From Geobacter sp. DSM 9736 (GTDB taxonomy: Bacteria > Desulfobacterota > Desulfuromonadia > Geobacterales > Geobacteraceae), in NCBI RefSeq assembly GCF_900187405.1, contig NZ_LT896716.1, positions 806,001 to 870,000 on the forward strand: a stretch of DNA of 64,000 nucleotides, given 5' to 3'. Of this stretch, positions 1 to 64,000 are shown piece by piece. Within the stretch, counting starts at the first letter, position 1, and every line of letters begins with the position of its first letter. The notes beneath the pieces are model-generated. The model saw only the letters and a list, made by a program, of their open reading frames with translations, was not told the origin of the DNA and searched no databases. Both the position numbers and the translations under genes were made by a program.

Positions 1-309
1 ATGGGGGAGAACAACGATTACTTCCTGATAGACACCATCGAAGACACATCTACCGTATCGCCTGCTGTACTTCTCGAGGATGTAAACAAGCACGAAATGG
101 TCACCAAATGGTTCGAGACCCTTTCCGACAGCGAAAAGAAGATTCTGACACTCCGGTTCGGCCTTGACGACAAGGAGCCTCAGACTCTCGATACAATAGG
201 CCGCAGCTTCGGCGTAACAAGGGAGAGGATACGGCAGATCGAGGCGAAGTCGCTAGAAAAGCTTCGTAAACTTGTGGAAACAACGGATGCAGCAAATGTT
301 ATGAAATAG
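1..309 (+). CDS. rpoS: RNA polymerase sigma factor RpoS, C-terminal part (cut by window start)
   Basis: Only the last 102 codons are present; the ATG at position 1 is an internal methionine, so this is a partial gene. The visible part is σ region 3/4: the sequence [20 protein letters not shown] followed by the helix-turn-helix [19 protein letters not shown], which contacts the −35 element. The tail after region 4 ([13 protein letters not shown]) is unlike the usual RpoD ending, and the gene directly precedes apt, so I favour the general stress/stationary-phase sigma factor over RpoD. It belongs to the chromosomal backbone. The stop is 8 bp before apt and the two are probably co-transcribed. 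Confidence 0.85.
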
Positions 310-317
310 GAGGATCG

Positions 318-833
318 ATGGAAGAGCTGAAGAAAATAATAAGGGATATACCGGATTTTCCCAAGAAAGGAATCATATTTAAGGACATAACGACTCTGCT
401 GTCTGACGCAAAGTCGTACCAGCGGATGGTGGACCTGATCGCACACCGCTACGTCGGCGACAAAATTGATAAAGTTGTCGGTGTCGAGGCAAGGGGCTTC
501 ATAATCGGAGCTGCGCTTGCCTATAAGCTCGGCGCAGGTATCGTCCTCGTGCGGAAACCGGGAAAACTTCCTGCCGAAACCTTCAAGAAGAGCTATGACC
601 TTGAGTACGGCACTGACACGCTGGAAATCCATTGTGACTCCATAAAAAGAGGTGAGCGAGTCCTGATAGCGGACGATCTTTTGGCAACAGGGGGGACGAT
701 GTCGGCAGTAGTCGACATGGTGAAGAGCATGGGTGGAGAAGTCGTCGAGTGCTGCTTCATGGCAGAACTTGAATTCCTAGATGGCAGAAGCAGGCTCCCC
801 GAGAAAAAGGTATTTTCGTTGCTGAAATTCTGA
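318..833 (+). CDS. apt: Adenine phosphoribosyltransferase
   Basis: A 171-residue cytoplasmic purine-salvage enzyme that condenses adenine with PRPP to give AMP and pyrophosphate. The PRPP-binding signature is visible as [14 protein letters not shown] (about residues 112–125), together with the family segments [20 protein letters not shown] and [11 protein letters not shown]. Length is normal for the family. An AGGAGG Shine-Dalgarno precedes the ATG at 318 with normal spacing. It lies 8 bp downstream of the sigma factor gene in the same direction. Confidence 0.95.
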
Positions 834-901
834 AATATGCTCTCGCAGGTGGAAACACTTGCAATGAATCACCAACTGGAGTATAAAAGCGATCTTGGTT
901 T

Positions 902-978
902 GTCCCCGTAGCTCAGCTGGATAGAGCACTTCCCTCCTAAGGAAGGGGTCGGACGTTCGAATCGTCTCGGGGACGCCA
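902..978 (+). tRNA. tRNA-Arg (anticodon CCT)
   Basis: A complete 77-nt cloverleaf. The 7-bp acceptor stem pairs GTCCCCG (902–908) with CGGGGAC (968–974), then discriminator G and an encoded CCA (976–978). The D-arm GCTCAGC, anticodon stem CTTCC/GGAAG around loop CTCCTAA (anticodon CCT, reads AGG) and T-arm GTTCGAATC are all readable. First of three tRNA genes in a row. Confidence 0.95.
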
Positions 979-1002
979 TCAATAAATCCGGCAATGGGAT
1001 AA

Positions 1003-1079
1003 GCGCTCGTAGCTCAGCTGGATAGAGTACCTGGCTTCGAACCAGGGTGTCGGGAGTTCGAATCTCTCCGAGCGCGCCA
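1003..1079 (+). tRNA. tRNA-Arg (anticodon TCG)
   Basis: Acceptor stem GCGCTCG (1003–1009) pairs with CGAGCGC (1069–1075), then discriminator G and encoded CCA (1077–1079). The anticodon stem CCTGG/CCAGG encloses loop CTTCGAA, giving anticodon TCG (reads CGA). The T-loop is GTTCGAATC. It lies 24 bp after the preceding tRNA-Arg. Confidence 0.95.
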
Positions 1080-1176
1080 AGTCACGCATCTTCCGCGGGA
1101 CATATCCATTGACAACCTTAGGGTAACATAGTATAAGAGTCACTCCGTGGGGCTGTAGTAGCACGGGTGCCTATAC

Positions 1177-1251
<75 letters not shown>

Positions 1252-1258
1252 CAAAATC

Positions 1259-1290
1259 AAGGGGTTAGCCAATCAAGGCTAACCCCTTTT
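1259..1290 (+). terminator. Rho-independent terminator after the tRNA cluster
   Basis: Perfect 10-bp stem GGGGTTAGCC (1261–1270) with GGCTAACCCC (1277–1286), 6-nt loop AATCAA, followed by TTTT. It ends the tRNA transcript. Confidence 0.9.
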
Positions 1291-1297
1291 GCTTTGC

Positions 1298-1320
1298 GCG
1301 TGGCCTCTCGCGTGGCCTCT
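1298..1320 (+). repeat. 11-bp tandem direct repeat near the end of the tRNA cluster
   Basis: GCGTGGCCTCT occurs at 1298–1308 and again at 1310–1320, one base apart, just after the tRNA terminator. It marks the change from backbone to accessory sequence. Function is unknown; it could be part of an integrase arm site or a scar. The 180 bp from here to the next start codon contains no gene I can support. Confidence 0.5.
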
Positions 1321-1503
1321 TTTTCGTTGGGAATAAGTGCAACGAATAGAGACGAGGAGAGTTCCAGGGAGACCTACCCCCTACTCAGAACTTCTAAACC
1401 CATCCATGCGTATCCGCCGCAAGGGTTAGAAATTCTTGCTTCACGAAATGAGCGCGAGAAGAGTAGGAAATTCGAAAGACTGCGTTTTTTTCTGGGAGGT
1501 AAA

Positions 1504-2769
1504 ATGGCGGCTGATATTAAGGAGCTCGTACAGCGATATAAGGAAGACCGTGAGTCGGTATACAACACGTGGTTTATCGACAACCAGACGAGGATTAAAG
1601 CCTTCCGCTCGATACGACGGGGGGTCATAGAAGTTATCGAGGCGATCAAGGCCGGCACATTTGGCAATGACTTCAAAGGGTCACCGCTGGAGTTCGTTCT
1701 TACCTGCATTACCGAGCAAAAACAGGTCTTCGAAGGTGCTGCACATCCCTTTTACTGGAAACCGAAGCTGCGCATTCCTGATATCTATGAAAATGATGAG
1801 AATAAAGCTGCCTTTGCGCGCTTCCTTGAGAGTTGTCTTTCCTGCTCAACGGCTGATCGAATTATACGGGAGATTCTCCTCCTGGATGACTGGCGCATAA
1901 AGGGGCTGGGCCCTGCTGTTGCCAACATTCTCTACTTTCTCCACCCGACCCACATGCCTCCCTTCAATACGGCGATGCTCAATGGCTTCAATACTGTCTT
2001 CGGCGACAACAAGAAACTCGGATCCTGGCCTGCATATTTGGAGATGCGCGAGACGATTATACGGACCAATGAAGAACTGCAACCGGCACTTTCGAAGGAT
2101 CTGGGAGCCATGTCGGGGCTACTGTTCGATGTGGGTGTTGGAAAGATAGCGCTTCAGGGGAACTTCAAAATTGCACTGGAATTTGATAGGGCGAAGCTGG
2201 AGAAGGCACTCAATAAGCGTCACGATGAGGTGCGAAGGGAGCAGGAGGAAGAGAATTCCCACCTTGAGATGCAGTTCATGCTCACGAAAATGGGGCGCAA
2301 TCTTGGCTATGATGTATGGGTTGCCGCCAATGACCGTACGAGAAGTCTGAGAGGAGTCAACCTTCAGTCCTTCACTCTTTCGGAACTTCCACCGCTGAAA
2401 ATGCCTGCGGATGTCCTGAAGACGGTATCGCTGATCGACGTTATCTGGATCAACCGGGAGAACCGGCAGATCGAGTGCGCCTTTGAGATCGAGAAGAGCA
2501 CATCGATTTACTCCGGTATGCTGCGGCTTTTGGATCTAGCTTCGTCGCTCGGAGACAAAAAATACAACTTCTTTCTTGTTGCACCTGACAACAGGGAGAA
2601 GGAGATCCTCGCACAGCTTCAGCGGCCAGCGTTCCGCAATATTGGCAACGTAGCCTTTAGATACTTGCTATTCTCGGACATTTCCTGCAACTGCGAAGCT
2701 CTCGTCAGATTTGGAGATGACTGGCGGGTGTTACTGAAGCTTTCAAAGGCCGCAAACTCTTCCCTCTGA
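1504..2769 (+). CDS. Restriction-endonuclease-like protein (PD-(D/E)XK-type C-terminal domain)
   Basis: A 421-residue protein. The ATG at 1504 is chosen because it follows a GGGAGG ribosome-binding site; the frame is open further upstream, but that part overlaps repeats and looks non-coding. The C-terminal third carries [20 protein letters not shown] followed by [14 protein letters not shown] and [18 protein letters not shown] recognise this block from proteins annotated as type II restriction endonuclease-like, where the D…E-x-E pattern fits a PD-(D/E)XK fold. A mid-protein [15 protein letters not shown] segment resembles a helix-hairpin-helix. No partner methyltransferase is adjacent. Its place beside a tRNA cluster fits a horizontally acquired defence gene. 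The fold is inferred and the target is unknown. Confidence 0.6.
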
Positions 2770-2825
2770 AAGTAAAGTTAGGGGGGCGTAATTCCCCCCA
2801 TCGGTTACTACTGACTAGCTGCCAT

Positions 2826-3257
2826 GTGTCAGCACAAAGAGCAGATCTTCTGCCTTGCTACCTCCTTTCCTTTTGCAGCCTTGTAATTTCTCCTGAATCG
2901 TTTCCCCCTGCTGCGTTCGCTCCCGCACCCCTACATTCTTCGATGCCGGCTGTTCATTTGCGATCCCTGTTGACCGCATCGTCGCTGCTGATGTTTGCCT
3001 CGGATCACATCAATCTGCGAGAACCTCCGACGGACCTGGAGGACGCTTATTCGATCAAGTTCACAAACAGGGAGTTCCAGGGCGTCCTCCGTGACATCGA
3101 GGATGGGAAAGGAGCGAGCCGCTGGCTCTACCAGCCGATCTTCGAGTTGGGGTTGATCGGAAAAGGACCAGGTGTGCCAACAGGTAACCCCTCAACCCGG
3201 CAGGTCTCTCAGTTGCCCATCTGCGGGATTCAGAATAATCCTCTCCTTCTCGTCTGA
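2826..3257 (+). pseudogene. Possible gene remnant upstream of the copper ATPase
   Basis: A 143-codon open stretch. The first ~55 codons look non-coding (many Leu/Ser/Pro, no ribosome-binding site). Residues ~58–115 (SDHINLREPP … WLYQPIFELGLIGKG) look like real protein with balanced composition. I do not recognise the family. The likely explanation is the tail of a decayed gene left beside the mobile metal-resistance cluster. The rest of the 570-bp interval 2770–3339 shows nothing else. Confidence 0.25.
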
Positions 3258-3339
3258 TTTGAATTTTTACTCGAATGGGTCAGACTTAATTTATGAGTCA
3301 AAAATCTTGAGGCAGTGAAATGAAAGGATCTGGTGTGCC

Positions 3340-5757
3340 GTGGAGAAGCCAAAAGAAAGTAAAGTGGGCAAGATCGATCCTGTCTGTGGCATGACAGTAA
3401 CTCCGGAAGCATCCGCAGGTTTCTTCGAGTATTCCGGTGAGGTCCTTTACTTTTGCAGCAAGGGTTGCCTCGACAAGTTCGCTGCTACTCCGGAGAGCTT
3501 TCTTTGGAAAAATGAAGGCCCCCAGTCCCATCATGCCAGCGAGTTTACCTGCTCGATGCACCCGGAGGTGCGGAACCCTGGACCAAGTGCATGTCCGAAG
3601 TGCGGAATGGCGCTAGAACCTGCCCAACCCGTGGTTCAGCCGGGAGTGGAATACACGTGTCCTATGCATCCACAGGTTGTACAGGCACAGCCTGGTTCCT
3701 GCCCCATCTGTGGAATGGCCCTGGAGCCTAATACTGTTATGGCTGAGGAGCCTCCCAATCCGGAGCTGGAGGACATGACCCGGCGGTTCCGGGTTAGCCT
3801 GGTATTCGCTCTCCCAATCTTACTCATCACGATGGGAGAGATGGTTTTCGCTAGATCTCTGCATCCTGCAATAGATGGGCGCACAGCCGGTATCGTGCAG
3901 ATGCTTCTGGCAACACCGGTGGTATTGTGGGGAGGCTGGCCTTTCTTCGCCCGCGGGTGGCAGTCCATTGTCAATCGCAGCCTCAACATGTTCACCTTGA
4001 TAGCTATTGGTACCGGCACCGCTTACGTCTACAGTGTAATCGCCACTATAGTCCCTCAGGTGTTTCCATCTTCCTTCCGAGGCCACAATGGACAGATTGC
4101 GGTTTACTTTGAAGCCGCTGCGGTTATTACCGTTCTGGTGCTCCTGGGCCAGGTGCTCGAGCTGCGGGCGCGAAGCAGAACCGGTAGTGCCATCAGAGGC
4201 TTGTTGCAAATGGCTCCCCGGACGGCGAAGCGATTGGTCAACGGAAACGAAGAGGAGGTTCCCCTCGAAAGGATACTTCCGGGAGATGTCCTTAGGGTTC
4301 GTCCGGGAGAAAAGGTCCCGGTGGATGGTGTCGTGCAGGAAGGGTTCAGCTCGGTAGACGAATCGATGATTACAGGTGAACCGATGCCTGTTGAGAAACC
4401 TCCTGGGGCACGCATTACTGGAGGAACAGTAAACGGGAACGGCAGCTTCATCATGCAGGCCGACCGGGTCGGCAGCGAGACGCTGCTTGCACGTATAGTC
4501 AAAATGGTGTCCGAAGCGCAACGGAGCCGCGCCCCTATCCAGCGTCTGGCCGATGTCGTCGCTTCGTGGTTCGTTCCGGCAGTAATTGCCTGTGCCGTCA
4601 TCACCTTCATTGTCTGGAGTATCGTTGGCCCCGAACCGGCGATGGCGTATGCACTGGTCAATGCAGTCGCTGTTCTGATTATAGCCTGTCCATGCGCCCT
4701 CGGCCTTGCAACCCCTATGTCCATCATGGTTGGTACGGGACGCGGGGCGCTTGCGGGAGTTCTGATCCGGGATGCGGAGGCGCTCGAAGTGCTGGAGAAG
4801 GTGGATACGCTTGTTGTGGACAAGACTGGCACGCTTACGGAGGGGAAACCGCGGCTAGTATCGGTGACGGTCGAGCCTGGGTTTAATGAAGCGGAAGTGC
4901 TGCGCCTGGCAGCAAGCCTTGAACGGGGGAGTGAACATCCATTGGCAACAGCAATCGTCAAAGGTGCTGGAGAGAGAAGACTCGCTCTCTCAGAGGCATC
5001 TGACTTCTCGACCATTCCTGGTAAAGGAGTCACTGGGATTGTAGATGGCCGTGACGTCGTCTTCGGCAATGCAGCCCTTCTCAGAGAGAAGGGAATCGGA
5101 TTGGGATCAGTTTTCGGTCGAACAGAAGAGCTCAGACGTGATGGACAGACAGTGATGCTAGTCGCAATTGACGAAAGCGTTGCGGGAATAATCGGAGTCG
5201 CAGACCCGAACAAGGGATCGACACCCGAGGCTATTGCTCTTCTCCACCAGGAAGGTGTCCGGATTGTGATGCTCACCGGCGACAACAGAATCACAGCTCA
5301 CGCCGTCGCCGCCGAACTAGGAATAGACGAAGTCGTCGCAGAGGTACTGCCCGACGAGAAGAGCAAGGAAGTGCAGCGCCTTCAGGAGACGGGACGAACG
5401 GTCGCAATGGCAGGAGACGGAATCAATGACGCACCGGCTCTGGCCAAGGCTCATGTCGGCATAGCAATGGGGACCGGCGCCGACGTCGCGATGGAAAGCG
5501 CCGGGATAACGCTCGTAAAGGGTGATCTCCGTGGCATAGCGCGAGCTCGTCGCTTAAGCATGGCCACGATGAGAAATATCCGCCAGAACCTTTTCTTTGC
5601 CTTCGTCTACAACGTGCTCGGAGTGCCGATCGCTGCCGGCGTGCTTTACCCTATCTTCGGTCTGCTGCTGAGCCCGATGATCGCGAGCGCTGCGATGACC
5701 TTCAGTTCGGTATCAGTCATTGGGAATGCTTTGCGGCTGAGAAGACTGAACCTTTGA
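3340..5757 (+). CDS. copA: Cu(I)-exporting P1B-type ATPase with N-terminal YHS and heavy-metal-binding domains
   Basis: An 805-residue inner-membrane pump that exports Cu(I) (or Ag(I)) with ATP. From the N-terminus: a YHS domain (DPVCGMTV, residues ~14–50), two heavy-metal-binding modules ([20 protein letters not shown] and CPMHP…GSCPICGM, ~70–130), membrane segments, the actuator motif TGEPMPVEK, the metal-site helix [10 protein letters not shown], the phosphorylation site DKTGT, the nucleotide-domain motif SEHPLA and the hinge [10 protein letters not shown]. The usual N-terminal ferredoxin-like CXXC domains are replaced by the YHS and HMBD modules. The start is GTG at 3340; a nearby ATG at 3320 is out of frame. 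A YHS-first layout is typical of copA on mobile metal islands. Confidence 0.93.
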
Positions 5758-5869
5758 AAGGAGTTACAATATTGGATCAAAGAGGATGATGAACGGGAGA
5801 TCCTGGCGGCCGACTATAATGACAAGAAGTACTAGAGGCCGATAAAGGTGGTGGGTACGTTAGGACACT

Positions 5870-6058
5870 GTGGAATGTTGGGGGAGCAAGGTAATGCTTG
5901 CCTTCAGGAGCGAGAAGAGCGCTGATGACTTTGTGAAAGCTTTTGGCGGGAAGAGGTTCTCCTTCGACGAAGCCCTTAAAGCAAGCTACCTCGATATGGA
6001 CATCAGGGAAAAGGCCGCCGGTAAAGCTGCCGGGCGCTGTGCAGCGCCTAAGCTATAG
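5870..6058 (+). pseudogene. NosL-like copper-binding protein, C-terminal remnant
   Basis: A 62-codon open frame. The segment VMLAFRSEKSADDFVKAF followed by RFSFDEALKASY resembles the C-terminal half of NosL-family copper chaperones, which are normally ~170 residues with an N-terminal lipobox. No lipobox, signal peptide or convincing ribosome-binding site is present, and the 110 bp upstream holds no matching reading frame. This looks like a 5'-truncated gene following the copper ATPase. It could instead be a genuine small protein. Confidence 0.4.
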
Positions 6059-6099
6059 AATTGCGTGACCCTGCGGGTGAAGGCCACGCAATCTTCACA

Positions 6100-7026
6100 T
6101 CACATCATCATTCCGGTGCTTCCAACCATGACAGTGGCCGTTGCTGATTTTGTCGGGTCGGAAGTGCTGGTCCCCTTGATTAGGTACATCCCTTGGCGAG
6201 CCGGAGCCGTATAGAGACCACCCTCTGAAATAGTTCCGCCGTTTGTGCTGACAACAGACCAGGTCACCGGAACGGTTGCGGTGAACTGCTGCGTGCCGCC
6301 TACCTGCACTTTCGCCGAGGCGGGGGTAATCGTTACACCGCTGGTTGCCGGAGCGCCTGGAGTCATGATGTTTCCGGACATCATGGTCCCGCCAGAGATG
6401 TTTACCATCGTACCTGAATAGACTTGGGTACCGTTGACATACATCATGGTTACGTTGCCATTCTGATCGATTCCCATTTTCACATCGTCAAACATCCTGT
6501 CCATCCCCTGGCCGATGGTGAACTGCCCTTTGACGGGATCGGCGCCGGCGACGCCGTAAGCGCTCATCAGGGGCTCCATCGTCTGGTGAAGCCGCGTCCT
6601 CGACGTGCTCATGTTGCCGAACATGGTGTTCATCCTGGTCCTGTCCGGGTTCCGGTAAAACGTGTTGAGGGAAGACATGTTGCTGAAGCCTCCCATGTCG
6701 GCCACGATGAGGTTCGTCAGCGGATTGATGTTGGCGGTGCCGGGACCTCCGCTCATGGAATAGAGGGAGCCTGCCCGGAGCAGGAACGGCGGGGTCTTCC
6801 CGCTGACGTCGAAGGAGAACACACCGTTCCGGGCATTTATGCTCGTGGTCATTTCCGGGCTGCCGGCTGCGTCCTTGAGAAATGCGGTGCCGCTCACGGG
6901 CGCACCGGTCGCCGCAACCCCGGAAACCGTGGGTCCAGAGCCGTCTCCCCCTCCGCAGCCGGTAAGTGAAATGCATAGAGCAATCGCGATACCTGCGTTC
7001 TTCAACCCTTGAAATCCCTTTCGCAT
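6100..7026 (-). CDS. Secreted lipoprotein with a C-terminal bacterial Ig-like domain
   Basis: 308 residues. The start is the ATG at 7026, which follows AGGGAGG; the frame extends 9 codons upstream without support. The signal peptide ends in the lipobox LTGC, so it is lipid-anchored after export. A Gly/Ser-rich linker leads into a Met-rich central region (NTMFGNMSTSRTRLHQTM), and residues ~220–300 (ITPASAKVQVGGTQQFTATV, then GLYTAPARQG) are a Big_2-type Ig-like domain. It is the third gene of a leftward copper operon, 54 bp after copB. Methionine richness fits extracytoplasmic copper contact, but that is inference. Confidence 0.7.
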   Translation of the reverse strand: MRKGFQGLKNAGIAIALCISLTGCGGGDGSGPTVSGVAATGAPVSGTAFLKDAAGSPEMTTSINARNGVFSFDVSGKTPPFLLRAGSLYSMSGGPGTANINPLTNLIVADMGGFSNMSSLNTFYRNPDRTRMNTMFGNMSTSRTRLHQTMEPLMSAYGVAGADPVKGQFTIGQGMDRMFDDVKMGIDQNGNVTMMYVNGTQVYSGTMVNISGGTMMSGNIMTPGAPATSGVTITPASAKVQVGGTQQFTATVPVTWSVVSTNGGTISEGGLYTAPARQGMYLIKGTSTSDPTKSATATVMVGSTGMMM

Positions 7027-7080
7027 AGCTGCCTCCCTTTGCTGAAGTTTCAAAGTACGACAAGTATACCCTTGAACTCT

Positions 7081-7842
7081 TCAGAACCAGATTCGGACCC
7101 CTGCCGCCAGGGAGAGCTCTTCCGGCTCTCCACCCTCCCGGCGGGTAATGTTCGCCGTTTCGCCCAAATCGCGGCGCCACGTGATGCCGATGTAGGGAGC
7201 GAACTCCCTCTCCATTTCGTAGCGCAGACGAAGGCCCATCTCGATGTTGCTCATTCCGCTCCCCACACCGAATTTCTCGACTTTCTGCACGGCAAGCTCC
7301 GTCTCCACCCGCGGCTGAAGGATCAGCCGCTGCGTCAGGAGCAGATCGTATTCGGCGGTGATCCGGGCGGAGATGTCCCCTTCCTCGCTTATGAACAGGG
7401 AGGGCTCGACCTCGAACCAGTAGGGGGCAACTCCCTGGAACCCAATGACGGCGAATGTCCGGGTCCGGTCGGGGCCGGGACCGTACTTCCACTCCTGTCT
7501 CGCGCCGACCTGAAAGTCCCAGAAGGGGGAGATGAGCCTGCCGTAGAGAACCTGCGCGTCTGTCTCTCCCGCCGGCCTGCCGCTAAGATCATGGGTCCCT
7601 TCGGTTTTGAGCCAGATGCGGTTATAGTCCCCGCCGACCCAGCCGAAGATGTCCCACCGGACCCTGTCCCCCCCATCGGAATCCCTCTGATACTCCAGGA
7701 GGTCGGTGAGAAGGTACCCGATGACGGGGCTGTCATGGACGGGGGAGGGCCACCCCTCACCGGCGCGGGCTTCTCCCCACGTCGTCGCTAGGACCAGGAG
7801 CGGCACCAGCCGAAGAAGCTGACGAAATGATTTCCGCCTCAT
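7081..7842 (-). CDS. pcoB: Copper resistance protein B, outer-membrane β-barrel
   Basis: 253 residues with an N-terminal signal peptide (LLRLVPLLVLATTWGEARAG). The rest is CopB/PcoB-like: HDSPVIGYLLTDLLEYQ, WDIFGWVGGDYNRIWLKTEG, alternating hydrophobic strands, and the final GVRIWF ending in aromatic F as outer-membrane barrels do. It lacks the long Met/His-rich N-terminal region of Pseudomonas CopB. The start codon overlaps the stop of the upstream oxidase gene (ATGA), so the two are translationally coupled. Together they act in periplasmic copper oxidation and sequestration. Confidence 0.9.
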   Translation of the reverse strand: MRRKSFRQLLRLVPLLVLATTWGEARAGEGWPSPVHDSPVIGYLLTDLLEYQRDSDGGDRVRWDIFGWVGGDYNRIWLKTEGTHDLSGRPAGETDAQVLYGRLISPFWDFQVGARQEWKYGPGPDRTRTFAVIGFQGVAPYWFEVEPSLFISEEGDISARITAEYDLLLTQRLILQPRVETELAVQKVEKFGVGSGMSNIEMGLRLRYEMEREFAPYIGITWRRDLGETANITRREGGEPEELSLAAGVRIWF

Positions 7843-9635
7843 TCCCCCACCCCCTGCGCCGGTTGCGATACCGAGACCACTCTGAACATTCCCGCTTCCA
7901 TGTGGTAGAGGATATGGCAGTGGAAAGCCCAGTCACCGGGGGCGTCGGCTGTGACGAGGAAGGAGAGCCTCTCGGCTGCCTTTACGTTGATGGTGTGCTT
8001 GAGGGGGTTTAGCGGGCCGTTGCCGTTGTCCAGGATCATCCACATGCCGTGCAGATGCATGGGATGCTCCATCATCGTGTCGTTCACGAAGGTGACGCGC
8101 AGCCTCTCCCCGTACCGAAAGCGTATGGGGGTAGGGTCGTCGGAATACTTCTTCCCGTTGATCGACCAGATGAACCGCTCCATGTTCCCGGTAAGGTGGA
8201 GTTCGATTTCCCGTTCGGGCTCACGTGTGTCGTAGAATGGTTTGAGTGCCCGCAGGTCGCTGTACGTCAGGACCCGCCACTGCATGTTCTCCAGCCCCGT
8301 TCCCGGCTCGTCGAGGCGGCTTCTCGACATCATGGCGACCATGGCGTTGCCGGGACCGTGGCGATCAGGGCCGTGCATTACGGCGCCGGCCCTCCCCCCT
8401 TTGGGGGAAAAGCCGTGCGCGTCGTGAGCCGCGCCGTGGACGGCTTCTCCATCACCGGGCATCTTCATACCTCCACGGTCCATGCCGCCGTTGTGAACCA
8501 TTCCCATGTCCGCCATCGTCAGAACCGGCCGTTTGCGGCGCTCCGGGATCGACACAGCCACCCCCTCCCGCGGCGCGAGAGTACCGCGGGCGTATCCGCT
8601 GCGGTCCATTGATTCGGCAAAGATGGTGTAGGCACGATCATCCTTCGGCTCGACGATCACGTCATAGGTTTCCGCAACCGCGATGCGGAACTCCTCCACC
8701 GTCACCGGCTCCACGTACTGGCCGTCCGCCAGCACGACCGTCAGGGGAAGGCCCGGTATGCGGATGTCCATGATGCTCGCTGCAGATGCGTTGATGAAGC
8801 GGAGCCGCACCTTTTCTCCCGGCCGGAATAACCCGGTCCAGTTGGCCCGTGAGGAAAGACCGTTTATCAGATACGTGTAGGTGGCGCCGGTCACATCCTG
8901 GAGGTCGGTGGGGTCCATCTGCATCTTTCCCCATTCGAGACGGTCCTTGACGGTATCCCAAAATCCGTTGCGGCCTGCGTCCCGGATGAAGTCTCCCATG
9001 GTCCTCTTCTGGTAGTTGTAGTAGCCGCCTTCCTTTTTGAGGTTCCTGTAGACCTCTTCCGGTTTTTCAAACGTCCAATCGGAGAGCATGACGACATATT
9101 CCCTGTCGAATTCGAACGGTTCCGGCTCGCGGGGATCGATGATCAAGGGCCCGTACTGCCCGGACTGTTCCTGGAAGGCGCTGTGGCTGTGGTACCAGTA
9201 GGTCCCGCTCTGCTTGAGGGTGAAGCGGTAAGTGAATGTTTCTCCCGGTGCGATGCCGGCGAAGCTGACGCCGGGAACGCCGTCCATTTCGTGGGGAAGG
9301 AGGATGCCGTGCCAGTGAACGGAGGTCGGCTGGTCAGGCATCATGTTGGTGACGCGGATCACCGCCTCCTCACCTTCGCGAAAGCGGAGAAGCGGCCCCG
9401 GAACCGATGCGTTCATCGCTACCGCGTTTCCCCATTCTCCGTCGACCCGGAGTTTGAACTGGTGAACCGAAATGTCGTATCGGCCGGGGCCGGACGCCGG
9501 TTTCGGAACCATGGAGGTGGTTGCGGCGAAGACAGGCGTCGGCGGCAACATCCTGCCGAAGGCCGTAACGGTCCCAATTGCAACGAACCCACGGAGAAAT
9601 TTCCTTCTCGTAACATCCTGCACATTCTCGTTCAC
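7839..9635 (-). CDS. pcoA: Copper resistance multicopper oxidase (CopA/PcoA family)
   Basis: 598 residues, starting at a GTG (9633–9635) preceded by AGGAG; longer frames upstream lack a site. The N-terminus has a Tat signal (TRRKFLRG), so the folded enzyme goes to the periplasm. Copper-site motifs are all present: HWHGILLPHEMDG, YWYHSHSAFQEQSG, HPMHLHGMW, and HCHILYHMEAGM for T1/T2/T3 copper. A Met/His-rich insert (MADMGMVHNGGMDRGGMKM and following) is typical of CopA/PcoA. It oxidises Cu(I) and binds copper. First gene of the operon with copB and the lipoprotein. Confidence 0.95.
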   Translation of the reverse strand: MNENVQDVTRRKFLRGFVAIGTVTAFGRMLPPTPVFAATTSMVPKPASGPGRYDISVHQFKLRVDGEWGNAVAMNASVPGPLLRFREGEEAVIRVTNMMPDQPTSVHWHGILLPHEMDGVPGVSFAGIAPGETFTYRFTLKQSGTYWYHSHSAFQEQSGQYGPLIIDPREPEPFEFDREYVVMLSDWTFEKPEEVYRNLKKEGGYYNYQKRTMGDFIRDAGRNGFWDTVKDRLEWGKMQMDPTDLQDVTGATYTYLINGLSSRANWTGLFRPGEKVRLRFINASAASIMDIRIPGLPLTVVLADGQYVEPVTVEEFRIAVAETYDVIVEPKDDRAYTIFAESMDRSGYARGTLAPREGVAVSIPERRKRPVLTMADMGMVHNGGMDRGGMKMPGDGEAVHGAAHDAHGFSPKGGRAGAVMHGPDRHGPGNAMVAMMSRSRLDEPGTGLENMQWRVLTYSDLRALKPFYDTREPEREIELHLTGNMERFIWSINGKKYSDDPTPIRFRYGERLRVTFVNDTMMEHPMHLHGMWMILDNGNGPLNPLKHTINVKAAERLSFLVTADAPGDWAFHCHILYHMEAGMFRVVSVSQPAQGVGE

Positions 9636-9789
9636 TGCTACACTCCTGTGTTGCCCGGCGAAATCTCCAGGTGCCGTCACAACCGGCCTCACGACATCCG
9701 TACTTATTTTAACCAGTTTTTCTCATTTTACTACGGACCCGAATTTCATTACTGACGATTCGGTGGTCATGGCGAAAGTGGCTGGACGC

Positions 9790-9827
9790 AACAAGACCTC
9801 GTGCGCAGCGTCTCACGAGGTCTTGTT
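9790..9827. repeat. Perfect 14-bp inverted repeat
   Basis: AACAAGACCTCGTG (9790–9803) is the exact reverse complement of CACGAGGTCTTGTT (9814–9827), with a 10-nt loop. There is no U-tract on either side, so it is not a typical terminator. It could be an operator dyad or a transcript-end hairpin. Confidence 0.6.
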
Positions 9828-10087
9828 TACCAGGGGCAGAACTGAATATGTAGCAGGGAGGAGTAGATGAGCAATAATAAAATTATGAGTGGCGAGGCGA
9901 TATGCTTTTCGTCTTCTAATTAGTTATATTCATAGATTTCCATGTATATGAATCATGATCTACTTTCATTAAGGTGTCAGACTGGCTGCTCATCAAAGCT
10001 AGGGCCAGTACGCATTGAGAGAAATGTGCTCGTGATTAGGCAGGAAATGGAGAGAAGGGAAGGGCGACGAGAGGAGCCGTAAATGTG

Positions 10088-10119
10088 AAAAAGCTCCCAA
10101 CGGTGCTGCGGGGAGCTTT
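10088..10119 (-). terminator. Terminator of the cysK–M23 peptidase unit
   Basis: AAAGCTCCC (10090–10098) pairs with GGGAGCTTT (10111–10119). Reading leftward, the stem is followed by a T-tract. It sits just after the stop of the peptidase gene. Confidence 0.75.
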
Positions 10120-10128
10120 AATGACAGG

Positions 10129-10713
10129 TTACCCTCCCTGTCCGTTTACGTTGCTGGTTGCGGAGTTGCTTATTTTCTTCAGTATGGAGTTCACTGTCTC
10201 TTCCAGCCTCTGCTCCTGCTGATATCTAAGATCAGCAGCGGCAAACTCGCGTTCGGCTCGTTTTTCAATGCTTGCAGTCGTCGCAACTTGGCCATAGGGC
10301 ATTGTCTCGTAGTGGATGTGGGGGCCGGTCGACCTGCCGGAATTACCCGACAGGGCTATCACGGTGCCCGCTTCTACATGCTCTCCCAGCCGGACGTTGA
10401 AGGAAGAATTATGCCCGTAAAGGGTCCGGTTGCCGTTAGCATGTTCGAGAATGACGGTGGTTCCGTGGCCGCCGTGGGTGCCGGCGAAAACCACCCGCCC
10501 GCCCCTAGTGGCTCGGACGGGGGTTCCTGTCGGCACTGCGATGTCTATGCCGCGGTGGTAAACAGGTCTACCGCTGCCGAAGGGATCGATACGCCATCCT
10601 ACCCTGGAGGTAACGACTCCTGTGGTAACCGGCAAATCGAGGTCGGCTCCGGCGGAGAGCGGCAGAGCCAAAAGCATCACGGCGATGAGGAAAATGAGCG
10701 TCCCTGACCGCAA
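10129..10713 (-). CDS. Secreted M23-family (LytM-type) metallopeptidase
   Basis: 194 residues. The signal peptide (LIFLIAVMLLALPLSAGA) sends it to the periplasm. The M23 zinc site is visible as HRGIDIA, GHGTTVILEHANG, LYGHNS and HIHYE (the HxH pair is the catalytic/zinc motif). Such enzymes cut peptidoglycan cross-links, or act as septal or envelope regulators when degenerate; here the zinc ligands look intact. The start appears to be TTG at 10713, 3 bp after the cysK stop. A GTG or ATG about 11 codons inside is an alternative but would shorten the signal peptide. C-terminal residues ~150–194 are charged and helical. Confidence 0.85.
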   Translation of the reverse strand: MRSGTLIFLIAVMLLALPLSAGADLDLPVTTGVVTSRVGWRIDPFGSGRPVYHRGIDIAVPTGTPVRATRGGRVVFAGTHGGHGTTVILEHANGNRTLYGHNSSFNVRLGEHVEAGTVIALSGNSGRSTGPHIHYETMPYGQVATTASIEKRAEREFAAADLRYQQEQRLEETVNSILKKISNSATSNVNGQGG

Positions 10714-10716
10714 GCG

Positions 10717-11646
10717 CTACAGCCCCTGAAAAAGAACCGTACTCAAATACCGCTCTCCCGTGTCGGGAAGGATAACCACGATCATCTTCCCGTGGTTCTC
10801 CCTCCTCACGGCTATTTCCATGGCTGCGAATGCTGCTGCGCCGGAGGATATGCCGACCAGCAACCCTTCCTCCCGCGCTAGTCTGCGGGCAGTGTCGATT
10901 GCTTCCTCGTTGGATACCTGAAAGATCTCGTCGATCACCTTACGGTTGAGGATCTCAGGCACGAAACCGGCACCTATGCCCTGGATTTTGTGGGCTCCCG
11001 GTTCACCACCGGAGAGAACCGGGGAATCCAGGGGTTCGACCGCAACAACCCTGACCGAGGGCTTCCTCTTTTTAAGAACCTCGCCTACGCCGGTTATGGT
11101 CCCGCCTGTTCCCACACCTGCCACGAGGATGTCCACTTTGCCGTCTGTGTCCTTCCAGATCTCTTCGGCTGTCGTAAACCGGTGGATATGGGGGTTTGCG
11201 GGGTTCTTGAACTGCTGTGGAATAAAAGACCCGGGCGTTTCCGCCGCCAGTTCTTCCGCTCTTCTTACGGCACCCTTCATCCCTTCTGTTCCAGGGGTCA
11301 GCACAAGTTCAGCACCGTAGGCTTTCAGTAGATTTCTCCGCTCCATGCTCATGGTCTCTGGCATGGTGAGGATAAGGCGGTATCCTTTGGCGGCGCATAT
11401 ATATGCGAGGGCAATTCCCGTGTTCCCGCTTGTCGGCTCGATGATTACCGTGTCCCGGTGGATGAGGCCACGTGCTTCCGCATCCTTGATCATGGAGAAT
11501 CCGATGCGGTCCTTGACGCTGCCGCCCGGATTGAACGACTCCAACTTTCCGATAATGTCCGCTTCCAACCCCCGTGTTATCTCGGAAAGCTTCAACATCG
11601 GTGTCTTCCCGATGAGGTCAGTCATATTCTTGTAGATCTTCGACAT
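10717..11646 (-). CDS. cysK: Cysteine synthase A (O-acetylserine sulfhydrylase)
   Basis: 309 residues from the ATG at 11646 (GAGG site upstream; the 16 extra upstream codons are not supported). It is a PLP enzyme making L-cysteine from O-acetylserine and sulfide. The PLP lysine lies in [13 protein letters not shown], the substrate loop is [12 protein letters not shown], and the phosphate-binding loop is [11 protein letters not shown]. Length is normal. Position among thiol-rich and metal-handling genes may simply be chance; the gene is housekeeping-like. Confidence 0.95.
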
Positions 11647-11687
11647 TATTCGATCCTCGTATTCATTTAGTGCTGACTGACTGCACC

Positions 11688-11864
11688 TTAGCAATGCTTA
11701 AGGCACTCTTCAGAACTCATGATGATGGAGCAGATTTTTTCCGTTCCCTTATGGGCGGCAGATATTGTCGGCTTCCCCATCGTCAGGGTGAGCATTACTG
11801 CGGACAAGGCGAGAAATTTCCAAAACAGCATCTTCTGAAGGGAATTGATAATTCTTTCTTCCAT
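11688..11864 (-). CDS. Small secreted protein, 58 residues, two C-terminal cysteines
   Basis: A small gene with an excellent ribosome-binding site (AGGAGG, 7 nt before the ATG at 11864). The product starts [20 protein letters not shown], has a hydrophobic signal-type stretch ([14 protein letters not shown]) and a mature part of about 23 residues ending SSEECLKHC. No family recognised. It follows the small lipoprotein gene by 27 bp in the same direction, and both are probably one transcript. A periplasmic metal or thiol role is possible but unproven. Confidence 0.6.
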
Positions 11865-11891
11865 GGCGCTACCTCCTGTTGTTCTCGTGCG

Positions 11892-12083
11892 TTAGTGTGA
11901 GTGTCCGCCGTTGCTGCCGGACCTGCCTTTGTACCCCGTGCTTGATCCGTTACCATAACGACGATACTCATCGTGTCTATCCGCTGGACCCGCGTATTTT
12001 CCGTCCAGAAAATCTAATACCACACAGCCCGACAGCAGGGAAACGATCCCTGCCAGTATGAGCATCCTGCAAACGTTTTTCAT
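11892..12083 (-). CDS. Small lipoprotein, 63 residues
   Basis: The start is ATG at 12083 after GGGAG; a second ATG two codons upstream is less well placed. The signal peptide MLILAGIVSLLSGC ends in a lipobox, so the product is lipid-anchored. The mature part is short, Tyr/Gly/Ser-rich and ends GSNGGHSH, a possible weak metal-binding tail. No family recognised. Confidence 0.65.
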   Translation of the reverse strand: MKNVCRMLILAGIVSLLSGCVVLDFLDGKYAGPADRHDEYRRYGNGSSTGYKGRSGSNGGHSH

Positions 12084-12132
12084 GGCCACTCCCTATTTGA
12101 TAATAAGCCTTTGCATCAGCTCGTTACTTTAT

Positions 12133-12177
12133 AAAAAACGGCGCACTCCAAGAAGGAGGGTAAAACAGAAGTGCGCC
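12133..12177 (-). terminator. Terminator after the YHS gene
   Basis: GGCGCACT (12140–12147) pairs with AGTGCGCC (12170–12177); inside is a smaller CTCC/GGAG pairing. Reading leftward the stem is followed by TTTTTT. It ends the leftward 12.88 kb operon. Confidence 0.8.
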
Positions 12178-12182
12178 AAACT

Positions 12183-12341
12183 TCATGTTCCTAGAGCGGC
12201 GTAACGTGCAGGAGCAATCCGGAACTTCTCCAGGCATTCGTAACAGCAGAAGTAGTAGAAACTTCCACGGTATGAAAGGATCCCGTTCGCTTTCCGCCAG
12301 TCGATCAGTTCGCCGCAGACGGGGTCTCTGGCGATGTCCAT
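12183..12341 (-). CDS. Small YHS-domain protein
   Basis: 52 residues from the ATG at 12341 (AGGA site). It is essentially a single YHS domain: DPVCGELIDW, then YRGSFYYFCCYECLEKF and a trailing PARY. The cysteines fit metal binding as in the N-terminal module of the copper ATPase at 3.3 kb. No signal peptide, so it is cytoplasmic. It is the second gene of an operon started by the periplasmic protein gene 23 bp upstream. Confidence 0.75.
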   Translation of the reverse strand: MDIARDPVCGELIDWRKANGILSYRGSFYYFCCYECLEKFRIAPARYAALGT

Positions 12342-12364
12342 CTCAGCCGTTCCTGTCGTGCTTT

Positions 12365-12883
12365 TTACAGAGCTATCAGCATCATCGGTATCATCATGAG
12401 GAGCATCAACCCTCCTCCCCACCAGCCCCATTTGCCGCCACCGAAATGATGGGAGAAGAAGCCGTGGCCCTCGTGTCCCGAGGGTTTTGCTTCTCCGACC
12501 GTAGCATTGACCTCGTAACGGATAGCTTCGGCATGCTGCTGTGGATCGGCGACGGTCGCTACAACCTTATAGTCACCGGTTTTTTCAAAGCTCCACGAAT
12601 CGATGTATTCATCTTCCAGAACATCAACCTCTCGTTTCAGCACCGGTTCAGCTTTGTCCTTCTCGTACACTTCAAGGGTTACTTTTCTGTCGGTAACCGG
12701 CTGCCCGTCCTTTTCAAGCTTCAGTGCAAGGTTCACCTTGCTTTCTGCCGTCAGTTCGTCCGGCGATAGCTTGACCGTAGCTTTCAGATCGTTTTGCGTG
12801 AAGCTCTGTTCCATTGCCAGTGCCAAAGCAGGCATACCAAGAATAAGGCATAGAGTTGTGAGATAGAGAACCTTGTGTATCAC
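12365..12883 (-). CDS. Periplasmic YtkA/FixH-like protein with a C-terminal membrane anchor
   Basis: 172 residues. The start is GTG at 12883, five bases after GGAGG; upstream in-frame codons are unsupported. Signal peptide VLYLTTLCLILGMPALALA, then a β-rich region (TVKLSPDELTAESKVNLALK, LEVYEKDKAEPVL, GDYKVVATVAD) that resembles YtkA/FixH-type Ig-fold domains. A Gly/His-rich segment (GHEGHGFFSHHFGGG) precedes a C-terminal hydrophobic, Met-rich helix. It lies under a strong σ54-type promoter. A related soluble protein follows the CusA gene at 40.4 kb, so a copper-linked periplasmic role is likely but inferred. Confidence 0.65.
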   Translation of the reverse strand: MIHKVLYLTTLCLILGMPALALAMEQSFTQNDLKATVKLSPDELTAESKVNLALKLEKDGQPVTDRKVTLEVYEKDKAEPVLKREVDVLEDEYIDSWSFEKTGDYKVVATVADPQQHAEAIRYEVNATVGEAKPSGHEGHGFFSHHFGGGKWGWWGGGLMLLMMIPMMLIAL

Positions 12884-12917
12884 TGTTACCTCCGGGATTG
12901 GTTTTGAATCAACTTGA

Positions 12918-12932
12918 GCAAACGTTGTGCCA
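12918..12932 (-). promoter_or_regulatory. σ54-type −24/−12 promoter
   Basis: On the minus strand the sequence reads TGGCACAACGTTTGCT: GG at −24, exactly ten bases, then GC at −12, a full match to the σ54 consensus. Transcription would start near 12907, about 25 bp before the GTG start of the FixH-like gene. Confidence 0.75.
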
Positions 12933-13008
12933 GAATAAAACATAAGTAAAAACAGCTAGTTGTGTAGAATGTCGGATGCTGGTATGTGAAGAAAAAACTA
13001 CATCAATA

Positions 13009-13022
13009 GCAGTATATTCTCC
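13009..13022. promoter_or_regulatory. Upstream dyad resembling GCAGAATATTCTGC
   Basis: GCAGTATATTCTCC matches 12 of 14 bases of the perfect palindrome at 25.9 kb. It is centred about 108 bp upstream of the expected σ54 start, a normal enhancer distance. Confidence 0.45.
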
Positions 13023-13316
13023 GCTACGATGAGCAAACACCGGCACCTTGCCGTTCAGGGGACGTTTCTGTGGCAGAGGCTTTTATACTCAGGCATCCTT
13101 GCGGGGGATTTAGAGAAATGCGTGAGTATTGAGGCGATAATCTGACACACCTGCTTAATATTCCTCAGGATATTAATCGCCGCTTCGATTGGCATCATGG
13201 CTATGCCTTGAATTTTAAAAGAGATCTGAAAAGTCCTGCTCTCGGCATGGAGATTGAAACGCTTGAGTAATGGAAGCTTCGAGCGGTGCAAAAATGACGA
13301 AAGCGAGGTCTAAGAC

Positions 13317-13754
13317 ATGGACTCATTCAACGCAATGGAAATTAGCGCTTCAGCTTTAACGGCAGAGAGAAGGAGAATGAACCTGATTTCCAACAACCTC
13401 GCCAATGCAAATTCAACTCGCACTGCCGAAGGAGGACCATATAAGCGCAAGGACGCGGTGTTTGCAGCCGTATCTGCGCCCGGTTCGTTCGCGGAAGCTA
13501 TGGGGCGTGCAAGAGGAAGAGAGCCGCAGAAGGTTGAGGTAATGGAAATTGTCGAAGATCAAAACCCTCCGCGGATGCAGTACGATCCTACGCATCCCGA
13601 TGCGGACCCGAAAGGGTATGTGGCATATCCCAATGTAAACGTTGTGGAGGAGATGGCTGACATGATGGCTGCAACGAGGGCTTACGAGGCAAACGTTACA
13701 GCCTCGAAGGCTGCGATGAGTATGGAAATGAAGGCGCTAGAGCTGCTGAAATAG
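13317..13754 (+). CDS. flgC: Flagellar basal-body rod protein FlgC (orphan copy)
   Basis: 145 residues. The FlgC signatures are complete: the N-terminal ALTAERRRMNLISNNLANAN, the central YPNVNVVEEMADMM, and the C-terminal TRAYEANVTASKAAMSMEMK. FlgC is a proximal-rod component of the flagellum. It is preceded by a GCGAGG site. No other flagellar gene is nearby; it stands alone between metal and hydrogenase genes. A decayed second copy lies at 31.55 kb, so the two copies flank the hydrogenase region. Confidence 0.92.
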   Translation: MDSFNAMEISASALTAERRRMNLISNNLANANSTRTAEGGPYKRKDAVFAAVSAPGSFAEAMGRARGREPQKVEVMEIVEDQNPPRMQYDPTHPDADPKGYVAYPNVNVVEEMADMMAATRAYEANVTASKAAMSMEMKALELLK

Positions 13755-13930
13755 CTCCAGCCGACAGTTGATGTACATTTTTCGGAGCGGCTCAACTTGT
13801 TCAGTAATAAAGCTCTTACACTATGAAAAAGCATGGCATGCGGTGCTGGTCGTTTGCTGCCTGGGGGCTCGGCAGATATTAAAAATGGCTGCCAGTTGCT
13901 GCTGGACTACTGACGGAGTAATCTCCAAAT

Positions 13931-14944
13931 TCAGCAAATCCGCGGCAGTTGTTCACCTGCCAGCATCTCAACCGCCCGGATTCCTCCGATGGAGGTTTGC
14001 AGCTGTACTTTTCCGCCGCCGGTTCCGGTTACTTCACCGATAATCGCACTGTTCTTCCCGAGAGGGTGCTTACGCATGCGGGCCAGCACCCGGTCGACAG
14101 CATCCGGAGCTACAAAAAGTAAAAGCTTGCCTTCATTCGCCACGTAGAGCGGGTCCAGCCCCAGCAATGAACAGGCTCCCTTGACTGCTTTTCCCATCGG
14201 CAGAGCCGCTTCTTCAAGCATTACCGTTACCTCGGACTGAACGGCTATTTCCTTGATGGTTGTCGCAACTCCTCCTCGGGTCGGATCGCGTAACACATGG
14301 ACAGCCTCCCCCCCTTCTTTCAGAAGCTCTTCAACCAGCCCGTTGAGAGGGGCGCAGTCACTGGTAATTTCCGTTTCCAGTTCCAGCCCCTCCCGTGAAG
14401 CCAGCACGGCAATCCCGTGGTCCCCGATGGTGCCGTTGATTATGATTCTGTCCCCCTGCTGGGCGCGGCTACCGTCGATCCGATAATCATAGTCGTAAAC
14501 GCCTACGCCTGAAGTATTTATAAATATCTTATCCGCCTTGCCTCGGGGGACGACCTTGGTATCCCCGGTTACGATTGTTACCCCGGCTTGGTCTGCCGCT
14601 TGCCGCATTGCCTTCAGAATAATGGTTAGGTCGCCTCGGCTGAACCCCTCTTCGATTATCAGTCCCACGCTCAGGCATAGCGGGCGGGCGCCCACCATGG
14701 CCAGATCGTTGACAGTGCCATATACCGCCAGCTCGCCTATGTTGCCGCCCGGAAAGAAGATCGGGTCAACAACATAAGAGTCGGTGGTAAAGGCGAATCG
14801 CCTTCCTCCATGTGAGACAAGTGCGGCATCGTTCTGCTCGTCAGGTGACTTGCCCGATAGTACGGGAATGATCAGACCGGACAGCAACTGGTGGGAAAGT
14901 TTCCCGCCGCTGCCATGGCCAAGTAGGATGAGGTCTTTATCCAA
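13931..14944 (-). CDS. hypE: Hydrogenase maturation protein HypE
   Basis: About 337 residues. HypE dehydrates the carbamoyl group passed to its C-terminal cysteine by HypF, giving the thiocyanate that supplies cyanide to the hydrogenase iron. The invariant C-terminal PRIC is present with Cys last. ATP-binding features of the PurM-like fold are visible (HGSGGKLSHQLL, NDAALV, GTVNDLAMVGARP, RDPTRGGVATTI). The start is TTG at 14944, seven bases after AGGAG; a TTG two codons upstream would be too close to the site. It is separated from hypD by 295 bp (14945–15239) in which I see no gene. Confidence 0.93.
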   Translation of the reverse strand: MDKDLILLGHGSGGKLSHQLLSGLIIPVLSGKSPDEQNDAALVSHGGRRFAFTTDSYVVDPIFFPGGNIGELAVYGTVNDLAMVGARPLCLSVGLIIEEGFSRGDLTIILKAMRQAADQAGVTIVTGDTKVVPRGKADKIFINTSGVGVYDYDYRIDGSRAQQGDRIIINGTIGDHGIAVLASREGLELETEITSDCAPLNGLVEELLKEGGEAVHVLRDPTRGGVATTIKEIAVQSEVTVMLEEAALPMGKAVKGACSLLGLDPLYVANEGKLLLFVAPDAVDRVLARMRKHPLGKNSAIIGEVTGTGGGKVQLQTSIGGIRAVEMLAGEQLPRIC

Positions 14945-15239
14945 GTGCAATCTCCTTGTTTATAGTAGATGTAATTGCGTGAGCGATGAAAGGTCGCTTC
15001 CGCTGCGTGCGTCTGTCTTTGCGGGCTTGACGGGTCGATCTCAGCGGCGGTTTACGCCGCAAGTGGGGGGACAGCCGTTCCGGCGACCGGCCCCGGTATC
15101 TCCGCTCCACCGAACCGCCATCTCTCATAAATTCAGGAAGAAAGCACAATAGGGGGTTCAGAGCAGAGAAACTCGATGTCAACAAAGCAGGCGGAATAGT
15201 CCGGGCTGTCAGCGTTGCCTCGCGTGGTTATAGTTCCGC

Positions 15240-16331
15240 CTAAAGCCCGTATTTGAAGACTGCCGCACAGGTCCCCTCCGAGGATACCATGCACGCTCCG
15301 ACGGGAGATTCAGGTGTACACGCGGCACCAAAGAGCGGACACTGGGGAGGAGATGCCTTCCCTTTGAGAATTTCCCCGCATAAGCAGGCCAGCGGCTCCT
15401 GCGGCTCTTCGACCGTGACTGGTATAGAGACTTCCGCGTCAAAGGCTCTGTATCGTTCCGCAATTGCCAGCCCGCTTCCGGGAATGACGCCCAGCCCGCG
15501 CCATGCGGCGTCGCAGACGGTGAAAACCTGTGCCAGGACCTCCTGGGCTCTCCGGTTTCCTTCCCGCTTCACCACGCGGCTGTATTGGATTTCCACCTCG
15601 CAGCGCCCTTCCATTACTTGGCGCGCCAGCATTTCCACTCCCTGCATTATGTCCGTCGGCTCGAAACCGGTCACGACACACGGCACATGGTGTTCTTCCG
15701 CAAGGGCTCGGTACGCATCCGCACCGATAATGGCGCTGACATGGGCAGGGCATATATAACCGTCGATTCCAAGTTCCGGATCCGAAGTGAGAACTTCCAT
15801 CGCATAGGGAATCGTCTTGTTGTTTGCGAGCACGAAGTAATTATCCAGCCCCAGCTGATCAGCTGCCAGAATGCTCCCCGCAATGGGAGATGCGGTTGTC
15901 TCGAAACCCACTCCGAGAAATACCACCCGGAGGTTTGGGTTGTGCTGCGCCAGCTTGACGGCATCGAGCGGAGAATAAACAATGCGGATGTCTGCACCAC
16001 GGGCGCGCTCTTCTATCAGCGACGAACTGGAGCCGGGAACCCGAAGCATGTCGCCGAAGCTGGCTACTATGGTTCGCGGCAGACGGCTGTATGCAACAGC
16101 CTTGTCCACATACCCGATGGGAGTTACGCAGACGGGACAGCCCGGTCCGGAAATGAGGCGGACCTGGGCGGGGAGCAGGCTGCGAATCCCGTATTGATAG
16201 ATGGACATGGTGTGGGTGCCGCAAACCTCCATGAAGGCCATCGGCTTCTCCCTTCCCGACACGGCCTCCCGGATCCTTGCCGCCAACCCAAGAACGGTGG
16301 CTTTGTCCCGAAACTGATCAAGATAGTTCAT
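15240..16331 (-). CDS. hypD: Hydrogenase maturation protein HypD
   Basis: 363 residues. HypD is the Fe-S scaffold that, with HypC, assembles Fe(CN)2CO for [NiFe] hydrogenases. Visible family motifs are FMEVCGTHTMSIYQYGI (active-site Cys), GPGCPVCVTP (redox cysteines), GFETTASPIAGS and CGEILKGKASPPQCPLFG (cluster cysteines). Its ATG overlaps the hypC stop by four bases (ATGA), typical of this pair. Confidence 0.96.
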   Translation of the reverse strand: MNYLDQFRDKATVLGLAARIREAVSGREKPMAFMEVCGTHTMSIYQYGIRSLLPAQVRLISGPGCPVCVTPIGYVDKAVAYSRLPRTIVASFGDMLRVPGSSSSLIEERARGADIRIVYSPLDAVKLAQHNPNLRVVFLGVGFETTASPIAGSILAADQLGLDNYFVLANNKTIPYAMEVLTSDPELGIDGYICPAHVSAIIGADAYRALAEEHHVPCVVTGFEPTDIMQGVEMLARQVMEGRCEVEIQYSRVVKREGNRRAQEVLAQVFTVCDAAWRGLGVIPGSGLAIAERYRAFDAEVSIPVTVEEPQEPLACLCGEILKGKASPPQCPLFGAACTPESPVGACMVSSEGTCAAVFKYGL

Positions 16332-16558
16332 AGCATATCCTCCGGCCGGAAGAGCTCGCGCATCAGTTCCAGGGTCTGCAGGGCATCTTCTTCATCCAGG
16401 CGGGATATGGCAAACCCCGCATGGACGACTATAAAATCCCCCCCCCCGACCTCTTCATCCATGAGCATCAGGCTCGCTTCCCGTCTGACTCCATCTATTT
16501 CCGCCACTGCATTTGTGCCTTCAATGCCGATAATCCTCATGGGGACACCTACACACAT
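16328..16558 (-). CDS. hypC: Hydrogenase maturation chaperone HypC
   Basis: 76 residues beginning MCVGVPMRI; Cys2 is the essential residue that binds the iron centre and the large-subunit precursor. The rest fits the OB-fold family (VAEIDGVRREASLMLM, GDFIVVHAGFAISRLDEEDA). It overlaps hypD and follows hypF by 25 bp. Confidence 0.96.
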   Translation of the reverse strand: MCVGVPMRIIGIEGTNAVAEIDGVRREASLMLMDEEVGGGDFIVVHAGFAISRLDEEDALQTLELMRELFRPEDML

Positions 16559-16583
16559 TATCCTGTCTCCTTCTCGGGTTCGC

Positions 16584-18852
16584 TTAAACAGCCATGCGGC
16601 CGGCCACTACCGCTTGGCCGAGGGCAAGCCCTCCGTCATTGGGAGGAACAAGCCGGTGGACAAATACATCGTAGCCCCTTTGTTGAAGTGCATGGAACAA
16701 GCCTTCAGTAAGGAGCCTGTTCTGGAAGACACCTCCCGACAAGACAACTCGGTTTACCCCCGTATCCTCGCGGATCTTGCCGCACATATCGGCAGACGCG
16801 GCCACGATCGTATCGTGGAAAGAGCGGGCAAGCAAGGGGGGAGGTTGTCCCGCCAGCATGCCCTCGACAACGGCAGCCATGGTCGGTGTGCAGTCCGCTA
16901 CCAGCATTTCATTTTTTCGCACGATCTGGAAGGGTAGGGCATCCTTTTTCTGACAGCGCTCCGCGAGCGCTTCCAGTTCCAAAGCGGCCTGCCCTTCATA
17001 TGAGACCCTGTTCCTGAGGCCGATGATTGCCGCTACGGCATCGAACATTCTGCCGCAGCTGGACGTGGACGGTGAATTTATCCCGCTATCCATCATGCGA
17101 GCCAGTGTCTTCTTGTTACTCTGGCCGAGCGCCTCCAGGAAGGGCAGGGGCAGCTCAAAAGCTTTGTCACCGTAACAGGCACGGCAATAGGCGAGGGCCA
17201 TGCGGTAAGGCTCCTTTACAGCGGCATCTCCACCGGGCATCGGGACTTGACTGAAGTGGCCGATGCGACGGTAGGAACGGCAGTCCCCGAGCAGGAATTC
17301 TCCCCCCCAGATGGTCCCGTCTGGCCCATAGCCGGTGCCGTCGAAAATGACGCCTATGGCTTGCTCCTCGACCCGGTTTTCCGCCAGACATGAAGCCAGA
17401 TGGGCATGATGGTGCTGGACCCCCACGGTCGGAAGCCCCATCTGAGCTGCAAAGGTGGTTGAGTAATAATCAGGATGAAGATCATGTGCGACGATCTCCG
17501 GCTCCACATCCAGGACGTGCCGTAGGTGGGAAGCGGTTTCCTCTAGGAATCGTTGTACGGACACATTCTTCAAATCTCCGATATGCTGGCTCAGAAAGGC
17601 TGTATTGCCGCGGGTGATGCATGAAGTGGCCTTGAGTTCGGCACCTGTGGCTAAAACAGTTCGCTGAACTGCTGGGATTTGTATGCCGCGGGGAGCGAAG
17701 CCTCTGGAGCGCCGCAGGAAAAGCGGTCCTCCCTGAAATACCCGAATGACGGAATCGTCGGTAGCGGTATGGATCCGCCGGTCATTAGTCAGGAAAAAAT
17801 CGGCGATTCCTGCCAAGCGAGCAACGGCATCTTCCTCGGCATAGGCAATCGGTTCATCGCTTACATTGCCGCTGGTCATGACGAGGGCTGTGAAGTTTTC
17901 CCGCAGAAGCAGGTGGTGTAGCGGTGTGGATGGCAGCATCACTCCGAAGTAATCGTTAGCCGGTGCAACCATTCGGGCGATAACGTTTGCTTCTCTTTTT
18001 TTCAGAAGAACGACAGGTCGTTCCGTTCCGGAAAGAAGCTGCTGCTCGATTTTTCCGCATACCGCGTAGCTGCTTACTTCCGCAAGGCCGGCTGACATCA
18101 GGGCGAAAGGTTTTTCATCACGTCTCTTTCGCCGCCGCAGCTCCAATACGGCTTCTTCGTTGCAGGCATCCACAGCCAGATGGTAGCCGCCAATCCCCTT
18201 GACCGCGACTATCTTCCCCTCACGTAGAAGACCTATAGTTGCCGTCACGGACGCATCACCACACCTTCCGGTTTCACGACCGGATGCGTCGAGCAGCCTC
18301 AACCGAGGTCCGCACGTCGGACACGCATTGGGTTGGGCATGAAATCTTCGATCAGCCGGATTGTAGTACTCGGCCAGGCAGTCATCGCACAAGTCGAAAT
18401 CAGACATGGTGGTTAGTGCCCGGTCATAGGGCGTCCCGGTTATAATCGAGTAGCGCGGGCCGCAGTTGGTGCAGTTGATGAAGGGATAACGGTATCTGCG
18501 GTTCGCCGGATCGAACAATTCATGCAGGCAGTCGGGGCAGACATCGCAGTCCGGGCTGATGTGCGTGTTGCTCTCTCCTCCACCGCTGGAGAGAATAAGA
18601 AAGGAATCATCTCCATTCACAGGAAGCTCTGCTTTTTTAACGCGAGCTATGACTGCAAGGGGTGGAGCGTGCGGCTCCACCTCGAAGCAAAATTTATCGA
18701 CGGCGGCACAGCTTCCTTCCGCTTCAAGTTCGACACCGCCTGGAGTGTTGCGGACCCAACCATTGATACCGTGGCGTGCGGCCAACTTGTAGATGAAAGG
18801 CCGAAACGACGCCTTGAACGATACCCTCTATTTCAATTCTTACCCGCTTCAT
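16584..18852 (-). CDS. hypF: Carbamoyltransferase HypF, apparently frameshifted near the N-terminus
   Basis: HypF makes carbamoyl-AMP and loads HypE. From the ATG at 18852 the frame reads MKRVRIEIEGIVQGV and then continues wrongly; the expected GFRPFIYKLAARHG continues in another frame from about 18806. Two bases are missing after GTCG, in the acylphosphatase motif VQGVGFRPF. Downstream everything is intact to 16584 (733 codons): zinc fingers CDVCPDC…CTNCG and CDDC…CPTCG, a YrdC-like domain, and the Kae1-like domain with HHHAHLASCLAENRV, FDGTGYGPDG and VLSGGVFQNRLL. Adding two bases gives 756 residues, the normal length. It is either a sequencing error, a real null mutation, or an N-terminally shortened protein starting at TTG 18785. 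Confidence 0.9.
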
Positions 18853-18866
18853 GGAACGCCTGCGAT

Positions 18867-19694
18867 TTATTTCCTGTTATCGTACATTTGACTTCCTGAA
18901 CAATCTAACGGCTCAGCGGACTTTGCCGCCGCAACCCCTGCCGCGATCCACCGGTACCAGGCCTCGATCCCTGTGCCGGTTAGAGCCGAGACCTCGAAAA
19001 TCAGTATCCGTGGATTTACACGCCACGCCATCTCACGGCATTTACGGATATCGAACATCACGTGTGGAGCCAGATCAACCTTGTTTATGAGCATCACGTC
19101 GGCGGCCCGGAACATATGAGGGTATTTGAGCGGCTTGTCCTCTCCCTCTGTTACGCTCAGAACCGCCACCTTGTGCTGCTCCCCCAGGTCGAATGAAGCA
19201 GGACAAACCAGATTTCCCACATTCTCGATAAAAAGCAGATCAAGACCGTCAATACTCAATTCATCTACTGCGTGGGAAACCATATGAGCGTCAAGGTGAC
19301 AGCCGGCACCGGTGTTGATCTGTCGTACGGGCGCTCCAGTTGCTGCTATACGGACTGCATCGTGATCCGTCTGCTGATCCCCTTCGATGACAGCGGAGCG
19401 GAACCTCACGCGCAGGTCGTTTAGCGTTCTCTCCAGGAGAGTCGTCTTTCCCGATCCGGGCGAACTCACCAGATTCAGCACGAACATGCCGTGATCTGAG
19501 AACCTTCTGCGGTTTCTGCGGGCGAACAGGTCATTCTTCGCCAGAACATCGGTCTGGATCGAGAGGCGCTTCGTTTCATTCTTGCTGCCGTCATTGTGAT
19601 GATGAAAATGGCTGTTGGGGCCATCATCATAATGATGATCACGGGAATGGTCATGATGGGAGTGATCGGCAGAACAGCCGCATGTGATGCACAT
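18867..19694 (-). CDS. hypB: Hydrogenase nickel-incorporation GTPase HypB
   Basis: 275 residues. GTP-dependent nickel insertion into the large subunit, working with HypA. The N-terminus has MCITCGC and a His-rich stretch (DHSHHDHSRDHHYDD and FHHHND) that can store nickel. Then come the P-loop SSPGSGKTTLLE, the switch and metal-site segment GAGCHLDAHMVSHAV, ENVGNLVCPASFDLG, and the G4 motif NKVDLAP. Its ATG abuts the hypA stop directly. Length is normal. Confidence 0.96.
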   Translation of the reverse strand: MCITCGCSADHSHHDHSRDHHYDDGPNSHFHHHNDGSKNETKRLSIQTDVLAKNDLFARRNRRRFSDHGMFVLNLVSSPGSGKTTLLERTLNDLRVRFRSAVIEGDQQTDHDAVRIAATGAPVRQINTGAGCHLDAHMVSHAVDELSIDGLDLLFIENVGNLVCPASFDLGEQHKVAVLSVTEGEDKPLKYPHMFRAADVMLINKVDLAPHVMFDIRKCREMAWRVNPRILIFEVSALTGTGIEAWYRWIAAGVAAAKSAEPLDCSGSQMYDNRK

Positions 19695-20027
19695 TCAGGA
19701 AACCTCCAGTTCTTTCACCCTCAGCTCTTCGCCGACGGTCATCGTGACCAGATGACTGCCGCAAGCCGGGCACGGGTCGTAACAGGTATGCATAGAGAAG
19801 ACAGTATTGCATTGGTAGCATGCCCCTGCGGCGGGAATCCGGTGAATCACTAGCTTAGCCCCTTCCAGCAGGGTTCCTTTAACGCAGGCATCAAAACAGA
19901 ACTCAATCGCTTCCGGGATTACACCCGAAAGCTCGCCTATTTCCATTGTAACAGAGGTGACGGGGCACCCGCCGACGCTGTTTTCGCATATATCGACGAC
20001 GCTCTGTACTATTGACAATTCATGCAT
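19695..20027 (-). CDS. hypA: Hydrogenase nickel-incorporation protein HypA
   Basis: 110 residues starting MHELSIVQSVVD, where His2 is the nickel ligand. The structural zinc site is CYQCNTVF … CPACGSH (two CxxC). Family segment IGELSGVIPEAIEFCFDA is present. First gene of the leftward hypA-B-F-C-D(-E) run, with a σ54-type promoter about 155 bp upstream. Confidence 0.96.
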   Translation of the reverse strand: MHELSIVQSVVDICENSVGGCPVTSVTMEIGELSGVIPEAIEFCFDACVKGTLLEGAKLVIHRIPAAGACYQCNTVFSMHTCYDPCPACGSHLVTMTVGEELRVKELEVS

Positions 20028-20180
20028 GAGGATCTCGTGATGCTGGCTCTACTGTTTGTTAGTCTCGGCAGGATACCTACAGCATATTATTCTGGGGATG
20101 GTAGCATAAGCTGATGTAGACCTAAGTTTGTGTAACTGATCCGTTAGAAAAGATGCTCGATTCCGTCCGGTAAACCTACA

Positions 20181-20195
20181 GCAACTAAGGTGCCA
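20181..20195 (-). promoter_or_regulatory. σ54-type promoter of hypA
   Basis: On the minus strand TGGCACCTTAGTTGCT gives GG, ten bases, GC: a full consensus match. The start would be near 20170, with the dyad at 20270–20285 about 108 bp upstream. Confidence 0.75.
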
Positions 20196-20269
20196 AAGCT
20201 TCCAACCCCTGACTGGGGACGTGTGAGGTTTGTTGGGATCTGATTTGGCTGGAGAAAAAGCTACATCCT

Positions 20270-20345
20270 TTGCAGGATATTCGTCGCTGCTTTTACAGTC
20301 ACGTGAGTGGTTTTAGTCTTTTCTTTGAAGGTGAATATTCTGCAT
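20270..20345. promoter_or_regulatory. Two upstream dyads between the divergent promoters
   Basis: TTGCAGGATATTC (20270–20282) keeps the left half and GGTGAATATTCTGCAT (20330–20345) keeps the right half of the palindrome TTGCAGAATATTCTGCAA seen perfectly at 25.9 kb. One lies ~108 bp upstream of the hyp start, the other ~117 bp upstream of the hydrogenase start. Confidence 0.5.
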
Positions 20346-20428
20346 AGGGTGGCTGTTATTCTTTAACTTTTTATTAATTGTCTCCTTCTGCGCAAGTAAA
20401 AACAGGTAATTCTGCCCTTAATTAGAAC

Positions 20429-20442
20429 GGCATAAAAGATGT
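20429..20442 (+). promoter_or_regulatory. Candidate σ54-type promoter of the hydrogenase genes
   Basis: AACGGCATAAAAGATGTAGC has GG, ten bases, then GT instead of GC at −12. The same GGCA-N8-GT form is seen before the CusC gene at 34.4 kb. Transcription would begin near 20453, about 78 bp before the start codon. Confidence 0.45.
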
Positions 20443-20530
20443 AGCATGTATACCTGACTTTGTCCCTTAGCCGCGAACTTGTTGGCTGTCGTTGATGTAG
20501 CTGCACCAAAATCAGGTAAAGGAGAGACTA

Positions 20531-21706
20531 ATGATCATTTCCCGTCGCACATTCCTCAAACTGGCAACGGCAGCCGCTTCACTCGGCCTAACCGGCGTCG
20601 ATCTTTTCAGGCTCCGGGAGGTGTTTGCAAGCGGCACCGCGCCTCCCGTTATCTGGCTCCAGGGGGCCGTTTGCACCGGGTGCAGTATTTCGCTGTTGAA
20701 CTCGACGGCGCCGGCGATTGATGACATCCTCTTCAATACAATCAGTCTTGAATACCACCCCAATCTCATGACAGCAGCCGGTGAACCGGCCATTGCTACG
20801 CTGACCGGTGCAGCCGAAGCCCATGACGGGGAATTCATCCTATGCGTCGAGGGGGGCATTCCCACGAGCATCGATGGGCGTTATTCGATTATCGGCGAGA
20901 GGAACGGCGAGCCCTGGACGATGCTCGATGCCGTTATGGAGTTAGGGTGCAAGGCGAAATATGTGCTGGCGGTCGGTACCTGCGCATCATTCGGCGGAGT
21001 CGTGAAGCCGTCTGAATATACCGGAGTGCGGAGACTTGCAGAGGTGCTTCAGGGAAGCACAACCAGCCCGGTGATCAATCTGCCGGCCTGTCCCGTCAAT
21101 CCGATCGTTCTTGTGGGAACGCTTGTCCGTCTGCTGACTTCCGGGATGCCGCCGCTGGACTCATGGGGACGACCTGCCGACTATTATGGAACCACGGTAC
21201 ACCATATCTGTCCGCGTCTTACCACTCCCATGGTTAGCCAGATCGGCGTCTTCGGCTGTTACGAGCATGTCGGCTGCAAAGGTCCCCACACCAGTTTCAC
21301 CTGCCCCAATCTGAAGTGGAACAATGGCGTCAACTGGTGCATCGACAAGACCAACAGTCTCTGCATCGGCTGCTCGTCCCCGAATTTCCCCAGCACCCCT
21401 TTCTACGGCAAGCTTGAGGAAATCATGCCCTGCTGCGTTACCTGCGAGCAGTGCAGCACCTGCGTTGACTGCTCCAAGTGCGCCAATCTCGGGAGCTGTA
21501 CCGACTGCGTGGATTGTTCCAACTGTTCCGTCTGCGCGGACTGCAGCAATGAGGAGAAGTGTCCGGACTGCGCAAACGCTGCGCTCTGTGCCGACTGCCC
21601 GTCAAACGAGCAGTGCGCCTGCTATGCAGGTGCCGGTGCCGCTGCCCCTCAAGTGATCAGTGAGCCGCCTGTTACGCCGGAACCTCAGCCTGAACACCAA
21701 CACTAA
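20531..21706 (+). CDS. [NiFe]-hydrogenase small subunit with a cysteine-rich C-terminal extension
   Basis: 391 residues. The Tat signal (SRRTFLKLATAAASLGLTG) sends the folded dimer to the periplasm. Fe-S cluster ligands are present: CTGCS (proximal), GTCASFGGV, CPVNP, then the distal and medial sets HHICPR, GCYEHVGCKGP, CPNLKWN and CIGCSSPNFP. The usual C-terminal membrane helix is absent. Instead residues 301–364 hold 19 cysteines, mostly as CxxC steps (CEQCSTCVDCSKC … CADC), ending in a Pro/Glu/His tail. I know of no standard small subunit with this tail. It might bind further Fe-S clusters or metal, or dock an electron acceptor. AAAGGAGAG lies before the ATG. Confidence 0.92.
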   Translation: MIISRRTFLKLATAAASLGLTGVDLFRLREVFASGTAPPVIWLQGAVCTGCSISLLNSTAPAIDDILFNTISLEYHPNLMTAAGEPAIATLTGAAEAHDGEFILCVEGGIPTSIDGRYSIIGERNGEPWTMLDAVMELGCKAKYVLAVGTCASFGGVVKPSEYTGVRRLAEVLQGSTTSPVINLPACPVNPIVLVGTLVRLLTSGMPPLDSWGRPADYYGTTVHHICPRLTTPMVSQIGVFGCYEHVGCKGPHTSFTCPNLKWNNGVNWCIDKTNSLCIGCSSPNFPSTPFYGKLEEIMPCCVTCEQCSTCVDCSKCANLGSCTDCVDCSNCSVCADCSNEEKCPDCANAALCADCPSNEQCACYAGAGAAAPQVISEPPVTPEPQPEHQH

Positions 21707-21724
21707 AAATCTAAGGAGAATTCA

Positions 21725-23089
21725 ATGGGCAGCATTATCACGATCGATCCCGTGACGAGGATAGAGGGCCATCTCAAGGTAAAGGTGGACCTCAACGACA
21801 ACAAGAAAGTGCAAAAGTCGTACATGACGGGGAACCTGTATCGGGATTTCGAGAACATCCTTAAGGGAAGAAAGCCGTGGGACGCCGTACATATAACTCA
21901 GAGAATCTGCGGCGTCTGCCCCATTTCACACGCCATAACAGCCACCAAGGCAGCGGAGCGGATGGCAGGGTTCGTCCCAGACCATCAGGCACTCCTGATA
22001 AGGGCGATTATTCAAAGCGCATATTTCATCTCCGACCACATCCTGCACTTCTATCACCTGAACCTTCTCGACTACATTTGCCCCCCGGACATCGCTCCGC
22101 TGCGGCCTGCATACAATCGTGACATGCGATTCAGCGCGGACCAGACCGAAAAGCTCGTGAACAACTACGTCGAAGCGCTGAAAATACGTCGGCAAGCTCA
22201 GGAGGTAGTGGCAATCCTGGCCGGGCGGATGCCGCATGTCATGAGCATTGTTCCGGGAGGTGTGACTCAGGCGCCCTCACATGAGCAGATTCATGCTATC
22301 AAGGGATATCTTCCGGCCATTATGGACTTCGTCCTCAACAAGTATTATCCCGACGCACATCTCCTTTCCCAGGTCTATGCCGACTACTTCAGGATCGGAA
22401 AAGGAATCGGGAATCTTCTCTGCTTTTCCGCATTCGATCTGCCGCATGGAGAGGCGGTCTTCCGCCAGGGGTTGTTTACCGCCATGGAGAGGGAGTCGCT
22501 GAGCTTGCACGATATAAGGGAATTCGTGCGGTATGCATACTACTCAAGCCCTACCGGACTTCATCCCAGTCATGGTGAGACAACACCATCGTATGGAAGA
22601 TCCCCCGGCTATACTTGGTTGAAGGCGCCGCGGCACCGCGGGAGGCCCTACGAAACGGGTCCCTTGGCCAGAATGACGGTCAATGGCTACTACCGGGGTG
22701 GCTGTTCCGCCATGGATCGGATCCTGGCAAGGGCGGAGGAGACGAAACTGCTTGCGGAACGCCTTCCGCTGTGGGTTCATGCTCTGGTTCCCGATGCGGT
22801 TTCCTACACGGATCTCGCGCTTCCTCCATCCGGAACCGGAGTCGGACTTACCGAGGCCCCACGGGGCGCATTGGGGCATTGGATGGAATGTTCTTCCGGA
22901 GGGATGATTTCCCGCTACCAGATAATTACTCCCACCTGCTGGAATGCGTCGCCCCGTGACGACAACGGTGTTCCGGGACCCATTGAGCAGGCACTGGTTG
23001 GCACCTATGTGGAAGATATGAACCAACCCATTGAGCTCTTGCGTATTATCCACTCTTTCGACCCATGTACAAGTTGCTCAGTCCACTAG
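21725..23089 (+). CDS. [NiFe]-hydrogenase large subunit, lacking a cleavable C-terminal extension
   Basis: 454 residues. It carries the NiFe site: L1 motif RICGVCPISH (~59–68) and L2 motif DPCTSCSVH at the very end. Other family segments are IDPVTRIEGHLKVKV, the central TWLKAPRHRGRPYETGPLARM region, and GALGHWM. Most such subunits end 15 or more residues after the L2 histidine, and a dedicated protease removes that peptide after nickel insertion. Here the stop codon follows His directly, so the protein is made in its mature form, and no HyaD/HupD-type protease gene is in the window. It lies 18 bp after the small subunit gene and is exported with it. Confidence 0.94.
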   Translation: MGSIITIDPVTRIEGHLKVKVDLNDNKKVQKSYMTGNLYRDFENILKGRKPWDAVHITQRICGVCPISHAITATKAAERMAGFVPDHQALLIRAIIQSAYFISDHILHFYHLNLLDYICPPDIAPLRPAYNRDMRFSADQTEKLVNNYVEALKIRRQAQEVVAILAGRMPHVMSIVPGGVTQAPSHEQIHAIKGYLPAIMDFVLNKYYPDAHLLSQVYADYFRIGKGIGNLLCFSAFDLPHGEAVFRQGLFTAMERESLSLHDIREFVRYAYYSSPTGLHPSHGETTPSYGRSPGYTWLKAPRHRGRPYETGPLARMTVNGYYRGGCSAMDRILARAEETKLLAERLPLWVHALVPDAVSYTDLALPPSGTGVGLTEAPRGALGHWMECSSGGMISRYQIITPTCWNASPRDDNGVPGPIEQALVGTYVEDMNQPIELLRIIHSFDPCTSCSVH

Positions 23090-23137
23090 CAATTTGGGTT
23101 GAACCAGCTTAACGCAAGGCCTCAAAGAGGCGCGTAC

Positions 23138-24133
23138 ATGGAAAATAAGACAGGGCTGAACGGAAAAACTTTCAGGATCGTTGGTCTGGGCATTTCGGTG
23201 GCTGTGATATCGGGGCTGCACTTCCTAGTTCCCACCGAACCGCACTGGAACCATCAGGTCCACATTGTCCTGCGCAAGCTGTATTTCCTCCCGCCTGTAA
23301 TGGCTGGGGCTTGGTTCGGCCTGAGAGGAGCATTTGTCGTCACATCAGCGGTAAGCATTCTTTTCACTATCCATGCATTTCTCGACTGGCCGCAAAATTA
23401 TATGGAGCAGGCGAACCAGCTAGGGGAACTTGCGAGTTTCTGGGTGGTAGGGCTTGTCCCGGGATACCTGTTCGAACGCCAGAAGAAACTTCTTGTTGGT
23501 ATTGCACAAGCAAACGAAGAGACCCTCATGGCTCTCGTATCGGCTCTCGACCTGAGGGAGCGGAATACCAGGCTCCATTCTCAACGTGTCAAGGAATACA
23601 CACTTCTTATGGCAGATCGATTCGGCGTTTCAGAAGCAGAAAAAAAAGTGATAGGGATCGGTGCACTTCTTCACGATGTGGGCAAGATCGCAGTTCCCGA
23701 CCATATCCTGTTGAAGCCGTCCCAGCTTAGTAAAGAGGAGTGGAAAGAGATGCGCAGGCATCCGGAGGAAGGCTTCAAGCTGCTGCAGCGGATCGACTTT
23801 CTGCGACAGCCCGCAGAAATAGTATATACGCACCATGAACGTTTTGATGGCAGTGGCTATCCCAGAGGGCTCAAAGGTGAAGATATCCCATTGGGAGCAA
23901 GGCTATTCATGGTCGCCGATGTCTTTGACGCTCTGACCTCGGAACGGCCGTATCGTGTTCCTTTGCGGTATGGGGAGGCGGCAGCGGATATTGCCGCAAA
24001 CAGCGGCAAACATTTTGACCCTGCGGTGGTCGATGTCTTCCAGCAGATAGATCCCGAAGAATGGGTGCGTCTTCGAGAGCGGCTTACAGATGCCGATGGT
24101 GAAATGCCGCCTGCGACGACTTCCACTCCGTAA
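23138..24133 (+). CDS. Membrane HD-GYP protein (probable c-di-GMP phosphodiesterase), copy 1
   Basis: 331 residues from the ATG at 23138 (AGAGG site). Residues ~10–120 are a multi-helix membrane input domain with the signature HIVLRKLYFLPPVMAGAWFG. The C-terminal half is HD-GYP: HDVGKIAVPDHIL (HD), HHERFDGSGYPRGLKGEDIP (contains the GYP motif) and MVADVFDAL. HD-GYP domains usually hydrolyse cyclic di-GMP. It is 48 bp after the hydrogenase large subunit and probably in that operon. The protein at 26.7 kb is a close paralogue, and the kinase at 31.7 kb has a related input domain. Confidence 0.85.
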   Translation: MENKTGLNGKTFRIVGLGISVAVISGLHFLVPTEPHWNHQVHIVLRKLYFLPPVMAGAWFGLRGAFVVTSAVSILFTIHAFLDWPQNYMEQANQLGELASFWVVGLVPGYLFERQKKLLVGIAQANEETLMALVSALDLRERNTRLHSQRVKEYTLLMADRFGVSEAEKKVIGIGALLHDVGKIAVPDHILLKPSQLSKEEWKEMRRHPEEGFKLLQRIDFLRQPAEIVYTHHERFDGSGYPRGLKGEDIPLGARLFMVADVFDALTSERPYRVPLRYGEAAADIAANSGKHFDPAVVDVFQQIDPEEWVRLRERLTDADGEMPPATTSTP

Positions 24134-24158
24134 TGTTCCCTTTCTTTGAGAAGATGAA

Positions 24159-24180
24159 GAGGGGCGGCGAGACGCCCCTC
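24159..24180. terminator. Intergenic hairpin between convergent genes
   Basis: GAGGGGCG (24159–24166) pairs with CGCCCCTC (24173–24180), loop of six bases, between two convergent stop codons. There is no clear U-tract, so the terminator role is inferred from position. Confidence 0.45.
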
Positions 24181-24206
24181 CCGAGTTTACACGCGTCTTG
24201 AAACCG

Positions 24207-25793
24207 CTAGATGACTGTGTAATTGATCATCATCCCCTCATCTTCATGTTCCAGATTGTGGCAGTGGAAAACGTATTTCTGCTGTCCGGGGGCATTAGTG
24301 GAGAAATCGATGGCTATGCGAACGGTTTCGCCGGGCCAGATAAGGACAGTGTCCTTCCAGCCAATGTCGGTAGGAAGCCTCCCGTCGTCCACCGCCAGGC
24401 TTGCAGCCTGCTGTGGGCTGTTCAGCCTGTCAATGACCTGGAACTGGAAGCCGTGGATGTGCATCGGGTGCGGCATGCTCATCATCTCGTTCATGATCTC
24501 CCAGATCTCGACACTGTTGCGCTCAACGGAAAAAGAGATGTTGTTGAGGTCGAACATCTCGCCGTTGATGGCCCACTTCATTACGCCCATGCCCGCCTGA
24601 GCCAGCGTGATGGGTCGCATCATGGCGCCGGAGACATCGATGGGCTCCAGCACTGAGAGTTTCTTCGGGATCCGGCCCCCATGCCCTTGGTGCCAGCGTT
24701 TCACGTTCAATTTGAGGATGTAAAACTCTTCGCCGTTGGCGAGCCCGGTCATCGGCTCCGTTCCCATGCCGTCAGCCATTCCTTCGTTGTCCATCGGATC
24801 AAAGGAAAGGCTCTTCAGGAAAAGCGATTCGCCCGGGCTGAAATCGGATAGGTCGAGGAGCACGTCAGCCCGCTCCCCTGGAGCAAGGAAGAGCTCGTTG
24901 ATTGCCTGAGGCCGGTCGAGGAGCCCCCCGTCGGTCCCTATCAGGTGGAACTCTTGTTTTCCTTCCATGGTGGTGAAGGCGAGGCGGTATATCCTCGAAT
25001 TTGATCCGTTGAGCAACCGGAAACGGTATATACGGGAGGCTACGTCCAAGTACGGCTTTACCGTCAGGTTCGCGAGTATTGTGTCGCCGAGGAAGCCCAT
25101 GAACCACTCGGACTCGCTGGGGTTGTAGACGATGTTCCCGTCAGCGTCGAAACGCTTGTCCTGGAGGACGAGCGGTATGTCCGTCACGCCGGGTTCCAGG
25201 TCGAGTGCGTGCCGCAGCCGCATCTCGTCCTTGTCCTCCACGATGAAGAAGCTTGCCATGCCGAGATACGCCTGGGCAGAGGTGAGCTGATAGGGATGCG
25301 GGTGGTACCAGTAGGTCCCGCCCCGGTTTTGGACGGTAAAGTCGTATTGGTAGCTCTCGCCCCCCTTGATCGCATCCGATGGGATACCGTCGTTCTTCGA
25401 GTCGACAATGAGTCCATGCCAGTGAATTATGGTATCTTCATTCAGATCATTCTTAAGAAGCGGAGCTATTCTGTCCCCTTTCCTGACTCTCAGGATCGGA
25501 TTAACATAGTTGGTGCAGCCGTCGGTTACTCCATAAACGAGAAGATTGGAAGATTTTCCGGGGAGAACCGGCGCCTGTGCAGTCGTGGCGCGGATTGTGA
25601 ATTTCTGGTGAGGCTGAAGGTACCCAAGGATGCCGCCCTGCTGCCCGGGAAGGCGCAACGGGTTTAAAAATCCTCCTGCAGTACGTGGATCGAGGTTTCC
25701 TCCGGTGGTGTCCCCCATGGCAAAAAGAGGCCGGGGAATCATCATGGAAGCTGCACCTAGTCCTGCCAATTTGATGAAGTCCCTTCGTTTCAT
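24207..25793 (-). CDS. Tat-exported multicopper oxidase (CotA/bilirubin-oxidase-like)
   Basis: 528 residues. Tat signal MKRRDFIKLAGLGAAS. Copper-binding motifs: HWHGLIVDSKNDG, YWYHPHPYQL, HPMHIHGFQFQ and HCHNLEHEDEGMM, giving the full T1/T2/T3 set including an axial Met. It differs from the CopA-type oxidase at 7.8–9.6 kb and resembles CotA-type oxidases. A Met-rich stretch (DPMDNEGMADGMGTEPM) is present. Likely a periplasmic metal or phenol oxidase, possibly Cu(I) or Mn(II); substrate unknown. It is divergent from the cytochrome gene at 26.1 kb and shares the intergenic palindrome. Confidence 0.9.
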   Translation of the reverse strand: MKRRDFIKLAGLGAASMMIPRPLFAMGDTTGGNLDPRTAGGFLNPLRLPGQQGGILGYLQPHQKFTIRATTAQAPVLPGKSSNLLVYGVTDGCTNYVNPILRVRKGDRIAPLLKNDLNEDTIIHWHGLIVDSKNDGIPSDAIKGGESYQYDFTVQNRGGTYWYHPHPYQLTSAQAYLGMASFFIVEDKDEMRLRHALDLEPGVTDIPLVLQDKRFDADGNIVYNPSESEWFMGFLGDTILANLTVKPYLDVASRIYRFRLLNGSNSRIYRLAFTTMEGKQEFHLIGTDGGLLDRPQAINELFLAPGERADVLLDLSDFSPGESLFLKSLSFDPMDNEGMADGMGTEPMTGLANGEEFYILKLNVKRWHQGHGGRIPKKLSVLEPIDVSGAMMRPITLAQAGMGVMKWAINGEMFDLNNISFSVERNSVEIWEIMNEMMSMPHPMHIHGFQFQVIDRLNSPQQAASLAVDDGRLPTDIGWKDTVLIWPGETVRIAIDFSTNAPGQQKYVFHCHNLEHEDEGMMINYTVI

Positions 25794-25829
25794 CTGTTCC
25801 CTCCTGAGCTGAGTTAATTAATGACATAA

Positions 25830-25857
25830 GTAATAGCTTGTTAAATCTTCTTGTCAA
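25830..25857 (-). promoter_or_regulatory. Candidate σ70-type promoter of the multicopper oxidase
   Basis: On the minus strand, TTGACA (25857–25852), a 16-bp spacer and TATTAC (25835–25830). The −35 is a full match and the −10 keeps four of six bases. The start would be ~25823. Confidence 0.45.
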
Positions 25858-25893
25858 CGGGTTCAGTATAAAAAACTGAGTGAAGACAACCAG

Positions 25894-25911
25894 TTGCAGA
25901 ATATTCTGCAA
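25894..25911. promoter_or_regulatory. Perfect 18-bp palindrome TTGCAGAATATTCTGCAA
   Basis: An uninterrupted perfect palindrome. Partial copies occur before four other transcription units (13.0, 20.27, 20.33 and 34.33 kb), each at an enhancer-like distance. This is the best copy and the one I use to define the motif. It is probably the binding site of a dimeric regulator. Confidence 0.6.
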
Positions 25912-26034
25912 GTGGTCCTCTTGATGTACAGGCTAGCGAGACAAAATTCCAGGCACTGTTGCTGTCGTCGCAATGTGCAGTAAAATTCGGTTGCTGTACA
26001 TTCGTGATGCATCTTTCAGTAAGAGACCTTCAGG

Positions 26035-26048
26035 GGCATGCAGTATGT
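26035..26048 (+). promoter_or_regulatory. Weak σ54-like element before the cytochrome gene
   Basis: GGCATGCAGTATGT has GG, ten bases and GT, the same form as the elements at 20.43 and 34.40 kb. A start near 26059 would place the palindrome ~156 bp upstream. Offered as tentative. Confidence 0.3.
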
Positions 26049-26116
26049 GTGCTCGGCGCAATAAACCCGATACTGCATATCGGCATGAGGCAATACGGCC
26101 CGGGTAAGGAGGATGA

Positions 26117-26671
26117 ATGAACGTGGTTAATGCAAGATCCATCTGCAGCATAATTGTCGCGGCCGCCTTGGGTCTGCCGGCGGCGAGTCTCCTCGTCATC
26201 TATTCCGGCTTCTACAATGTAGCCGCGACAAGCGAGCATTGGACAATCACAAAGGCAGTCATGCAGATTACTATGGAGCGTTCAGTAGTCTTTCATGCGA
26301 GAAACTTCAAAGCCCCCTCGTATCCACTCTCAAAAGCAGATGGATTTTCGGGTTACAATGAAATGTGCGCCGGATGCCACGGAGCGCCGGGTGTAGATCC
26401 CGGTGAAGTCGGAAAAGGGCTGAACCCAAGACCCCCTGATCTTGCAGTTGCCGCAAAAAAGTTAAAACCCTCGGAAATCTACTGGGTTGTCGAGAACGGG
26501 ATAAGAATGACCGGTATGCCCGCGTTCGGTCCAACACATTCCGAAAAAGAGCTCTGGTCCGTCACAGCTTTCGTGAAGGGGCTTCCTGAGCTGTCTGCAT
26601 CGGAATACAGAGGGCTGAAGCAATCGTTGAATGGGAGTCATCATCACATTCGTGGCGATATGAAGCACTGA
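26117..26671 (+). CDS. Monohaem c-type cytochrome, membrane-anchored or secreted
   Basis: 184 residues with a strong AAGGAGG site. The N-terminal hydrophobic helix (IIVAAALGLPAASLLVIYSG) is either an anchor or a signal. One haem motif, CAGCH (about residue 89), and a distal Met in RMTGMPAFGPTHSEKE make it a class-I type cytochrome c. The tail NGSHHHIRGDMKH is His-rich. It lies directly before a second HD-GYP gene. It could pass electrons from hydrogenase or oxidases, but that is inference. Confidence 0.9.
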   Translation: MNVVNARSICSIIVAAALGLPAASLLVIYSGFYNVAATSEHWTITKAVMQITMERSVVFHARNFKAPSYPLSKADGFSGYNEMCAGCHGAPGVDPGEVGKGLNPRPPDLAVAAKKLKPSEIYWVVENGIRMTGMPAFGPTHSEKELWSVTAFVKGLPELSASEYRGLKQSLNGSHHHIRGDMKH

Positions 26672-26716
26672 TCTGGCCCTGAATCGGGTTCGAAGATGAT
26701 TGGCGGGAGATTGAGA

Positions 26717-27655
26717 ATGAGTGACGAAAGCGGAAAGACAAAAGCTGCAATTCTCATCTTTTTGATATTCGTTATCACTTTTTTTCATTTCTCCATCCCC
26801 ACCGAAGATCATACTTCCCACATGGTTCACATCATTCTGCGAAAGTTGTATTTTCTTCCGCCTGTGATGGCAGCGGCATGGTTTGGTCTGAAGGGAGCCA
26901 CACTCGTCACATCGGTCATCAGTGTGGCGTTTCTGTCTCATGCCGTTCTGGATTGGCCCGGTGATTATATGGAGCAGGCAAATCAGTTCGGGGAATTGGC
27001 GACCTTCTGGGTAGTTGGACTTGTTCCGGGTGTTCTGTTTGACCGCCAGAAGGCTTTACTGCAAGACCTTGCAAAATCTCAGGAAGAGACGCTTCTGGCT
27101 CTGGTTTCAAGCCTCGACCTGAGGGGAAAAAATACTCCCCTCCATTCCCAGCGGGTAAGGGAATACACCGTGCTTTTAGCGGAACGAGCCGGCGTGTCTG
27201 AAAAGGAGAAGAAATCAATAAGCCTTGGTGCTCTCTTGCACGATGTAGGCAAGATTTCCGTTCCTGACACCCTATTTCTAAAGCATGCCGGCTATTCCCC
27301 GGAAGAGTTGAAAATATTTCGTGCACATCCGGAGAAGGGATACAGGCTATTGCAGAAGATCGGCTTTCTTCGCGATGCAGCGGAAATCGTCCTTACCCAC
27401 CAGGAAAGATATGACGGCAGCGGATATCCCAGGGGCCTGAAAGGTGAAGAAATACCATGGGGAGCCAGGCTTTTCATGGTTGCGGAGATTTTTGATGAGT
27501 TGACCGGATATCATGCCGGCCTTGATTACGATCACGCCACCGAAATGATAAGAAAAAAAAGCGGTTCCTGGCTCGATCCCGCTGCCGTGGAGATTTTTAT
27601 TAATATCACACCTGCTGAATGGGAAAGAGTTCGTAATCAATATCCTCCGACTTGA
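26717..27655 (+). CDS. Membrane HD-GYP protein (probable c-di-GMP phosphodiesterase), copy 2
   Basis: 312 residues from the ATG at 26717 (GGGAG site; an upstream ATG at 26696 is less well placed). The architecture matches the 23.1 kb protein: a membrane input domain with HIILRKLYFLPPVMAAAWFG, then HD-GYP with HDVGKISVPDTLF and HQERYDGSGYPRGLKGEEIP. It differs at the HD-GYP C-terminal side, where FDEL replaces FDAL. It probably arose by duplication of the same module. The partner cytochrome gene is upstream and the next genes bind metals. Confidence 0.85.
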   Translation: MSDESGKTKAAILIFLIFVITFFHFSIPTEDHTSHMVHIILRKLYFLPPVMAAAWFGLKGATLVTSVISVAFLSHAVLDWPGDYMEQANQFGELATFWVVGLVPGVLFDRQKALLQDLAKSQEETLLALVSSLDLRGKNTPLHSQRVREYTVLLAERAGVSEKEKKSISLGALLHDVGKISVPDTLFLKHAGYSPEELKIFRAHPEKGYRLLQKIGFLRDAAEIVLTHQERYDGSGYPRGLKGEEIPWGARLFMVAEIFDELTGYHAGLDYDHATEMIRKKSGSWLDPAAVEIFINITPAEWERVRNQYPPT

Positions 27656-27806
27656 CATGCCTTGTAGAATATCCCTCATGCGCTGCTCAATATTCCTCGT
27701 CTCAACCCTTGCCTAACAACTTTCTTTTTCAAAAGAAGGGCCAAGTAACAGACGCTTAGCGAGTTGGTACGGCTTTTGATAACTCTGGTTAGCGGAGGTA
27801 AGCCAG

Positions 27807-28229
27807 ATGAAGCCGAATCTGAACAAAAAGACAATAATAAATTTCGTTCTTGTTGTGGCCGTTCTCGCGGTTCTTGGTGTGCTGGCTTTTCATGTTCGCA
27901 TAAGGCCGGTAGCCGAATATGTTGCGGTTCTGCGAACTGTGGGCATGACATGCGGCAGTTGTGCGGGGAAAATAGAAAAAGCTCTCATGCGATTGCCTGG
28001 GACGGCTGGAGTTGAAGTGGATGTAAATGGCGGGTGGGTCCTTGTCGGCTATGACTCTAAAAGCGCCAAGCCGGAGACTTTTGCAGACGCGGTCAACAGA
28101 ACCGGCTTCAGAAGCTGGCTTATGGAAAAGATGTATATCGAGGATTTTCGCAGGATCGCCGGTCGTGATTTCGGGATCAAGGTAGCCCAGAGCGGCTGCG
28201 GTGGCGGGTGCGGCGGCGGTAAGAATTAA
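27807..28229 (+). CDS. Membrane-anchored HMA (heavy-metal-associated) protein
   Basis: 140 residues. An N-terminal hydrophobic helix (IINFVLVVAVLAVLGVLAF) faces the HMA domain to the periplasm. The metal site is GMTCGSCAGKIEKAL (CxxC), as in MerP/Atx1-type carriers. The tail CGGGCGGGKN adds two cysteines. It starts a five-gene set (HMA, HMA, DUF2318, permease, ATPase) with a GGAGG site. Upstream at 27766–27779 is a weak σ54-like match (TTGGTACGGCTTTTGA) with a non-ideal −12. Confidence 0.85.
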   Translation: MKPNLNKKTIINFVLVVAVLAVLGVLAFHVRIRPVAEYVAVLRTVGMTCGSCAGKIEKALMRLPGTAGVEVDVNGGWVLVGYDSKSAKPETFADAVNRTGFRSWLMEKMYIEDFRRIAGRDFGIKVAQSGCGGGCGGGKN

Positions 28230-28243
28230 AGGGGGGTAGCATC

Positions 28244-28654
28244 ATGCATATTTCAAAGAAGGTGAGCTGGTTTGTGGTAACCGGGATGGCAGTACTTATG
28301 TTCTTTGCGGCCGTTTGTTTTGGGGCTGCACAGACGGCAGACACGGTAACGGTTCTGAAAGCCGAGAAACTCTCCTGCGGCAGCTGTGCAGCGAAAATCA
28401 CAAAAGCCCTTGAGGCGCAGCAGGGCGTTGCATCTGTTGACGTCGACATTGAAGCGGGAAAGGTAACGGTATGGCATGCTTCAAAAGCAATCGATGCCGA
28501 ACGATTGGCGTCGGTTGTCACTGACGCCGGTTATCCGAGTGGTGTTTATAAAACCGCCGATAAAGAAGCATTCGAGAAGGAAACGGGTAAGGCCGCAGCC
28601 GTGAAGCAGAGTTTCGGCAGCGGATGCGGCTGTTGCAATCAGGGCAGCAAGTAA
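28244..28654 (+). CDS. Secreted HMA (heavy-metal-associated) protein
   Basis: 136 residues. Signal peptide WFVVTGMAVLMFFAAVCFGA, then an HMA domain with LSCGSCAAKITKALEAQ and VASVDVDIEAGKVTV, and a Cys-rich tail CGCCNQG. Similar to the preceding gene, 14 bp upstream, so the pair may hand metal from one to the other. Substrate probably Cu or Hg type; not determined. Confidence 0.85.
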   Translation: MHISKKVSWFVVTGMAVLMFFAAVCFGAAQTADTVTVLKAEKLSCGSCAAKITKALEAQQGVASVDVDIEAGKVTVWHASKAIDAERLASVVTDAGYPSGVYKTADKEAFEKETGKAAAVKQSFGSGCGCCNQGSK

Positions 28655-28678
28655 AACAGCATAAAGGGGAGCATAATC

Positions 28679-29212
28679 ATGGGAAAGGCAGCACGAAAAA
28701 GAAATCAGGTATGTGAAGAAACGACAGCAAAAAACAGCAAGCAACCCACTGCCAAGACTGGTCTGCGATGGAGTCTCTTGGCTGTGGCATTCCTCCTCGC
28801 CGGAGTAGCTACCGTCTTCGCCCTTAACATTCCGGGGTTATCGAAATCCCAGAAGGTAAAGCCGGTGAACGGATTGGTCACCGTTCCGGTTGCCAAAGTT
28901 TCTGACGGCAGCGCTCATTTTTACCGGATCAGTGACGGCGGCAAAGAAATTGGGTTCTTCATCGTGAAGGGGAGCGACGGACAGCTCCATACCGCCTTCG
29001 ATTCCTGCGACGTCTGTTTCAGGGATAAGAAAGGGTATGTCCAAGATGGGGATTCGATGCTGTGCAAGAACTGCGGGAAGAAATTCCTGGTAAATCGGAT
29101 CGGCCCGCATTCAGTCGGCGGCTGCAATCCTGCGTATCTTCCCGGCACCAATGATGGCCGCAATGTCACTTTTAAAATCGAAGACCTGAAGCAGGGTGCA
29201 CGTTACTTCTAG
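28679..29212 (+). CDS. DUF2318 membrane protein (Fe-S/metal-binding type)
   Basis: 177 residues. One N-terminal membrane helix (WSLLAVAFLLAGVATVFAL) and a periplasmic domain with the DUF2318 pattern CDVC…KGYVQDGDSMLCKNCGKKF and GGCNPAY. Five cysteines fit metal or Fe-S binding. In Campylobacter a DUF2318 gene lies with an FtsX-type permease and ATPase in the iron-linked Ftr1/P19 region; the order DUF2318, permease, ATPase is the same here, but the FTR1 and P19 genes are missing and two HMA genes stand in their place. Confidence 0.85.
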   Translation: MGKAARKRNQVCEETTAKNSKQPTAKTGLRWSLLAVAFLLAGVATVFALNIPGLSKSQKVKPVNGLVTVPVAKVSDGSAHFYRISDGGKEIGFFIVKGSDGQLHTAFDSCDVCFRDKKGYVQDGDSMLCKNCGKKFLVNRIGPHSVGGCNPAYLPGTNDGRNVTFKIEDLKQGARYF

Positions 29213-29232
29213 AACCGCGGAGCCTAAGAGAC

Positions 29233-30393
29233 ATGAAACTTCACAATATTTCACTGAACAACCTGCGACGCAGAAAAGCCAAAATGGCGTTCCTCACTAT
29301 CGGTCTCATGGTAGGCATTGCCACGATAGTTACCCTCATTACTCTGACCGAGTCGATGTCCCAGGACATAGGCCGAAAAATGGACGAATTCGGCGCCAAT
29401 ATCCTGATTACACCGAAAAGCGAAGATCTGGCGATGAGCTACGGCGGGATCAGTTTAGGCCAGGTCAGCTTCGATCAGCGGGAGATCAGGGAAGAGGATC
29501 TGGCAAAGATAAAGAGCATAAAGAACAGCCGGAACATTCTTTCTGTTTCACCAAAAGTGCTCGGCGCTGCGAAGCTAAAGGATAAAAACGTCCTTCTTGT
29601 CGGGGTCCGCTTCGAGGACGAGCTGAAGATGAAGCAGTGGTGGCAGATTTTCGGAGATGCTCCGAAAGCCGATGACGAGGTTCTTCTGGGCAGCACGACA
29701 GCCGATACGCTTCACCTCTCCTCGGGCGACACGATTGAGATTGGCGGCAACACGCTGAAGGTTGCAGGAATCCTGGAGCAGACGGGGTCCCAGGATGATT
29801 CACTGGTCTTCGCTCCCCTGGCGACGGCACAAAAGATCCTTGGCAAGCAAGGGAAGATTACACTTGTCGAAGTGGCCGCTCTGTGCGCCGGGTGCCCAAT
29901 TGGCGATATGGTGGTGCAGATCGCTGAAAAGCTTCCCGATGCGAAAGTTAACGCGATCCAGCAGGTGGTGGAGTCACGACTAAAGACTCTCGATCAGTTC
30001 AAACGGTTTTCGTACGGAGTATCCGGTGTGGTGATATTCATCGGCTCGCTGATCGTGTTCGTGACCATGATGGGAAGTGTGAATGAGCGGACTACCGAAA
30101 TAGGTGTCTTTCGAGCCATAGGTTTCCGCAAGAGCCACATCATGAGGATCATCCTATTGGAAGCTGCACTGGTAAGCCTCTTGGCCGGAATATTCGGGTA
30201 CCTGTCTGGAATGGGGGCGGCTAAGCTGGCTCTGCCATTTATGGCCGAATCAAAGAATGCCGCACTGGTTTGGGATTCATTGGTGGCATCAGGCTCAATT
30301 AGTATTGCTGTAACTATTGGCTTGCTCGCAAGCCTGTATCCTGCGCTCCATGCAAGCCGCATGGATCCAACCGAAGCGCTTCGGGCGTTGTAA
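29233..30393 (+). CDS. ABC transporter permease, MacB/FtsX type
   Basis: 386 residues. The N-terminal helix (KMAFLTIGLMVGIATIVTLI) is followed by a periplasmic MacB_PCD-like domain (GANILITPKSEDLAM, LLGSTTADTLHLSSGD) and three C-terminal helices with the FtsX signature VNERTTEIGVFRAIGF and SRMDPTEALRAL. An unusual LCAGCPIGD in the periplasmic part supplies two cysteines that could meet a metal carried by the HMA or DUF2318 proteins. With the next gene it forms an exporter or mechanotransmission type ABC system. Confidence 0.88.
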   Translation: MKLHNISLNNLRRRKAKMAFLTIGLMVGIATIVTLITLTESMSQDIGRKMDEFGANILITPKSEDLAMSYGGISLGQVSFDQREIREEDLAKIKSIKNSRNILSVSPKVLGAAKLKDKNVLLVGVRFEDELKMKQWWQIFGDAPKADDEVLLGSTTADTLHLSSGDTIEIGGNTLKVAGILEQTGSQDDSLVFAPLATAQKILGKQGKITLVEVAALCAGCPIGDMVVQIAEKLPDAKVNAIQQVVESRLKTLDQFKRFSYGVSGVVIFIGSLIVFVTMMGSVNERTTEIGVFRAIGFRKSHIMRIILLEAALVSLLAGIFGYLSGMGAAKLALPFMAESKNAALVWDSLVASGSISIAVTIGLLASLYPALHASRMDPTEALRAL

Positions 30394-30404
30394 GAGAGGT
30401 TTCA

Positions 30405-31070
30405 ATGGCACTGATAGAAATAAACAATCTAACAAAACAATATACCTGTGGTGGAGAGACAGTAGAAGCTTTGCGCGGGGTAGACATCGGCGTAGAGGAT
30501 GGCGAGTTCATCACCATAATGGGGCAGTCGGGATCGGGTAAGAGCACACTGCTTTCAATTCTCGGCGGAATGAACCATCCAACCGCGGGAAGGGTCGAAG
30601 TGGGCGGTACTAATATTTACGCCCTTGGAGATGAACCACTGGCTGATTTTCGTGCCCGTAACTTCGGATTCGTCTTCCAGTCATTCCATTTGATCCCTTA
30701 CCTTACAGCCCTGGAAAACGTAATGCTTCCCCTTACGGTAGCATCCCGGAAAACCAGCGAGAAACGGGAAACTTCGCGACGGGCCTTGGAACAGGTCGGG
30801 CTGGGCGGGAAGTGCGACCGGCTGCCGAATCAGCTTTCCGGCGGAGAGCAGGAGCGGGTAGCAATCGCAAGGGCCATCGTCAACCGTCCCCATATACTCT
30901 TTGCTGACGAGCCGACCGGGAACCTCGATTCCAAGAACAGCGAGGAAATCATGTCCCTATTCAGAGAGCTCAATAACGAGGGGCAGACGGTCATCATGGT
31001 TACCCACAACCCGGAAAACTGCGTATATGCCGACAGGACGATCCAGCTGAAGGATGGTCTTGTGGTGTAA
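30405..31070 (+). CDS. ABC transporter ATP-binding protein, LolD/MacB type
   Basis: 221 residues. Walker A GQSGSGKSTLL, Q-loop VFQSFHLIP, signature LSGGEQERVAIARAI, Walker B ILFADEPTGNLDS and the H-loop VTHNPEN. It is a cytoplasmic motor for the preceding permease, 11 bp downstream of it. Confidence 0.93.
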   Translation: MALIEINNLTKQYTCGGETVEALRGVDIGVEDGEFITIMGQSGSGKSTLLSILGGMNHPTAGRVEVGGTNIYALGDEPLADFRARNFGFVFQSFHLIPYLTALENVMLPLTVASRKTSEKRETSRRALEQVGLGGKCDRLPNQLSGGEQERVAIARAIVNRPHILFADEPTGNLDSKNSEEIMSLFRELNNEGQTVIMVTHNPENCVYADRTIQLKDGLVV

Positions 31071-31115
31071 CCTATGCTTCACGTTGGACGGAAAGGGTCA
31101 CGAGGAGGAGGTCTC

Positions 31116-31487
31116 ATGGAAAACGCAACTGTTCTGGTTGTAGATGATGACCATGAAATCCTTCTGCTGCTGAAAAATGCCTTCGCCAGATATGGTGTGC
31201 CAGTGGACTGCCTATCCAGCGGAGAAGAGGCAATCGCGCTACTCGATACGGATGCAGGGTACTCTATTCTGCTTACGGACCTCAACATGGAGGAGATGGA
31301 CGGTATTGAACTGGCCAGGCAAGCGAAAGCGATCGTCCCGGAAATACGCATCATGTTGATCACTGGTGCCCCGGTTGATGACAAAGCATCTCAAATTGCG
31401 GAGGCGGGCATTGAGCGGGTTTTTGAGAAGCCGGTTAGCGTGGAAGACCTTCTAGACGACTTGAACCTGCTTCCTCCAAAAGTGTGA
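31116..31487 (+). CDS. Single-domain response regulator (CheY-like receiver)
   Basis: 123 residues from the ATG at 31116, which follows GAGGAGG. Receiver features: acidic pocket VDDDHE, phospho-acceptor Asp in ILLTDLNMEEMDG, conserved Thr in MLITGAP, and Lys in EKPVSVED. There is no output domain. It may be a phosphate relay or sink for the kinase downstream, from which it is separated by a decayed flgC. Confidence 0.88.
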   Translation: MENATVLVVDDDHEILLLLKNAFARYGVPVDCLSSGEEAIALLDTDAGYSILLTDLNMEEMDGIELARQAKAIVPEIRIMLITGAPVDDKASQIAEAGIERVFEKPVSVEDLLDDLNLLPPKV

Positions 31488-31549
31488 CGTCCTCCAATAA
31501 AGTGAGAGTGAGGCAATCAGTCAATCTCGACCGTGCAAGATATAGCAGG

Positions 31550-31725
31550 TCAGTGGTGACCACGGAACGGAGGCGGATGAACCTCATTTCGAGCAACATC
31601 GCCAACGCAAACACCAAAAGGCGGCCGAGATCCGCAAGGCTGTAGCATATCCAATGGCAACATTGAAAAAAATTGCAGTCATGATAGCTGCAAAAAGCTT
31701 ACGAAGCCAACGCAATCAATGGAGG
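31550..31725 (+). pseudogene. flgC: Decayed flgC fragment
   Basis: In one frame 31550 onward reads TERRRMNLISSNIANANTKR, matching the intact FlgC N-terminus, and then a stop. Further on, GCATATCCAATG gives AYPM (compare YVAYPNVNVV) and GCTTACGAAGCCAACGCA gives AYEANA, in another frame. The middle of the gene is deleted and the remainder frameshifted. The following kinase start lies at the end of this remnant. Confidence 0.75.
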
Positions 31726-31730
31726 CAGGG

Positions 31731-32909
31731 ATGGAAATGCAGATAAGACCCTGTTCGTCTCCAAGTGAAGCAGGACTGTGGATTTTCGAGAAAGAGATGA
31801 CCGCAAGAAGCATTCGTCAAACCGGCATACGGTTACTGGTCCTTACCGCATTTATCGGCGGCATCAGTCTTTTCCATTACCTGACGCCGCTGAACAGGCC
31901 GATGCTGCACGACATATTCCAGAGACTATACCATCTGCCGATCATTCTTGCGGCTTTCTGGTTCGGGTTGCGCGGCGGCCTCGGCTGTGCTCTCTGCGTC
32001 AGTTTCCTGTACATCCCACACCTCATCTTTCAGTGGGGACCACATACCGCCATGGAGCTGGAACGTTATCTCGAAATTCTTCTCTATAACGTCGTTGGTG
32101 GAGTAACAGGGTTTTTGTCGGAGAGGGAAACAAATCAGCGGAAAATACTCGAGGAATCGAACCTTACGTTACAGTTCCAAGCCGAGACAATTGTACGTAT
32201 CGAGGATGAGCTTCGCAGGGCCGAGAGACTTTCGACCCTTGGGGAATTGTCCGCAGTTCTTGCCCACGAAATCAGGAATCCTTTAGGGTCCATTCAGGGA
32301 ACCGCTGAGATATTGAGGGATGACTACAGTCCTGGTGACAGGAAGTATGAGTTCATCCAGATACTTCTCAAGGAGTCTGAGCGGCTCAACCGGGTGGTCG
32401 AGGACTTCCTGAGGCTTGCCCGTCCACGGCCGGCAACCATGACTGCCTGTGACATAATTCAGGAATTGCGTGCCGTGGCAACGCTGGCAAGAATAGAGGC
32501 CCGGAAGCGCGGCATTGACCTGGAACTCAAGGATGTGCCACTCCCCCTGATCCAGGCTGACGGAGAGAAGCTGCGACAGGCATTCCTCAATATTCTGCTC
32601 AACGCCCTGCAAGCGACTCCATCCGGTGGAAAGGTGACGGTGACTGCCGCTCTCAGTGAACTGGATGGGGGGCGCTGGATTCTGCTCAGCTTCGATGATA
32701 CCGGCGGCGGTATATCCGGTGATGTCATGGAGCAGATATTCGAACCGTTCTACACGACCAAGGAAAGCGGCACCGGTCTGGGCCTTGCGGTCACACGAAA
32801 GATCATCCAGGCGCACGGAGGCTCTGTCACCTTGCAGAGTGAGGTGGGGCGGGGCACATCGGTATGTGTGCGCCTGCCTTTGATGCGCAAGGAGCTGGAG
32901 GCGACATGA
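31731..32909 (+). CDS. Membrane sensor histidine kinase
   Basis: 392 residues, starting at the ATG at 31731 five bases after GGAGG. The N-terminal membrane domain (ISLFHYLTP … [18 protein letters not shown]) is related to the input domains of the two HD-GYP proteins. Then comes the DHp helix with phospho-acceptor His ([18 protein letters not shown]) and the ATPase lid motifs [18 protein letters not shown] and GTGLGLAVT. NtrB-like kinase paired with the σ54 activator whose ATG overlaps its stop (ATGA). Confidence 0.92.
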
Positions 32910-34252
32910 GTGCAAAAATCCTGATTATCGACGACGACGCGTCGTTCCGTAGAGTTCTCGAATACAACCTTCAGGAAGAAGGTTACGAAGTGCGTACTGC
33001 TGCCTCCGGCGAAGACGGCCTCGCGCTTTTTCACAAGATGAATCCGGAGCTTGTGATAACGGACGTTAAAATGCCAGGAATGGATGGTTACCAGGTGTTG
33101 AAGGCGGTCAAAAAGGCTTCTCCGCAAACGGAGGTGATCATTATCACGGCTTTCGGGGCAGTGGGGGCCGCGGTAGAGGCGATGAAGCACGGAGCTTTTG
33201 ATTACATAGCGAAACCCTTTAATCGGGACGAGCTGAAGGTGACCGTGCGACGTGCGATTGAGGCGGGTTTACTGCAACAGGAAGGGGATCGTTTGTTTGC
33301 TCCCCTTACCCGGGGCATTATAGGTAACTCCCAGGTAATGTGGCATCTAATCGATATTATAAAACGCGTAGCAAATACCGAAGCGACTGTTCTCATCACC
33401 GGAGAGTCCGGAACCGGCAAAGAGCTTGTTGCCAGAGCACTCCACGAACAGAGTTCGCGCCGGAAAGGGAAGTTCCTTGCCATCAATTGTGCCGCCATTC
33501 CTCGAGAATTGATGGAAAGTGAACTGTTCGGACACGTCAAGGGGGCATTCACAGGCGCCGTTCGTGACAAGGAAGGTAAATTTCAACAGGCAAAGGGCGG
33601 CACTATCTTTCTAGATGAGATCGGAGAACTCCCGCTGGAACTTCAACCAAAGCTTCTGCGGGCTCTTCAGGAACGTGTAGTGGAACCTGTTGGAGGTGCA
33701 AAAGAGCAGCGCCTCGATGTTCGTGTCGTGGCAGCCACGAACCGTGATCTCGAAAAAGCAACTGTGGATGGCTCTTTTCGAGAGGATCTTTTCTACCGGT
33801 TGTCAGTCATTCCCATCTCTGTCCCTTCGCTAAGAGAGAGAAAGAAAGACATTCCCCTTCTCATAGACCACTTCCTGAAAAAGTCTGGCGGTGCCGGTGT
33901 TTCCCTTTCCGAGGACGCCATGGAAGCCATGCTCTTTTACTCATGGCCTGGCAACGTGCGGGAACTGGAGAACACCATCGAGCGGATGCTCATCATGCGG
34001 ACGGGCAAGGTTATACCATTGTCCGATTTGCCAGAGAAAATCCGCACCGGACACGATAGCTCCGTCAAACTCGTTATTACCCTTCCCGATGAGGGCTACT
34101 CACTTGAGCAGCTTGAGCGGGAAGTGGTCGTCCAGGCCCTGGAGCGTAATAACTGGAATCAATCCGCTGCTGCTCGTTTCTTGAGAATCCCCCGGCATAC
34201 ACTTCTTTACCGGCTGGAGAAATACGGAATCGTGCCTCCAGAGCCAAAATAG
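32906..34252 (+). CDS. NtrC-family σ54-dependent response regulator
   Basis: 448 residues from the ATG at 32906. Receiver ([22 protein letters not shown], phospho-Asp ~55), central AAA+ domain with Walker A GESGTGKE, the σ54-contacting loop GAFTGAV and ATNRDLEKA, and a C-terminal Fis-type HTH ([20 protein letters not shown]). It activates σ54 promoters; this window has several, with a shared upstream dyad, and this is its only encoded σ54 activator. That it binds that dyad is inferred. Confidence 0.95.
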
Positions 34253-34328
34253 TTGCAGACGATTAAACTACTATATCCTTGCTGCCGATAGATTTCATGT
34301 AACAATGGAAGAATATTATGAATTAGGT

Positions 34329-34342
34329 GCTGAATATTCTGC
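34329..34342. promoter_or_regulatory. Upstream dyad before the efflux operon
   Basis: GCTGAATATTCTGC matches 13 of 14 bases of the 25.9 kb palindrome core. Its centre is ~86 bp before the expected σ54 start of the efflux operon. Confidence 0.5.
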
Positions 34343-34397
34343 GATAATTTGCTTGCCGACCTGCTTAACCCACTGAAATTTCGACTGACACCCGTAT

Positions 34398-34411
34398 GGC
34401 ACGGCTTATGT
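34398..34411 (+). promoter_or_regulatory. σ54-type promoter of the Cus-like efflux operon
   Basis: TATGGCACGGCTTATGTAG: GGCAC at −24, ten bases, GT at −12 (GC is more usual). The start would be near 34422, about 28 bp before the CusC-type gene, and it immediately follows the σ54 activator gene. Confidence 0.6.
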
Positions 34412-34449
34412 AGTTAACAGGTCTGATCGAAAATACAGGAGCTGTAAGA

Positions 34450-35712
34450 ATGAAACGTATAGTTCTCGCTTTGTTAGTCTGCGGTCTCTGGATTTCGCAA
34501 GGGGCGCGTGCCGAAGAGCCCGAAAATCTTCAACGGCTCGTGGAGACGGCTCTCTCCAACAACCCGGAGATCAAGGCTTCGTCGGCGCGATGGGAGATGT
34601 TCAGGAACCGGATCGCCCAGGCAAAATCGTTCGACGACCCGATGCTCATGCTCAAGATCCAGAATGGGCTCGTGAAGGACCCGCTGAGTTTCCGCCGCGA
34701 TCCGATGACCCAGAAGGTGATTGGGATAAGCCAGCAACTCCCCTTCTGGGGGAAGCGGGCTCTCAGGTCGGAAGTGGCTGCGAAAGAGGCGGAATCGTAC
34801 CAGTGGCAGATCGAGGAACGCAAGCTCGAACTTGCCCGGATGGTGAAGGAAAGCTGGTACCAACTGTGGTTCGTTGAGAAGGAACTCGACATCGTCGACA
34901 AGAACATCAAGATCCTCGATGATTTTATCGCACTTGCCGAAACCAAGTATTCCGTCGGCCAAGGTGTACAGCAGGACGTGCTGAAAGCCCAGGTGGAGCG
35001 GTCGAAGATGCTCGATATGAGGATAACCCTGGAGCAGCAGCGGAAATCGGTGCAGGCAGCCATGAATGCCCTGTTGTACCGCAGCGGAGAGAGCTCGTTC
35101 GGGAAAATCGAGGATTTCACCCCGCGCAAGGTGTCGTCCTCGGTCGATACTCTCAGGGCAACCGCAAAGGAAAACAGGCCGCTTTTGAAAAGCCTGAAAG
35201 CCGAGATCGACAAGGGATCTGCCGGGCACAAGCTCGCCGAGAAGGAATACTACCCCGATTTCAACATCTCGCTTGAATACATGCAGCGCGATCGAATCGA
35301 TGAGATGGAAGTAGGAGACGACATGTACTCACTTGGAGTGACTTTCAATCTCCCGGTCCAGCGCGCACGGCGGCAGGCGATGATTGCGGAGTCTTCATCT
35401 GAAATCAGGATGGCGACGGAAGAGCTTAACAGCCAGAACAATACCATCAATCAAGGTATCACTGATCTTCTCGCCCAGCTCGAGCGGCGCGACAAGTTGA
35501 TCGCTCTTTATCGTACTGGGATACTTCCGCAGGCGGAGCAGGCCCTTGAGTCGGCGGTGATCAGCTATCGCGTAGGGAAGGTCGACTTCCTCACGCTTCT
35601 CGACAGCCGGGTAACCCTCTTCAACTACGAAAGGGAATACTACGATTCCCTGGCGGATTACGAGATGAAGCGTGCGCAGCTTGAAGCGCTGGTGGGCAGG
35701 GAATTGCCGTAG
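34450..35712 (+). CDS. CusC/TolC-type outer-membrane efflux protein
   Basis: 420 residues with a signal peptide (IVLALLVCGLWISQGARAEE). The rest is the TolC-family long-helix fold with two repeats, coiled-coil-like stretches such as QLPFWGKRALRSEVAAKEAE and EQALESAVISYRVGKVDFLT. It forms the outer-membrane duct for the following membrane-fusion and RND proteins. Length is a little shorter than TolC. It has a σ54-type promoter. Confidence 0.9.
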   Translation: MKRIVLALLVCGLWISQGARAEEPENLQRLVETALSNNPEIKASSARWEMFRNRIAQAKSFDDPMLMLKIQNGLVKDPLSFRRDPMTQKVIGISQQLPFWGKRALRSEVAAKEAESYQWQIEERKLELARMVKESWYQLWFVEKELDIVDKNIKILDDFIALAETKYSVGQGVQQDVLKAQVERSKMLDMRITLEQQRKSVQAAMNALLYRSGESSFGKIEDFTPRKVSSSVDTLRATAKENRPLLKSLKAEIDKGSAGHKLAEKEYYPDFNISLEYMQRDRIDEMEVGDDMYSLGVTFNLPVQRARRQAMIAESSSEIRMATEELNSQNNTINQGITDLLAQLERRDKLIALYRTGILPQAEQALESAVISYRVGKVDFLTLLDSRVTLFNYEREYYDSLADYEMKRAQLEALVGRELP

Positions 35713-35755
35713 TTTTCAATGATTTCGTTTTTTAATTTTCCGAGAGGTTATGATC

Positions 35756-37147
35756 ATGCTCATGTCTAAGAAGATTATCATCCCCGTGCTCTTGATCGCC
35801 GTTGTTGCGGCAGGTGGCGGAGGCTACTACCTCTGGAATGCCAAAGCTCAGAAGGCCGGTGCACAGGGAACGACAAAAGCGGAAAACGCCAAGGAACTCT
35901 ACACCTGTCCGATGCACCCCTTCATCATCAAAGACAAGCCGGGCTCCTGCCCCATCTGCGGGATGACGCTTGTCAAGAAGGTGGAGGGGGCACAGGCGGA
36001 CGCAAAAACGATGGAGATGCTAGGCCACGTTTCCATGTCCCCGACCCAGATGGTCATCACTAACGTCGCTACGACGGCGGTGAAGGAAATCCCTCTCGAT
36101 AAGGATATCAATGCAGTCGGTATAGTCCAGTACGATCAGCGCCGCCAAGCGAAGGTCACCGCCTGGGTTGCGGGCAGGATCGACCAGCTTCTTGTCAATG
36201 CCGTCGGTGATTACGTAAGCAAGAGCAAACCAGTCGCTCTGGTTTACTCGCCCGATCTGGTGGCGGCACAGCAGGAATACCTTCTCGCGTTGAGAAGCAG
36301 GGACCGGTTGAAGGATTCGCCCATAGCATCCATATCCCAGGGGGGCGCGGGACTCGTTTCCTCTGCTAAGCAGCGCCTGCTGCTTCTCGGAGTTAAAGAG
36401 CAGCAGCTTGCAGCTCTGGAAAAAGGGGGACAGCCCAACATCAGATTACCGATTTACACGCCCCTCTCCGGAATCGTGATCGAGAAAATGGCTCTGGAAG
36501 GGCAATATGTCAACATGGGAGAACCCCTCTTTGCTATAGCGGATCTCTCCACCGTGTGGGTCGAGGTAGAGGTTTATGAGAATGAATTTCCCTTTGTGAA
36601 GGTTGGACAGCGGGTGGAGGTGACTTCTCAGTCGTATCCGGAGAAGACGTTTTCTGGACGCGTCTCTTACATCTATCCGTTCCTTGATCCGAAGACGCGG
36701 ACGGTAAAGGTGAGGGTCGAAATACCGAACCCCGGACTCAAGCTCAAGCCCGATATGTACGTGAACGCTAGGGTTAAGACGCCGCTGGGCCGTACCCTTG
36801 CTGTGCCGATTGCTGCTGTTATCGATACGGGCAAGCGGCAGGTGGCCTGGGTCGAAATGAAACCGGGAATGTTCGAGCCGCGTGAGGTTAAGGTAGGGGC
36901 GAGGACGGCCGATTACGTGCAGATCCTTGAAGGCCTGAAGCCGGGAGAGAAGGTCGCTTCCAGCGGCGGTTACCTGATCGACTCGGAGGCCCAGTTGAAA
37001 GGTGGGTCCGGAGGACACGCCGGCCACGGTGAGAAAAAGAAGGAAGATAAGGGAGCACAGGCTCCGGCGGGAGGGCATGAAGGTCACGGCGGCGCCGCTC
37101 CGGCTGAAAAGAAGAACGACATAAAGATGGATGATATGAAGATGTGA
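35756..37147 (+). CDS. cusB: CusB-type periplasmic membrane-fusion protein
   Basis: 463 residues. The ATG at 35756 fits AGAGG spacing better than the ATG two codons upstream. N-terminal anchor (IIIPVLLIAVVAAGGGGYYLW), a heavy-metal-binding module (YTCPMHPFIIKDKPGSCPIC), then HlyD-like barrel-sandwich and β-barrel segments (VWVEVEVYENEFPFVKVGQR) and a His/Lys-rich tail with GGHAGHGEKKK and GGHEGHGG. It links the RND pump to the outer-membrane duct and hands over Cu(I)/Ag(I). Confidence 0.93.
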   Translation: MLMSKKIIIPVLLIAVVAAGGGGYYLWNAKAQKAGAQGTTKAENAKELYTCPMHPFIIKDKPGSCPICGMTLVKKVEGAQADAKTMEMLGHVSMSPTQMVITNVATTAVKEIPLDKDINAVGIVQYDQRRQAKVTAWVAGRIDQLLVNAVGDYVSKSKPVALVYSPDLVAAQQEYLLALRSRDRLKDSPIASISQGGAGLVSSAKQRLLLLGVKEQQLAALEKGGQPNIRLPIYTPLSGIVIEKMALEGQYVNMGEPLFAIADLSTVWVEVEVYENEFPFVKVGQRVEVTSQSYPEKTFSGRVSYIYPFLDPKTRTVKVRVEIPNPGLKLKPDMYVNARVKTPLGRTLAVPIAAVIDTGKRQVAWVEMKPGMFEPREVKVGARTADYVQILEGLKPGEKVASSGGYLIDSEAQLKGGSGGHAGHGEKKKEDKGAQAPAGGHEGHGGAAPAEKKNDIKMDDMKM

Positions 37148-37222
37148 TTACGCTGCGTGCCTGATGTCGGCCTAGCCGTAATACAATTGAACACTAGCAC
37201 GTCGCGCTAACGAGGTTTTTCA

Positions 37223-40200
37223 ATGATCGAAAGAGTTATCGAATATTCCGCGAAGAACCGGATCATCATCTTCATGATCTACGGGCTCATCATCGCTTGG
37301 GGAATCTGGGCTGTCTACAAGACTCCCGTCGATGCAATTCCCGACCTATCTGACAACCAGGTTATCGTCTTCACCGAGTATCCCGGGCGGTCTCCCCAGG
37401 TGGTGGAGGACCAGGTTACCTATCCGCTGGCGGTGAATCTCCAGGGGCTGCCGCAGGTGCGGGCGGTGCGTGCCTCCTCGGCTTTCGGCTTCTCGATGAT
37501 TTATGTGATCTTCGAAGATAAGGCAGATATCTATTGGGCGAGAACACGGGTTCTGGAGCGGCTGAATTATGCAGCTTCGCTTCTGCCGCCTAACGTGCGG
37601 CCGACCCTCGGCCCCGACGGCACCGGCGTTGGGCATGTCTTCTGGTATACCCTTGAAGGAAAAGGGTACGACCTGGAACAACTGAGAACTCTTCAGGACT
37701 GGTTCGTCCGCTATCAGCTCAATACAGTCCAGGGGGTAGCGGAAGTCGCCTCCATTGGTGGCTTCGTAAGGGAATACCAGATCGACCTAGATCCCAACAG
37801 GCTCTTTTCATACAAAATAACCACTGGACAGGTGATGGAGGCGGTGCAGCGCTCCAATAAGGACGTCGGCGGTCGGCTCCTGGAGCAGTCGGATGCCGAG
37901 TATCTCATCCGTGGCAAAGGCTACGTCAAGTCCACCAAAGACCTTGAAGATATAGTCGTCGGCGCCGACATGCGCGGCACTCCCATCTACGTCAGGAACC
38001 TCGGTACTGTACAACTGGGAGGTGCCATTCGCCGCGGCCTGCTGGACATGAACGGCGAGGGGGAGGCAGTTGGCGGAATTGTCGTCATGCGCTACGGCGA
38101 GAATGCTCATGACGTCATCCATCGGGTGAAGGAAAAGATTGCTGCTCTGGAGAAGGGTCTTCCTCCAGGAGTCAAGATCATGGTCTCCTATGATCGCTCT
38201 GACCTTATCATGCGGGCAGTGGATACACTGAAGAAAGCTCTGTTGGAGGAGTCGGTCGTAGTTTCGCTCGTTATCCTCGTCTTCCTCTTGCACTTCACCA
38301 GTTCTCTCGTGGTGGTGATAACCCTCCCCATTGCAGTTCTCTTTTCATTCATAACGATGAAGTTGATGGGGGTCACTTCCAACATCATGTCTCTCGGCGG
38401 CATTGCAATCGCCATTGGCGTTCTGGTCGATGCCGGCGTAATCATGGTGGAAAACTGTTACCGGCATCTATCGGAGACGCCACCCGAAGAGCGGAAAGAG
38501 CGGCGGTTGGAAATTGTCATCTCCTCTGCCAAGCAGGTTGGAAGGGCTATTTTCTTCTCACTTGCCATAATAGTTCTTTCGTTCGTGCCTGTTTTCCTGC
38601 TTGAAGGCCAGGAAGGAAAACTTTTTCACCCTCTCGCGTTCACCAAGACTTTTTCCATGATGGGGTCGGCAATAATTGCCATCACCCTCGTGCCAGTACT
38701 GATGTATTACTTCATGCGCGGGAAGATGCCGAAGGAGGAGTCCAACCCGGTCTCGATGTTCTTCATCCGGCTCTACTCGCCTGTAATACGATGGTGCCTT
38801 AAGTTCAAAAAGAGCACTATAGCACTTAACATAGCCGCTCTTGCGCTCGCCATTCCCATGTTCATGTCGATCGGATCTGAATTCATGCCGCCACTCGATG
38901 AGGGCTCACTGCTCTACATGCCGGTGACGCTTCCCAATATCTCCATCAGCGAAGCTAAGCGTCTCATCCAGGTGCAGGACAAGATAATCAAAAGCGTACC
39001 GGAGGTGGAGCACGTGCTGGGCAAGGTGGGGCGCGCTGAGACTTCGACGGACCCAGCGCCTGTGTCCATGTTCGAGAGCATCATCATTCTGAAGGACAAG
39101 GACAAATGGCGGGCGGGAATGACAAAGGCGGACATCGTCGCCGAACTGGATGCGAAGCTTCAGCAGATCGGCGTCAGAAACGGCTGGACGCAACCAATCA
39201 TCAACCGAATTAACATGCTCTCCACTGGGGTGCGGACAGACCTAGGAGTGAAGATTTTCGGTAACGACCTGAATGTTCTCAAGGATCTGGCAGTGCAGGC
39301 TGAGGGCATTCTGAAGACGGTTCCCGGGGCTGCGGATGTTGTAGCCGAACGCGTTACCGGTGGGAATTATCTCGACATCGACATCGACCGTGAAGCGGCA
39401 GCGCGTTACGGTATCAAGGTTGGGGATATCCAGGACGTGATCGAGACCGCGCTAGGCGGCGAGATGCTTACGACGTCAGTGGAAGGGCGCAATCGCTTTC
39501 CGATCAGGCTCCGCTACATGCGCGACTATCGGGACGACATCCCGTCCATTCAGCGGATCTTGGTCTCGGGAATGAGTGGTGAAACTCCGGTGCAGGTTCC
39601 TCTTTCCCAGGTGACGAAGCTTAACGTTTCTACGGGTGCTCCCGAGATCAACAGCGAAGGGGGACTGCTCCGCTCCATCGTCTTCCTCAATGTGCGCGGA
39701 CGCGACATGGGAGGCTTTGTCGGTGAGGCCAAGCAGGTGCTGGAGAAGCAGCTGAAGCTGCCTGCCGGCTACTATGTCGCATGGTCGGGGCAGTGGGAGA
39801 ATCAGATCAGGGCGAAGGAGCGCCTCCGCATCCTCGTTCCCGCCGGGATGCTGATCATATTCATCCTGCTTTACTTCACGTTCCACTCAGCCCTCGAAGC
39901 AAGCATGGTTATGCTGTCGGTGCCGTTTGCTCTGGTGGGAGGGGTCTATTTAGTCTGGCTCCTCGGCTATAATATGTCCGTAGCTGTATGGGTGGGCTTT
40001 ATTGCGCTCTACGGGGTGGCGGTGGAGACGGGCGTGGTGATGGTCATCTACCTCCACGAGGCGTTAGACAAGAAGCTTATCAACGGTCCGTGTACAGAGC
40101 AGGACATTTATGACGCGACATTCGAAGGGGCGGTGCTGCGGCTTAGGCCGAAGCTGATGACGGTGGCGGTGGCACTGATCGGTCTCGTTCCTATCATGTG

Positions 40201-40369
40201 GTCGTCAGGTACCGGTGCGGACGTGATGAAGCCTATCGCCGCGCCGATGATCGGAGGGATGATCTCGTCAGCGATACATGTTCTCATCATGACGCCGGTC
40301 ATCTTCGTGCTGATGAAAAAACATGACCTGAAGAAGGGGAGGCTGCACTATTCCGGGATGAAGCATTAG
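37223..40369 (+). CDS. cusA: CusA/CzcA-type RND heavy-metal efflux pump
   Basis: 1048 residues, full length for heavy-metal RND pumps, with about 12 membrane helices. Motifs: N-terminal PVDAIPDLSDNQVIVFTEYP, WARTRVLERL, the proton relay helix LGGIAIAIGVLVDAGVIM (D/A pattern of the HME subfamily) and a second half starting SIGSEFMPPLDEGSLLYMP. It uses proton flow to export metal from periplasm and cytoplasm. The gene order C-B-A and the CusB metal module favour Cu/Ag, but Co/Zn/Cd pumps share this family. Confidence 0.94.
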   Translation: MIERVIEYSAKNRIIIFMIYGLIIAWGIWAVYKTPVDAIPDLSDNQVIVFTEYPGRSPQVVEDQVTYPLAVNLQGLPQVRAVRASSAFGFSMIYVIFEDKADIYWARTRVLERLNYAASLLPPNVRPTLGPDGTGVGHVFWYTLEGKGYDLEQLRTLQDWFVRYQLNTVQGVAEVASIGGFVREYQIDLDPNRLFSYKITTGQVMEAVQRSNKDVGGRLLEQSDAEYLIRGKGYVKSTKDLEDIVVGADMRGTPIYVRNLGTVQLGGAIRRGLLDMNGEGEAVGGIVVMRYGENAHDVIHRVKEKIAALEKGLPPGVKIMVSYDRSDLIMRAVDTLKKALLEESVVVSLVILVFLLHFTSSLVVVITLPIAVLFSFITMKLMGVTSNIMSLGGIAIAIGVLVDAGVIMVENCYRHLSETPPEERKERRLEIVISSAKQVGRAIFFSLAIIVLSFVPVFLLEGQEGKLFHPLAFTKTFSMMGSAIIAITLVPVLMYYFMRGKMPKEESNPVSMFFIRLYSPVIRWCLKFKKSTIALNIAALALAIPMFMSIGSEFMPPLDEGSLLYMPVTLPNISISEAKRLIQVQDKIIKSVPEVEHVLGKVGRAETSTDPAPVSMFESIIILKDKDKWRAGMTKADIVAELDAKLQQIGVRNGWTQPIINRINMLSTGVRTDLGVKIFGNDLNVLKDLAVQAEGILKTVPGAADVVAERVTGGNYLDIDIDREAAARYGIKVGDIQDVIETALGGEMLTTSVEGRNRFPIRLRYMRDYRDDIPSIQRILVSGMSGETPVQVPLSQVTKLNVSTGAPEINSEGGLLRSIVFLNVRGRDMGGFVGEAKQVLEKQLKLPAGYYVAWSGQWENQIRAKERLRILVPAGMLIIFILLYFTFHSALEASMVMLSVPFALVGGVYLVWLLGYNMSVAVWVGFIALYGVAVETGVVMVIYLHEALDKKLINGPCTEQDIYDATFEGAVLRLRPKLMTVAVALIGLVPIMWSSGTGADVMKPIAAPMIGGMISSAIHVLIMTPVIFVLMKKHDLKKGRLHYSGMKH

Positions 40370-40439
40370 CAGGCTTCAATCTTCGCACTATCGGCGCCGG
40401 TTGCTAAGGTGGGAAATTACAAACAAAAGGAGAGAAGGA

Positions 40440-40904
40440 ATGAAAAAACTCACAGCAGTCATCGCAGTAGCATCTCTGGCCCTGGGTGTTCCCGCAGTTC
40501 ATGCAGCCATGGATCATGGCTCAATGAAGATGGATCACGGCAAGCATGGGGACGCAGCTCACGAGGAAGTGGTTGACGGAGTAAAGGTTACTTTCAAAGT
40601 AATGAGCATGGCGGAACACATGAAGGCCATGAAGATGGAGATGCCGAAGGGAATGAAGGAGACCCATCACGTCGCGGTGGAATTTAAGGACGCCAAAACC
40701 GGGAAGCCGATCACTGAGGGAGTCGTGACGGTAAAGGTGCAGGCTCCCGACAAGACCGAACAAACGAAAGACCTGATGGCGATGGAAGGTCACTTCGGAG
40801 CGGACTTCGTTATGGACAAGAAGGGGAAATATGGAGTCATGTCGAAATTCAAGGTCAAAGACGACAAGGTACGGAGTTCCAAGTTCTGGTACACCGTGAA
40901 ATAA
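40440..40904 (+). CDS. Periplasmic YtkA/FixH-like copper-associated protein
   Basis: 154 residues from the ATG at 40440 (AAGGAG site). Signal peptide KLTAVIAVASLALGVPAVHA. The mature N-terminus is Met/His-rich (MDHGSMKMDHGKHGDAAH), followed by a β-rich domain (TFKVMSMAEHMKAMKMEM, VAVEFKDAKTGKPITEGVVT). It follows cusA and probably ends the operon. It resembles the protein at 12.4 kb. A copper-binding role is inferred from composition. Confidence 0.75.
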   Translation: MKKLTAVIAVASLALGVPAVHAAMDHGSMKMDHGKHGDAAHEEVVDGVKVTFKVMSMAEHMKAMKMEMPKGMKETHHVAVEFKDAKTGKPITEGVVTVKVQAPDKTEQTKDLMAMEGHFGADFVMDKKGKYGVMSKFKVKDDKVRSSKFWYTVK

Positions 40905-40926
40905 AGAAACGCTCTCTTGGCTGTTA

Positions 40927-40964
40927 ACGGCGCACCGCAGATGTGACTGTTTGCGGTGCGCCGT
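40927..40964 (+). terminator. Hairpin after the efflux operon
   Basis: Perfect 13-bp stem ACGGCGCACCGCA (40927–40939) with TGCGGTGCGCCGT (40952–40964), 12-nt loop, just after the stop codon. There is no clear U-tract, but position and stem strength fit a terminator or 3' stabiliser. The 150 bp after it is AT-rich with no gene. Confidence 0.65.
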
Positions 40965-41117
40965 ACTCAAATAAGTGAATGATCTGTCACCCTGTGGACA
41001 AGTATGTCAATTTTCTTGACCAAATCCGTAAAGAATGGCGCGACGACGACCTGACAATATAACTTTAGAAGGATACACTCATAAACTTTACCCAAAACTG
41101 CCAATTAAGGGGCAAAC

Positions 41118-41897
41118 ATGCGAATGTTACCTGCGTTTCTGTTGGTACTGCTTTTCCAGGCCGGAACGGTTCAAGGCGATGAGCCAAAAAGAATAAATAC
41201 TGACAATAACGCGCCCCCTCTTTCTTATTATGAAGATTTCAATCAGCAGCCTAACGTGTTCCTTATGGATATGGTTCGGGGAATGAAGCCTGGGAAGGCG
41301 CTTGATGTGGCCATGGGCACGGGGCGAAATGCCGTCTACTTGGGCACCCTTGGGTGGGATGTGACCGGGTTTGACATTTCCGAAATGGATATAAGGATAG
41401 CTGTTGAGAAAGCCAGAGAGGCCGGTACAAAGATAAATACCGTAGCCCAGGATGTTGCTACTTTTGATTTTGGAAAAAACCAATGGGATTTGGTCGTTCT
41501 TTCTTATGTGCCTTTCGCCCGTGTTATAGTTGATAAAGTCCATGAAAGCCTAAAACCCGGCGGTGTTGTCATGTTGGAGTTTTTTCACCGTGACAGCCTG
41601 AAAATGCGGTTATTAGCTCACGATTTAACCTTTGCAGATAACGAGTTGTTGCAGATATTTTCCAAATATCGAATTTTGCACTACGAAGATGTACTTGCGA
41701 AACAAGATTGGGGCCTTTCCCATGGCTCTAATAATCGTTTGGTCCGATTATGGGCGCAAAAAAAAGATCTACTATCACCCGCAGAATGTACCTTGGAAGA
41801 CAGGCCGTATCCGGAGGAAGCGGAAGTATGCTGGCATGGAACGAAAGTCGTATGCTCCCGGGCGGGATGGGTTACAAAAGCCGGTAAATGTGGTTAA
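41118..41897 (+). CDS. SAM-dependent methyltransferase-like protein with a signal peptide
   Basis: 259 residues, ATG at 41118 after AAGGGG. The first ~21 residues (MRMLPAFLLVLLFQAGTVQG) look like a cleavable signal. The rest is a class-I methyltransferase fold: motif I ALDVAMGTGRNAVYL, motif II region VTGFDISEMDI, and VVLSYVPFA with LKPGGVVMLEF. The C-terminus has three cysteines (VCWHGTKVVC and GKC), as expected in an oxidising compartment. An exported methyltransferase is odd because SAM is cytoplasmic. It may be a thiopurine/tellurite-type detoxifier with a mis-set start, or a truly periplasmic protein with a different ligand. Confidence 0.7.
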   Translation: MRMLPAFLLVLLFQAGTVQGDEPKRINTDNNAPPLSYYEDFNQQPNVFLMDMVRGMKPGKALDVAMGTGRNAVYLGTLGWDVTGFDISEMDIRIAVEKAREAGTKINTVAQDVATFDFGKNQWDLVVLSYVPFARVIVDKVHESLKPGGVVMLEFFHRDSLKMRLLAHDLTFADNELLQIFSKYRILHYEDVLAKQDWGLSHGSNNRLVRLWAQKKDLLSPAECTLEDRPYPEEAEVCWHGTKVVCSRAGWVTKAGKCG

Positions 41898-41939
41898 TAT
41901 AACTACAACACTTACTGGGAAGAAAAAGAGGAGAGTACG

Positions 41940-42866
41940 GTGTCCATTATGCATCGCCGATTTTTGTTTCCGATAATCATGCTTCTTGCTCTACAGACCG
42001 CTGCTTGCCGTAATCAGGATACTTCGCAGGGCGCAAGACCTGCCAAGATCTCAGCAACAAAAGCTTATGAAAAATATTTCGGCCCAACTCCCACTACTGA
42101 CAAAGGGACCTGCTATGCCTTCGTCATTTATTTCCCTTCGGCCAAGGAGCCGGGGAAAATCGTGCCATTTCCGTTTTTCACCTTCGACGAGAAGACCATG
42201 AAGAAGGTGGCAGTGGAGCGGCTGTTGGGCGGAATGGACGAGGGAAGCTACAAGGGGGAGATCCTTCAGCCGCTCAACCCGGGCACCCACCTGCTGGACC
42301 TTATCGAAGAGAGGGGGACGGTTACCGTCAACTTCAGCAAGGAAATCCTTGATTCCCCAGGAGACAAGGCTGCGGAACGTGCGCTCCTGAATGCCCTGGC
42401 TCTGTCCGTTCTTCAATTTCCAGGTATCAAGGATATCCGGGTGCAGGTAGATGGAAAAGAGAAAGGAACCGTGGGTGGCAAAGATGTGGCACGTTTTCTC
42501 GGGAACGGCGGGCTGACGACGCAACCACTCGTTCCCGACGAAGATGCGGTGGCGCAACTTCCTCCACCAAGGCTCCTGAGCATTACCGCAGTCAAGGACA
42601 AGGGAGCGAAGGATGTGGAAGAGGTTAACGCCTATTTCGACCGGCCGGTGGACATCAAAGAGATAAAGATCGCCGGCAGGAACGACGTTCCCTTTGAAGG
42701 TGAAGTCTACCACTCGGTATTTGATATGGCTGCGGTTCTCAAGCCCAAGGATGCTACCCTGTTCAAGGCGGGGATGCCGGTGAAGGTACGGTGGAAGGCG
42801 GTGGACAAGCTCGGACGGAGCGGGGAAGGAGATCAGGAGTTTCTCCTGGAGGTGAAGGAGCATTGA
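41940..42866 (+). CDS. GerMN-domain lipoprotein
   Basis: 308 residues starting at GTG (AGGAGAG site). Signal peptide ends in lipobox-like LALQTAAC. Residues ~90–180 (KVAVERLLGGMDEGSYKGEI, TVNFSKEIL, ALSVLQFPGIKDIRVQVDG) match the GerMN (sporulation/germination) domain found in lipoproteins of non-sporulating bacteria too. A C-terminal β-rich domain follows. Cell-envelope role likely; function unknown. Confidence 0.75.
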   Translation: MSIMHRRFLFPIIMLLALQTAACRNQDTSQGARPAKISATKAYEKYFGPTPTTDKGTCYAFVIYFPSAKEPGKIVPFPFFTFDEKTMKKVAVERLLGGMDEGSYKGEILQPLNPGTHLLDLIEERGTVTVNFSKEILDSPGDKAAERALLNALALSVLQFPGIKDIRVQVDGKEKGTVGGKDVARFLGNGGLTTQPLVPDEDAVAQLPPPRLLSITAVKDKGAKDVEEVNAYFDRPVDIKEIKIAGRNDVPFEGEVYHSVFDMAAVLKPKDATLFKAGMPVKVRWKAVDKLGRSGEGDQEFLLEVKEH

Positions 42867-42869
42867 GTT

Positions 42870-43103
42870 ATGATGATCCGAGTGATTTATAACGACCAAA
42901 GTGCGGGGATGGTTGCAGATTACCAACTGGACGACCTCATAAATGCTGGCAAAATTGTAGCATTTCACCGGACCGACGGATGGGTTTCGGTTGAGCAGGG
43001 TCCCCTGCGGGGCAGGGGGGAGGCCCCGGGTTCTTACGAAGGACCTGAACGCAGAAGAAAGAACACAAAATCCTGTAAAGTAAAGATAGCGGAGAAGCAA
43101 TGA
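42870..43103 (+). CDS. Small conserved-type protein ending in a GPERRR motif
   Basis: 77 residues. It starts with two adjacent ATGs. A small β-type fold is suggested by MIRVIYNDQSAGMVADYQLD and KIVAFHRTDGWVSVEQ, then GPERRRK. I recall similar small proteins in Geobacter with a C-terminal GPERR. The end overlaps the next gene by four bases. Confidence 0.55.
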   Translation: MMIRVIYNDQSAGMVADYQLDDLINAGKIVAFHRTDGWVSVEQGPLRGRGEAPGSYEGPERRRKNTKSCKVKIAEKQ

Positions 43104-43534
43104 ATAGATTCCATATTTATGTTACTTGTCTGGTTGGAACATTGATGTTTATTCAGACTGGGGCATACGCTCATGAAGGCAGTGTTCATGAAATGAGTCA
43201 TGCCAAAGATGCCGCAATGGAGAAACTGCACCGGATGATGCCGGTGTACATGCAGGCCCAGGCGCAGATCGATCAAGCGCTGACAAGCGGAGAATCTGCA
43301 ACCGTTGTTGAGGAAATCGGAAAAATAGCAGCCACAATCCCCGATTTAAAGAATGCAAGACCCCACAAAAATCTAAAAAGAGTCAGCAACTTCAGAAAAA
43401 TTGCCTCGGACTTTGAAGGAGATGTACAAAAAACTGCTATGCTGGTCAATAAAGGAGATCTGGCAGGGGCCAGAGACGCTTTTGAATCCGCGAAAATGCG
43501 TTGTAACCAGTGCCATGCAACGTTCAGGGACTGA
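43100..43534 (+). CDS. Cytochrome c′-like periplasmic protein
   Basis: 144 residues, signal peptide VTCLVGTLMFIQTGAYA. The mature protein is helical and ends with the haem motif CNQCHATFRD close to the C-terminus, as in class-II (c′-type) cytochromes, where the haem is attached near the last helix. It might sense or bind NO/CO, or carry electrons. One haem only. Its start overlaps the preceding stop. Confidence 0.85.
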   Translation: MNRFHIYVTCLVGTLMFIQTGAYAHEGSVHEMSHAKDAAMEKLHRMMPVYMQAQAQIDQALTSGESATVVEEIGKIAATIPDLKNARPHKNLKRVSNFRKIASDFEGDVQKTAMLVNKGDLAGARDAFESAKMRCNQCHATFRD

Positions 43535-43568
43535 AGCCCCTGCTAACCACACCCAGGAGGTGACGGTT

Positions 43569-44213
43569 ATGGCTGAGACCCATCGGTTATCGAGCAGAAT
43601 AGCCGACAGACTCGCGCGGCATCAACGCGATCTTTCGGAGCAGCAGAAACGGATCGACGGTTCAATGAAGGAACTGCTGGAGCAACGGGACCGGCTTTCA
43701 GCCGTTGCCCGTCGCATGATGGAGTCGGTGGTGCATCCCCGCATGGAAGAGCTGATCCGACACTTCGACAATGCCGCCATCATGGACTGTCATGGTGATG
43801 TTGACTTCCACTGCGTCTGCAAGTTCGCTCACACTCCCCGGTTCCCAGCGACTGTTTCGCTGGACCTGGCTCTACTTCCCGGTGAAAGGCATGCGGAACT
43901 GACTGCTCGCTACGAACTCGAGATACTCCCGGTTCTGATGGAATACAAGCGGGATGAAGAAGCGACCTTTCCGTTTGACGGCTCGGATGAGGCGGTCGGC
44001 TTGTGGGTGGAAGGCAAGATCGAGCAGTTCCTCGACGCCTATCTGCGTCTCGAGACTCATCCTCTCTACCAGAAGGACAACCTGGTGACCGACCCGGTAT
44101 GTGGAATGCGAATATCTTCGATTGCGGCTACCAGTAAGGTTGAGTGGCCAGGACATACGATCTATTTCTGCTCCGACGTCTGCAGGGATGCATTTTTGAA
44201 GGAGCAAAAATGA
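43569..44213 (+). CDS. YHS-domain protein with a long N-terminal helical region
   Basis: 214 residues from the ATG at 43569 (AGGAGG site). Residues 1–160 are a helical coiled-coil (LARHQRDLSEQQKRIDGSMK) followed by an α/β part (MDCHGDVDFHCVCKF). The C-terminus is a YHS domain (DPVCGMRI … TIYFCSDVCRDAF). It resembles fusion proteins where YHS brings metal to an enzyme domain I cannot name. It overlaps the next gene (ATGA). Confidence 0.65.
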   Translation: MAETHRLSSRIADRLARHQRDLSEQQKRIDGSMKELLEQRDRLSAVARRMMESVVHPRMEELIRHFDNAAIMDCHGDVDFHCVCKFAHTPRFPATVSLDLALLPGERHAELTARYELEILPVLMEYKRDEEATFPFDGSDEAVGLWVEGKIEQFLDAYLRLETHPLYQKDNLVTDPVCGMRISSIAATSKVEWPGHTIYFCSDVCRDAFLKEQK

Positions 44214-45058
44214 TTAGGTTTTCCCACACCAGGAACGTGGTCATGGCAAGAATCTTCACGGCCTTTCCGTCCCTTGCAGCACGATGGGGACAGCGGCTCC
44301 AGATGAATACATCCCTTGTCCCGTGGGCCGAACCTGGCAAACCGTTAAGAGAAGCGGTCGTGGCACTTGTCACTACTGGCGGTGTACACCTGAAGAGCCA
44401 GAAGCCGTTCGACATGAGCGACTCAAACGGCGACGCCTCTTTTCGAGAAATCCCTGTGTCCACCCCACGAGAAGCTCTCACCATAACCCACGATTACTAC
44501 GACCACCGCGATGCGGACACAGACGTGAACCTCGTTCTGCCGGTCGAGAGGCTCCAGGAACTGGTTGAGAGAGGCGTGGTAGGAGCGTTGCATCCTGTGG
44601 CCTATGCGTTCATGGGACATATCGATGACCCACATCTCAATACCTTGGTCAGGATTTCAGGTCCTGAAGTAGCCGGTAAGCTCGCCGATGCCAAAGTTGA
44701 CTACGTATTGCTGGTGCCGGCCTGAGGGAGCTGCAACCGGTCCGTGGGGCTGGTAGCTCGTGCAATCGAATCGGTAGGCATTTCTACAGTGTGCCTCTCA
44801 ATCGTCAGGGAGGTTACAGAAAAGACGCCTCCTCCAAGGGCGCTTTATCTTCGCTTCCCGTTTGGCCATGCGCTTGGGGAGCCGGGCAACATCGAGCAGC
44901 AGCTCACAGTTCTCTCCTTAGCATTCCGTCTTATCTTTGAGGCTGAACGGCCTGGGGTGATTAGGAATGCCGGCCTGCACTGGAAGAGAGAGATGTATCC
45001 TCCTCCCGATTGGGAGGCGTTCGGGCAACTTGGCCCGGTAACAAAACGAGCTGGCTAG
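44210..45058 (+). CDS. GrdB/PrdB-family reductase subunit, probable selenoprotein (in-frame TGA at 44723)
   Basis: The family is recognised by HTRNVVMARIFTAFPSLAAR, VALVTTGGVHLKSQKPFDM and VGLVARAIESVGISTVCLSI, as in glycine/sarcosine/betaine and D-proline reductase selenoprotein B. The frame is broken only by a TGA at 44723–44725, giving LVPA-U-GSCNRSVGL if read as selenocysteine. That is a U-x-x-C redox motif at the spot where the family has its active site. The downstream half continues in the same frame to 45058, 282 residues in all with Sec172. A hairpin just after the TGA resembles a bacterial SECIS. The alternative is a nonsense mutation. Confidence 0.8.
44726..44760 (+). promoter_or_regulatory. 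Candidate bacterial SECIS hairpin
   Basis: Starting right after the TGA, GAGCT (44728–44732) pairs with AGCTC (44754–44758); inside, ACC pairs with GGT, and GGTCC with GGGCT (with wobble), leaving a short GTG loop. This location just downstream of UGA is where SelB-binding hairpins sit in bacteria. Confidence 0.45.
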
Positions 45059-45091
45059 GGATCCAAGAGATCATAAAAAAGGGAGCAAGAA

Positions 45092-45244
45092 ATGAGGACC
45101 CTCTCGTTAGTAGGACTGGTAGCGGTCATTTTATCACTTGCCGGGTGCATGTGCCTTCTGCCGAGAACCCATCCCAATCATTCCAGCAATGGGAAGCAGA
45201 AGCCGGTCGAAGAGGAAAAAGTTGAAAGTCACAATTCGCATTGA
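45092..45244 (+). CDS. Small lipoprotein, 50 residues
   Basis: ATG at 45092 after GGGAG. Signal peptide LSLVGLVAVILSLAGC with a lipobox; mature part MCLLPRTHPN followed by a hydrophilic Lys/Glu tail ending ESHNSH. Lies between the selenoprotein-like gene and the VKOR-DsbA fusion. No family recognised. Confidence 0.6.
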   Translation: MRTLSLVGLVAVILSLAGCMCLLPRTHPNHSSNGKQKPVEEEKVESHNSH

Positions 45245-45258
45245 GGGTGCGGGAATAA

Positions 45259-46311
45259 GTGCCTCTCTACAGTGTGAAGAGTAAGCCTGAGACGGCAATG
45301 GGGTCCTTTTCCCGATTCAAGATTTTCGGCATATGGCTGGCCGTCTTTGCGGGGCTTATCCTCTCCATTCTGTCAGCCCTTAAGGTCTGCACCGGCCCGT
45401 GCAGTGAGGCCGCGGTTTATACGATATTCGGGGTGGATTTCGGCTGGTTCGGAATGGGCTTCTTCGCAATTCTTGTTTTTCTGCTAGTTGTCAGGCGCTA
45501 TTTTGCTGCTGCCGGGACAATCGTGCTCTTCTTCACCCTGGCGGCGGTGGGGGCGGAACTTCACCTGATCTGGCTTCAGAAATTTGTCATTGGCCGCTGG
45601 TGCCCCGTATGCCTGTGGATTGCACTCGCCGTATTCGTGGCAGCAGTGTTGCTTGCGCGGGAAAAGAAGATTACCCGGTACTTCTATGGAGACATCATGA
45701 AAACGCGACTCACCCGTGTCTTTCTGGGACTTCTTGCGGTCACTTCAGGGTTTGCTGTAGCAGTGATGGGAGTCACAAAGGAGGCTGCCGGCGAAAGCCT
45801 GGACATCTATCTAGGCAACACCCGGAGCGATACCACCGTTTACTATATAAGCGACTGGTTCTGCCCTAGTTGCCGCAAGATAGAGCCGGAGATCAAGCGG
45901 ATGTTTCCTGAAGTGGCCAAAAACGCCCGTGTTGCCTTCATCGATTTGCCGATTCACAAGGAAACGGTGAACTTCACCCCTTATCATCTTCAGTTTTTGC
46001 TCTACGAGAAACCGAAATACATTTCCCTGCGCCATGCGCTGGATGAACTCTCCCGCAAAACCAAAAGTCCGGAACCGGAGCAGGTTCAGGCTGCCGTAGC
46101 CCCGCTCGGCGTGACCGTGAGGCAGCTCAACTTCATGGAGTTCATGAACGGCGCAAAGCTTTTCGAGTCAATTTATAAGGGCTTCGGTGTCACTGCCACG
46201 CCTACTGTTGTGGTGGAGAATCAGAAGACGAAGAAGAGGAAGAAACTCGTCGGAGATCGTCAGATCTCGACGCAGGCAGTTCTTTCAACAATAAAAGAAC
46301 TCGAAAAGTAG
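45259..46311 (+). CDS. VKOR–DsbA-type fusion (disulfide-bond formation)
   Basis: 350 residues. The first half is a VKOR-like membrane quinone reductase: helices with an external cysteine pair in KVCTGPC and the active-site WCPVC (about residue 115). The second half is a thioredoxin/DsbA-like domain in the periplasm with active site FCPSC and a cis-Pro region (FGVTATPTVVVE). Such fusions make disulfides in secreted proteins and regenerate on quinone. It fits a region full of exported cysteine-rich proteins. GTG start at 45259; a later ATG at 45298 is the alternative. Confidence 0.88.
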   Translation: MPLYSVKSKPETAMGSFSRFKIFGIWLAVFAGLILSILSALKVCTGPCSEAAVYTIFGVDFGWFGMGFFAILVFLLVVRRYFAAAGTIVLFFTLAAVGAELHLIWLQKFVIGRWCPVCLWIALAVFVAAVLLAREKKITRYFYGDIMKTRLTRVFLGLLAVTSGFAVAVMGVTKEAAGESLDIYLGNTRSDTTVYYISDWFCPSCRKIEPEIKRMFPEVAKNARVAFIDLPIHKETVNFTPYHLQFLLYEKPKYISLRHALDELSRKTKSPEPEQVQAAVAPLGVTVRQLNFMEFMNGAKLFESIYKGFGVTATPTVVVENQKTKKRKKLVGDRQISTQAVLSTIKELEK

Positions 46312-46410
46312 GGCAGGGATGAAAGTAGCCACCAGCAATTTAAGGAAAGGAGGTGAGAAAAGTTATCTGTATCAAAGGCAACTGATTTATCACTCAAAAA
46401 GGAGGAAAAG

Positions 46411-46770
46411 ATGAGAATTATTATGTTGGCAGCAGGAATCGTGGCGCTTGGTATTTCCTTGGCCGCTCCCGTAAAGTCTGATGCGGCCGAAAAGAAGGTA
46501 AAGAGCGAAGTGGTTATGAAAATGGGCAGCAAGGTTCATCTGTTTCATAGCGGATCAGTAGAAGCCAGTAAGGAGATTTCCATCGGCGATGTACTCACCG
46601 TATCCCGTCAGGCAACACGGACCGGTCAGGCCAAGGAGATCGGACAAGTCAAGGTGCTGAGTTTCATCGGCGAGCATTATTTTGAGGCAGAGGTCGTAAA
46701 AGGCGACATTGAGGTTGGAGATATTGCAAAGGGCAGTGCCGGCGCATATCTTGTTCAACCCGCCAAATAG
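46411..46770 (+). CDS. Small secreted protein, unknown
   Basis: 119 residues with a strong AAGGAGG site. Signal peptide IIMLAAGIVALGISLAAPVKS. The mature part is a β-rich domain (KKVKSEVVMKMGSKVHLFHS, ISIGDVLTVSR, VKVLSFIGEHYFEAEVV), perhaps an SH3-like barrel. No family named. Last gene before the conjugative element; 46771–46870 holds nothing recognisable. Confidence 0.6.
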   Translation: MRIIMLAAGIVALGISLAAPVKSDAAEKKVKSEVVMKMGSKVHLFHSGSVEASKEISIGDVLTVSRQATRTGQAKEIGQVKVLSFIGEHYFEAEVVKGDIEVGDIAKGSAGAYLVQPAK

Positions 46771-46870
46771 TTTCCCCCTTGCAGTAGGTCCGGGTCAATG
46801 GCGCTCCGGACTCTAATATTCAATTAAGTTCGCTTCCTGGAATAACCAATACGTAAGCAGCTCATGTGGT

Positions 46871-47173
46871 TTACTTGAGAATTTCTTCAAGTACACTCAT
46901 ACACTTACCTTGTGCCGGGCCTGAGGACAATTCAGTGCCACTCTTCGCAGGATGGCCGAAGGCGTCGGGTTTTTCATCAATGGCGCAGGCACAATTATGA
47001 TTCGGCTTTCGGCATATCATCAGGTTGATCACCTGTGTCCCTTTTTCTGATTGCAGAAAAAATTTGAGAGCCTCGTTCGTAAACGCAGCTAACTTCCGGC
47101 TTTTGCGCAACTGCTCCAATACATCAATGGTGGCAGGATCATAGGGATTCAGTTTGATTATATACTGTGGCAT
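46871..47173 (-). CDS. StbB/ParR-like partner of the ParM-like actin
   Basis: 100 residues from the ATG at 47173, 7 bp after the parM-like stop, so co-translated with it. The N-terminal half (MPQYIIKLNPYDPATIDVLE, LAAFTNEALKFFLQS) is compatible with a small DNA-binding adaptor. The C-terminal part has NHNCACAID and is not recognised. In plasmid segregation cassettes the gene after the actin is the adaptor (ParR/StbB); the call rests on that position. Confidence 0.5.
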   Translation of the reverse strand: MPQYIIKLNPYDPATIDVLEQLRKSRKLAAFTNEALKFFLQSEKGTQVINLMICRKPNHNCACAIDEKPDAFGHPAKSGTELSSGPAQGKCMSVLEEILK

Positions 47174-47180
47174 CGAAGGT

Positions 47181-48062
47181 TCACTTCCCGCAGGCAAGAG
47201 ACAGAAATCCTTTCGCATTTGCGAATTCAGGCTCAGGCAAAATAACTACCTCGATATTCTTCGCAGGAAACCCTTCTTTGAAGAAAGCTGCTCCACCACC
47301 AAATAATAGCACGCGCTCAAAATCCGCGTGCATGCCGACATGGGCTTGCAACTCCCCCTCGATGTCCCGGATAATATGCTCAACATACGCGATGCCCGCT
47401 TCTCTGATTTCCCTCGTGACATCATAACGTTCGAAGCCGTATTGCAGGTAGCCCTTTTCGATCAGGAAGGCAATCTCGACCGGCGTGAAGGTTCCTGATG
47501 GGGCAAGGCTCTTGATTCGGGGGAGAAGGAAACCTGTCGCCATCTGATAGACGCCGCGCTTGTTGAGGGTCTTGCCGTGAATGATCTGCTTTCGCTCGGG
47601 CGAGAACAGCGTGAAGATAATTGTATTGAACCCAATATCAATGCCGAGCACGTTCCCCGATGGACGCTCATTCAATGAATCCAGATACGCCCTGAGTCCA
47701 CCAAGACCCTGAGGGAAAATGCAGACGTCCCTGACAGCATCGCAGGTCAACGATTTTGCCAGGGCTGGTACCGTTCCACCGGGTTTATGCTGCTCCTGCC
47801 AGTACGAGTACGGCAGCCCGACGGCAAGGTTTATATCTCCCTCGGCCGCAGCAGCTCTCCGGCAATGTTCGACAAACACCGGGTAAAACCTTACCAATTC
47901 CTCCATTGTTTTCAGGTAGGAGGACCCTGACGATAAAAGCGCCTGTTCGCCGATGATCAAATTCTCTCCATTGTAGCTGAAGGCGGAGATTATCCTCCCC
48001 TTGCGCTCTCCGTAGATCCACTTCGCCGAAGAAAAACCAAGATCACAAACCAGCACCCCCAT
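47181..48062 (-). CDS. ParM/StbA-like actin ATPase for plasmid segregation
   Basis: 293 residues, ATG at 48062 after GGAGG. Actin-fold motifs: phosphate-1 VLVCDLGFSSAKWIYGE, phosphate-2 VLGIDIGFNTIIFTLF, and adenosine loop VLLFGGGAAFF. ParM-type proteins form filaments that push plasmid copies apart. It marks this region as plasmid-derived. A copy of the shared 19-bp element lies 49 bp upstream. Confidence 0.8.
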   Translation of the reverse strand: MGVLVCDLGFSSAKWIYGERKGRIISAFSYNGENLIIGEQALLSSGSSYLKTMEELVRFYPVFVEHCRRAAAAEGDINLAVGLPYSYWQEQHKPGGTVPALAKSLTCDAVRDVCIFPQGLGGLRAYLDSLNERPSGNVLGIDIGFNTIIFTLFSPERKQIIHGKTLNKRGVYQMATGFLLPRIKSLAPSGTFTPVEIAFLIEKGYLQYGFERYDVTREIREAGIAYVEHIIRDIEGELQAHVGMHADFERVLLFGGGAAFFKEGFPAKNIEVVILPEPEFANAKGFLSLACGK

Positions 48063-48110
48063 TATTGCCTCCTCCGCATTTGGATGGGACATGACTCCCT
48101 CACTTATTAC

Positions 48111-48129
48111 TCTATGAAGGGGGAAGGTG
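48111..48129 (-). promoter_or_regulatory. 19-bp shared element, copy A (upstream of parM-like gene)
   Basis: TCTATGAAGGGGGAAGGTG on the plus strand; read toward the gene it is CACCTTCCCCCTTCATAGA. Two other copies (51902–51920 and 52153–52171) differ by one to three bases. The same orientation relative to the gene and ~40–50 bp spacing suggest a promoter or operator. Confidence 0.55.
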
Positions 48130-48204
48130 AATGGTTCCTGAAATGGTTACTATTAGGGTAACGGAGGGTTCAGGGGTCGTGAAGGCACCCTGTTTGGTAC
48201 CAAA

Positions 48205-48227
48205 ACGGTATCCATCGATGATACCGT
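48205..48227. repeat. Inverted repeat near the segregation genes
   Basis: ACGGTATC (48205–48212) and GATACCGT (48220–48227) with seven bases between; perfect arms. Related half sites GGTTAC, GGGTAAC, GGTACC and GGTTACC lie nearby (48150–48245). Confidence 0.55.
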
Positions 48228-48278
48228 GGAAAGCCGGTTACCATAAAAGGCACAGAATATGGCGCCGACACTGGTGGC

Positions 48279-48887
48279 CTATTCCGTAGCCTTCAACCGA
48301 ATCGCCTTATTCAGCTTGGTAATCCTTTCGAAAAGACCGTACGCTGTCCTGATCCTTTCCACAGCGTGCTCCCAATCAACACCTATCTCCTCAACAGTCG
48401 GATGTTCCACGATCTTTGCCACATAGCCGTCCCGTGTCATGTCCCACGCTATCATTACCGTAGGCGGAGATGAAAATTCACCTGCCCTCGGTCTCCTTTT
48501 GGGAGACGGTCCCCCGAAGATCCTGAAGTGCACCTCCGGAAAATCCCGCCTTAATGCCTCGTGGGCAGCAGTTATCTCTCCATTTTTAGGCTGAGTTTTC
48601 AAATCCACCGCAGCGGAAGACGGATCCATTTTCCACCCCAGGCACCAGCGACCAAATGAGTACCCCATTTTGCGAAGAACTGAACTGAAACGAAAATCGA
48701 TGTCGTAGGTCCTCCGATATTCACTTCTGGCCATTGGCTGGATATATCCGGTGTCCCGGAGCAAGCCATGAACGAATTCGACCCGGCTCCTTCCCAGTGC
48801 CCTGTTGATTTCGACGACACTCATGCCGCCCGAATATGCCGCTATGATGCGGCTGTTGAGTAACTCCTCGAGATCTTCGATTCGCAT
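48279..48887 (-). CDS. Conjugative-element protein with an N-terminal HTH-like segment
   Basis: 202 residues, AGGAGA before the ATG at 48887. The N-terminus (IIAAYSGGMSVVEINRALGR) looks like a helix-turn-helix. The middle is basic (GGPSPKRRPRAGEF) and the C-terminus is helical. Unrecognised. It is the last gene of a leftward group including the σ-like factor and may be a DNA-binding accessory protein. Confidence 0.5.
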   Translation of the reverse strand: MRIEDLEELLNSRIIAAYSGGMSVVEINRALGRSRVEFVHGLLRDTGYIQPMARSEYRRTYDIDFRFSSVLRKMGYSFGRWCLGWKMDPSSAAVDLKTQPKNGEITAAHEALRRDFPEVHFRIFGGPSPKRRPRAGEFSSPPTVMIAWDMTRDGYVAKIVEHPTVEEIGVDWEHAVERIRTAYGLFERITKLNKAIRLKATE

Positions 48888-48939
48888 TTGTTCTCCTGTT
48901 CACTGCCGGCTTGCCGGGTTTTGCCGTAATACAAACTTT

Positions 48940-49452
48940 CTATATCTCCTTATTAAGAGAAAGTTTGTTACTTGGAAAATTTGACAGATGTTTTCCCTCC
49001 TTGTCCTCATAAGCTTCCTGCAGCATGGCAAACTGGAGAATGAGCTGTTTCCTTGCACTCCCTCGGGATTTGCGACGCAGGTTGTAGGCGATCTGACGGA
49101 TTCGCTTGATCTCGTCCTCGGAATACTCCAAGTGGAAATATTTTCGGATTCGCTCGGCTACCTTCCGAACCGAAAGCTTCTCGTGAGGCTTCAGATTCAG
49201 GTATGAGCTGAGGACATAGCGATCGATCTTTCCGAACTCAGGGAAAGCCAGCATCACTGCTCTCTTGTCCAGCCGGAATGCCTTGTTCATCTGGGATACG
49301 TACCATTCACTTGTCCAGATGCGACAGAGAGCCGACATTAGGCACTGATCTGCCTCGGAGAGGGGAAATGCTATGAGGCCATCATAAGCCAGCCTCCTGA
49401 GCACCTTTCGTGAAATCGGCCGGTACGTCTGAAACGCTGATTCAAGGTTCAT
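48940..49452 (-). CDS. Conjugative-element protein of unknown function
   Basis: 170 residues from the ATG at 49452 (upstream frame lacks a site). Helical and basic (IRKYFHLEYSEDEIKRIRQ, RRKSRGSARKQLILQF). It starts 26 bp after the σ-like gene stop. It may be a DNA-binding or regulatory partner of that gene. No family recognised. Confidence 0.5.
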   Translation of the reverse strand: MNLESAFQTYRPISRKVLRRLAYDGLIAFPLSEADQCLMSALCRIWTSEWYVSQMNKAFRLDKRAVMLAFPEFGKIDRYVLSSYLNLKPHEKLSVRKVAERIRKYFHLEYSEDEIKRIRQIAYNLRRKSRGSARKQLILQFAMLQEAYEDKEGKHLSNFPSNKLSLNKEI

Positions 49453-49478
49453 GGTGTTATCTGTTAGAAGCTTCTGGT

Positions 49479-50033
49479 TTACCGCAGCGATTTCGGATCT
49501 ATCTTCCCTTCGTCGATGAGGCGCCTGATCCGTCTGAAGGCCCTGTCGAGGGTGTCGCGAACGTTCATGTCCGAGCATCCCAGGCGCCTGGCGATTTCCT
49601 TGTTGGAAAGAGTACCTTCGTCAGCTATTCCGAGTGACATGTAGAGGATTTCCCGTTCCCTCTTGGTGAGGAAATCGCAGATGGAGGCATAGATCACCTC
49701 GACGTCCGGCCTCCGCTTCCTGCCTCTTTTGGTCCTGACGGTGATGGTTTCGATATCTACTGAACAGCGATGCGAAGGGACAGAATTGGAACCATGAGTC
49801 TTGCTGTTGTTCGGTGTAACGACGCTTATCTGATTGCGGAAGGTGACCCAGAAGGCTGCTTCGAACCGTATATTCTTCGTTCGGCATTTTGTTGCGGCTA
49901 TGATTGCCGCTTCGAAAGCCTCCTGCATGTAATCGCTCTCTTCGTATGGAGAGAATCTGCGGTATTTCGAAATCTTGTTTCTGATGATCGCTTCGTTGTT
50001 TCTGACCCACTCCGTTGCTTCAAGAAAATCCAT
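49479..50033 (-). CDS. Small σ70-family factor-like protein encoded on the element
   Basis: 184 residues, ATG at 50033 five bases after GGAGT. Residues ~10–65 (AIIRNKISKYRRFSPYEESD, YMQEAFEAAIIAAT) resemble σ region 2, and the C-terminus (LTKREREILYMSLGIAD, LSNKEIARRLGCSDMNVRDT, LDRAFRRIRRLI) is a region-4 type HTH. Between them is a basic stretch (TVRTKRGRKRRPD). A mobile element carrying its own σ could direct RNA polymerase to element promoters, for example those with the 19-bp element. A LuxR/phage-type regulator is the alternative. Confidence 0.65.
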   Translation of the reverse strand: MDFLEATEWVRNNEAIIRNKISKYRRFSPYEESDYMQEAFEAAIIAATKCRTKNIRFEAAFWVTFRNQISVVTPNNSKTHGSNSVPSHRCSVDIETITVRTKRGRKRRPDVEVIYASICDFLTKREREILYMSLGIADEGTLSNKEIARRLGCSDMNVRDTLDRAFRRIRRLIDEGKIDPKSLR

Positions 50034-50042
50034 CCGTACTCC

Positions 50043-50087
50043 AAAAAAAAAGCCGGTCAACGGAGGTGTTCTCCGATGACCGGCTTT
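50043..50087 (-). terminator. Strong terminator directly upstream of the σ-like gene
   Basis: On the minus strand an 11-bp plus 5-bp stem (AAAGCCGGTCA with TGACCGGCTTT, then CGGAG with CTCCG around a 5-base loop; one A·A mismatch) is followed by nine Ts. The T-tract runs straight into the GGAGT ribosome-binding site of the next gene. It ends upstream transcription or works as an attenuator. Confidence 0.8.
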
Positions 50088-50264
50088 GCCTGTGCTCAAA
50101 GTTTCTGAGCCTGGCCGTGCCAGGTTGTGTTATCTCCTACTGCAATTCATTTTGCTGAACCGGAAAATGGGGCAGCTACCGTCCTGGTTCAGTGCTTATG
50201 GAAGGGGCTATATCTCCTATTTTTCTGAATGCAGAGATTGTTGCTGTGATTAGGCTCACGTAAC

Positions 50265-50582
50265 CTACTTTAATTTTATGCCCAGACATGCTGCGATACG
50301 TACAATATCTTGATTTGATGCCGATTTACGGAGATGGTCTTCAATCCTTCGGCGGACTCTTGTCCTGTCCAAGTCGAAGTCGATTCTTGTACCGCATACG
50401 TTAATAAATCCATTATCAGTCATGTAAATGCCTCCATTCAAGCAAGCTTCCCTAATTGTGTTGTGATTAGGACTCCCATCGATGAGCATGGTCGTGCCTC
50501 CAACGCATGCCACAGTCTTTCCTATGCGGCGTAAGTACGAAATCACCGCTTTCGTCATTTCATACGGTAAAGGGCAGTTCAT
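50265..50582 (-). CDS. Conjugative-element protein of unknown function
   Basis: 105 residues. AGGAAG lies close before the ATG at 50582. The sequence is a mixed α/β small protein (VISYLRRIGKTVACVGGTTM, FINVCGTRIDFDLDRTRVRR). Located between the iteron region and the σ-like gene. No family recognised. Codon use and charge look genuine. Confidence 0.45.
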   Translation of the reverse strand: MNCPLPYEMTKAVISYLRRIGKTVACVGGTTMLIDGSPNHNTIREACLNGGIYMTDNGFINVCGTRIDFDLDRTRVRRRIEDHLRKSASNQDIVRIAACLGIKLK

Positions 50583-50818
50583 CTTCCTGATAGTCTCCGT
50601 TCCTTCTTATTGGTTAAAAGAAGGTTAAATAGGGTTAGTGGGGTGTGGAAAAGTTCGTAATTTCATGAATCATTTGGCGAATCCGGCAGGTGCCGGTCGG
50701 TCATAGGTCAACAGTCCAGTCGGTCAAAAGTCAGTAATCGGGTCGGTCATAAGTCAGTACCGGTAAGTCAAAGGTCAATACCCGGTCGGTCATGGGTCAG
50801 TAGTCGGTCGGTCAAAGG
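50583..50818. other. Probable plasmid replication origin region
   Basis: Begins with an AT-richer stretch (50590–50640) and then holds the iterons; it lies directly after the stop of the TrfA-like gene. An oriV composed of iterons next to the initiator gene fits IncP-like plasmids. Confidence 0.55.
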
Positions 50819-50827
50819 TCAACACCT
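50695..50827. repeat. Iteron array: six repeats of about 22 bp
   Basis: Copies begin at 50695, 50718, 50741, 50762, 50784 and 50806, spaced 21–23 bp (two helical turns). Consensus start GGTCGGTCAWARGTCARTA; the copy at 50762 is the most divergent (GGTAAGTCAAAGGTCAATA). All point the same way. The last copy extends slightly past the stop of the TrfA-like gene. Confidence 0.8.
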
Positions 50828-51667
50828 CCTCTTGACCACCACCAAGTCTTCCCTGAACTCCCATGTTTCCAGGAAACCTATTTGCACCAACAGGCCGAGA
50901 GACTTCTTCAACTCCACCTTGAAGTGCTTCTGCGACATCCCTGAACCGCAAAGCTGGAGCAGGGTGGCGATCTTTACCGGAAAGGGCTGGCGGTGACTTG
51001 CCCAGTAGCCGAAAAGCTTGGAGGTGATTCCGTCAGGCAGAGACCTCCTGACCTCCCAGTTCACCCTCGTCAGGAATTCCTCGTCGAACAAGAGCCTCAT
51101 CTCCTCTCCGACCCACACCTCCCACCGTGGCAGCGTCTCGTCCCGGTCGTTCCTGGACCTGAACTTCTGAATCAGCGACACACTTATGAAGCAGCCGAGC
51201 CTCTTCGACTGGATCCTGATGGCGGTTGCCTGCATCCTGCTCAGGCAGGTGCGAAGCCGTTCGTAGTTCTGCCCCTTGATTCCCCATCCAAGTGCTTTGA
51301 TGAAGGAATAGGGGGTAAAGTCGACGCAAGCGCCCAAGTGGACTTTCTTGGCGAGGTGCATGAGGTGGAGCCAGACCAGTTCGTCGTCCTGGCGCAACTC
51401 CTCCCCGCGGTACATGACCTGGCCGTCGCCGATCACGGCGATTTCCGCATCCTTCATGAACATTCTTGCCTGCTTTCGGTTGCGGCAGTTGAAGAGGGCG
51501 GAGCGAAGAATCTCGTTCGGCATTGCCCTCTGACCTTCGGGCCATTCGGGAAGGTATTTCGGCTTCGAAGCGAAGCTCGCCAGGATCTGCTCAAAGGAGT
51601 CCGATATGCTGGGAGTCTCTGTAGCGAAAAGAAGAGGTTGGGTATTCCGTCGGGTTTTGTCATGCAA
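50819..51667 (-). CDS. TrfA-like plasmid replication initiator
   Basis: 282 residues from TTG at 51667, which follows GGGGAGG and overlaps the alpA stop; a longer frame lacks a site. TrfA features: MYRGEELRQDDELVWLHLMH, FTPYSFIKALGWGIKG, LSRMQATAIRIQSKRLGCF, LIQKFRSRN and KLFGYWASHRQPFP. These follow the winged-helix iteron-binding initiator of IncP plasmids. It binds iterons to open oriV and recruit host DnaB. Next to an iteron array, this identifies a plasmid-type replicon inside the chromosome. Confidence 0.88.
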   Translation of the reverse strand: MHDKTRRNTQPLLFATETPSISDSFEQILASFASKPKYLPEWPEGQRAMPNEILRSALFNCRNRKQARMFMKDAEIAVIGDGQVMYRGEELRQDDELVWLHLMHLAKKVHLGACVDFTPYSFIKALGWGIKGQNYERLRTCLSRMQATAIRIQSKRLGCFISVSLIQKFRSRNDRDETLPRWEVWVGEEMRLLFDEEFLTRVNWEVRRSLPDGITSKLFGYWASHRQPFPVKIATLLQLCGSGMSQKHFKVELKKSLGLLVQIGFLETWEFREDLVVVKRRC

Positions 51668-51860
51668 CAGAGGCCTCCCCGGAGGTCGTTTGCTTCTTCG
51701 CATCCAGCCACAAATTAATTTCTTCCCGGCGCCAGCGTTTGGCACCGTTCATAAGCATTACCGGCTTCGGGAAATCCGCTTTTTTCTGCATTCTCCAGAG
51801 GGTTGCCCTCGATATCTTCATGAATTCCATCAGATCCCGCTGATTCATAAGTGCTTCCAT
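51660..51860 (-). CDS. AlpA-like DNA-binding regulator/excisionase
   Basis: 66 residues, GGAGG before the ATG at 51860. The AlpA/MerR-type wing-HTH is plain: QRDLMEFMKISRATLWRMQ and FPKPVMLMNGAKRWRREEI, INLWLDAKK. Such proteins act as excisionases or transcription regulators of mobile elements. It is the first gene of a leftward unit with the initiator and has copy B of the shared element ~42 bp upstream. Confidence 0.8.
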   Translation of the reverse strand: MEALMNQRDLMEFMKISRATLWRMQKKADFPKPVMLMNGAKRWRREEINLWLDAKKQTTSGEASVA

Positions 51861-51901
51861 TGTCTTTCCTCCATTCCGGATGTTTCCTCCTGTTTTAAAT
51901 C

Positions 51902-51920
51902 TCTATGAGGGGGGAAGGCG
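51902..51920 (-). promoter_or_regulatory. 19-bp shared element, copy B (upstream of alpA)
   Basis: TCTATGAGGGGGGAAGGCG on the plus strand. Read toward alpA it is CGCCTTCCCCCCTCATAGA. It lies ~42 bp before the start codon. Confidence 0.55.
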
Positions 51921-52020
51921 AAACGTCCTATGAGTCAGAGGAAGTGGATGTATCTCACCGAAAGAACAGAATATTATTTTTGATTAACGGCATGTTTGCG
52001 GCTCACAAAGCTCCACGTAA

Positions 52021-52055
52021 AACGAAAAATGCCGAGGGATCAATGTCCCCGGCAT
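52021..52055 (-). terminator. Leftward terminator inside the control region
   Basis: ATGCCGAGGGA (52029–52039) pairs with TCCCCGGCAT (52046–52055) with one bulged A; reading leftward a TTTTT tract follows. No leftward gene ends here, so it may end a small RNA or a truncated transcript. Confidence 0.55.
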
Positions 52056-52152
52056 CCGCGTATCTCGCTGAATCAATTTCTTCGGTTAATCACTCTGCTT
52101 CGCTACCCCCCCCGCCGTCTACTTCATCAAATCCAAACCATTCAGCTGCCTC

Positions 52153-52171
52153 TACCTTCCCCCCTCATAGA
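52153..52171 (+). promoter_or_regulatory. 19-bp shared element, copy C (upstream of transfer operon)
   Basis: TACCTTCCCCCCTCATAGA on the plus strand, i.e. the same orientation toward its gene as copies A and B. It ends 34 bp before the OmpA-like start. Confidence 0.55.
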
Positions 52172-52204
52172 TTATCCATATGAGCACGATTTTCAGGAGG
52201 ACAC

Positions 52205-52795
52205 ATGCCCGGGAAGCCAATCGCTGCCGTACTCATGCTTCTACTTCCGGCGACCGTCAATGCGGCTGAGATCAGGCAAAGACCCTTCGAGTATTCATTC
52301 GAAGTAGCAAAAGCGCAGACCGATGATGTTTTTGCCATTTGTTCCAACTGTCCTGACGATCACATTTCCGCACTGCCTGCGCCTCCTCAACTGGCACTCC
52401 GTTTCGGGCAGAAGGCAGAGCCAACGGAAACACCAATCAGAACCGCAGCAGTGCGTGAAGTCAGCAAACCCGGGGCTACACTGCTGGGAACCATACATTT
52501 TCAATTGGACAGCGCGGTGTTGCCGGGGACTGAACGCTCAAAGCTCGAGGAGGTTATCAGCAGTATTCCGGCAGGGACGGCAGTGAACATCGATGGCTAC
52601 ACATGCAACCTCGGCAGTGCTGCTCATAACCTGCGCTTGTCGTTCAGCAGGGCACGAAGGGTTGCCGGGTATCTGGAATCGAAGGGCGTTCGGGTTCGGA
52701 AAGTCAGAGGGTTGGGCAAGTGCTGCGCGGTGTCCGACGACAGGCGGCTCAACCGTCGGGTTGAGATAACCGCTCGTGAAAAGGAGGGTGAGTGA
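52205..52795 (+). CDS. OmpA-like protein leading the transfer operon
   Basis: 196 residues. CAGGAGGA before the ATG, signal peptide IAAVLMLLLPATVNAA. The C-terminal OmpA-like domain is recognisable: TIHFQLDSAVLPGTERSKLE, VNIDGYTCNLGS, LRLSFSRARRVAGYLES, NRRVEITA. Usually this fold binds peptidoglycan; here it would anchor the conjugation apparatus. It overlaps the next gene by four bases. Confidence 0.8.
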   Translation: MPGKPIAAVLMLLLPATVNAAEIRQRPFEYSFEVAKAQTDDVFAICSNCPDDHISALPAPPQLALRFGQKAEPTETPIRTAAVREVSKPGATLLGTIHFQLDSAVLPGTERSKLEEVISSIPAGTAVNIDGYTCNLGSAAHNLRLSFSRARRVAGYLESKGVRVRKVRGLGKCCAVSDDRRLNRRVEITAREKEGE

Positions 52796-53577
52796 GGCGA
52801 GCGAAGTACAGGAATCTCGGAACGAAGGTCGGTGGCCTGGTCTTGATCGTAGTAACGACAGCAGGAATCTCCATAGCCAATGACAATTTCCAAACCGAAA
52901 GGGATGCCCTTCTGAAGACTTTCCCCAATCTGAGAGTGGACAGGGTGAGTGAATCGCCAGTCAAGGGGTTGTACGAGATTGTTGCGGGCAACCAGGTTTT
53001 CTATTTCAGCCCGGATGGCTATCTGATGTTCGGCGAGCTGTGGAGCAGGGAGGGAAAGAACCTCACTGCCGAGGTGCGAGAACAGGTCCTTGCAGAAAAG
53101 GTGAAGAGCATTCCTCTCGACAAGGCGCTGAGGATCGGCTCCGGACCTCACCGCGTCATCGAGTTCACCGATCCCGACTGCCGTTACTGCAGAAAGGTTG
53201 ACGAGTTCCTTTCAAAGCGTACGGACGTTTCCCGGTACATCTTCTTTTTCCCGCTCAGGAAGCTTCACCCCGACTCGGAGAAAAAGTCGCGCTACATCCT
53301 GTCGCACAAGGAGAAGGAGCATGCATTTCGTGAGGTTTTCAGCGGTTCGCTGGATGGTAAGACGATTCCGCAGGGTGAAGGGGCAGGTGGGCAACTGGAG
53401 GAAATGGAGAGTATCGCCCGGAGTATCGGCGTGCAGGGAACGCCTGCCATCTGGATAGACGGTAACTCTGTCAACGGCGCGGACATCCCCCGTATCGCGG
53501 CACTTCTCGAAGGGAAGGGGGGGAAGGGGAAAGACGGACTTCACCAACAGGAGCAAAGGCAGGAAATCAAACAATAA
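52792..53577 (+). CDS. DsbC-like disulfide isomerase of the transfer operon
   Basis: 261 residues, GTG start overlapping the previous stop. Signal-type helix (VGGLVLIVVTTAGISIAN). The N-terminal dimerisation domain and the catalytic thioredoxin fold are visible with CRYC in FTDPDCRYCRKVDEF and cis-Pro in GVQGTPAIWIDG. It would correct disulfides in the cysteine-rich transfer proteins at the end of this operon. F-type systems often carry such a gene (TrbB or DsbC). Confidence 0.88.
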   Translation: MRRAKYRNLGTKVGGLVLIVVTTAGISIANDNFQTERDALLKTFPNLRVDRVSESPVKGLYEIVAGNQVFYFSPDGYLMFGELWSREGKNLTAEVREQVLAEKVKSIPLDKALRIGSGPHRVIEFTDPDCRYCRKVDEFLSKRTDVSRYIFFFPLRKLHPDSEKKSRYILSHKEKEHAFREVFSGSLDGKTIPQGEGAGGQLEEMESIARSIGVQGTPAIWIDGNSVNGADIPRIAALLEGKGGKGKDGLHQQEQRQEIKQ

Positions 53578-53592
53578 AAGGAGCAGCAAAAA

Positions 53593-53901
53593 ATGAAGAA
53601 TCACAGGTTCAAGAAGCTTGTAGCAGCGTCCGTCGTCGCTTCAATTTCGACCTTCCTGGCGACTCAGGCCATGGCCATCACGGCTCCTGCAGCCGGTTCC
53701 TTCGGTTACGAGGCATACAACTTCCTTGTCACAACTATTCTGAAGGGCCCCTTTGGTGCTATCGCGGCCATTCTCCTTTTCCTGATAACCATCATGCTCC
53801 TCGTGAAGCAGCAGATGGTTCCGGGGCTCATTTGTCTTACCGCGGCGATAGTGCTGATCAACGTATCCAATATGGTGACCGCACTGGGCGCAATTTACTG
53901 A
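53593..53901 (+). CDS. traA: TraA-type conjugative pilin
   Basis: 102 residues. A long leader (KKLVAASVVASISTFLATQA) precedes the mature part, about 70 residues with two hydrophobic helices (FGAIAAILLFLITIMLLVKQ and GLICLTAAIVLINVSNMVTA). This is the TraA pilin plan. It lies just before traL, as in F and related elements. Confidence 0.85.
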   Translation: MKNHRFKKLVAASVVASISTFLATQAMAITAPAAGSFGYEAYNFLVTTILKGPFGAIAAILLFLITIMLLVKQQMVPGLICLTAAIVLINVSNMVTALGAIY

Positions 53902-53923
53902 TCCAAAGTATCCGAGAGACGTC

Positions 53924-54193
53924 ATGAACGAAGTCAGGTTTCCCCAGTATCTCAATAAGCCGTTTCAGATTCTCATGTTCGAGTCGGACGAACTGGCTTT
54001 CATGGTCCTCGGCTATGTCCTTGCCCAAAGGTTCGGCGGGTTCTTCTGGATAATCATGTTCCTCCTGCCATGGGGGTACAGCCGCCTGAAGAAAAGCTAT
54101 CCGAGGGGATTTCTGAGACACACCCTCTACTTCATCGGGATTACTCCGCTGAAAGGATACCCGCATTTCTTCCAGAACAAGTTTATCGATTGA
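53924..54193 (+). CDS. traL: Type IV secretion protein TraL
   Basis: 89 residues. TraL-type: VRFPQYLNKPFQILMFESDE, hydrophobic LAFMVLGYVLAQRFGGFFW and the C-terminal HTLYFIGITPLKGYPHFFQN. Small inner-membrane component needed for pilus assembly. Confidence 0.88.
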   Translation: MNEVRFPQYLNKPFQILMFESDELAFMVLGYVLAQRFGGFFWIIMFLLPWGYSRLKKSYPRGFLRHTLYFIGITPLKGYPHFFQNKFID

Positions 54194-54207
54194 AACGGAG
54201 GCACCAG

Positions 54208-54786
54208 GTGCAGTTACAGCTGTTCACCAGCAAAGCCGCAAACACATTTGCCGAGAACCGGATGCTCAAGTTCACCGTCCTGGTGCTTCTGGCGGCGGTT
54301 ATCGTTCTCTCGCTCTGTGTAGTGACGGTAATGAACAAGGAGCGGGTGATCCTTGTCCCGCCGGTCATCAACTCCAAGATAATGATCAGCGGTGATAAGG
54401 CATCGGAAGATTACCTGCGGGAGTTTACCCGGTACATCATCAGCCTTGCTCTCACCTACAACCCTGCCAATGCCAGGAACCAGTTCAGCGAGCTGCTTGC
54501 AGTGTATGACCCGGCGGGGTTTCCGAACGCACGGAAGGAACTCTACGAGCTTGCCGACAGAGTCGAGAACACCAGGGCTTCCAGCGCCTTCCACATCCAG
54601 ACCATGACATGCCATCCGGATAAGAACCTGATTGAGGTCGAGGGCTCGAAGATGACCTACATCGGGGAGATGAAGGCAGACATCATTCAGACCGTCTACC
54701 TCGTCGAGTACCGCTTCGATAACGGAAGGTTCATTCTGACCCGGCTCTACGAGAAGCCGACCGGCAACAACACAAGCACGAAGTAG
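54208..54786 (+). CDS. traE: Type IV secretion protein TraE
   Basis: 192 residues from the GTG at 54208 (GGAGG site). TraE/VirB5-8-like bitopic protein: helix MLKFTVLVLLAAVIVLSLCV then a periplasmic domain (YIISLALTYNPANARNQFSE, MTYIGEMKADIIQTVYLVEY). It follows traL by 14 bp. Part of the inner-membrane scaffold. Confidence 0.85.
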   Translation: MQLQLFTSKAANTFAENRMLKFTVLVLLAAVIVLSLCVVTVMNKERVILVPPVINSKIMISGDKASEDYLREFTRYIISLALTYNPANARNQFSELLAVYDPAGFPNARKELYELADRVENTRASSAFHIQTMTCHPDKNLIEVEGSKMTYIGEMKADIIQTVYLVEYRFDNGRFILTRLYEKPTGNNTSTK

Positions 54787-54796
54787 AGGGATTGTG

Positions 54797-55744
54797 ATGT
54801 ACAGGATTCTGATAATTGCCGCTTTGATGCTGCCTGCGATTGCAGTTGCAGCGGATCATGTCGTGATGCCGTTCGAACCCGGCGCTACCGACCGCAAGGC
54901 CGCTTTGGATGTCAAGAGTGACGAGACGGGGGCCGAAGGTGAGTGGCCAATGGTGGTCTCTCCTGAAGTTACTACTAAAATCCGCCTTTCAAGCTCCGAC
55001 GTGAACCGTATCTCCTGTTCCACAGTAATCCGGGATGCGCTTACCTCCACGGAAAAAGGGGTGGTCATAAAGATCACCGGAAGAGATGCATTCGTCAAAT
55101 TCAAGGTCACGAAGCGCCCCGACAAGATGGTTTACTCCACCACCCCGACCGAACTCTACGTCGTCTGTGGTGACGAAACTTACTCCATGGTCGCCGTTCC
55201 GCAGCGGATTCCCTCCCAGACGATCAGGCTCTCCTCCGGCAAAATCAGAAAGATGAAGGACAATGCCGCGCTCTACGCCGGGCTTCCCTTCGAGAAGATG
55301 ATGCTGAAGGCGATCCAGGATGTCTATACCGAGCAGATTCCCGACTCTTACACCGTCACCGGAAAGGATCAGCGCTTCGATTCTTACCGTGAGCTCCGCC
55401 TGGTCCTGAAGAGGGTTGTTGATGTGGAAGGGGAGGGGCTACGGATCAAGGAGTACCTGGTGTCACTGAAAGAAGGCACCAAGGAATTCAGGATGAACGA
55501 GAAGATGTTCATCAGGACGGAACTCGTGGAGAATCCGGTGGCCATTTCCATTGAGCGGCATGTGCTTCGTCCGGGCGATACGACAAGGGCCTTTGTCGTT
55601 GAGCAACGGGGTGAACGGCAGGGGCTTTCCCGGAAGCTCGAATCCGATCTCCCGGTAGTTGAGGACACGGGAAAGAGACAGAAGACGCCTGCAAAAGGGG
55701 GGGAGGAGGCAGCAGATAGGCGGGAGGCTGAGGATGAAGAATAG
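54797..55744 (+). CDS. traK: Type IV secretion protein TraK (outer-membrane core)
   Basis: 315 residues, signal peptide ILIIAALMLPAIAVAADHV. TraK (VirB9-like) secretin-type fold: VVSPEVTTKIRLSSSDVNRI, FVKFKVTKRPDKMVYST, TPTELYVVCGD, and C-terminal β strands. The C-terminal 60 residues are charged (RKLESDLPVVEDTGKRQKTP). GTG one codon upstream is an alternative start. Confidence 0.85.
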   Translation: MYRILIIAALMLPAIAVAADHVVMPFEPGATDRKAALDVKSDETGAEGEWPMVVSPEVTTKIRLSSSDVNRISCSTVIRDALTSTEKGVVIKITGRDAFVKFKVTKRPDKMVYSTTPTELYVVCGDETYSMVAVPQRIPSQTIRLSSGKIRKMKDNAALYAGLPFEKMMLKAIQDVYTEQIPDSYTVTGKDQRFDSYRELRLVLKRVVDVEGEGLRIKEYLVSLKEGTKEFRMNEKMFIRTELVENPVAISIERHVLRPGDTTRAFVVEQRGERQGLSRKLESDLPVVEDTGKRQKTPAKGGEEAADRREAEDEE

Positions 55745-56981
55745 GATCAAAGTTTTCTGGAGCGGGCTTAGCTCTAAGAGGCGAAAGGAACTCGCCATAG
55801 CCGGGGTAGGCTGTGGACTCCTCTTTCTGAGTTTACTGGGGTACCTCGTAACCCGTGACAGAACGGCCTCTCCTGCTGAGGCTAAAAAGCCGTCAGTTCT
55901 CGCTCTTGAGCCTAAACTGCTTGAGAAGAGCCAGATGCTCGAGACCCAGAAAGAGCTCTCTCAAAAGGATGAGGAGCTGAAAAAGTACAAGGAACAGATA
56001 GAAGCCATAAAGGCAGGTGCAGCAATTCTTCCCGGACAGCCGCCTGTCCCGGCGCAGCCCGCAGTCGCACAGGGAGAAACAGCCCAGGTCAAACATGGAG
56101 ATGCTTCTATGGGCAACAAAGGAATAAAGAACCATCCTGTCATTCCCCCACCGCCTCCGGCCCTTCCGAATACACCACTTCCTCCACCACCGCCACCGCC
56201 TGTGCCTGTGCACGGGGCCGATCACGCAGGGCTGAATGCGCCTCCTGCGGAGACGGAAATCGGCGACATTGCTTTTGTCTCCAGTGGCGTCTCACCGAAA
56301 ACCGCTCAGTCTGAGGATAAAAAAAAAGAGCCGGCCGCCTTGTATTTACCCCCTTCTTTCATGGAGGCGATTCTCCTGAGTGGCTTGGACGCGCCTACCT
56401 CGTCGGAGGCCAAAGGTAACCCGGTGCCGGCACTCCTGAAGGTAAAGACGCCTGCCTTTCTCCCAAACTCGGTACGTGCCGACCTCAAAGGCTGTTACGT
56501 GATAGCTGATGGAAAAGGGAACCTCGCTACGGAGCGTGCGGAACTTCTGCTCGTTTCCCTGTCGTGCCTCGACAGGAAGGGGAGGGCGGTTATCGACCAG
56601 AAGGTGAAGGGATTCGTGGTGGACCAGGATTCCAAGATCGGCCTTCGCGGGCGCGTCGTCGCCAAGATGGGGAGCATGATCGCCAGGTCGATGATCGCCG
56701 GCTTTTTCGGGGGAGTGGGCGATGTTCTCAAATCCTCTGCAACCACAACTGCGATCAGTCCTCTGGGAACGACCCAGACAATCAGTCCCACTGATCTGGC
56801 TAAAGCCGGAGTAGGGAACGGTCTCGCCGCGGGTTTCAAGGACATCGAGAAGTTCTACATGGAGCTGGCCCATCAGACCATGCCGGTGATCGAGGTCTCC
56901 GCGGCCAAGCCGGTGACGCTCGTGATCAGTGAAGGTGTGAACCTGGAGATAAAGAAGATACGCAAGGGAGGCGTAAAGTGA
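55734..56981 (+). CDS. traB: Type IV secretion protein TraB (VirB10-like)
   Basis: 415 residues from the ATG at 55734 (GGGAGG site), overlapping traK. Cytoplasmic N-terminus, one helix (LAIAGVGCGLLFLSLLGYLV), coiled coil (ETQKELSQKDEELKKYKEQ), a proline-rich linker (PPPPPALPNTPLPPPPPPP), and the VirB10/TraB C-terminal domain (SVRADLKGCYVIADGKGNLA, AAKPVTLVISEGVNLEI). It spans both membranes. Confidence 0.9.
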   Translation: MKNRIKVFWSGLSSKRRKELAIAGVGCGLLFLSLLGYLVTRDRTASPAEAKKPSVLALEPKLLEKSQMLETQKELSQKDEELKKYKEQIEAIKAGAAILPGQPPVPAQPAVAQGETAQVKHGDASMGNKGIKNHPVIPPPPPALPNTPLPPPPPPPVPVHGADHAGLNAPPAETEIGDIAFVSSGVSPKTAQSEDKKKEPAALYLPPSFMEAILLSGLDAPTSSEAKGNPVPALLKVKTPAFLPNSVRADLKGCYVIADGKGNLATERAELLLVSLSCLDRKGRAVIDQKVKGFVVDQDSKIGLRGRVVAKMGSMIARSMIAGFFGGVGDVLKSSATTTAISPLGTTQTISPTDLAKAGVGNGLAAGFKDIEKFYMELAHQTMPVIEVSAAKPVTLVISEGVNLEIKKIRKGGVK

Positions 56982-57517
56982 AAAAGGCTCTCTTTCTGAT
57001 CGTCATACCGGCGCTCCTCAGCGGCTGTGCCCTGTTCAACCCCTATGAAAGCGACTTCAACTGTCCGGATACCTTCAAAGGGAAATGCGCTTCGGTGCGC
57101 CAGGTATACATGGAGGATGCAGCCGGGCCGCAGCCCGCCAAGCCGGCGCCGAAAACGGACTGCACCACCGTTTACAGCGGGATAGAGGGAGAAGGTCCGG
57201 TTACTGCCTGCACCGATGCTGCCACCGCCGATACTGGCAAGACAGCGTCTGAAATTTCATCAACAGCTCCCGCCCCAGGAAATGCCGAAGAGACGAACTT
57301 CAACCAGTATCGTTCCGCTCTCTACGACAAGTTCAACGGACTTCTCAAGGAACCCCGGACGCCGATTGTCGCTCCACCCAAGGTCATGCGTGTGCTGCTT
57401 CTGCCGTACACGGGCCAGGACAACGAGTTCTACATGCTCCGCTACGTCTACTTCTTCGTGGACAAGCCGCGATGGATCCTGGGGGATTCTGTCACTGCCG
57501 AAGGGGAGGATGAATAG
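56978..57517 (+). CDS. traV: Type IV secretion lipoprotein TraV
   Basis: 179 residues, GTG start overlapping the traB stop. Signal peptide ALFLIVIPALLSGC with lipobox, then NPYESDFNCPDTFKGKCASV, the TraV cysteine signature. The middle is Ala/Pro-rich, and the C-terminus carries KVMRVLLLPYTGQDNEFY. VirB7-like lipoprotein stabilising TraK/TraB. Confidence 0.88.
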   Translation: MKKALFLIVIPALLSGCALFNPYESDFNCPDTFKGKCASVRQVYMEDAAGPQPAKPAPKTDCTTVYSGIEGEGPVTACTDAATADTGKTASEISSTAPAPGNAEETNFNQYRSALYDKFNGLLKEPRTPIVAPPKVMRVLLLPYTGQDNEFYMLRYVYFFVDKPRWILGDSVTAEGEDE

Positions 57518-57519
57518 CC

Positions 57520-59976
57520 ATGGGCCTGTTTGCACGAGCAGCCGGAGGCCCGGAGGTCGGCCCGGCAGTTGATGAAGTCGTTGGGCTATCTGAACGGGAC
57601 AGGCTTGGCAGTTTCTTTCCGTGGATCGCCTACGATGAAAAGGAGAGCTTCTACTTCAACGCCGACGACACTGTCGGGATGTTGTGGGAGTGCTCGCCCA
57701 TGTGCTTTGCGGGGGAGACGACAATCACGACCCTGCAGGCGCTCTTCCGGCTGAACGTTCCGGAAAGGACTGTCGTACAGTTCATCCTTTTCGCCGACCC
57801 TCACGTGGAGCCAATCCTTGAAGACTTCCGTGCAATGAAGACACGGAGTTCAACTCTCGTGCGGGAGGTGAGTGACAATCTCGCCCGTTTCTACGAAGGG
57901 GGCAAAGAAGGGCTCGCCAGTCTCAACGGCATTCCCGTCCGCAATTTCCGCTCCTTCCTGGCGGTAAAATTCCCCGTTTCAGAGATGGAGAAGCTCAATC
58001 TCGGCGAGATCCGCGGGACGATACACGAGACGCTGCAGGGTGCGGGTCTACATCCCGGGAATGTCGATCCTGCCATCCTGCTGGATTGGCTTCGCAGGCT
58101 TCTGAACGACGAGGTTTCACTCAACAATTTCAATTACGACGAGGGAAAGGAAATCCGCAGGCAGGTATTCTTTTCCACCCCCGTCGAGACGAAGTTCGCC
58201 CGCATCGACATCGGCAGGAAGCATTTCCGCTGCATCACTCCCCGTGTCTACCCCAAAAGGGGGAGCATCATCCAGACCAACAAGCTCTTTGGCGGGATCA
58301 TGGGGCAGCTCACCGACGGAGATCAGATACGGACGCCGTTTCTCTTCAGCATCAACATCCTGATGAAGAACCAGAAAAGGAAGCTTCACACGAAATGTAA
58401 CGTGATCCTGCAGCAGAAAGGTGTTGGCTCCTTCGCTCCCTCCCTTGCGAGGAAACAGGAAGAGCACATGTGGGCCGCCGACGAACTTGAACGCGGGACG
58501 CTTTTTCTGAAGGTAATTCCGACACTCTGGGTCTACGGCAGCGATGAACGGCTGGTGAACGAGTCCGTCAGCCGGGCAAAGCGGGTGTGGGAGGGGCAGA
58601 ACTTCGTGATGCAGGAGGACAGGGGAATTCTCATGCCCCTTTTCCTTCTGTCGCTGCCGTTCGGCCTCTACGACGTGAAGGGGAATGTGGAGACCCTCGA
58701 CCGGGACCATGTGATGCCGGTGGATTCCATTGCCGTGACCCTTCCCGTCCAGGGGGACTTCGCGGGACTGGGACGCCCGGCAATGCTGTTCACGGCCAGG
58801 AAAGGGCAGCTCTTCGGGCTCGACATCTTCCACAAGAAGGGGGTGAACAACCATAACGCCCTCATCTGCGGGACTTCCGGGGGCGGCAAGAGCTTCTTTC
58901 TCAACTATCTCCTCTTCAACTACTACGCCATGAACGCCAAGATCCGGGTGATCGACATCGGCGGAAGCTACAAGAAGATGACCACCCTCTGCGGCGCCCG
59001 CTACCTCGACTTCTCCGAGGAGTCACAGGTCTGTCTGAACCCGTTTTCCAACATCGTCGACGTCGAGCACGACATCCCCACCATCGCCCCGATCGTGGCG
59101 CAGATGATCTTCTCTTCCGGAAACAACAGCCCCAGCGAGACGGAGATGACCCTCATCACCCAGGCCGTGCGCTGGGCCTGGAACCAGGAGGGAACAGACG
59201 CCTGCATCGACACCGTGCATGCATACCTGTCCAACTTCGACAGGTATTCGGCTGCCGGCGGCGAGATCAGGGAGGCAGCGACCAGGCTGGCCTTCAACAT
59301 GGACGACTTCAGGAGCTCCGGCGCCTTCGGCAGGTTCTTCAACGGCAGGAGCACCTTCGACATCTCCAATGACGACTTCGTGGTCCTGGAACTGGAGCAT
59401 CTCCTGCCGAAGAAGTCCCTCTTCCGTGTAGTCACGCTCCAGGTGATCAACGCGGTCACCATGGACCTCTACCTCTCCGACCGCTCGGACCGGCGTCTGG
59501 TCTGCTTCGACGAGGCATGGCAGTTCCTTGGGGAGAGCTCGACCCTCAAGCAGGTGATCGAAGAGGGATACCGGCGAGCGAGGAAGTACCACGGCTCGTT
59601 CACCATCTGCCTCCAATCGATCCTCGATACGCTGCGGTTCGGGGCGGTGGGGAACGTCATCCGGGAGAACTCCGCCTTCAAGTTCTTCCTGGAGTCCCCG
59701 GCGTTCGAGGAGGCAAGAAACCAGGGTGTCCTGGACTATGACGAATTCACCATGCAGATCCTGAAATCAACGAAGAGTCTTCGGCCGAAATACTCCGAGA
59801 TCTTCATGGACACCCCGCTGGGTATAGGCGTGGGCAGGCTTACCGTGGATCCATTTTCCTACTATGCCTTCACCTCGGACGGTGAAGAGATCGCTGAAAT
59901 CGACAGAATGGTGCTCGCAGGGATGAGCTATGAGGATGCAATTGGCGAAATGGTCCGCAAATACCGTGGCATCTAG
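57520..59976 (+). CDS. traC: Type IV secretion ATPase TraC (VirB4-like)
   Basis: 818 residues. TraC pattern: FFPWIAYDEKESFYFNADDT, Walker A CGTSGGGKSFFLNYLL (~residue 448), Walker B RRLVCFDEAWQF, then GYRRARKYHGSFTICLQS. Normal length. Cytoplasmic ATPase for pilus assembly. Confidence 0.95.
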   Translation: MGLFARAAGGPEVGPAVDEVVGLSERDRLGSFFPWIAYDEKESFYFNADDTVGMLWECSPMCFAGETTITTLQALFRLNVPERTVVQFILFADPHVEPILEDFRAMKTRSSTLVREVSDNLARFYEGGKEGLASLNGIPVRNFRSFLAVKFPVSEMEKLNLGEIRGTIHETLQGAGLHPGNVDPAILLDWLRRLLNDEVSLNNFNYDEGKEIRRQVFFSTPVETKFARIDIGRKHFRCITPRVYPKRGSIIQTNKLFGGIMGQLTDGDQIRTPFLFSINILMKNQKRKLHTKCNVILQQKGVGSFAPSLARKQEEHMWAADELERGTLFLKVIPTLWVYGSDERLVNESVSRAKRVWEGQNFVMQEDRGILMPLFLLSLPFGLYDVKGNVETLDRDHVMPVDSIAVTLPVQGDFAGLGRPAMLFTARKGQLFGLDIFHKKGVNNHNALICGTSGGGKSFFLNYLLFNYYAMNAKIRVIDIGGSYKKMTTLCGARYLDFSEESQVCLNPFSNIVDVEHDIPTIAPIVAQMIFSSGNNSPSETEMTLITQAVRWAWNQEGTDACIDTVHAYLSNFDRYSAAGGEIREAATRLAFNMDDFRSSGAFGRFFNGRSTFDISNDDFVVLELEHLLPKKSLFRVVTLQVINAVTMDLYLSDRSDRRLVCFDEAWQFLGESSTLKQVIEEGYRRARKYHGSFTICLQSILDTLRFGAVGNVIRENSAFKFFLESPAFEEARNQGVLDYDEFTMQILKSTKSLRPKYSEIFMDTPLGIGVGRLTVDPFSYYAFTSDGEEIAEIDRMVLAGMSYEDAIGEMVRKYRGI

Positions 59977-61933
59977 CCTCTGTCTCACGTTCATAACAGG
60001 GGCCGTCCTTGCCGGTGGCTATGAGGATGGAAAGTCGGGCGGAACTGCGTCGGCGCGGAATGTTCTGTCCCGATTTGGCAGCAAGGATACCTCCAACCTC
60101 AACATTTCCCAGCCGATGACGAGTCCGACGAAGCTGATGCAGACCATGGATGGTTCCCGGAGCTTCCAGGCAAACATCACTTCGCCGGCATCGGCGAAAT
60201 TCCTGGAAGTGTTCATCCAGCCGGGAGGGACCGGAGATCTGCAGAGGATAGTGGTCAGCCAGGATCTCGATACGAATGGGGCGTTCGACAACGTCCACAC
60301 CATTCCCCGTCCCGTGTCCGGGGTGTGCGGTAACGGTTACATCGCCTGTGATCCCGGAACCTGGAACCACTGCCGGTATTTCAAATGGGCGGCCGGTCCG
60401 GATGGAAAGCTGGCGGAGGCATCCGCCTCCATCACAGACCTCGGCGGCTGTTACTGCATCAATCAGAGCTGCGGCAGCAACCTCGTCTGGTCGAACAGCT
60501 CAGTCATCCTCCAGGATCTGGGAGGGGGGATCGTCAACGCCATCCATAATGGGAACACTGCCTTCACCATAACCAACGTGAGCTACGATCTCACGACCAT
60601 CGATTACTTCGGGCGTGTGACCGGAAGCACGACCACGGCGGCCGGGTCTATCAGTTCACTCACCTCCTCCCCCACGATCGGCACGCTCACCGGGTATTAC
60701 AGCAACTGGGGCGGACTCACATCGGCGCGGGACAATGCCGCAATGGCTCAGTCCACCGATCCTCAAAGCCTTTATTACCTCATATCCAACTCCGGCGCCG
60801 CTGCCCAGGCAAGCGGCAAGAGGAGTTCCTGCACCATAACCCGTAACAGCACGGTTGAGACAACCACCAGGACTATCAACGATTCCGGCACCGGACAGGC
60901 TTGTACGGACCATCTGATATTCATCCAGGTGCACAAGGTGAGCGACTACGATTACCAGCTCCAGTACATCGACTCCGGCCCCGGCGGGTTGGGTGCTGCA
61001 CATCATAATTGTGGAGACAACCCTGGCGGCAACGGGTGGCATGTGCTCAAAGATGTTGTGCTTCCACCGCCGGATCCGAACCGGCTGGAAAAGCTGATGC
61101 AGGCGAACCTTACACTCTCCAGCATCACGGGCCCAGGCTGCAATTCCGGTTCAGGGTCGGTGGACGGGATAGTCAACGGCTTCGATAGTCCCGTCCAGAC
61201 AAGCACGGCGTGCCCTGCTTCCGGAGCCCAGTCCCCCACCTTCAACTGGGGGTATTACTTCCAGTTGAAGACGGACCAGTACAACGAAGGGGTGGATGAC
61301 CAGTGTGCGACCCTTGAAAGCGACTCTTCATGCCGCCTGCAGAGCGAGACTGTTGACGGAGTCCAGACGTTTACCAACTTCAATTCCACCGGTCTTTCGC
61401 CCCTTCCCAGTTGCAGGAACTTTACGGGAGAAGTCGCTACCAATACGATCTGCCGCGCCTGGTGGCAGAAAAAACGCACCTACGTCTGCGGGAGCCAGGC
61501 GTACGACTTCTCTGCAATCGGGACCAGGTTCGGCACTGTCATTCCATCCGTCACGGACAATATCACCAGTCTCAACTTCGACGACAACACGCTCACGACT
61601 ACGGGATGGAGTGCGTCCAACGGCAGCATAACCCTCCCTGGCCGTGACCCGTCATTGACGTGCGAGCAGGCCTGCAAGACCAGGCTTCCGAAGACGGATA
61701 CCCAAGTGACGGTCACAGGTGACGTGACGGATATGAGGAATCCGGCGACCTCCTACGATTTCTTTTACAGGGTATGCGACCAGGACAATCACTGCCCTGC
61801 AGGCCCCGGCGAGGAGATCGTCAAGGACTGCCAGTGCATCAACGAGTTTGCCGAGGCGGCGACGATCATCCAGACGCTCCGGGTTGCGGGAAAAGACACC
61901 ATCTGCACCACCGGCAACAGGAAGCCCTTGTGA
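59930..61933 (+). CDS. traN: TraN-like mating-pair-stabilisation protein
   Basis: 667 residues, overlapping the traC end by 47 bp. Signal-type helix VASSLCLTFITGAVLAGG. Many cysteines across the protein, and the end CQCINEFAEAATIIQTLRV then AGKDTICTTG matches the TraN C-terminus (compare INEFPEA…AGQDTICS). TraN is an outer-membrane adhesin that stabilises donor-recipient pairs. The disulfide machinery upstream fits. A long Ser/Thr/Gly-rich middle makes it longer than F TraN. Start could also be the ATG at 59936. Confidence 0.75.
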   Translation: MRMQLAKWSANTVASSLCLTFITGAVLAGGYEDGKSGGTASARNVLSRFGSKDTSNLNISQPMTSPTKLMQTMDGSRSFQANITSPASAKFLEVFIQPGGTGDLQRIVVSQDLDTNGAFDNVHTIPRPVSGVCGNGYIACDPGTWNHCRYFKWAAGPDGKLAEASASITDLGGCYCINQSCGSNLVWSNSSVILQDLGGGIVNAIHNGNTAFTITNVSYDLTTIDYFGRVTGSTTTAAGSISSLTSSPTIGTLTGYYSNWGGLTSARDNAAMAQSTDPQSLYYLISNSGAAAQASGKRSSCTITRNSTVETTTRTINDSGTGQACTDHLIFIQVHKVSDYDYQLQYIDSGPGGLGAAHHNCGDNPGGNGWHVLKDVVLPPPDPNRLEKLMQANLTLSSITGPGCNSGSGSVDGIVNGFDSPVQTSTACPASGAQSPTFNWGYYFQLKTDQYNEGVDDQCATLESDSSCRLQSETVDGVQTFTNFNSTGLSPLPSCRNFTGEVATNTICRAWWQKKRTYVCGSQAYDFSAIGTRFGTVIPSVTDNITSLNFDDNTLTTTGWSASNGSITLPGRDPSLTCEQACKTRLPKTDTQVTVTGDVTDMRNPATSYDFFYRVCDQDNHCPAGPGEEIVKDCQCINEFAEAATIIQTLRVAGKDTICTTGNRKPL

Positions 61934-61949
61934 GGTCGGGGTAAGACAG

Positions 61950-64000
61950 ATGATCTTCAGGCTTCTCCATTCCGTCATATATTCGGTTCTCGTGCTGACC
62001 CTGACGGGTATTCCGCAGGCGGCCCTGGCCGTCGTGAGCTGCCAGGACACGATCAACACGAACACGAGCATCCGCTACAGCGATGCCCTTGTCTCGTTCA
62101 AGTCATACAACGGGAAGACATACGCTATTGCCAGATCGGCGGCGACGGGAGGGACTTCCGCCGCAGAGACGTTCTTCGACTTTACTGCCAACATCACCCG
62201 CGCGTATGCGCTGACCGGCGACTCTACCGGCTCCCTCAAAAATCTCCTTTCACTTGGCCAGTACGGAGCCGCAACCCCCGTCAGGATAACCAGCACAGAG
62301 ATCCAGCAGTTCATCCTTACCCAGTACGGCAAATATCTCGGAAGCTCAGCCACTGCCAAGAGCAGTTACATAGACGCCTGGAAAGAGTACGGCTCAGGCG
62401 GGTTCACCGCCATCGATGGATCGATCCTCCCCTATACGAACTGGCCCTCACCGGTTTACACGGGGCAGAACCCGCAGGCCGTCGTCATGGGAGCGGACGG
62501 CACATGGACAAGCGGGCTCGATGGGCTGAGAACAGCCCAGATAGTACAGTTCGACGGAGTCCTCGACTGTGCCACCGATTTTTCCCAACCACAGTCGGGT
62601 ACCGGTACAACCACGACCCCGCCGCCGACCGGTTCAGGCGATCCCGACCTGGCGAAGCCCGTATGCGGCCAGGATGTGAATGGTAACGGCTATGCTGCCG
62701 ACCCGGGAGAGATCGCAAACTGCCTCCAGACGGCACAGGGACTTCTCTGCCCGATCAGCGCCGTCAACTGCGTTGAAAGCTACTCCTCCCCTGTGTGTCC
62801 CGCCGGATCAGCGTTGGACACCTCACGTGACATGTGCCAGGCCCCGGCCGGAGTCACATGCGGAGCAGGCTATACCTATGATGCTTCCATCGACCGATGC
62901 GTCCAGCCAGTCACCTGCCCGGATGGCGGCACATTCAACGCGGTGACCGATCAGTGCGAAAAGCTGGTCCTGAACGAGTGTCCAACCGGCTACACCTATG
63001 ACAGCACGTTGGACGCCTGCCGCATGAGCGCGAACTGTTCAGGGACTCTCAACCCGGCTAAGGACCGCTGTGAGACTCCACCCGCCTGGAAATGCCCGAC
63101 CGGTTTTACCTACAACGCATCCAGCGCCAAATGCGAGGCAACGCCATACTGTCCGACCGGAACGGCATACGATGCCGGCAGAGATCGTTGCGAGGTTTCC
63201 ATCGGCAGTTGCCCGACCGGATACACCTACAACCTCGTCTTCGACAAATGTACCGCACCGGTCAGCTGTTCGTCCGGGGGAAGCCTCAACGGCACTACCG
63301 ATACATGCGAGACAACCAGTTCAATCTCATGCCCGGCAGGCACGACGTACAACGCTGCTAGTGGCAAATGCGAAGCCCAACCGACATGCTCCTCGCCTGG
63401 CAATTACAGTAAGACCTATGATCTCTGCCTCACTCCTTCAACAGGAACGGTCTGTCCGGCCGGGTACGCATACAGCTCGACTTATGGAACCTGTATCTCC
63501 AGCCCCTCCTGCGTTGGCGGGACATATAGCGCCGTCAATGACCGGTGCGAAACCCCCGTAAGCTACTCCTGCTCAAATGCTGGTTACTCCTACAACTCGG
63601 CAATGGGGCGCTGCGAGAAAACACCGGTCTGCTCCCAGGGTGCCTACAATGCGACCTACAATGTCTGCCTGCAGAGTCACACCCCCACCTGTTCCGCAGG
63701 TTATACTTACAACGCCGGGACAGGCCGGTGCGAACTCGTCCCGCAATGCGGCCAGGGAGCCTATAACCCTGTCACCAACAAATGTGAAAGCGGATCCAGC
63801 TATACTTATCCAGCTACTCCAGTCGTGACGGGCGGCGTAGTTTTCAATAAGCCTATCTATACTTCCAGCACCGGATTTCTTGACTATGTCTATAGCAGTT
63901 CCGGAAGCGGGCACACCATCATTTATGGATACACGGCAGCATCGTCATTCAGTGGCGGAATTCCTGTTTATGTCTATCCACCCTCGGGAAATCTCGCTTT
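61950..64000 (+). CDS. Long secreted cysteine-repeat protein of the transfer operon (cut by window end)
   Basis: Open from the ATG at 61950 to the end of the window, at least 683 codons, no stop. Signal peptide SVIYSVLVLTLTGIPQAALA. An N-terminal ~200-residue domain (FDFTANITRAYALTGDSTGS, ILPYTNWPSPVYTG) is followed by a TTTTPPPTGS linker, and then 17 cysteine modules of about 14–20 residues with the form C-x2-G-x2-(Y/F)-(N/D)-x4-(D/G)-x-C. After the array comes a Tyr/Ser/Gly-rich region. I know of no named family with this layout. It may be a surface adhesin or a second TraN-like protein. Confidence 0.7.
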   Translation, partial: MIFRLLHSVIYSVLVLTLTGIPQAALAVVSCQDTINTNTSIRYSDALVSFKSYNGKTYAIARSAATGGTSAAETFFDFTANITRAYALTGDSTGSLKNLLSLGQYGAATPVRITSTEIQQFILTQYGKYLGSSATAKSSYIDAWKEYGSGGFTAIDGSILPYTNWPSPVYTGQNPQAVVMGADGTWTSGLDGLRTAQIVQFDGVLDCATDFSQPQSGTGTTTTPPPTGSGDPDLAKPVCGQDVNGNGYAADPGEIANCLQTAQGLLCPISAVNCVESYSSPVCPAGSALDTSRDMCQAPAGVTCGAGYTYDASIDRCVQPVTCPDGGTFNAVTDQCEKLVLNECPTGYTYDSTLDACRMSANCSGTLNPAKDRCETPPAWKCPTGFTYNASSAKCEATPYCPTGTAYDAGRDRCEVSIGSCPTGYTYNLVFDKCTAPVSCSSGGSLNGTTDTCETTSSISCPAGTTYNAASGKCEAQPTCSSPGNYSKTYDLCLTPSTGTVCPAGYAYSSTYGTCISSPSCVGGTYSAVNDRCETPVSYSCSNAGYSYNSAMGRCEKTPVCSQGAYNATYNVCLQSHTPTCSAGYTYNAGTGRCELVPQCGQGAYNPVTNKCESGSSYTYPATPVVTGGVVFNKPIYTSSTGFLDYVYSSSGSGHTIIYGYTAASSFSGGIPVYVYPPSGNLA
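62796..63785 (+). repeat. Seventeen cysteine-rich tandem modules within the coding sequence
   Basis: Examples: CPTGYTYDSTLDAC, CPTGFTYNASSAKC, CPTGYTYNLVFDKC, CPAGYAYSSTYGTC, CSAGYTYNAGTGRC, CGQGAYNPVTNKC. Each module begins and ends with Cys, is 12–15 residues plus a short linker, and carries an aromatic residue before Asn/Asp. Degenerate copies (CSGTLNPAKDRC) show decay or length change. Confidence 0.8.

Follow-up and report, generated by a model that had tools for sequence, protein, structure and literature searches.

A rare, conserved cysteine array at the C-terminus of a predicted Tat-exported [NiFe]-hydrogenase small subunit in Geobacter sp. DSM 9736

What might a run of 19 cysteines be doing when it is placed directly behind the cluster-bearing body of a [NiFe]-hydrogenase small subunit? 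The question is raised by a 64,000-nucleotide stretch of the Geobacter sp. DSM 9736 genome (contig NZ_LT896716.1, positions 806,001 to 870,000; hereafter the window), for which a first-pass annotation, made from the letters alone, had reported 19 cysteines, mostly spaced by two residues, between residues 301 and 364 of such a subunit. That count proved exact, and the segment to which it was assigned, 21425-21706, is in frame and runs from residue 299 to the stop codon. As judged from the sequence comparisons detailed below, this is a rare and conserved C-terminal cysteine array on an otherwise known type of hydrogenase, for which a mechanism can be proposed in conditional terms. The features of the locus are collected in Table 1.

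Table 1. Hydrogenase, maturation and neighbouring genes discussed in the text, with positions counted from the first letter of the window.
Feature	Position	Strand	Basis or remark
[NiFe]-hydrogenase small subunit, 391 aa	20531..21706	+	PF01058 2.2e-25, PF14720 1.2e-15
Tat-type signal region, residues 1-35 (SRRTFLK), end approximate	20531..20635	+	TIGR01409 18.4 bits, cut-off 16.7
Enzyme body, residues 36-298	20636..21424	+	aligned ligands of three clusters
Array of 19 cysteines at residues 301-364, chiefly (Cxx)n	21431..21622	+	position count
Pro/Glu/His-rich terminal piece, residues 365-391	21623..21703	+	near-neutral from residue 366
[NiFe]-hydrogenase large subunit, ends DPCTSCSVH	21725..23089	+	PF00374 2.2e-110
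hypA, maturation	19695..20027	-	TIGR00100 over cut-off
hypB, maturation	18867..19694	-	TIGR00073 over cut-off
hypF, maturation, start codon uncertain	16584..18785	-	TIGR00143 over cut-off
hypC, maturation	16328..16558	-	PF01455 8e-24
hypD, maturation	15240..16331	-	TIGR00075 over cut-off
hypE, maturation	13931..14950	-	TIGR02124 over cut-off
Multicopper oxidase	7842-9692		over Pfam cut-offs
Multicopper oxidase candidate	24207-25793		matches only under curated cut-offs
Small c-type cytochrome gene	26117-26671
RND outer-membrane factor	34450-35712
CusB-like protein with HMBD	35750-37147
RND pump	37223-40369

Up to residue 298, the small subunit is of a familiar kind. Its scores exceed the cut-offs of PF01058 (89.3 against 27), PF14720 (58 against 27) and TIGR00391 (185.6 against 179.5), and its best solved relative is chain A of PDB entry 2wpn (3.1e-67, residues 2-292). 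With the small subunits of group 1 periplasmic [NiFe]/[NiFeSe] enzymes (HydDB groups 1a and 1b), to which that chain belongs, the protein has in common the signal region, the body and the ligands of three clusters, including, as in the 2wpn chain, the fourth cysteine of the medial site (C270). The aligned ligands form three groups, i.e., C48/C51/C151/C187, C258/C270/C278/C281 and H224/C227/C243/C249, which by analogy with the family would be those of the proximal, medial and distal clusters, respectively; across the 11 sequences of alignment A1, ten of the 12 positions are invariant and the other two, C48 and C51, nearly so. The signal region passes its TIGR model, with the Pfam TAT_signal model staying under its cut-off (15.9 against 22.7). 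Taken together, the domains, the three-cluster ligands and the Tat signal place the protein among the small subunits of group 1 [NiFe]-hydrogenases. The enzyme does not have the marks of a [NiFeSe] hydrogenase: (i) the NCBIfam NiFeSe models score under their cut-offs (NF045520, 267.8 against 470; NF033181, 493 against 600; NF045518, 446.9 against 780), and (ii) there is no active-site selenocysteine, as the large subunit reads DPCTSC without an in-frame stop (translation table 11). In Table 1 of the HydDB paper, the periplasmic group 1a, which includes NiFeSe variants, and the prototypical group 1b are given the role of electron input to sulfate, metal and other respirations (PMC5037454).

The partner subunit has a peculiarity of its own. 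It stops at residue 454, directly at the terminal motif listed in Table 1; a 60%-identical protein of 478 residues, encoded at a Desulfosporosinus locus (L039), runs 24 residues further. Termination at this very motif is common to both carriers of the array, i.e., the window (21725-23089) and a genome of the same order and another family (G054; locus L031, 2704-4068), and the large subunits of the Bacillota relatives L039, L041 and L043 retain the C-terminal extension. No maturation-protease gene was spotted by eye in the ORF lists around the hydrogenase, which fits the missing extension. Directly 3' of the large-subunit genes of L041 and L043, a protease-like ORF is visible by eye. The maturation genes hypA, hypB, hypF, hypC, hypD and hypE lie at 13931-20027, on the strand opposite to the hydrogenase genes.

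Beyond residue 298, the match to solved structures ends: in all 43 matched solved sequences the best stretch stops at that query residue or earlier, and none covers the tail. The ORF holds 32 cysteines in total, those of the array being at positions 301, 302, 305, 308, 311, 314, 317, 323, 326, 329, 332, 335, 338, 344, 347, 353, 356, 362 and 364, with successive gaps of 1, 3, 3, 3, 3, 3, 6, 3, 3, 3, 3, 3, 6, 3, 6, 3, 6 and 2. The gap is thus three in 12 of 18 cases and a multiple of three in 16, only the values 1, 2, 3 and 6 being used, and not one of 100,000 shuffles of the 64 array residues reached either 12 gaps of three or 16 multiples. Phenylalanine, tyrosine, tryptophan and histidine are absent; there are 10 acidic and 2 basic residues, and 4 valines and 2 leucines in 64. 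The peak 19-residue hydropathy of the array is 0.61 (frame 1, 1.11; frame 2, 0.48), in agreement with the acidic, anchor-free tail that had been described, and the Pro/Glu/His tail noted after it corresponds to residues 365-391. Searched against Pfam (E up to 10) and NCBIfam (E up to 1), the tail has no match; the top PDB match of the array, which is not significant (E 0.052), is a fragment of TET3, the zinc-binding CXXC zinc finger of that protein. Two structure predictions are both of low confidence, with mean pLDDT values of 51.5 and 56.0. With neither a C-terminal helix nor a cytochrome b partner nearby, the subunit is not of the helix-anchored, membrane-bound kind: there is no b-type cytochrome (PF01292) match within the window, as had been annotated, and the two matches in the genome, at 3363146-3363730 (over the cut-off) and 201473-201709 (below it), both lie outside 806001-870000.

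Whether so odd a composition is a protein sequence at all can be judged from the second carrier. In G054, the gene is approximately 89-90% identical over the whole length of the small subunit. Over the array region (residues 299-365), 62 of 67 residues are identical, without a single indel and with the spacing kept; all 19 cysteines are retained, five of their codons having changed synonymously. The non-cysteine positions of the region are identical in 43 of 48 cases, and in this single pair the cysteines do not stand out from their neighbours in conservation. Nei-Gojobori dN/dS values for the pair amount to 0.058 in the body (residues 36-298), 0.046 in the large subunit and 0.045 in the array (0.079 once the cysteine codons are left out), as against 0.764 in residues 366-391; the silent and replacing changes of the array differ from those of the terminal piece with a Fisher p of 0.0006 (rounded counts). 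The array differs from that of G054 at 28 bases, 21 of which are third codon positions, and the cysteine frame is better conserved (62/67) than either of the other frames (43/66 and 46/66). From the dN/dS values, the third-position changes and the poorer conservation of the other frames, the array is, in this one pairwise comparison, real coding sequence under purifying selection in its cysteine frame.

Two other accounts of these letters were tried and rejected. A frameshifted membrane helix, the possibility of which the first-pass annotation had raised, does not agree with a cysteine frame that is by far the best kept and with the third-position bias; as a counterpoint, frame 1 is open across the array and is the one that reaches a hydropathy of 1.11, slightly above the value of 1.0 by which hydrophobic stretches were marked in the census below. 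Microsatellite expansion was discarded on the output of Tandem Repeats Finder, which gave nothing inside the array, its single row for 21300-21800 being at 21625-21646, just 3' of it.

Used alone as a query, the tail was found in the genome of the window (G000) and in G054, and in no other genome searched: among 58 relatives (E up to 0.01) there were two matches, as there were among 277 class-level genomes (E up to 0.001), these being G000 and G054 each time, and 395 genomes drawn from the phylum (E up to 0.001) gave one, G000, in a sample that does not contain G054; the three genome sets overlap one another. Among 72,556 plasmid records, it had no match at E up to 0.001 with the low-complexity filter on. 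Genome contigs were also scanned by six exact peptide patterns, the reach of which is limited to near relatives. Of 73 genomes from the Desulfosporosinus order, seven match the whole protein at 1e-75 or better, with no array among the loci read. Weak whole-protein matches extended to query residue 348 in genome G020, where the tail-only query had no match, and to residue 342 on a Methylovirgula plasmid, the tail itself having no plasmid match under the low-complexity filter. A literature search that took in little of the subscription literature found, in titles and the opening lines of abstracts, no description of such a hydrogenase tail.

To place the array among C-termini of its family, small-subunit ORFs of at least 180 aa were collected by phmmer (E up to 1e-20) from 106 loci that represent part of all matches, 30 of them from places matched in the relative genomes. 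The 107 hits comprise 81 distinct C-termini, 20 repeats and 6 that were dropped when the last cluster motif was not found; the last 70 residues of these six contain no array. After the last cluster motif, the 81 distinct C-termini divide into 2 arrays, 6 that end in CxxCH, 22 with a hydrophobic stretch (marked at a 19-residue hydropathy of 1.0), 49 short ends and 2 other long ones, and except for the two arrays no tail has more than 2 cysteines. The array is thus rare, being found among the 81 only in G000 and G054. This census also corrects the proposal that the tail is "replacing the membrane helix", since the nearest clade read is helix-free and a short end, with 49 of 81 C-termini against 22 hydrophobic ones, is the commoner condition.

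The six CxxCH-ended subunits (L002, L003, L045, L052, L053 and L056), from own-family, Desulfuromonadales-type and Nitrospirota genomes, form one clade (100/99) that neighbours the array pair but is separate from it; a second L045 paralogue in the tree is short-tailed and not among them. They are the same kind of enzyme and likewise have a cysteine-bearing end, but theirs holds one heme-c-like motif and no array, which would be consistent with the attachment of a single heme c past the last Fe-S cluster. This site may thus be one at which an extra redox centre can be gained (6/81 tails). The array could hold added Fe-S clusters (up to four [4Fe-4S] clusters by ligand count) acting as a wire that leads electrons beyond the distal cluster and on to an acceptor outside the enzyme, e.g., a periplasmic cytochrome. 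The array follows the cluster-bearing body directly, Fe-S clusters are commonly liganded by CxxC and CxxCxxC units, and a cytochrome b partner is absent from the window, all of which would suit such a wire. Classical ferredoxin spacing, however, is CxxCxxCxxxCP, which is not found in an array whose gaps never take the value 4, and Pfam contains no ferredoxin domain or Fer4 match to the tail; by motif and by domain, the array is neither a ferredoxin nor a polyferredoxin. Its few valines and leucines, without any aromatic residue, would offer clusters little hydrophobic shielding, and neither structure model has a confident fold, which in itself says little. We therefore consider an Fe-S wire unlikely.

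A maximum-likelihood tree built from 93 bodies pairs the array proteins of the two carriers (100/100), with the Desulfosporosinus protein L039 joining next (100/96); together with L041, these fall within a Bacillota clade (100/99), some rows of which are genomes from the Desulfosporosinus order. The tree does not include L040. Beyond G054, the nearest relatives are the Bacillota proteins L039, L040 and L041, whose best segments are 62-51% identical; within the own family, identity does not exceed 48%. With the core nested among Bacillota enzymes and the other own-family small subunits placed elsewhere in the tree, the hydrogenase was probably acquired by horizontal transfer. The Bacillota homologues differ at the C-terminus: L041 (Clostridium polyendosporum) through L043 have a short end, and L040 (Bacillota SKS3), a 62% relative, has in place of the array a tail of Gly, Ser, Thr and Met, none of them with a cysteine array. 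In L039, also a 62% relative, an assembly gap of unknown bases falls exactly at the tail site. Given the low-complexity tail of L040 and the unknown bases of L039 at the same place, a tail at this site may predate the array itself. The refuting condition named in the first-pass annotation, absence of the array in close relatives with the same operon, has a divided answer: the only close relative found, G054 (90%), has the array, and the 62% relatives do not show it, L040 having its Gly/Ser/Thr/Met tail and L039 its assembly gap at that place.

A low-complexity tail at the equivalent site suggests a spacer, and the array might be a rod crosslinked by disulfides, which would form under the oxidising conditions of the periplasm and let it serve as a spacer, an attachment or a protease-resistant end. 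The protein has an export signal, its cysteines are many and regularly placed, and CxxC pairs readily make disulfides. Against this, 19 is an odd number that leaves at least one cysteine free, and indel-free spacing across two families is stricter than a spacer would need; nor is an export signal visible by eye in the phage proteins with (Cxx)n arrays described next. On balance, such a rod seems rather unlikely.

Arrays with a cysteine at every third residue, as in the tail, are a feature of certain phage proteins, which have no hydrogenase body and whose likeness to the tail lies mostly in the spacing. The viral locus L107, which shares its contig with L118, and the near-copy L119 encode a protein with 22 cysteines, the longest chain being 16, and in two ORFs of L120 the cysteine chains reach 37 and 74, gaps of 3 or 6 being included in the count. 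On these IMG/VR contigs, the (Cxx)n proteins (L120, about 291-839 and 1992-2792; L107, 4893-5213) have a similar start, and the array gene of L107 is, by eye, directly 3' of an ATPase-like gene. In Flavobacterium phage FL-1 (KY421186.2, around 26567-26911; L108, 2860-3400), the annotated hypothetical CDS is a Val-Ala-Pro repeat frame; the cysteine frame that overlaps it is open, with a non-repetitive start and end, and this cysteine-every-third-residue frame is probably the real gene.

The hydrogenase tail might accordingly be a generic repeat module of the phage type, acquired by chance fusion and kept for binding a partner or a surface, with no redox or metal role. The array of the viral contig is 39% identical to it (6e-6, among candidates only) and that of FL-1 43.9% (5e-4, the one match in 50,697 phage records), and phrog_15341, a family without an annotated function, matches L107 at 1.2e-9 and the tail weakly (0.0062, 17 bits), the latter driven by cysteine spacing. 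Such low similarity, however, is carried by the spacing and could be convergent; a six-frame search of the window's own genome with phrog_15341 gave no match at 0.001; and the array is not a tandem repeat at the DNA level and is kept by selection at the protein level. The relation to the phage arrays is thus a resemblance, for which homology is only putative, and a generic module without such a role is quite improbable. Within the class, phrog_15341 occurs at 9 places in 8 of 277 genomes, not including that of the window, and 6 of the 9 (L109 to L113, and L117, which overlaps L109) are simple repeats. The stretches of L109 to L113 are microsatellite-like repeats of CLN/CLD, CLA/CLT, SCW, WDC or PCI, that of L111 being interspersed with stop codons. 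By analogy, phage arrays without a visible export signal point weakly to metal binding over disulfides.

Metal is also the theme of the genomic setting. In addition to the efflux and oxidase genes of Table 1, the window encodes an FtrD-like protein, a P-type ATPase of the copper type, which exceeds the cut-off of TIGR01511, and a TraC-like protein, which with 533.5 bits stays under the TIGR02746 cut-off of 567.05. The hydrogenase pair of G054 has CusB-like, outer-membrane factor, HMA, FtrD-like and P-type ATPase genes as neighbours, along with genes for TraF, TraH and a coupling protein. Between the window and 59 kb of G054 there are 21 reciprocal best ORF pairs, one of which is a second frame of the small-subunit gene, in a rearranged order; the small and large subunits are 89% and 92% and the RND pump 89% identical (the latter over 730 residues), and the other 17 pairs are 38-78% identical. 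Thus, either the enzyme moves together with an island for metal resistance and conjugation, or it entered islands of this one kind independently in the two genomes; the link is one of position only, and the hydrogenase is probably mobile. A consistent copper-gene link across the subfamily is not supported, as L041 and L043 show none by eye among ORFs of at least 150 aa; in the 19 kb of L039, a heavy-metal-type ATPase and a multicopper-oxidase-like ORF are visible by eye.

Further features of the window were seen in passing. Three tRNA genes (Arg, Arg, Cys) lie at 902-1251 and conjugation-type genes at 52205-64000; tRNAs on the left with conjugation genes on the right suggest an integrated conjugative element. 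Beside the conjugation genes, an ORF that runs off the window end (61932-64000, + strand) contains C..GY.Y....C repeats, its only match being CBM_14 (3.7e-7). Two similar HD-domain membrane proteins are encoded 3' of the hydrogenase, at 23099-24133 (by Pfam) and 26696-27655 (by eye), the first of which is matched at 65% by a protein encoded close to the G054 hydrogenase.

Weighing these observations, we tentatively favour, at somewhat less than an even chance, a metallothionein-like metal-thiolate tail on a soluble, Tat-exported, two-subunit uptake [NiFe]-hydrogenase that was horizontally gained and lies in a metal-resistance island. Metallothioneins have about 20-30% cysteine and no aromatic residues, and their known pattern is CxC rather than a dominant CxxC. 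The array resembles them in its approximately 30% cysteine and its lack of aromatics; it is unlike them in being the tail of an exported enzyme instead of a small free protein, and in its dominant CxxC, with no CxC except at the very end, and no metallothionein family matched it in Pfam, in NCBIfam or, up to E 1, in the PDB. A review puts the usual cysteine number of eukaryotic metallothioneins at 20, calls bacterial ones rare, and also describes a Tat signal on copper-storage proteins of the Csp1 type (PMC7558416); Tat export of a thiolate copper binder would therefore have a precedent. Metal binding is predicted here from composition (19 cysteines among 64 residues, and none of F, Y, W and H), from conservation (all cysteines kept under selection) and from the setting (both carriers amid CusB/CusC-type and RND efflux, heavy-metal P-type ATPase and FtrD-like genes, with the multicopper oxidase genes of Table 1 in the window as well). 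Against it stand the nearest tail-less Bacillota loci read (L041 and L043), with no copper genes among ORFs of at least 150 aa, and the nearness of metal genes may reflect a shared, apparently mobile island rather than the enzyme itself. Among the options that the first-pass annotation had offered for the tail, i.e., an Fe-S wire, metal binding or a disulfide lattice, the composition favours the metal-thiolate one, and the ferredoxin spacing that the first would call for is absent.

In mechanistic terms, the heterodimer would be exported in folded form by the Tat system, as its signal implies, and would oxidise H2 in the periplasm, passing electrons through its three clusters as is usual in the family. 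The tail would bind several soft metal ions (Cu(I), or those of the Zn/Cd type) via cysteine thiolates, and would probably be filled with metal in the cytoplasm ahead of export. Once in the periplasm, it might shield the Fe-S clusters from soft metals or retain such metals next to the site where electrons leave the enzyme. A bolder version, which we deem very improbable, would make the array a working redox part, in which the distal cluster hands electrons on to a chain of metal centres held by thiolates, either multi-copper or of an unusual Fe-S type; the island would then encode an H2-driven periplasmic soft-metal reductase.

Ultimately, this small subunit offers one defined protein for testing what (Cxx)n arrays mean, such arrays being found elsewhere in phage proteins and microsatellite-like stretches. 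If the tail binds metals or clusters, the enzyme would have a built-in metal store or a longer electron wire at the point where hydrogenases meet their partner. Such a tail would suggest a way either to keep a periplasmic Fe-S enzyme active in the face of copper or cadmium stress, or to connect H2 oxidation with new electron acceptors.
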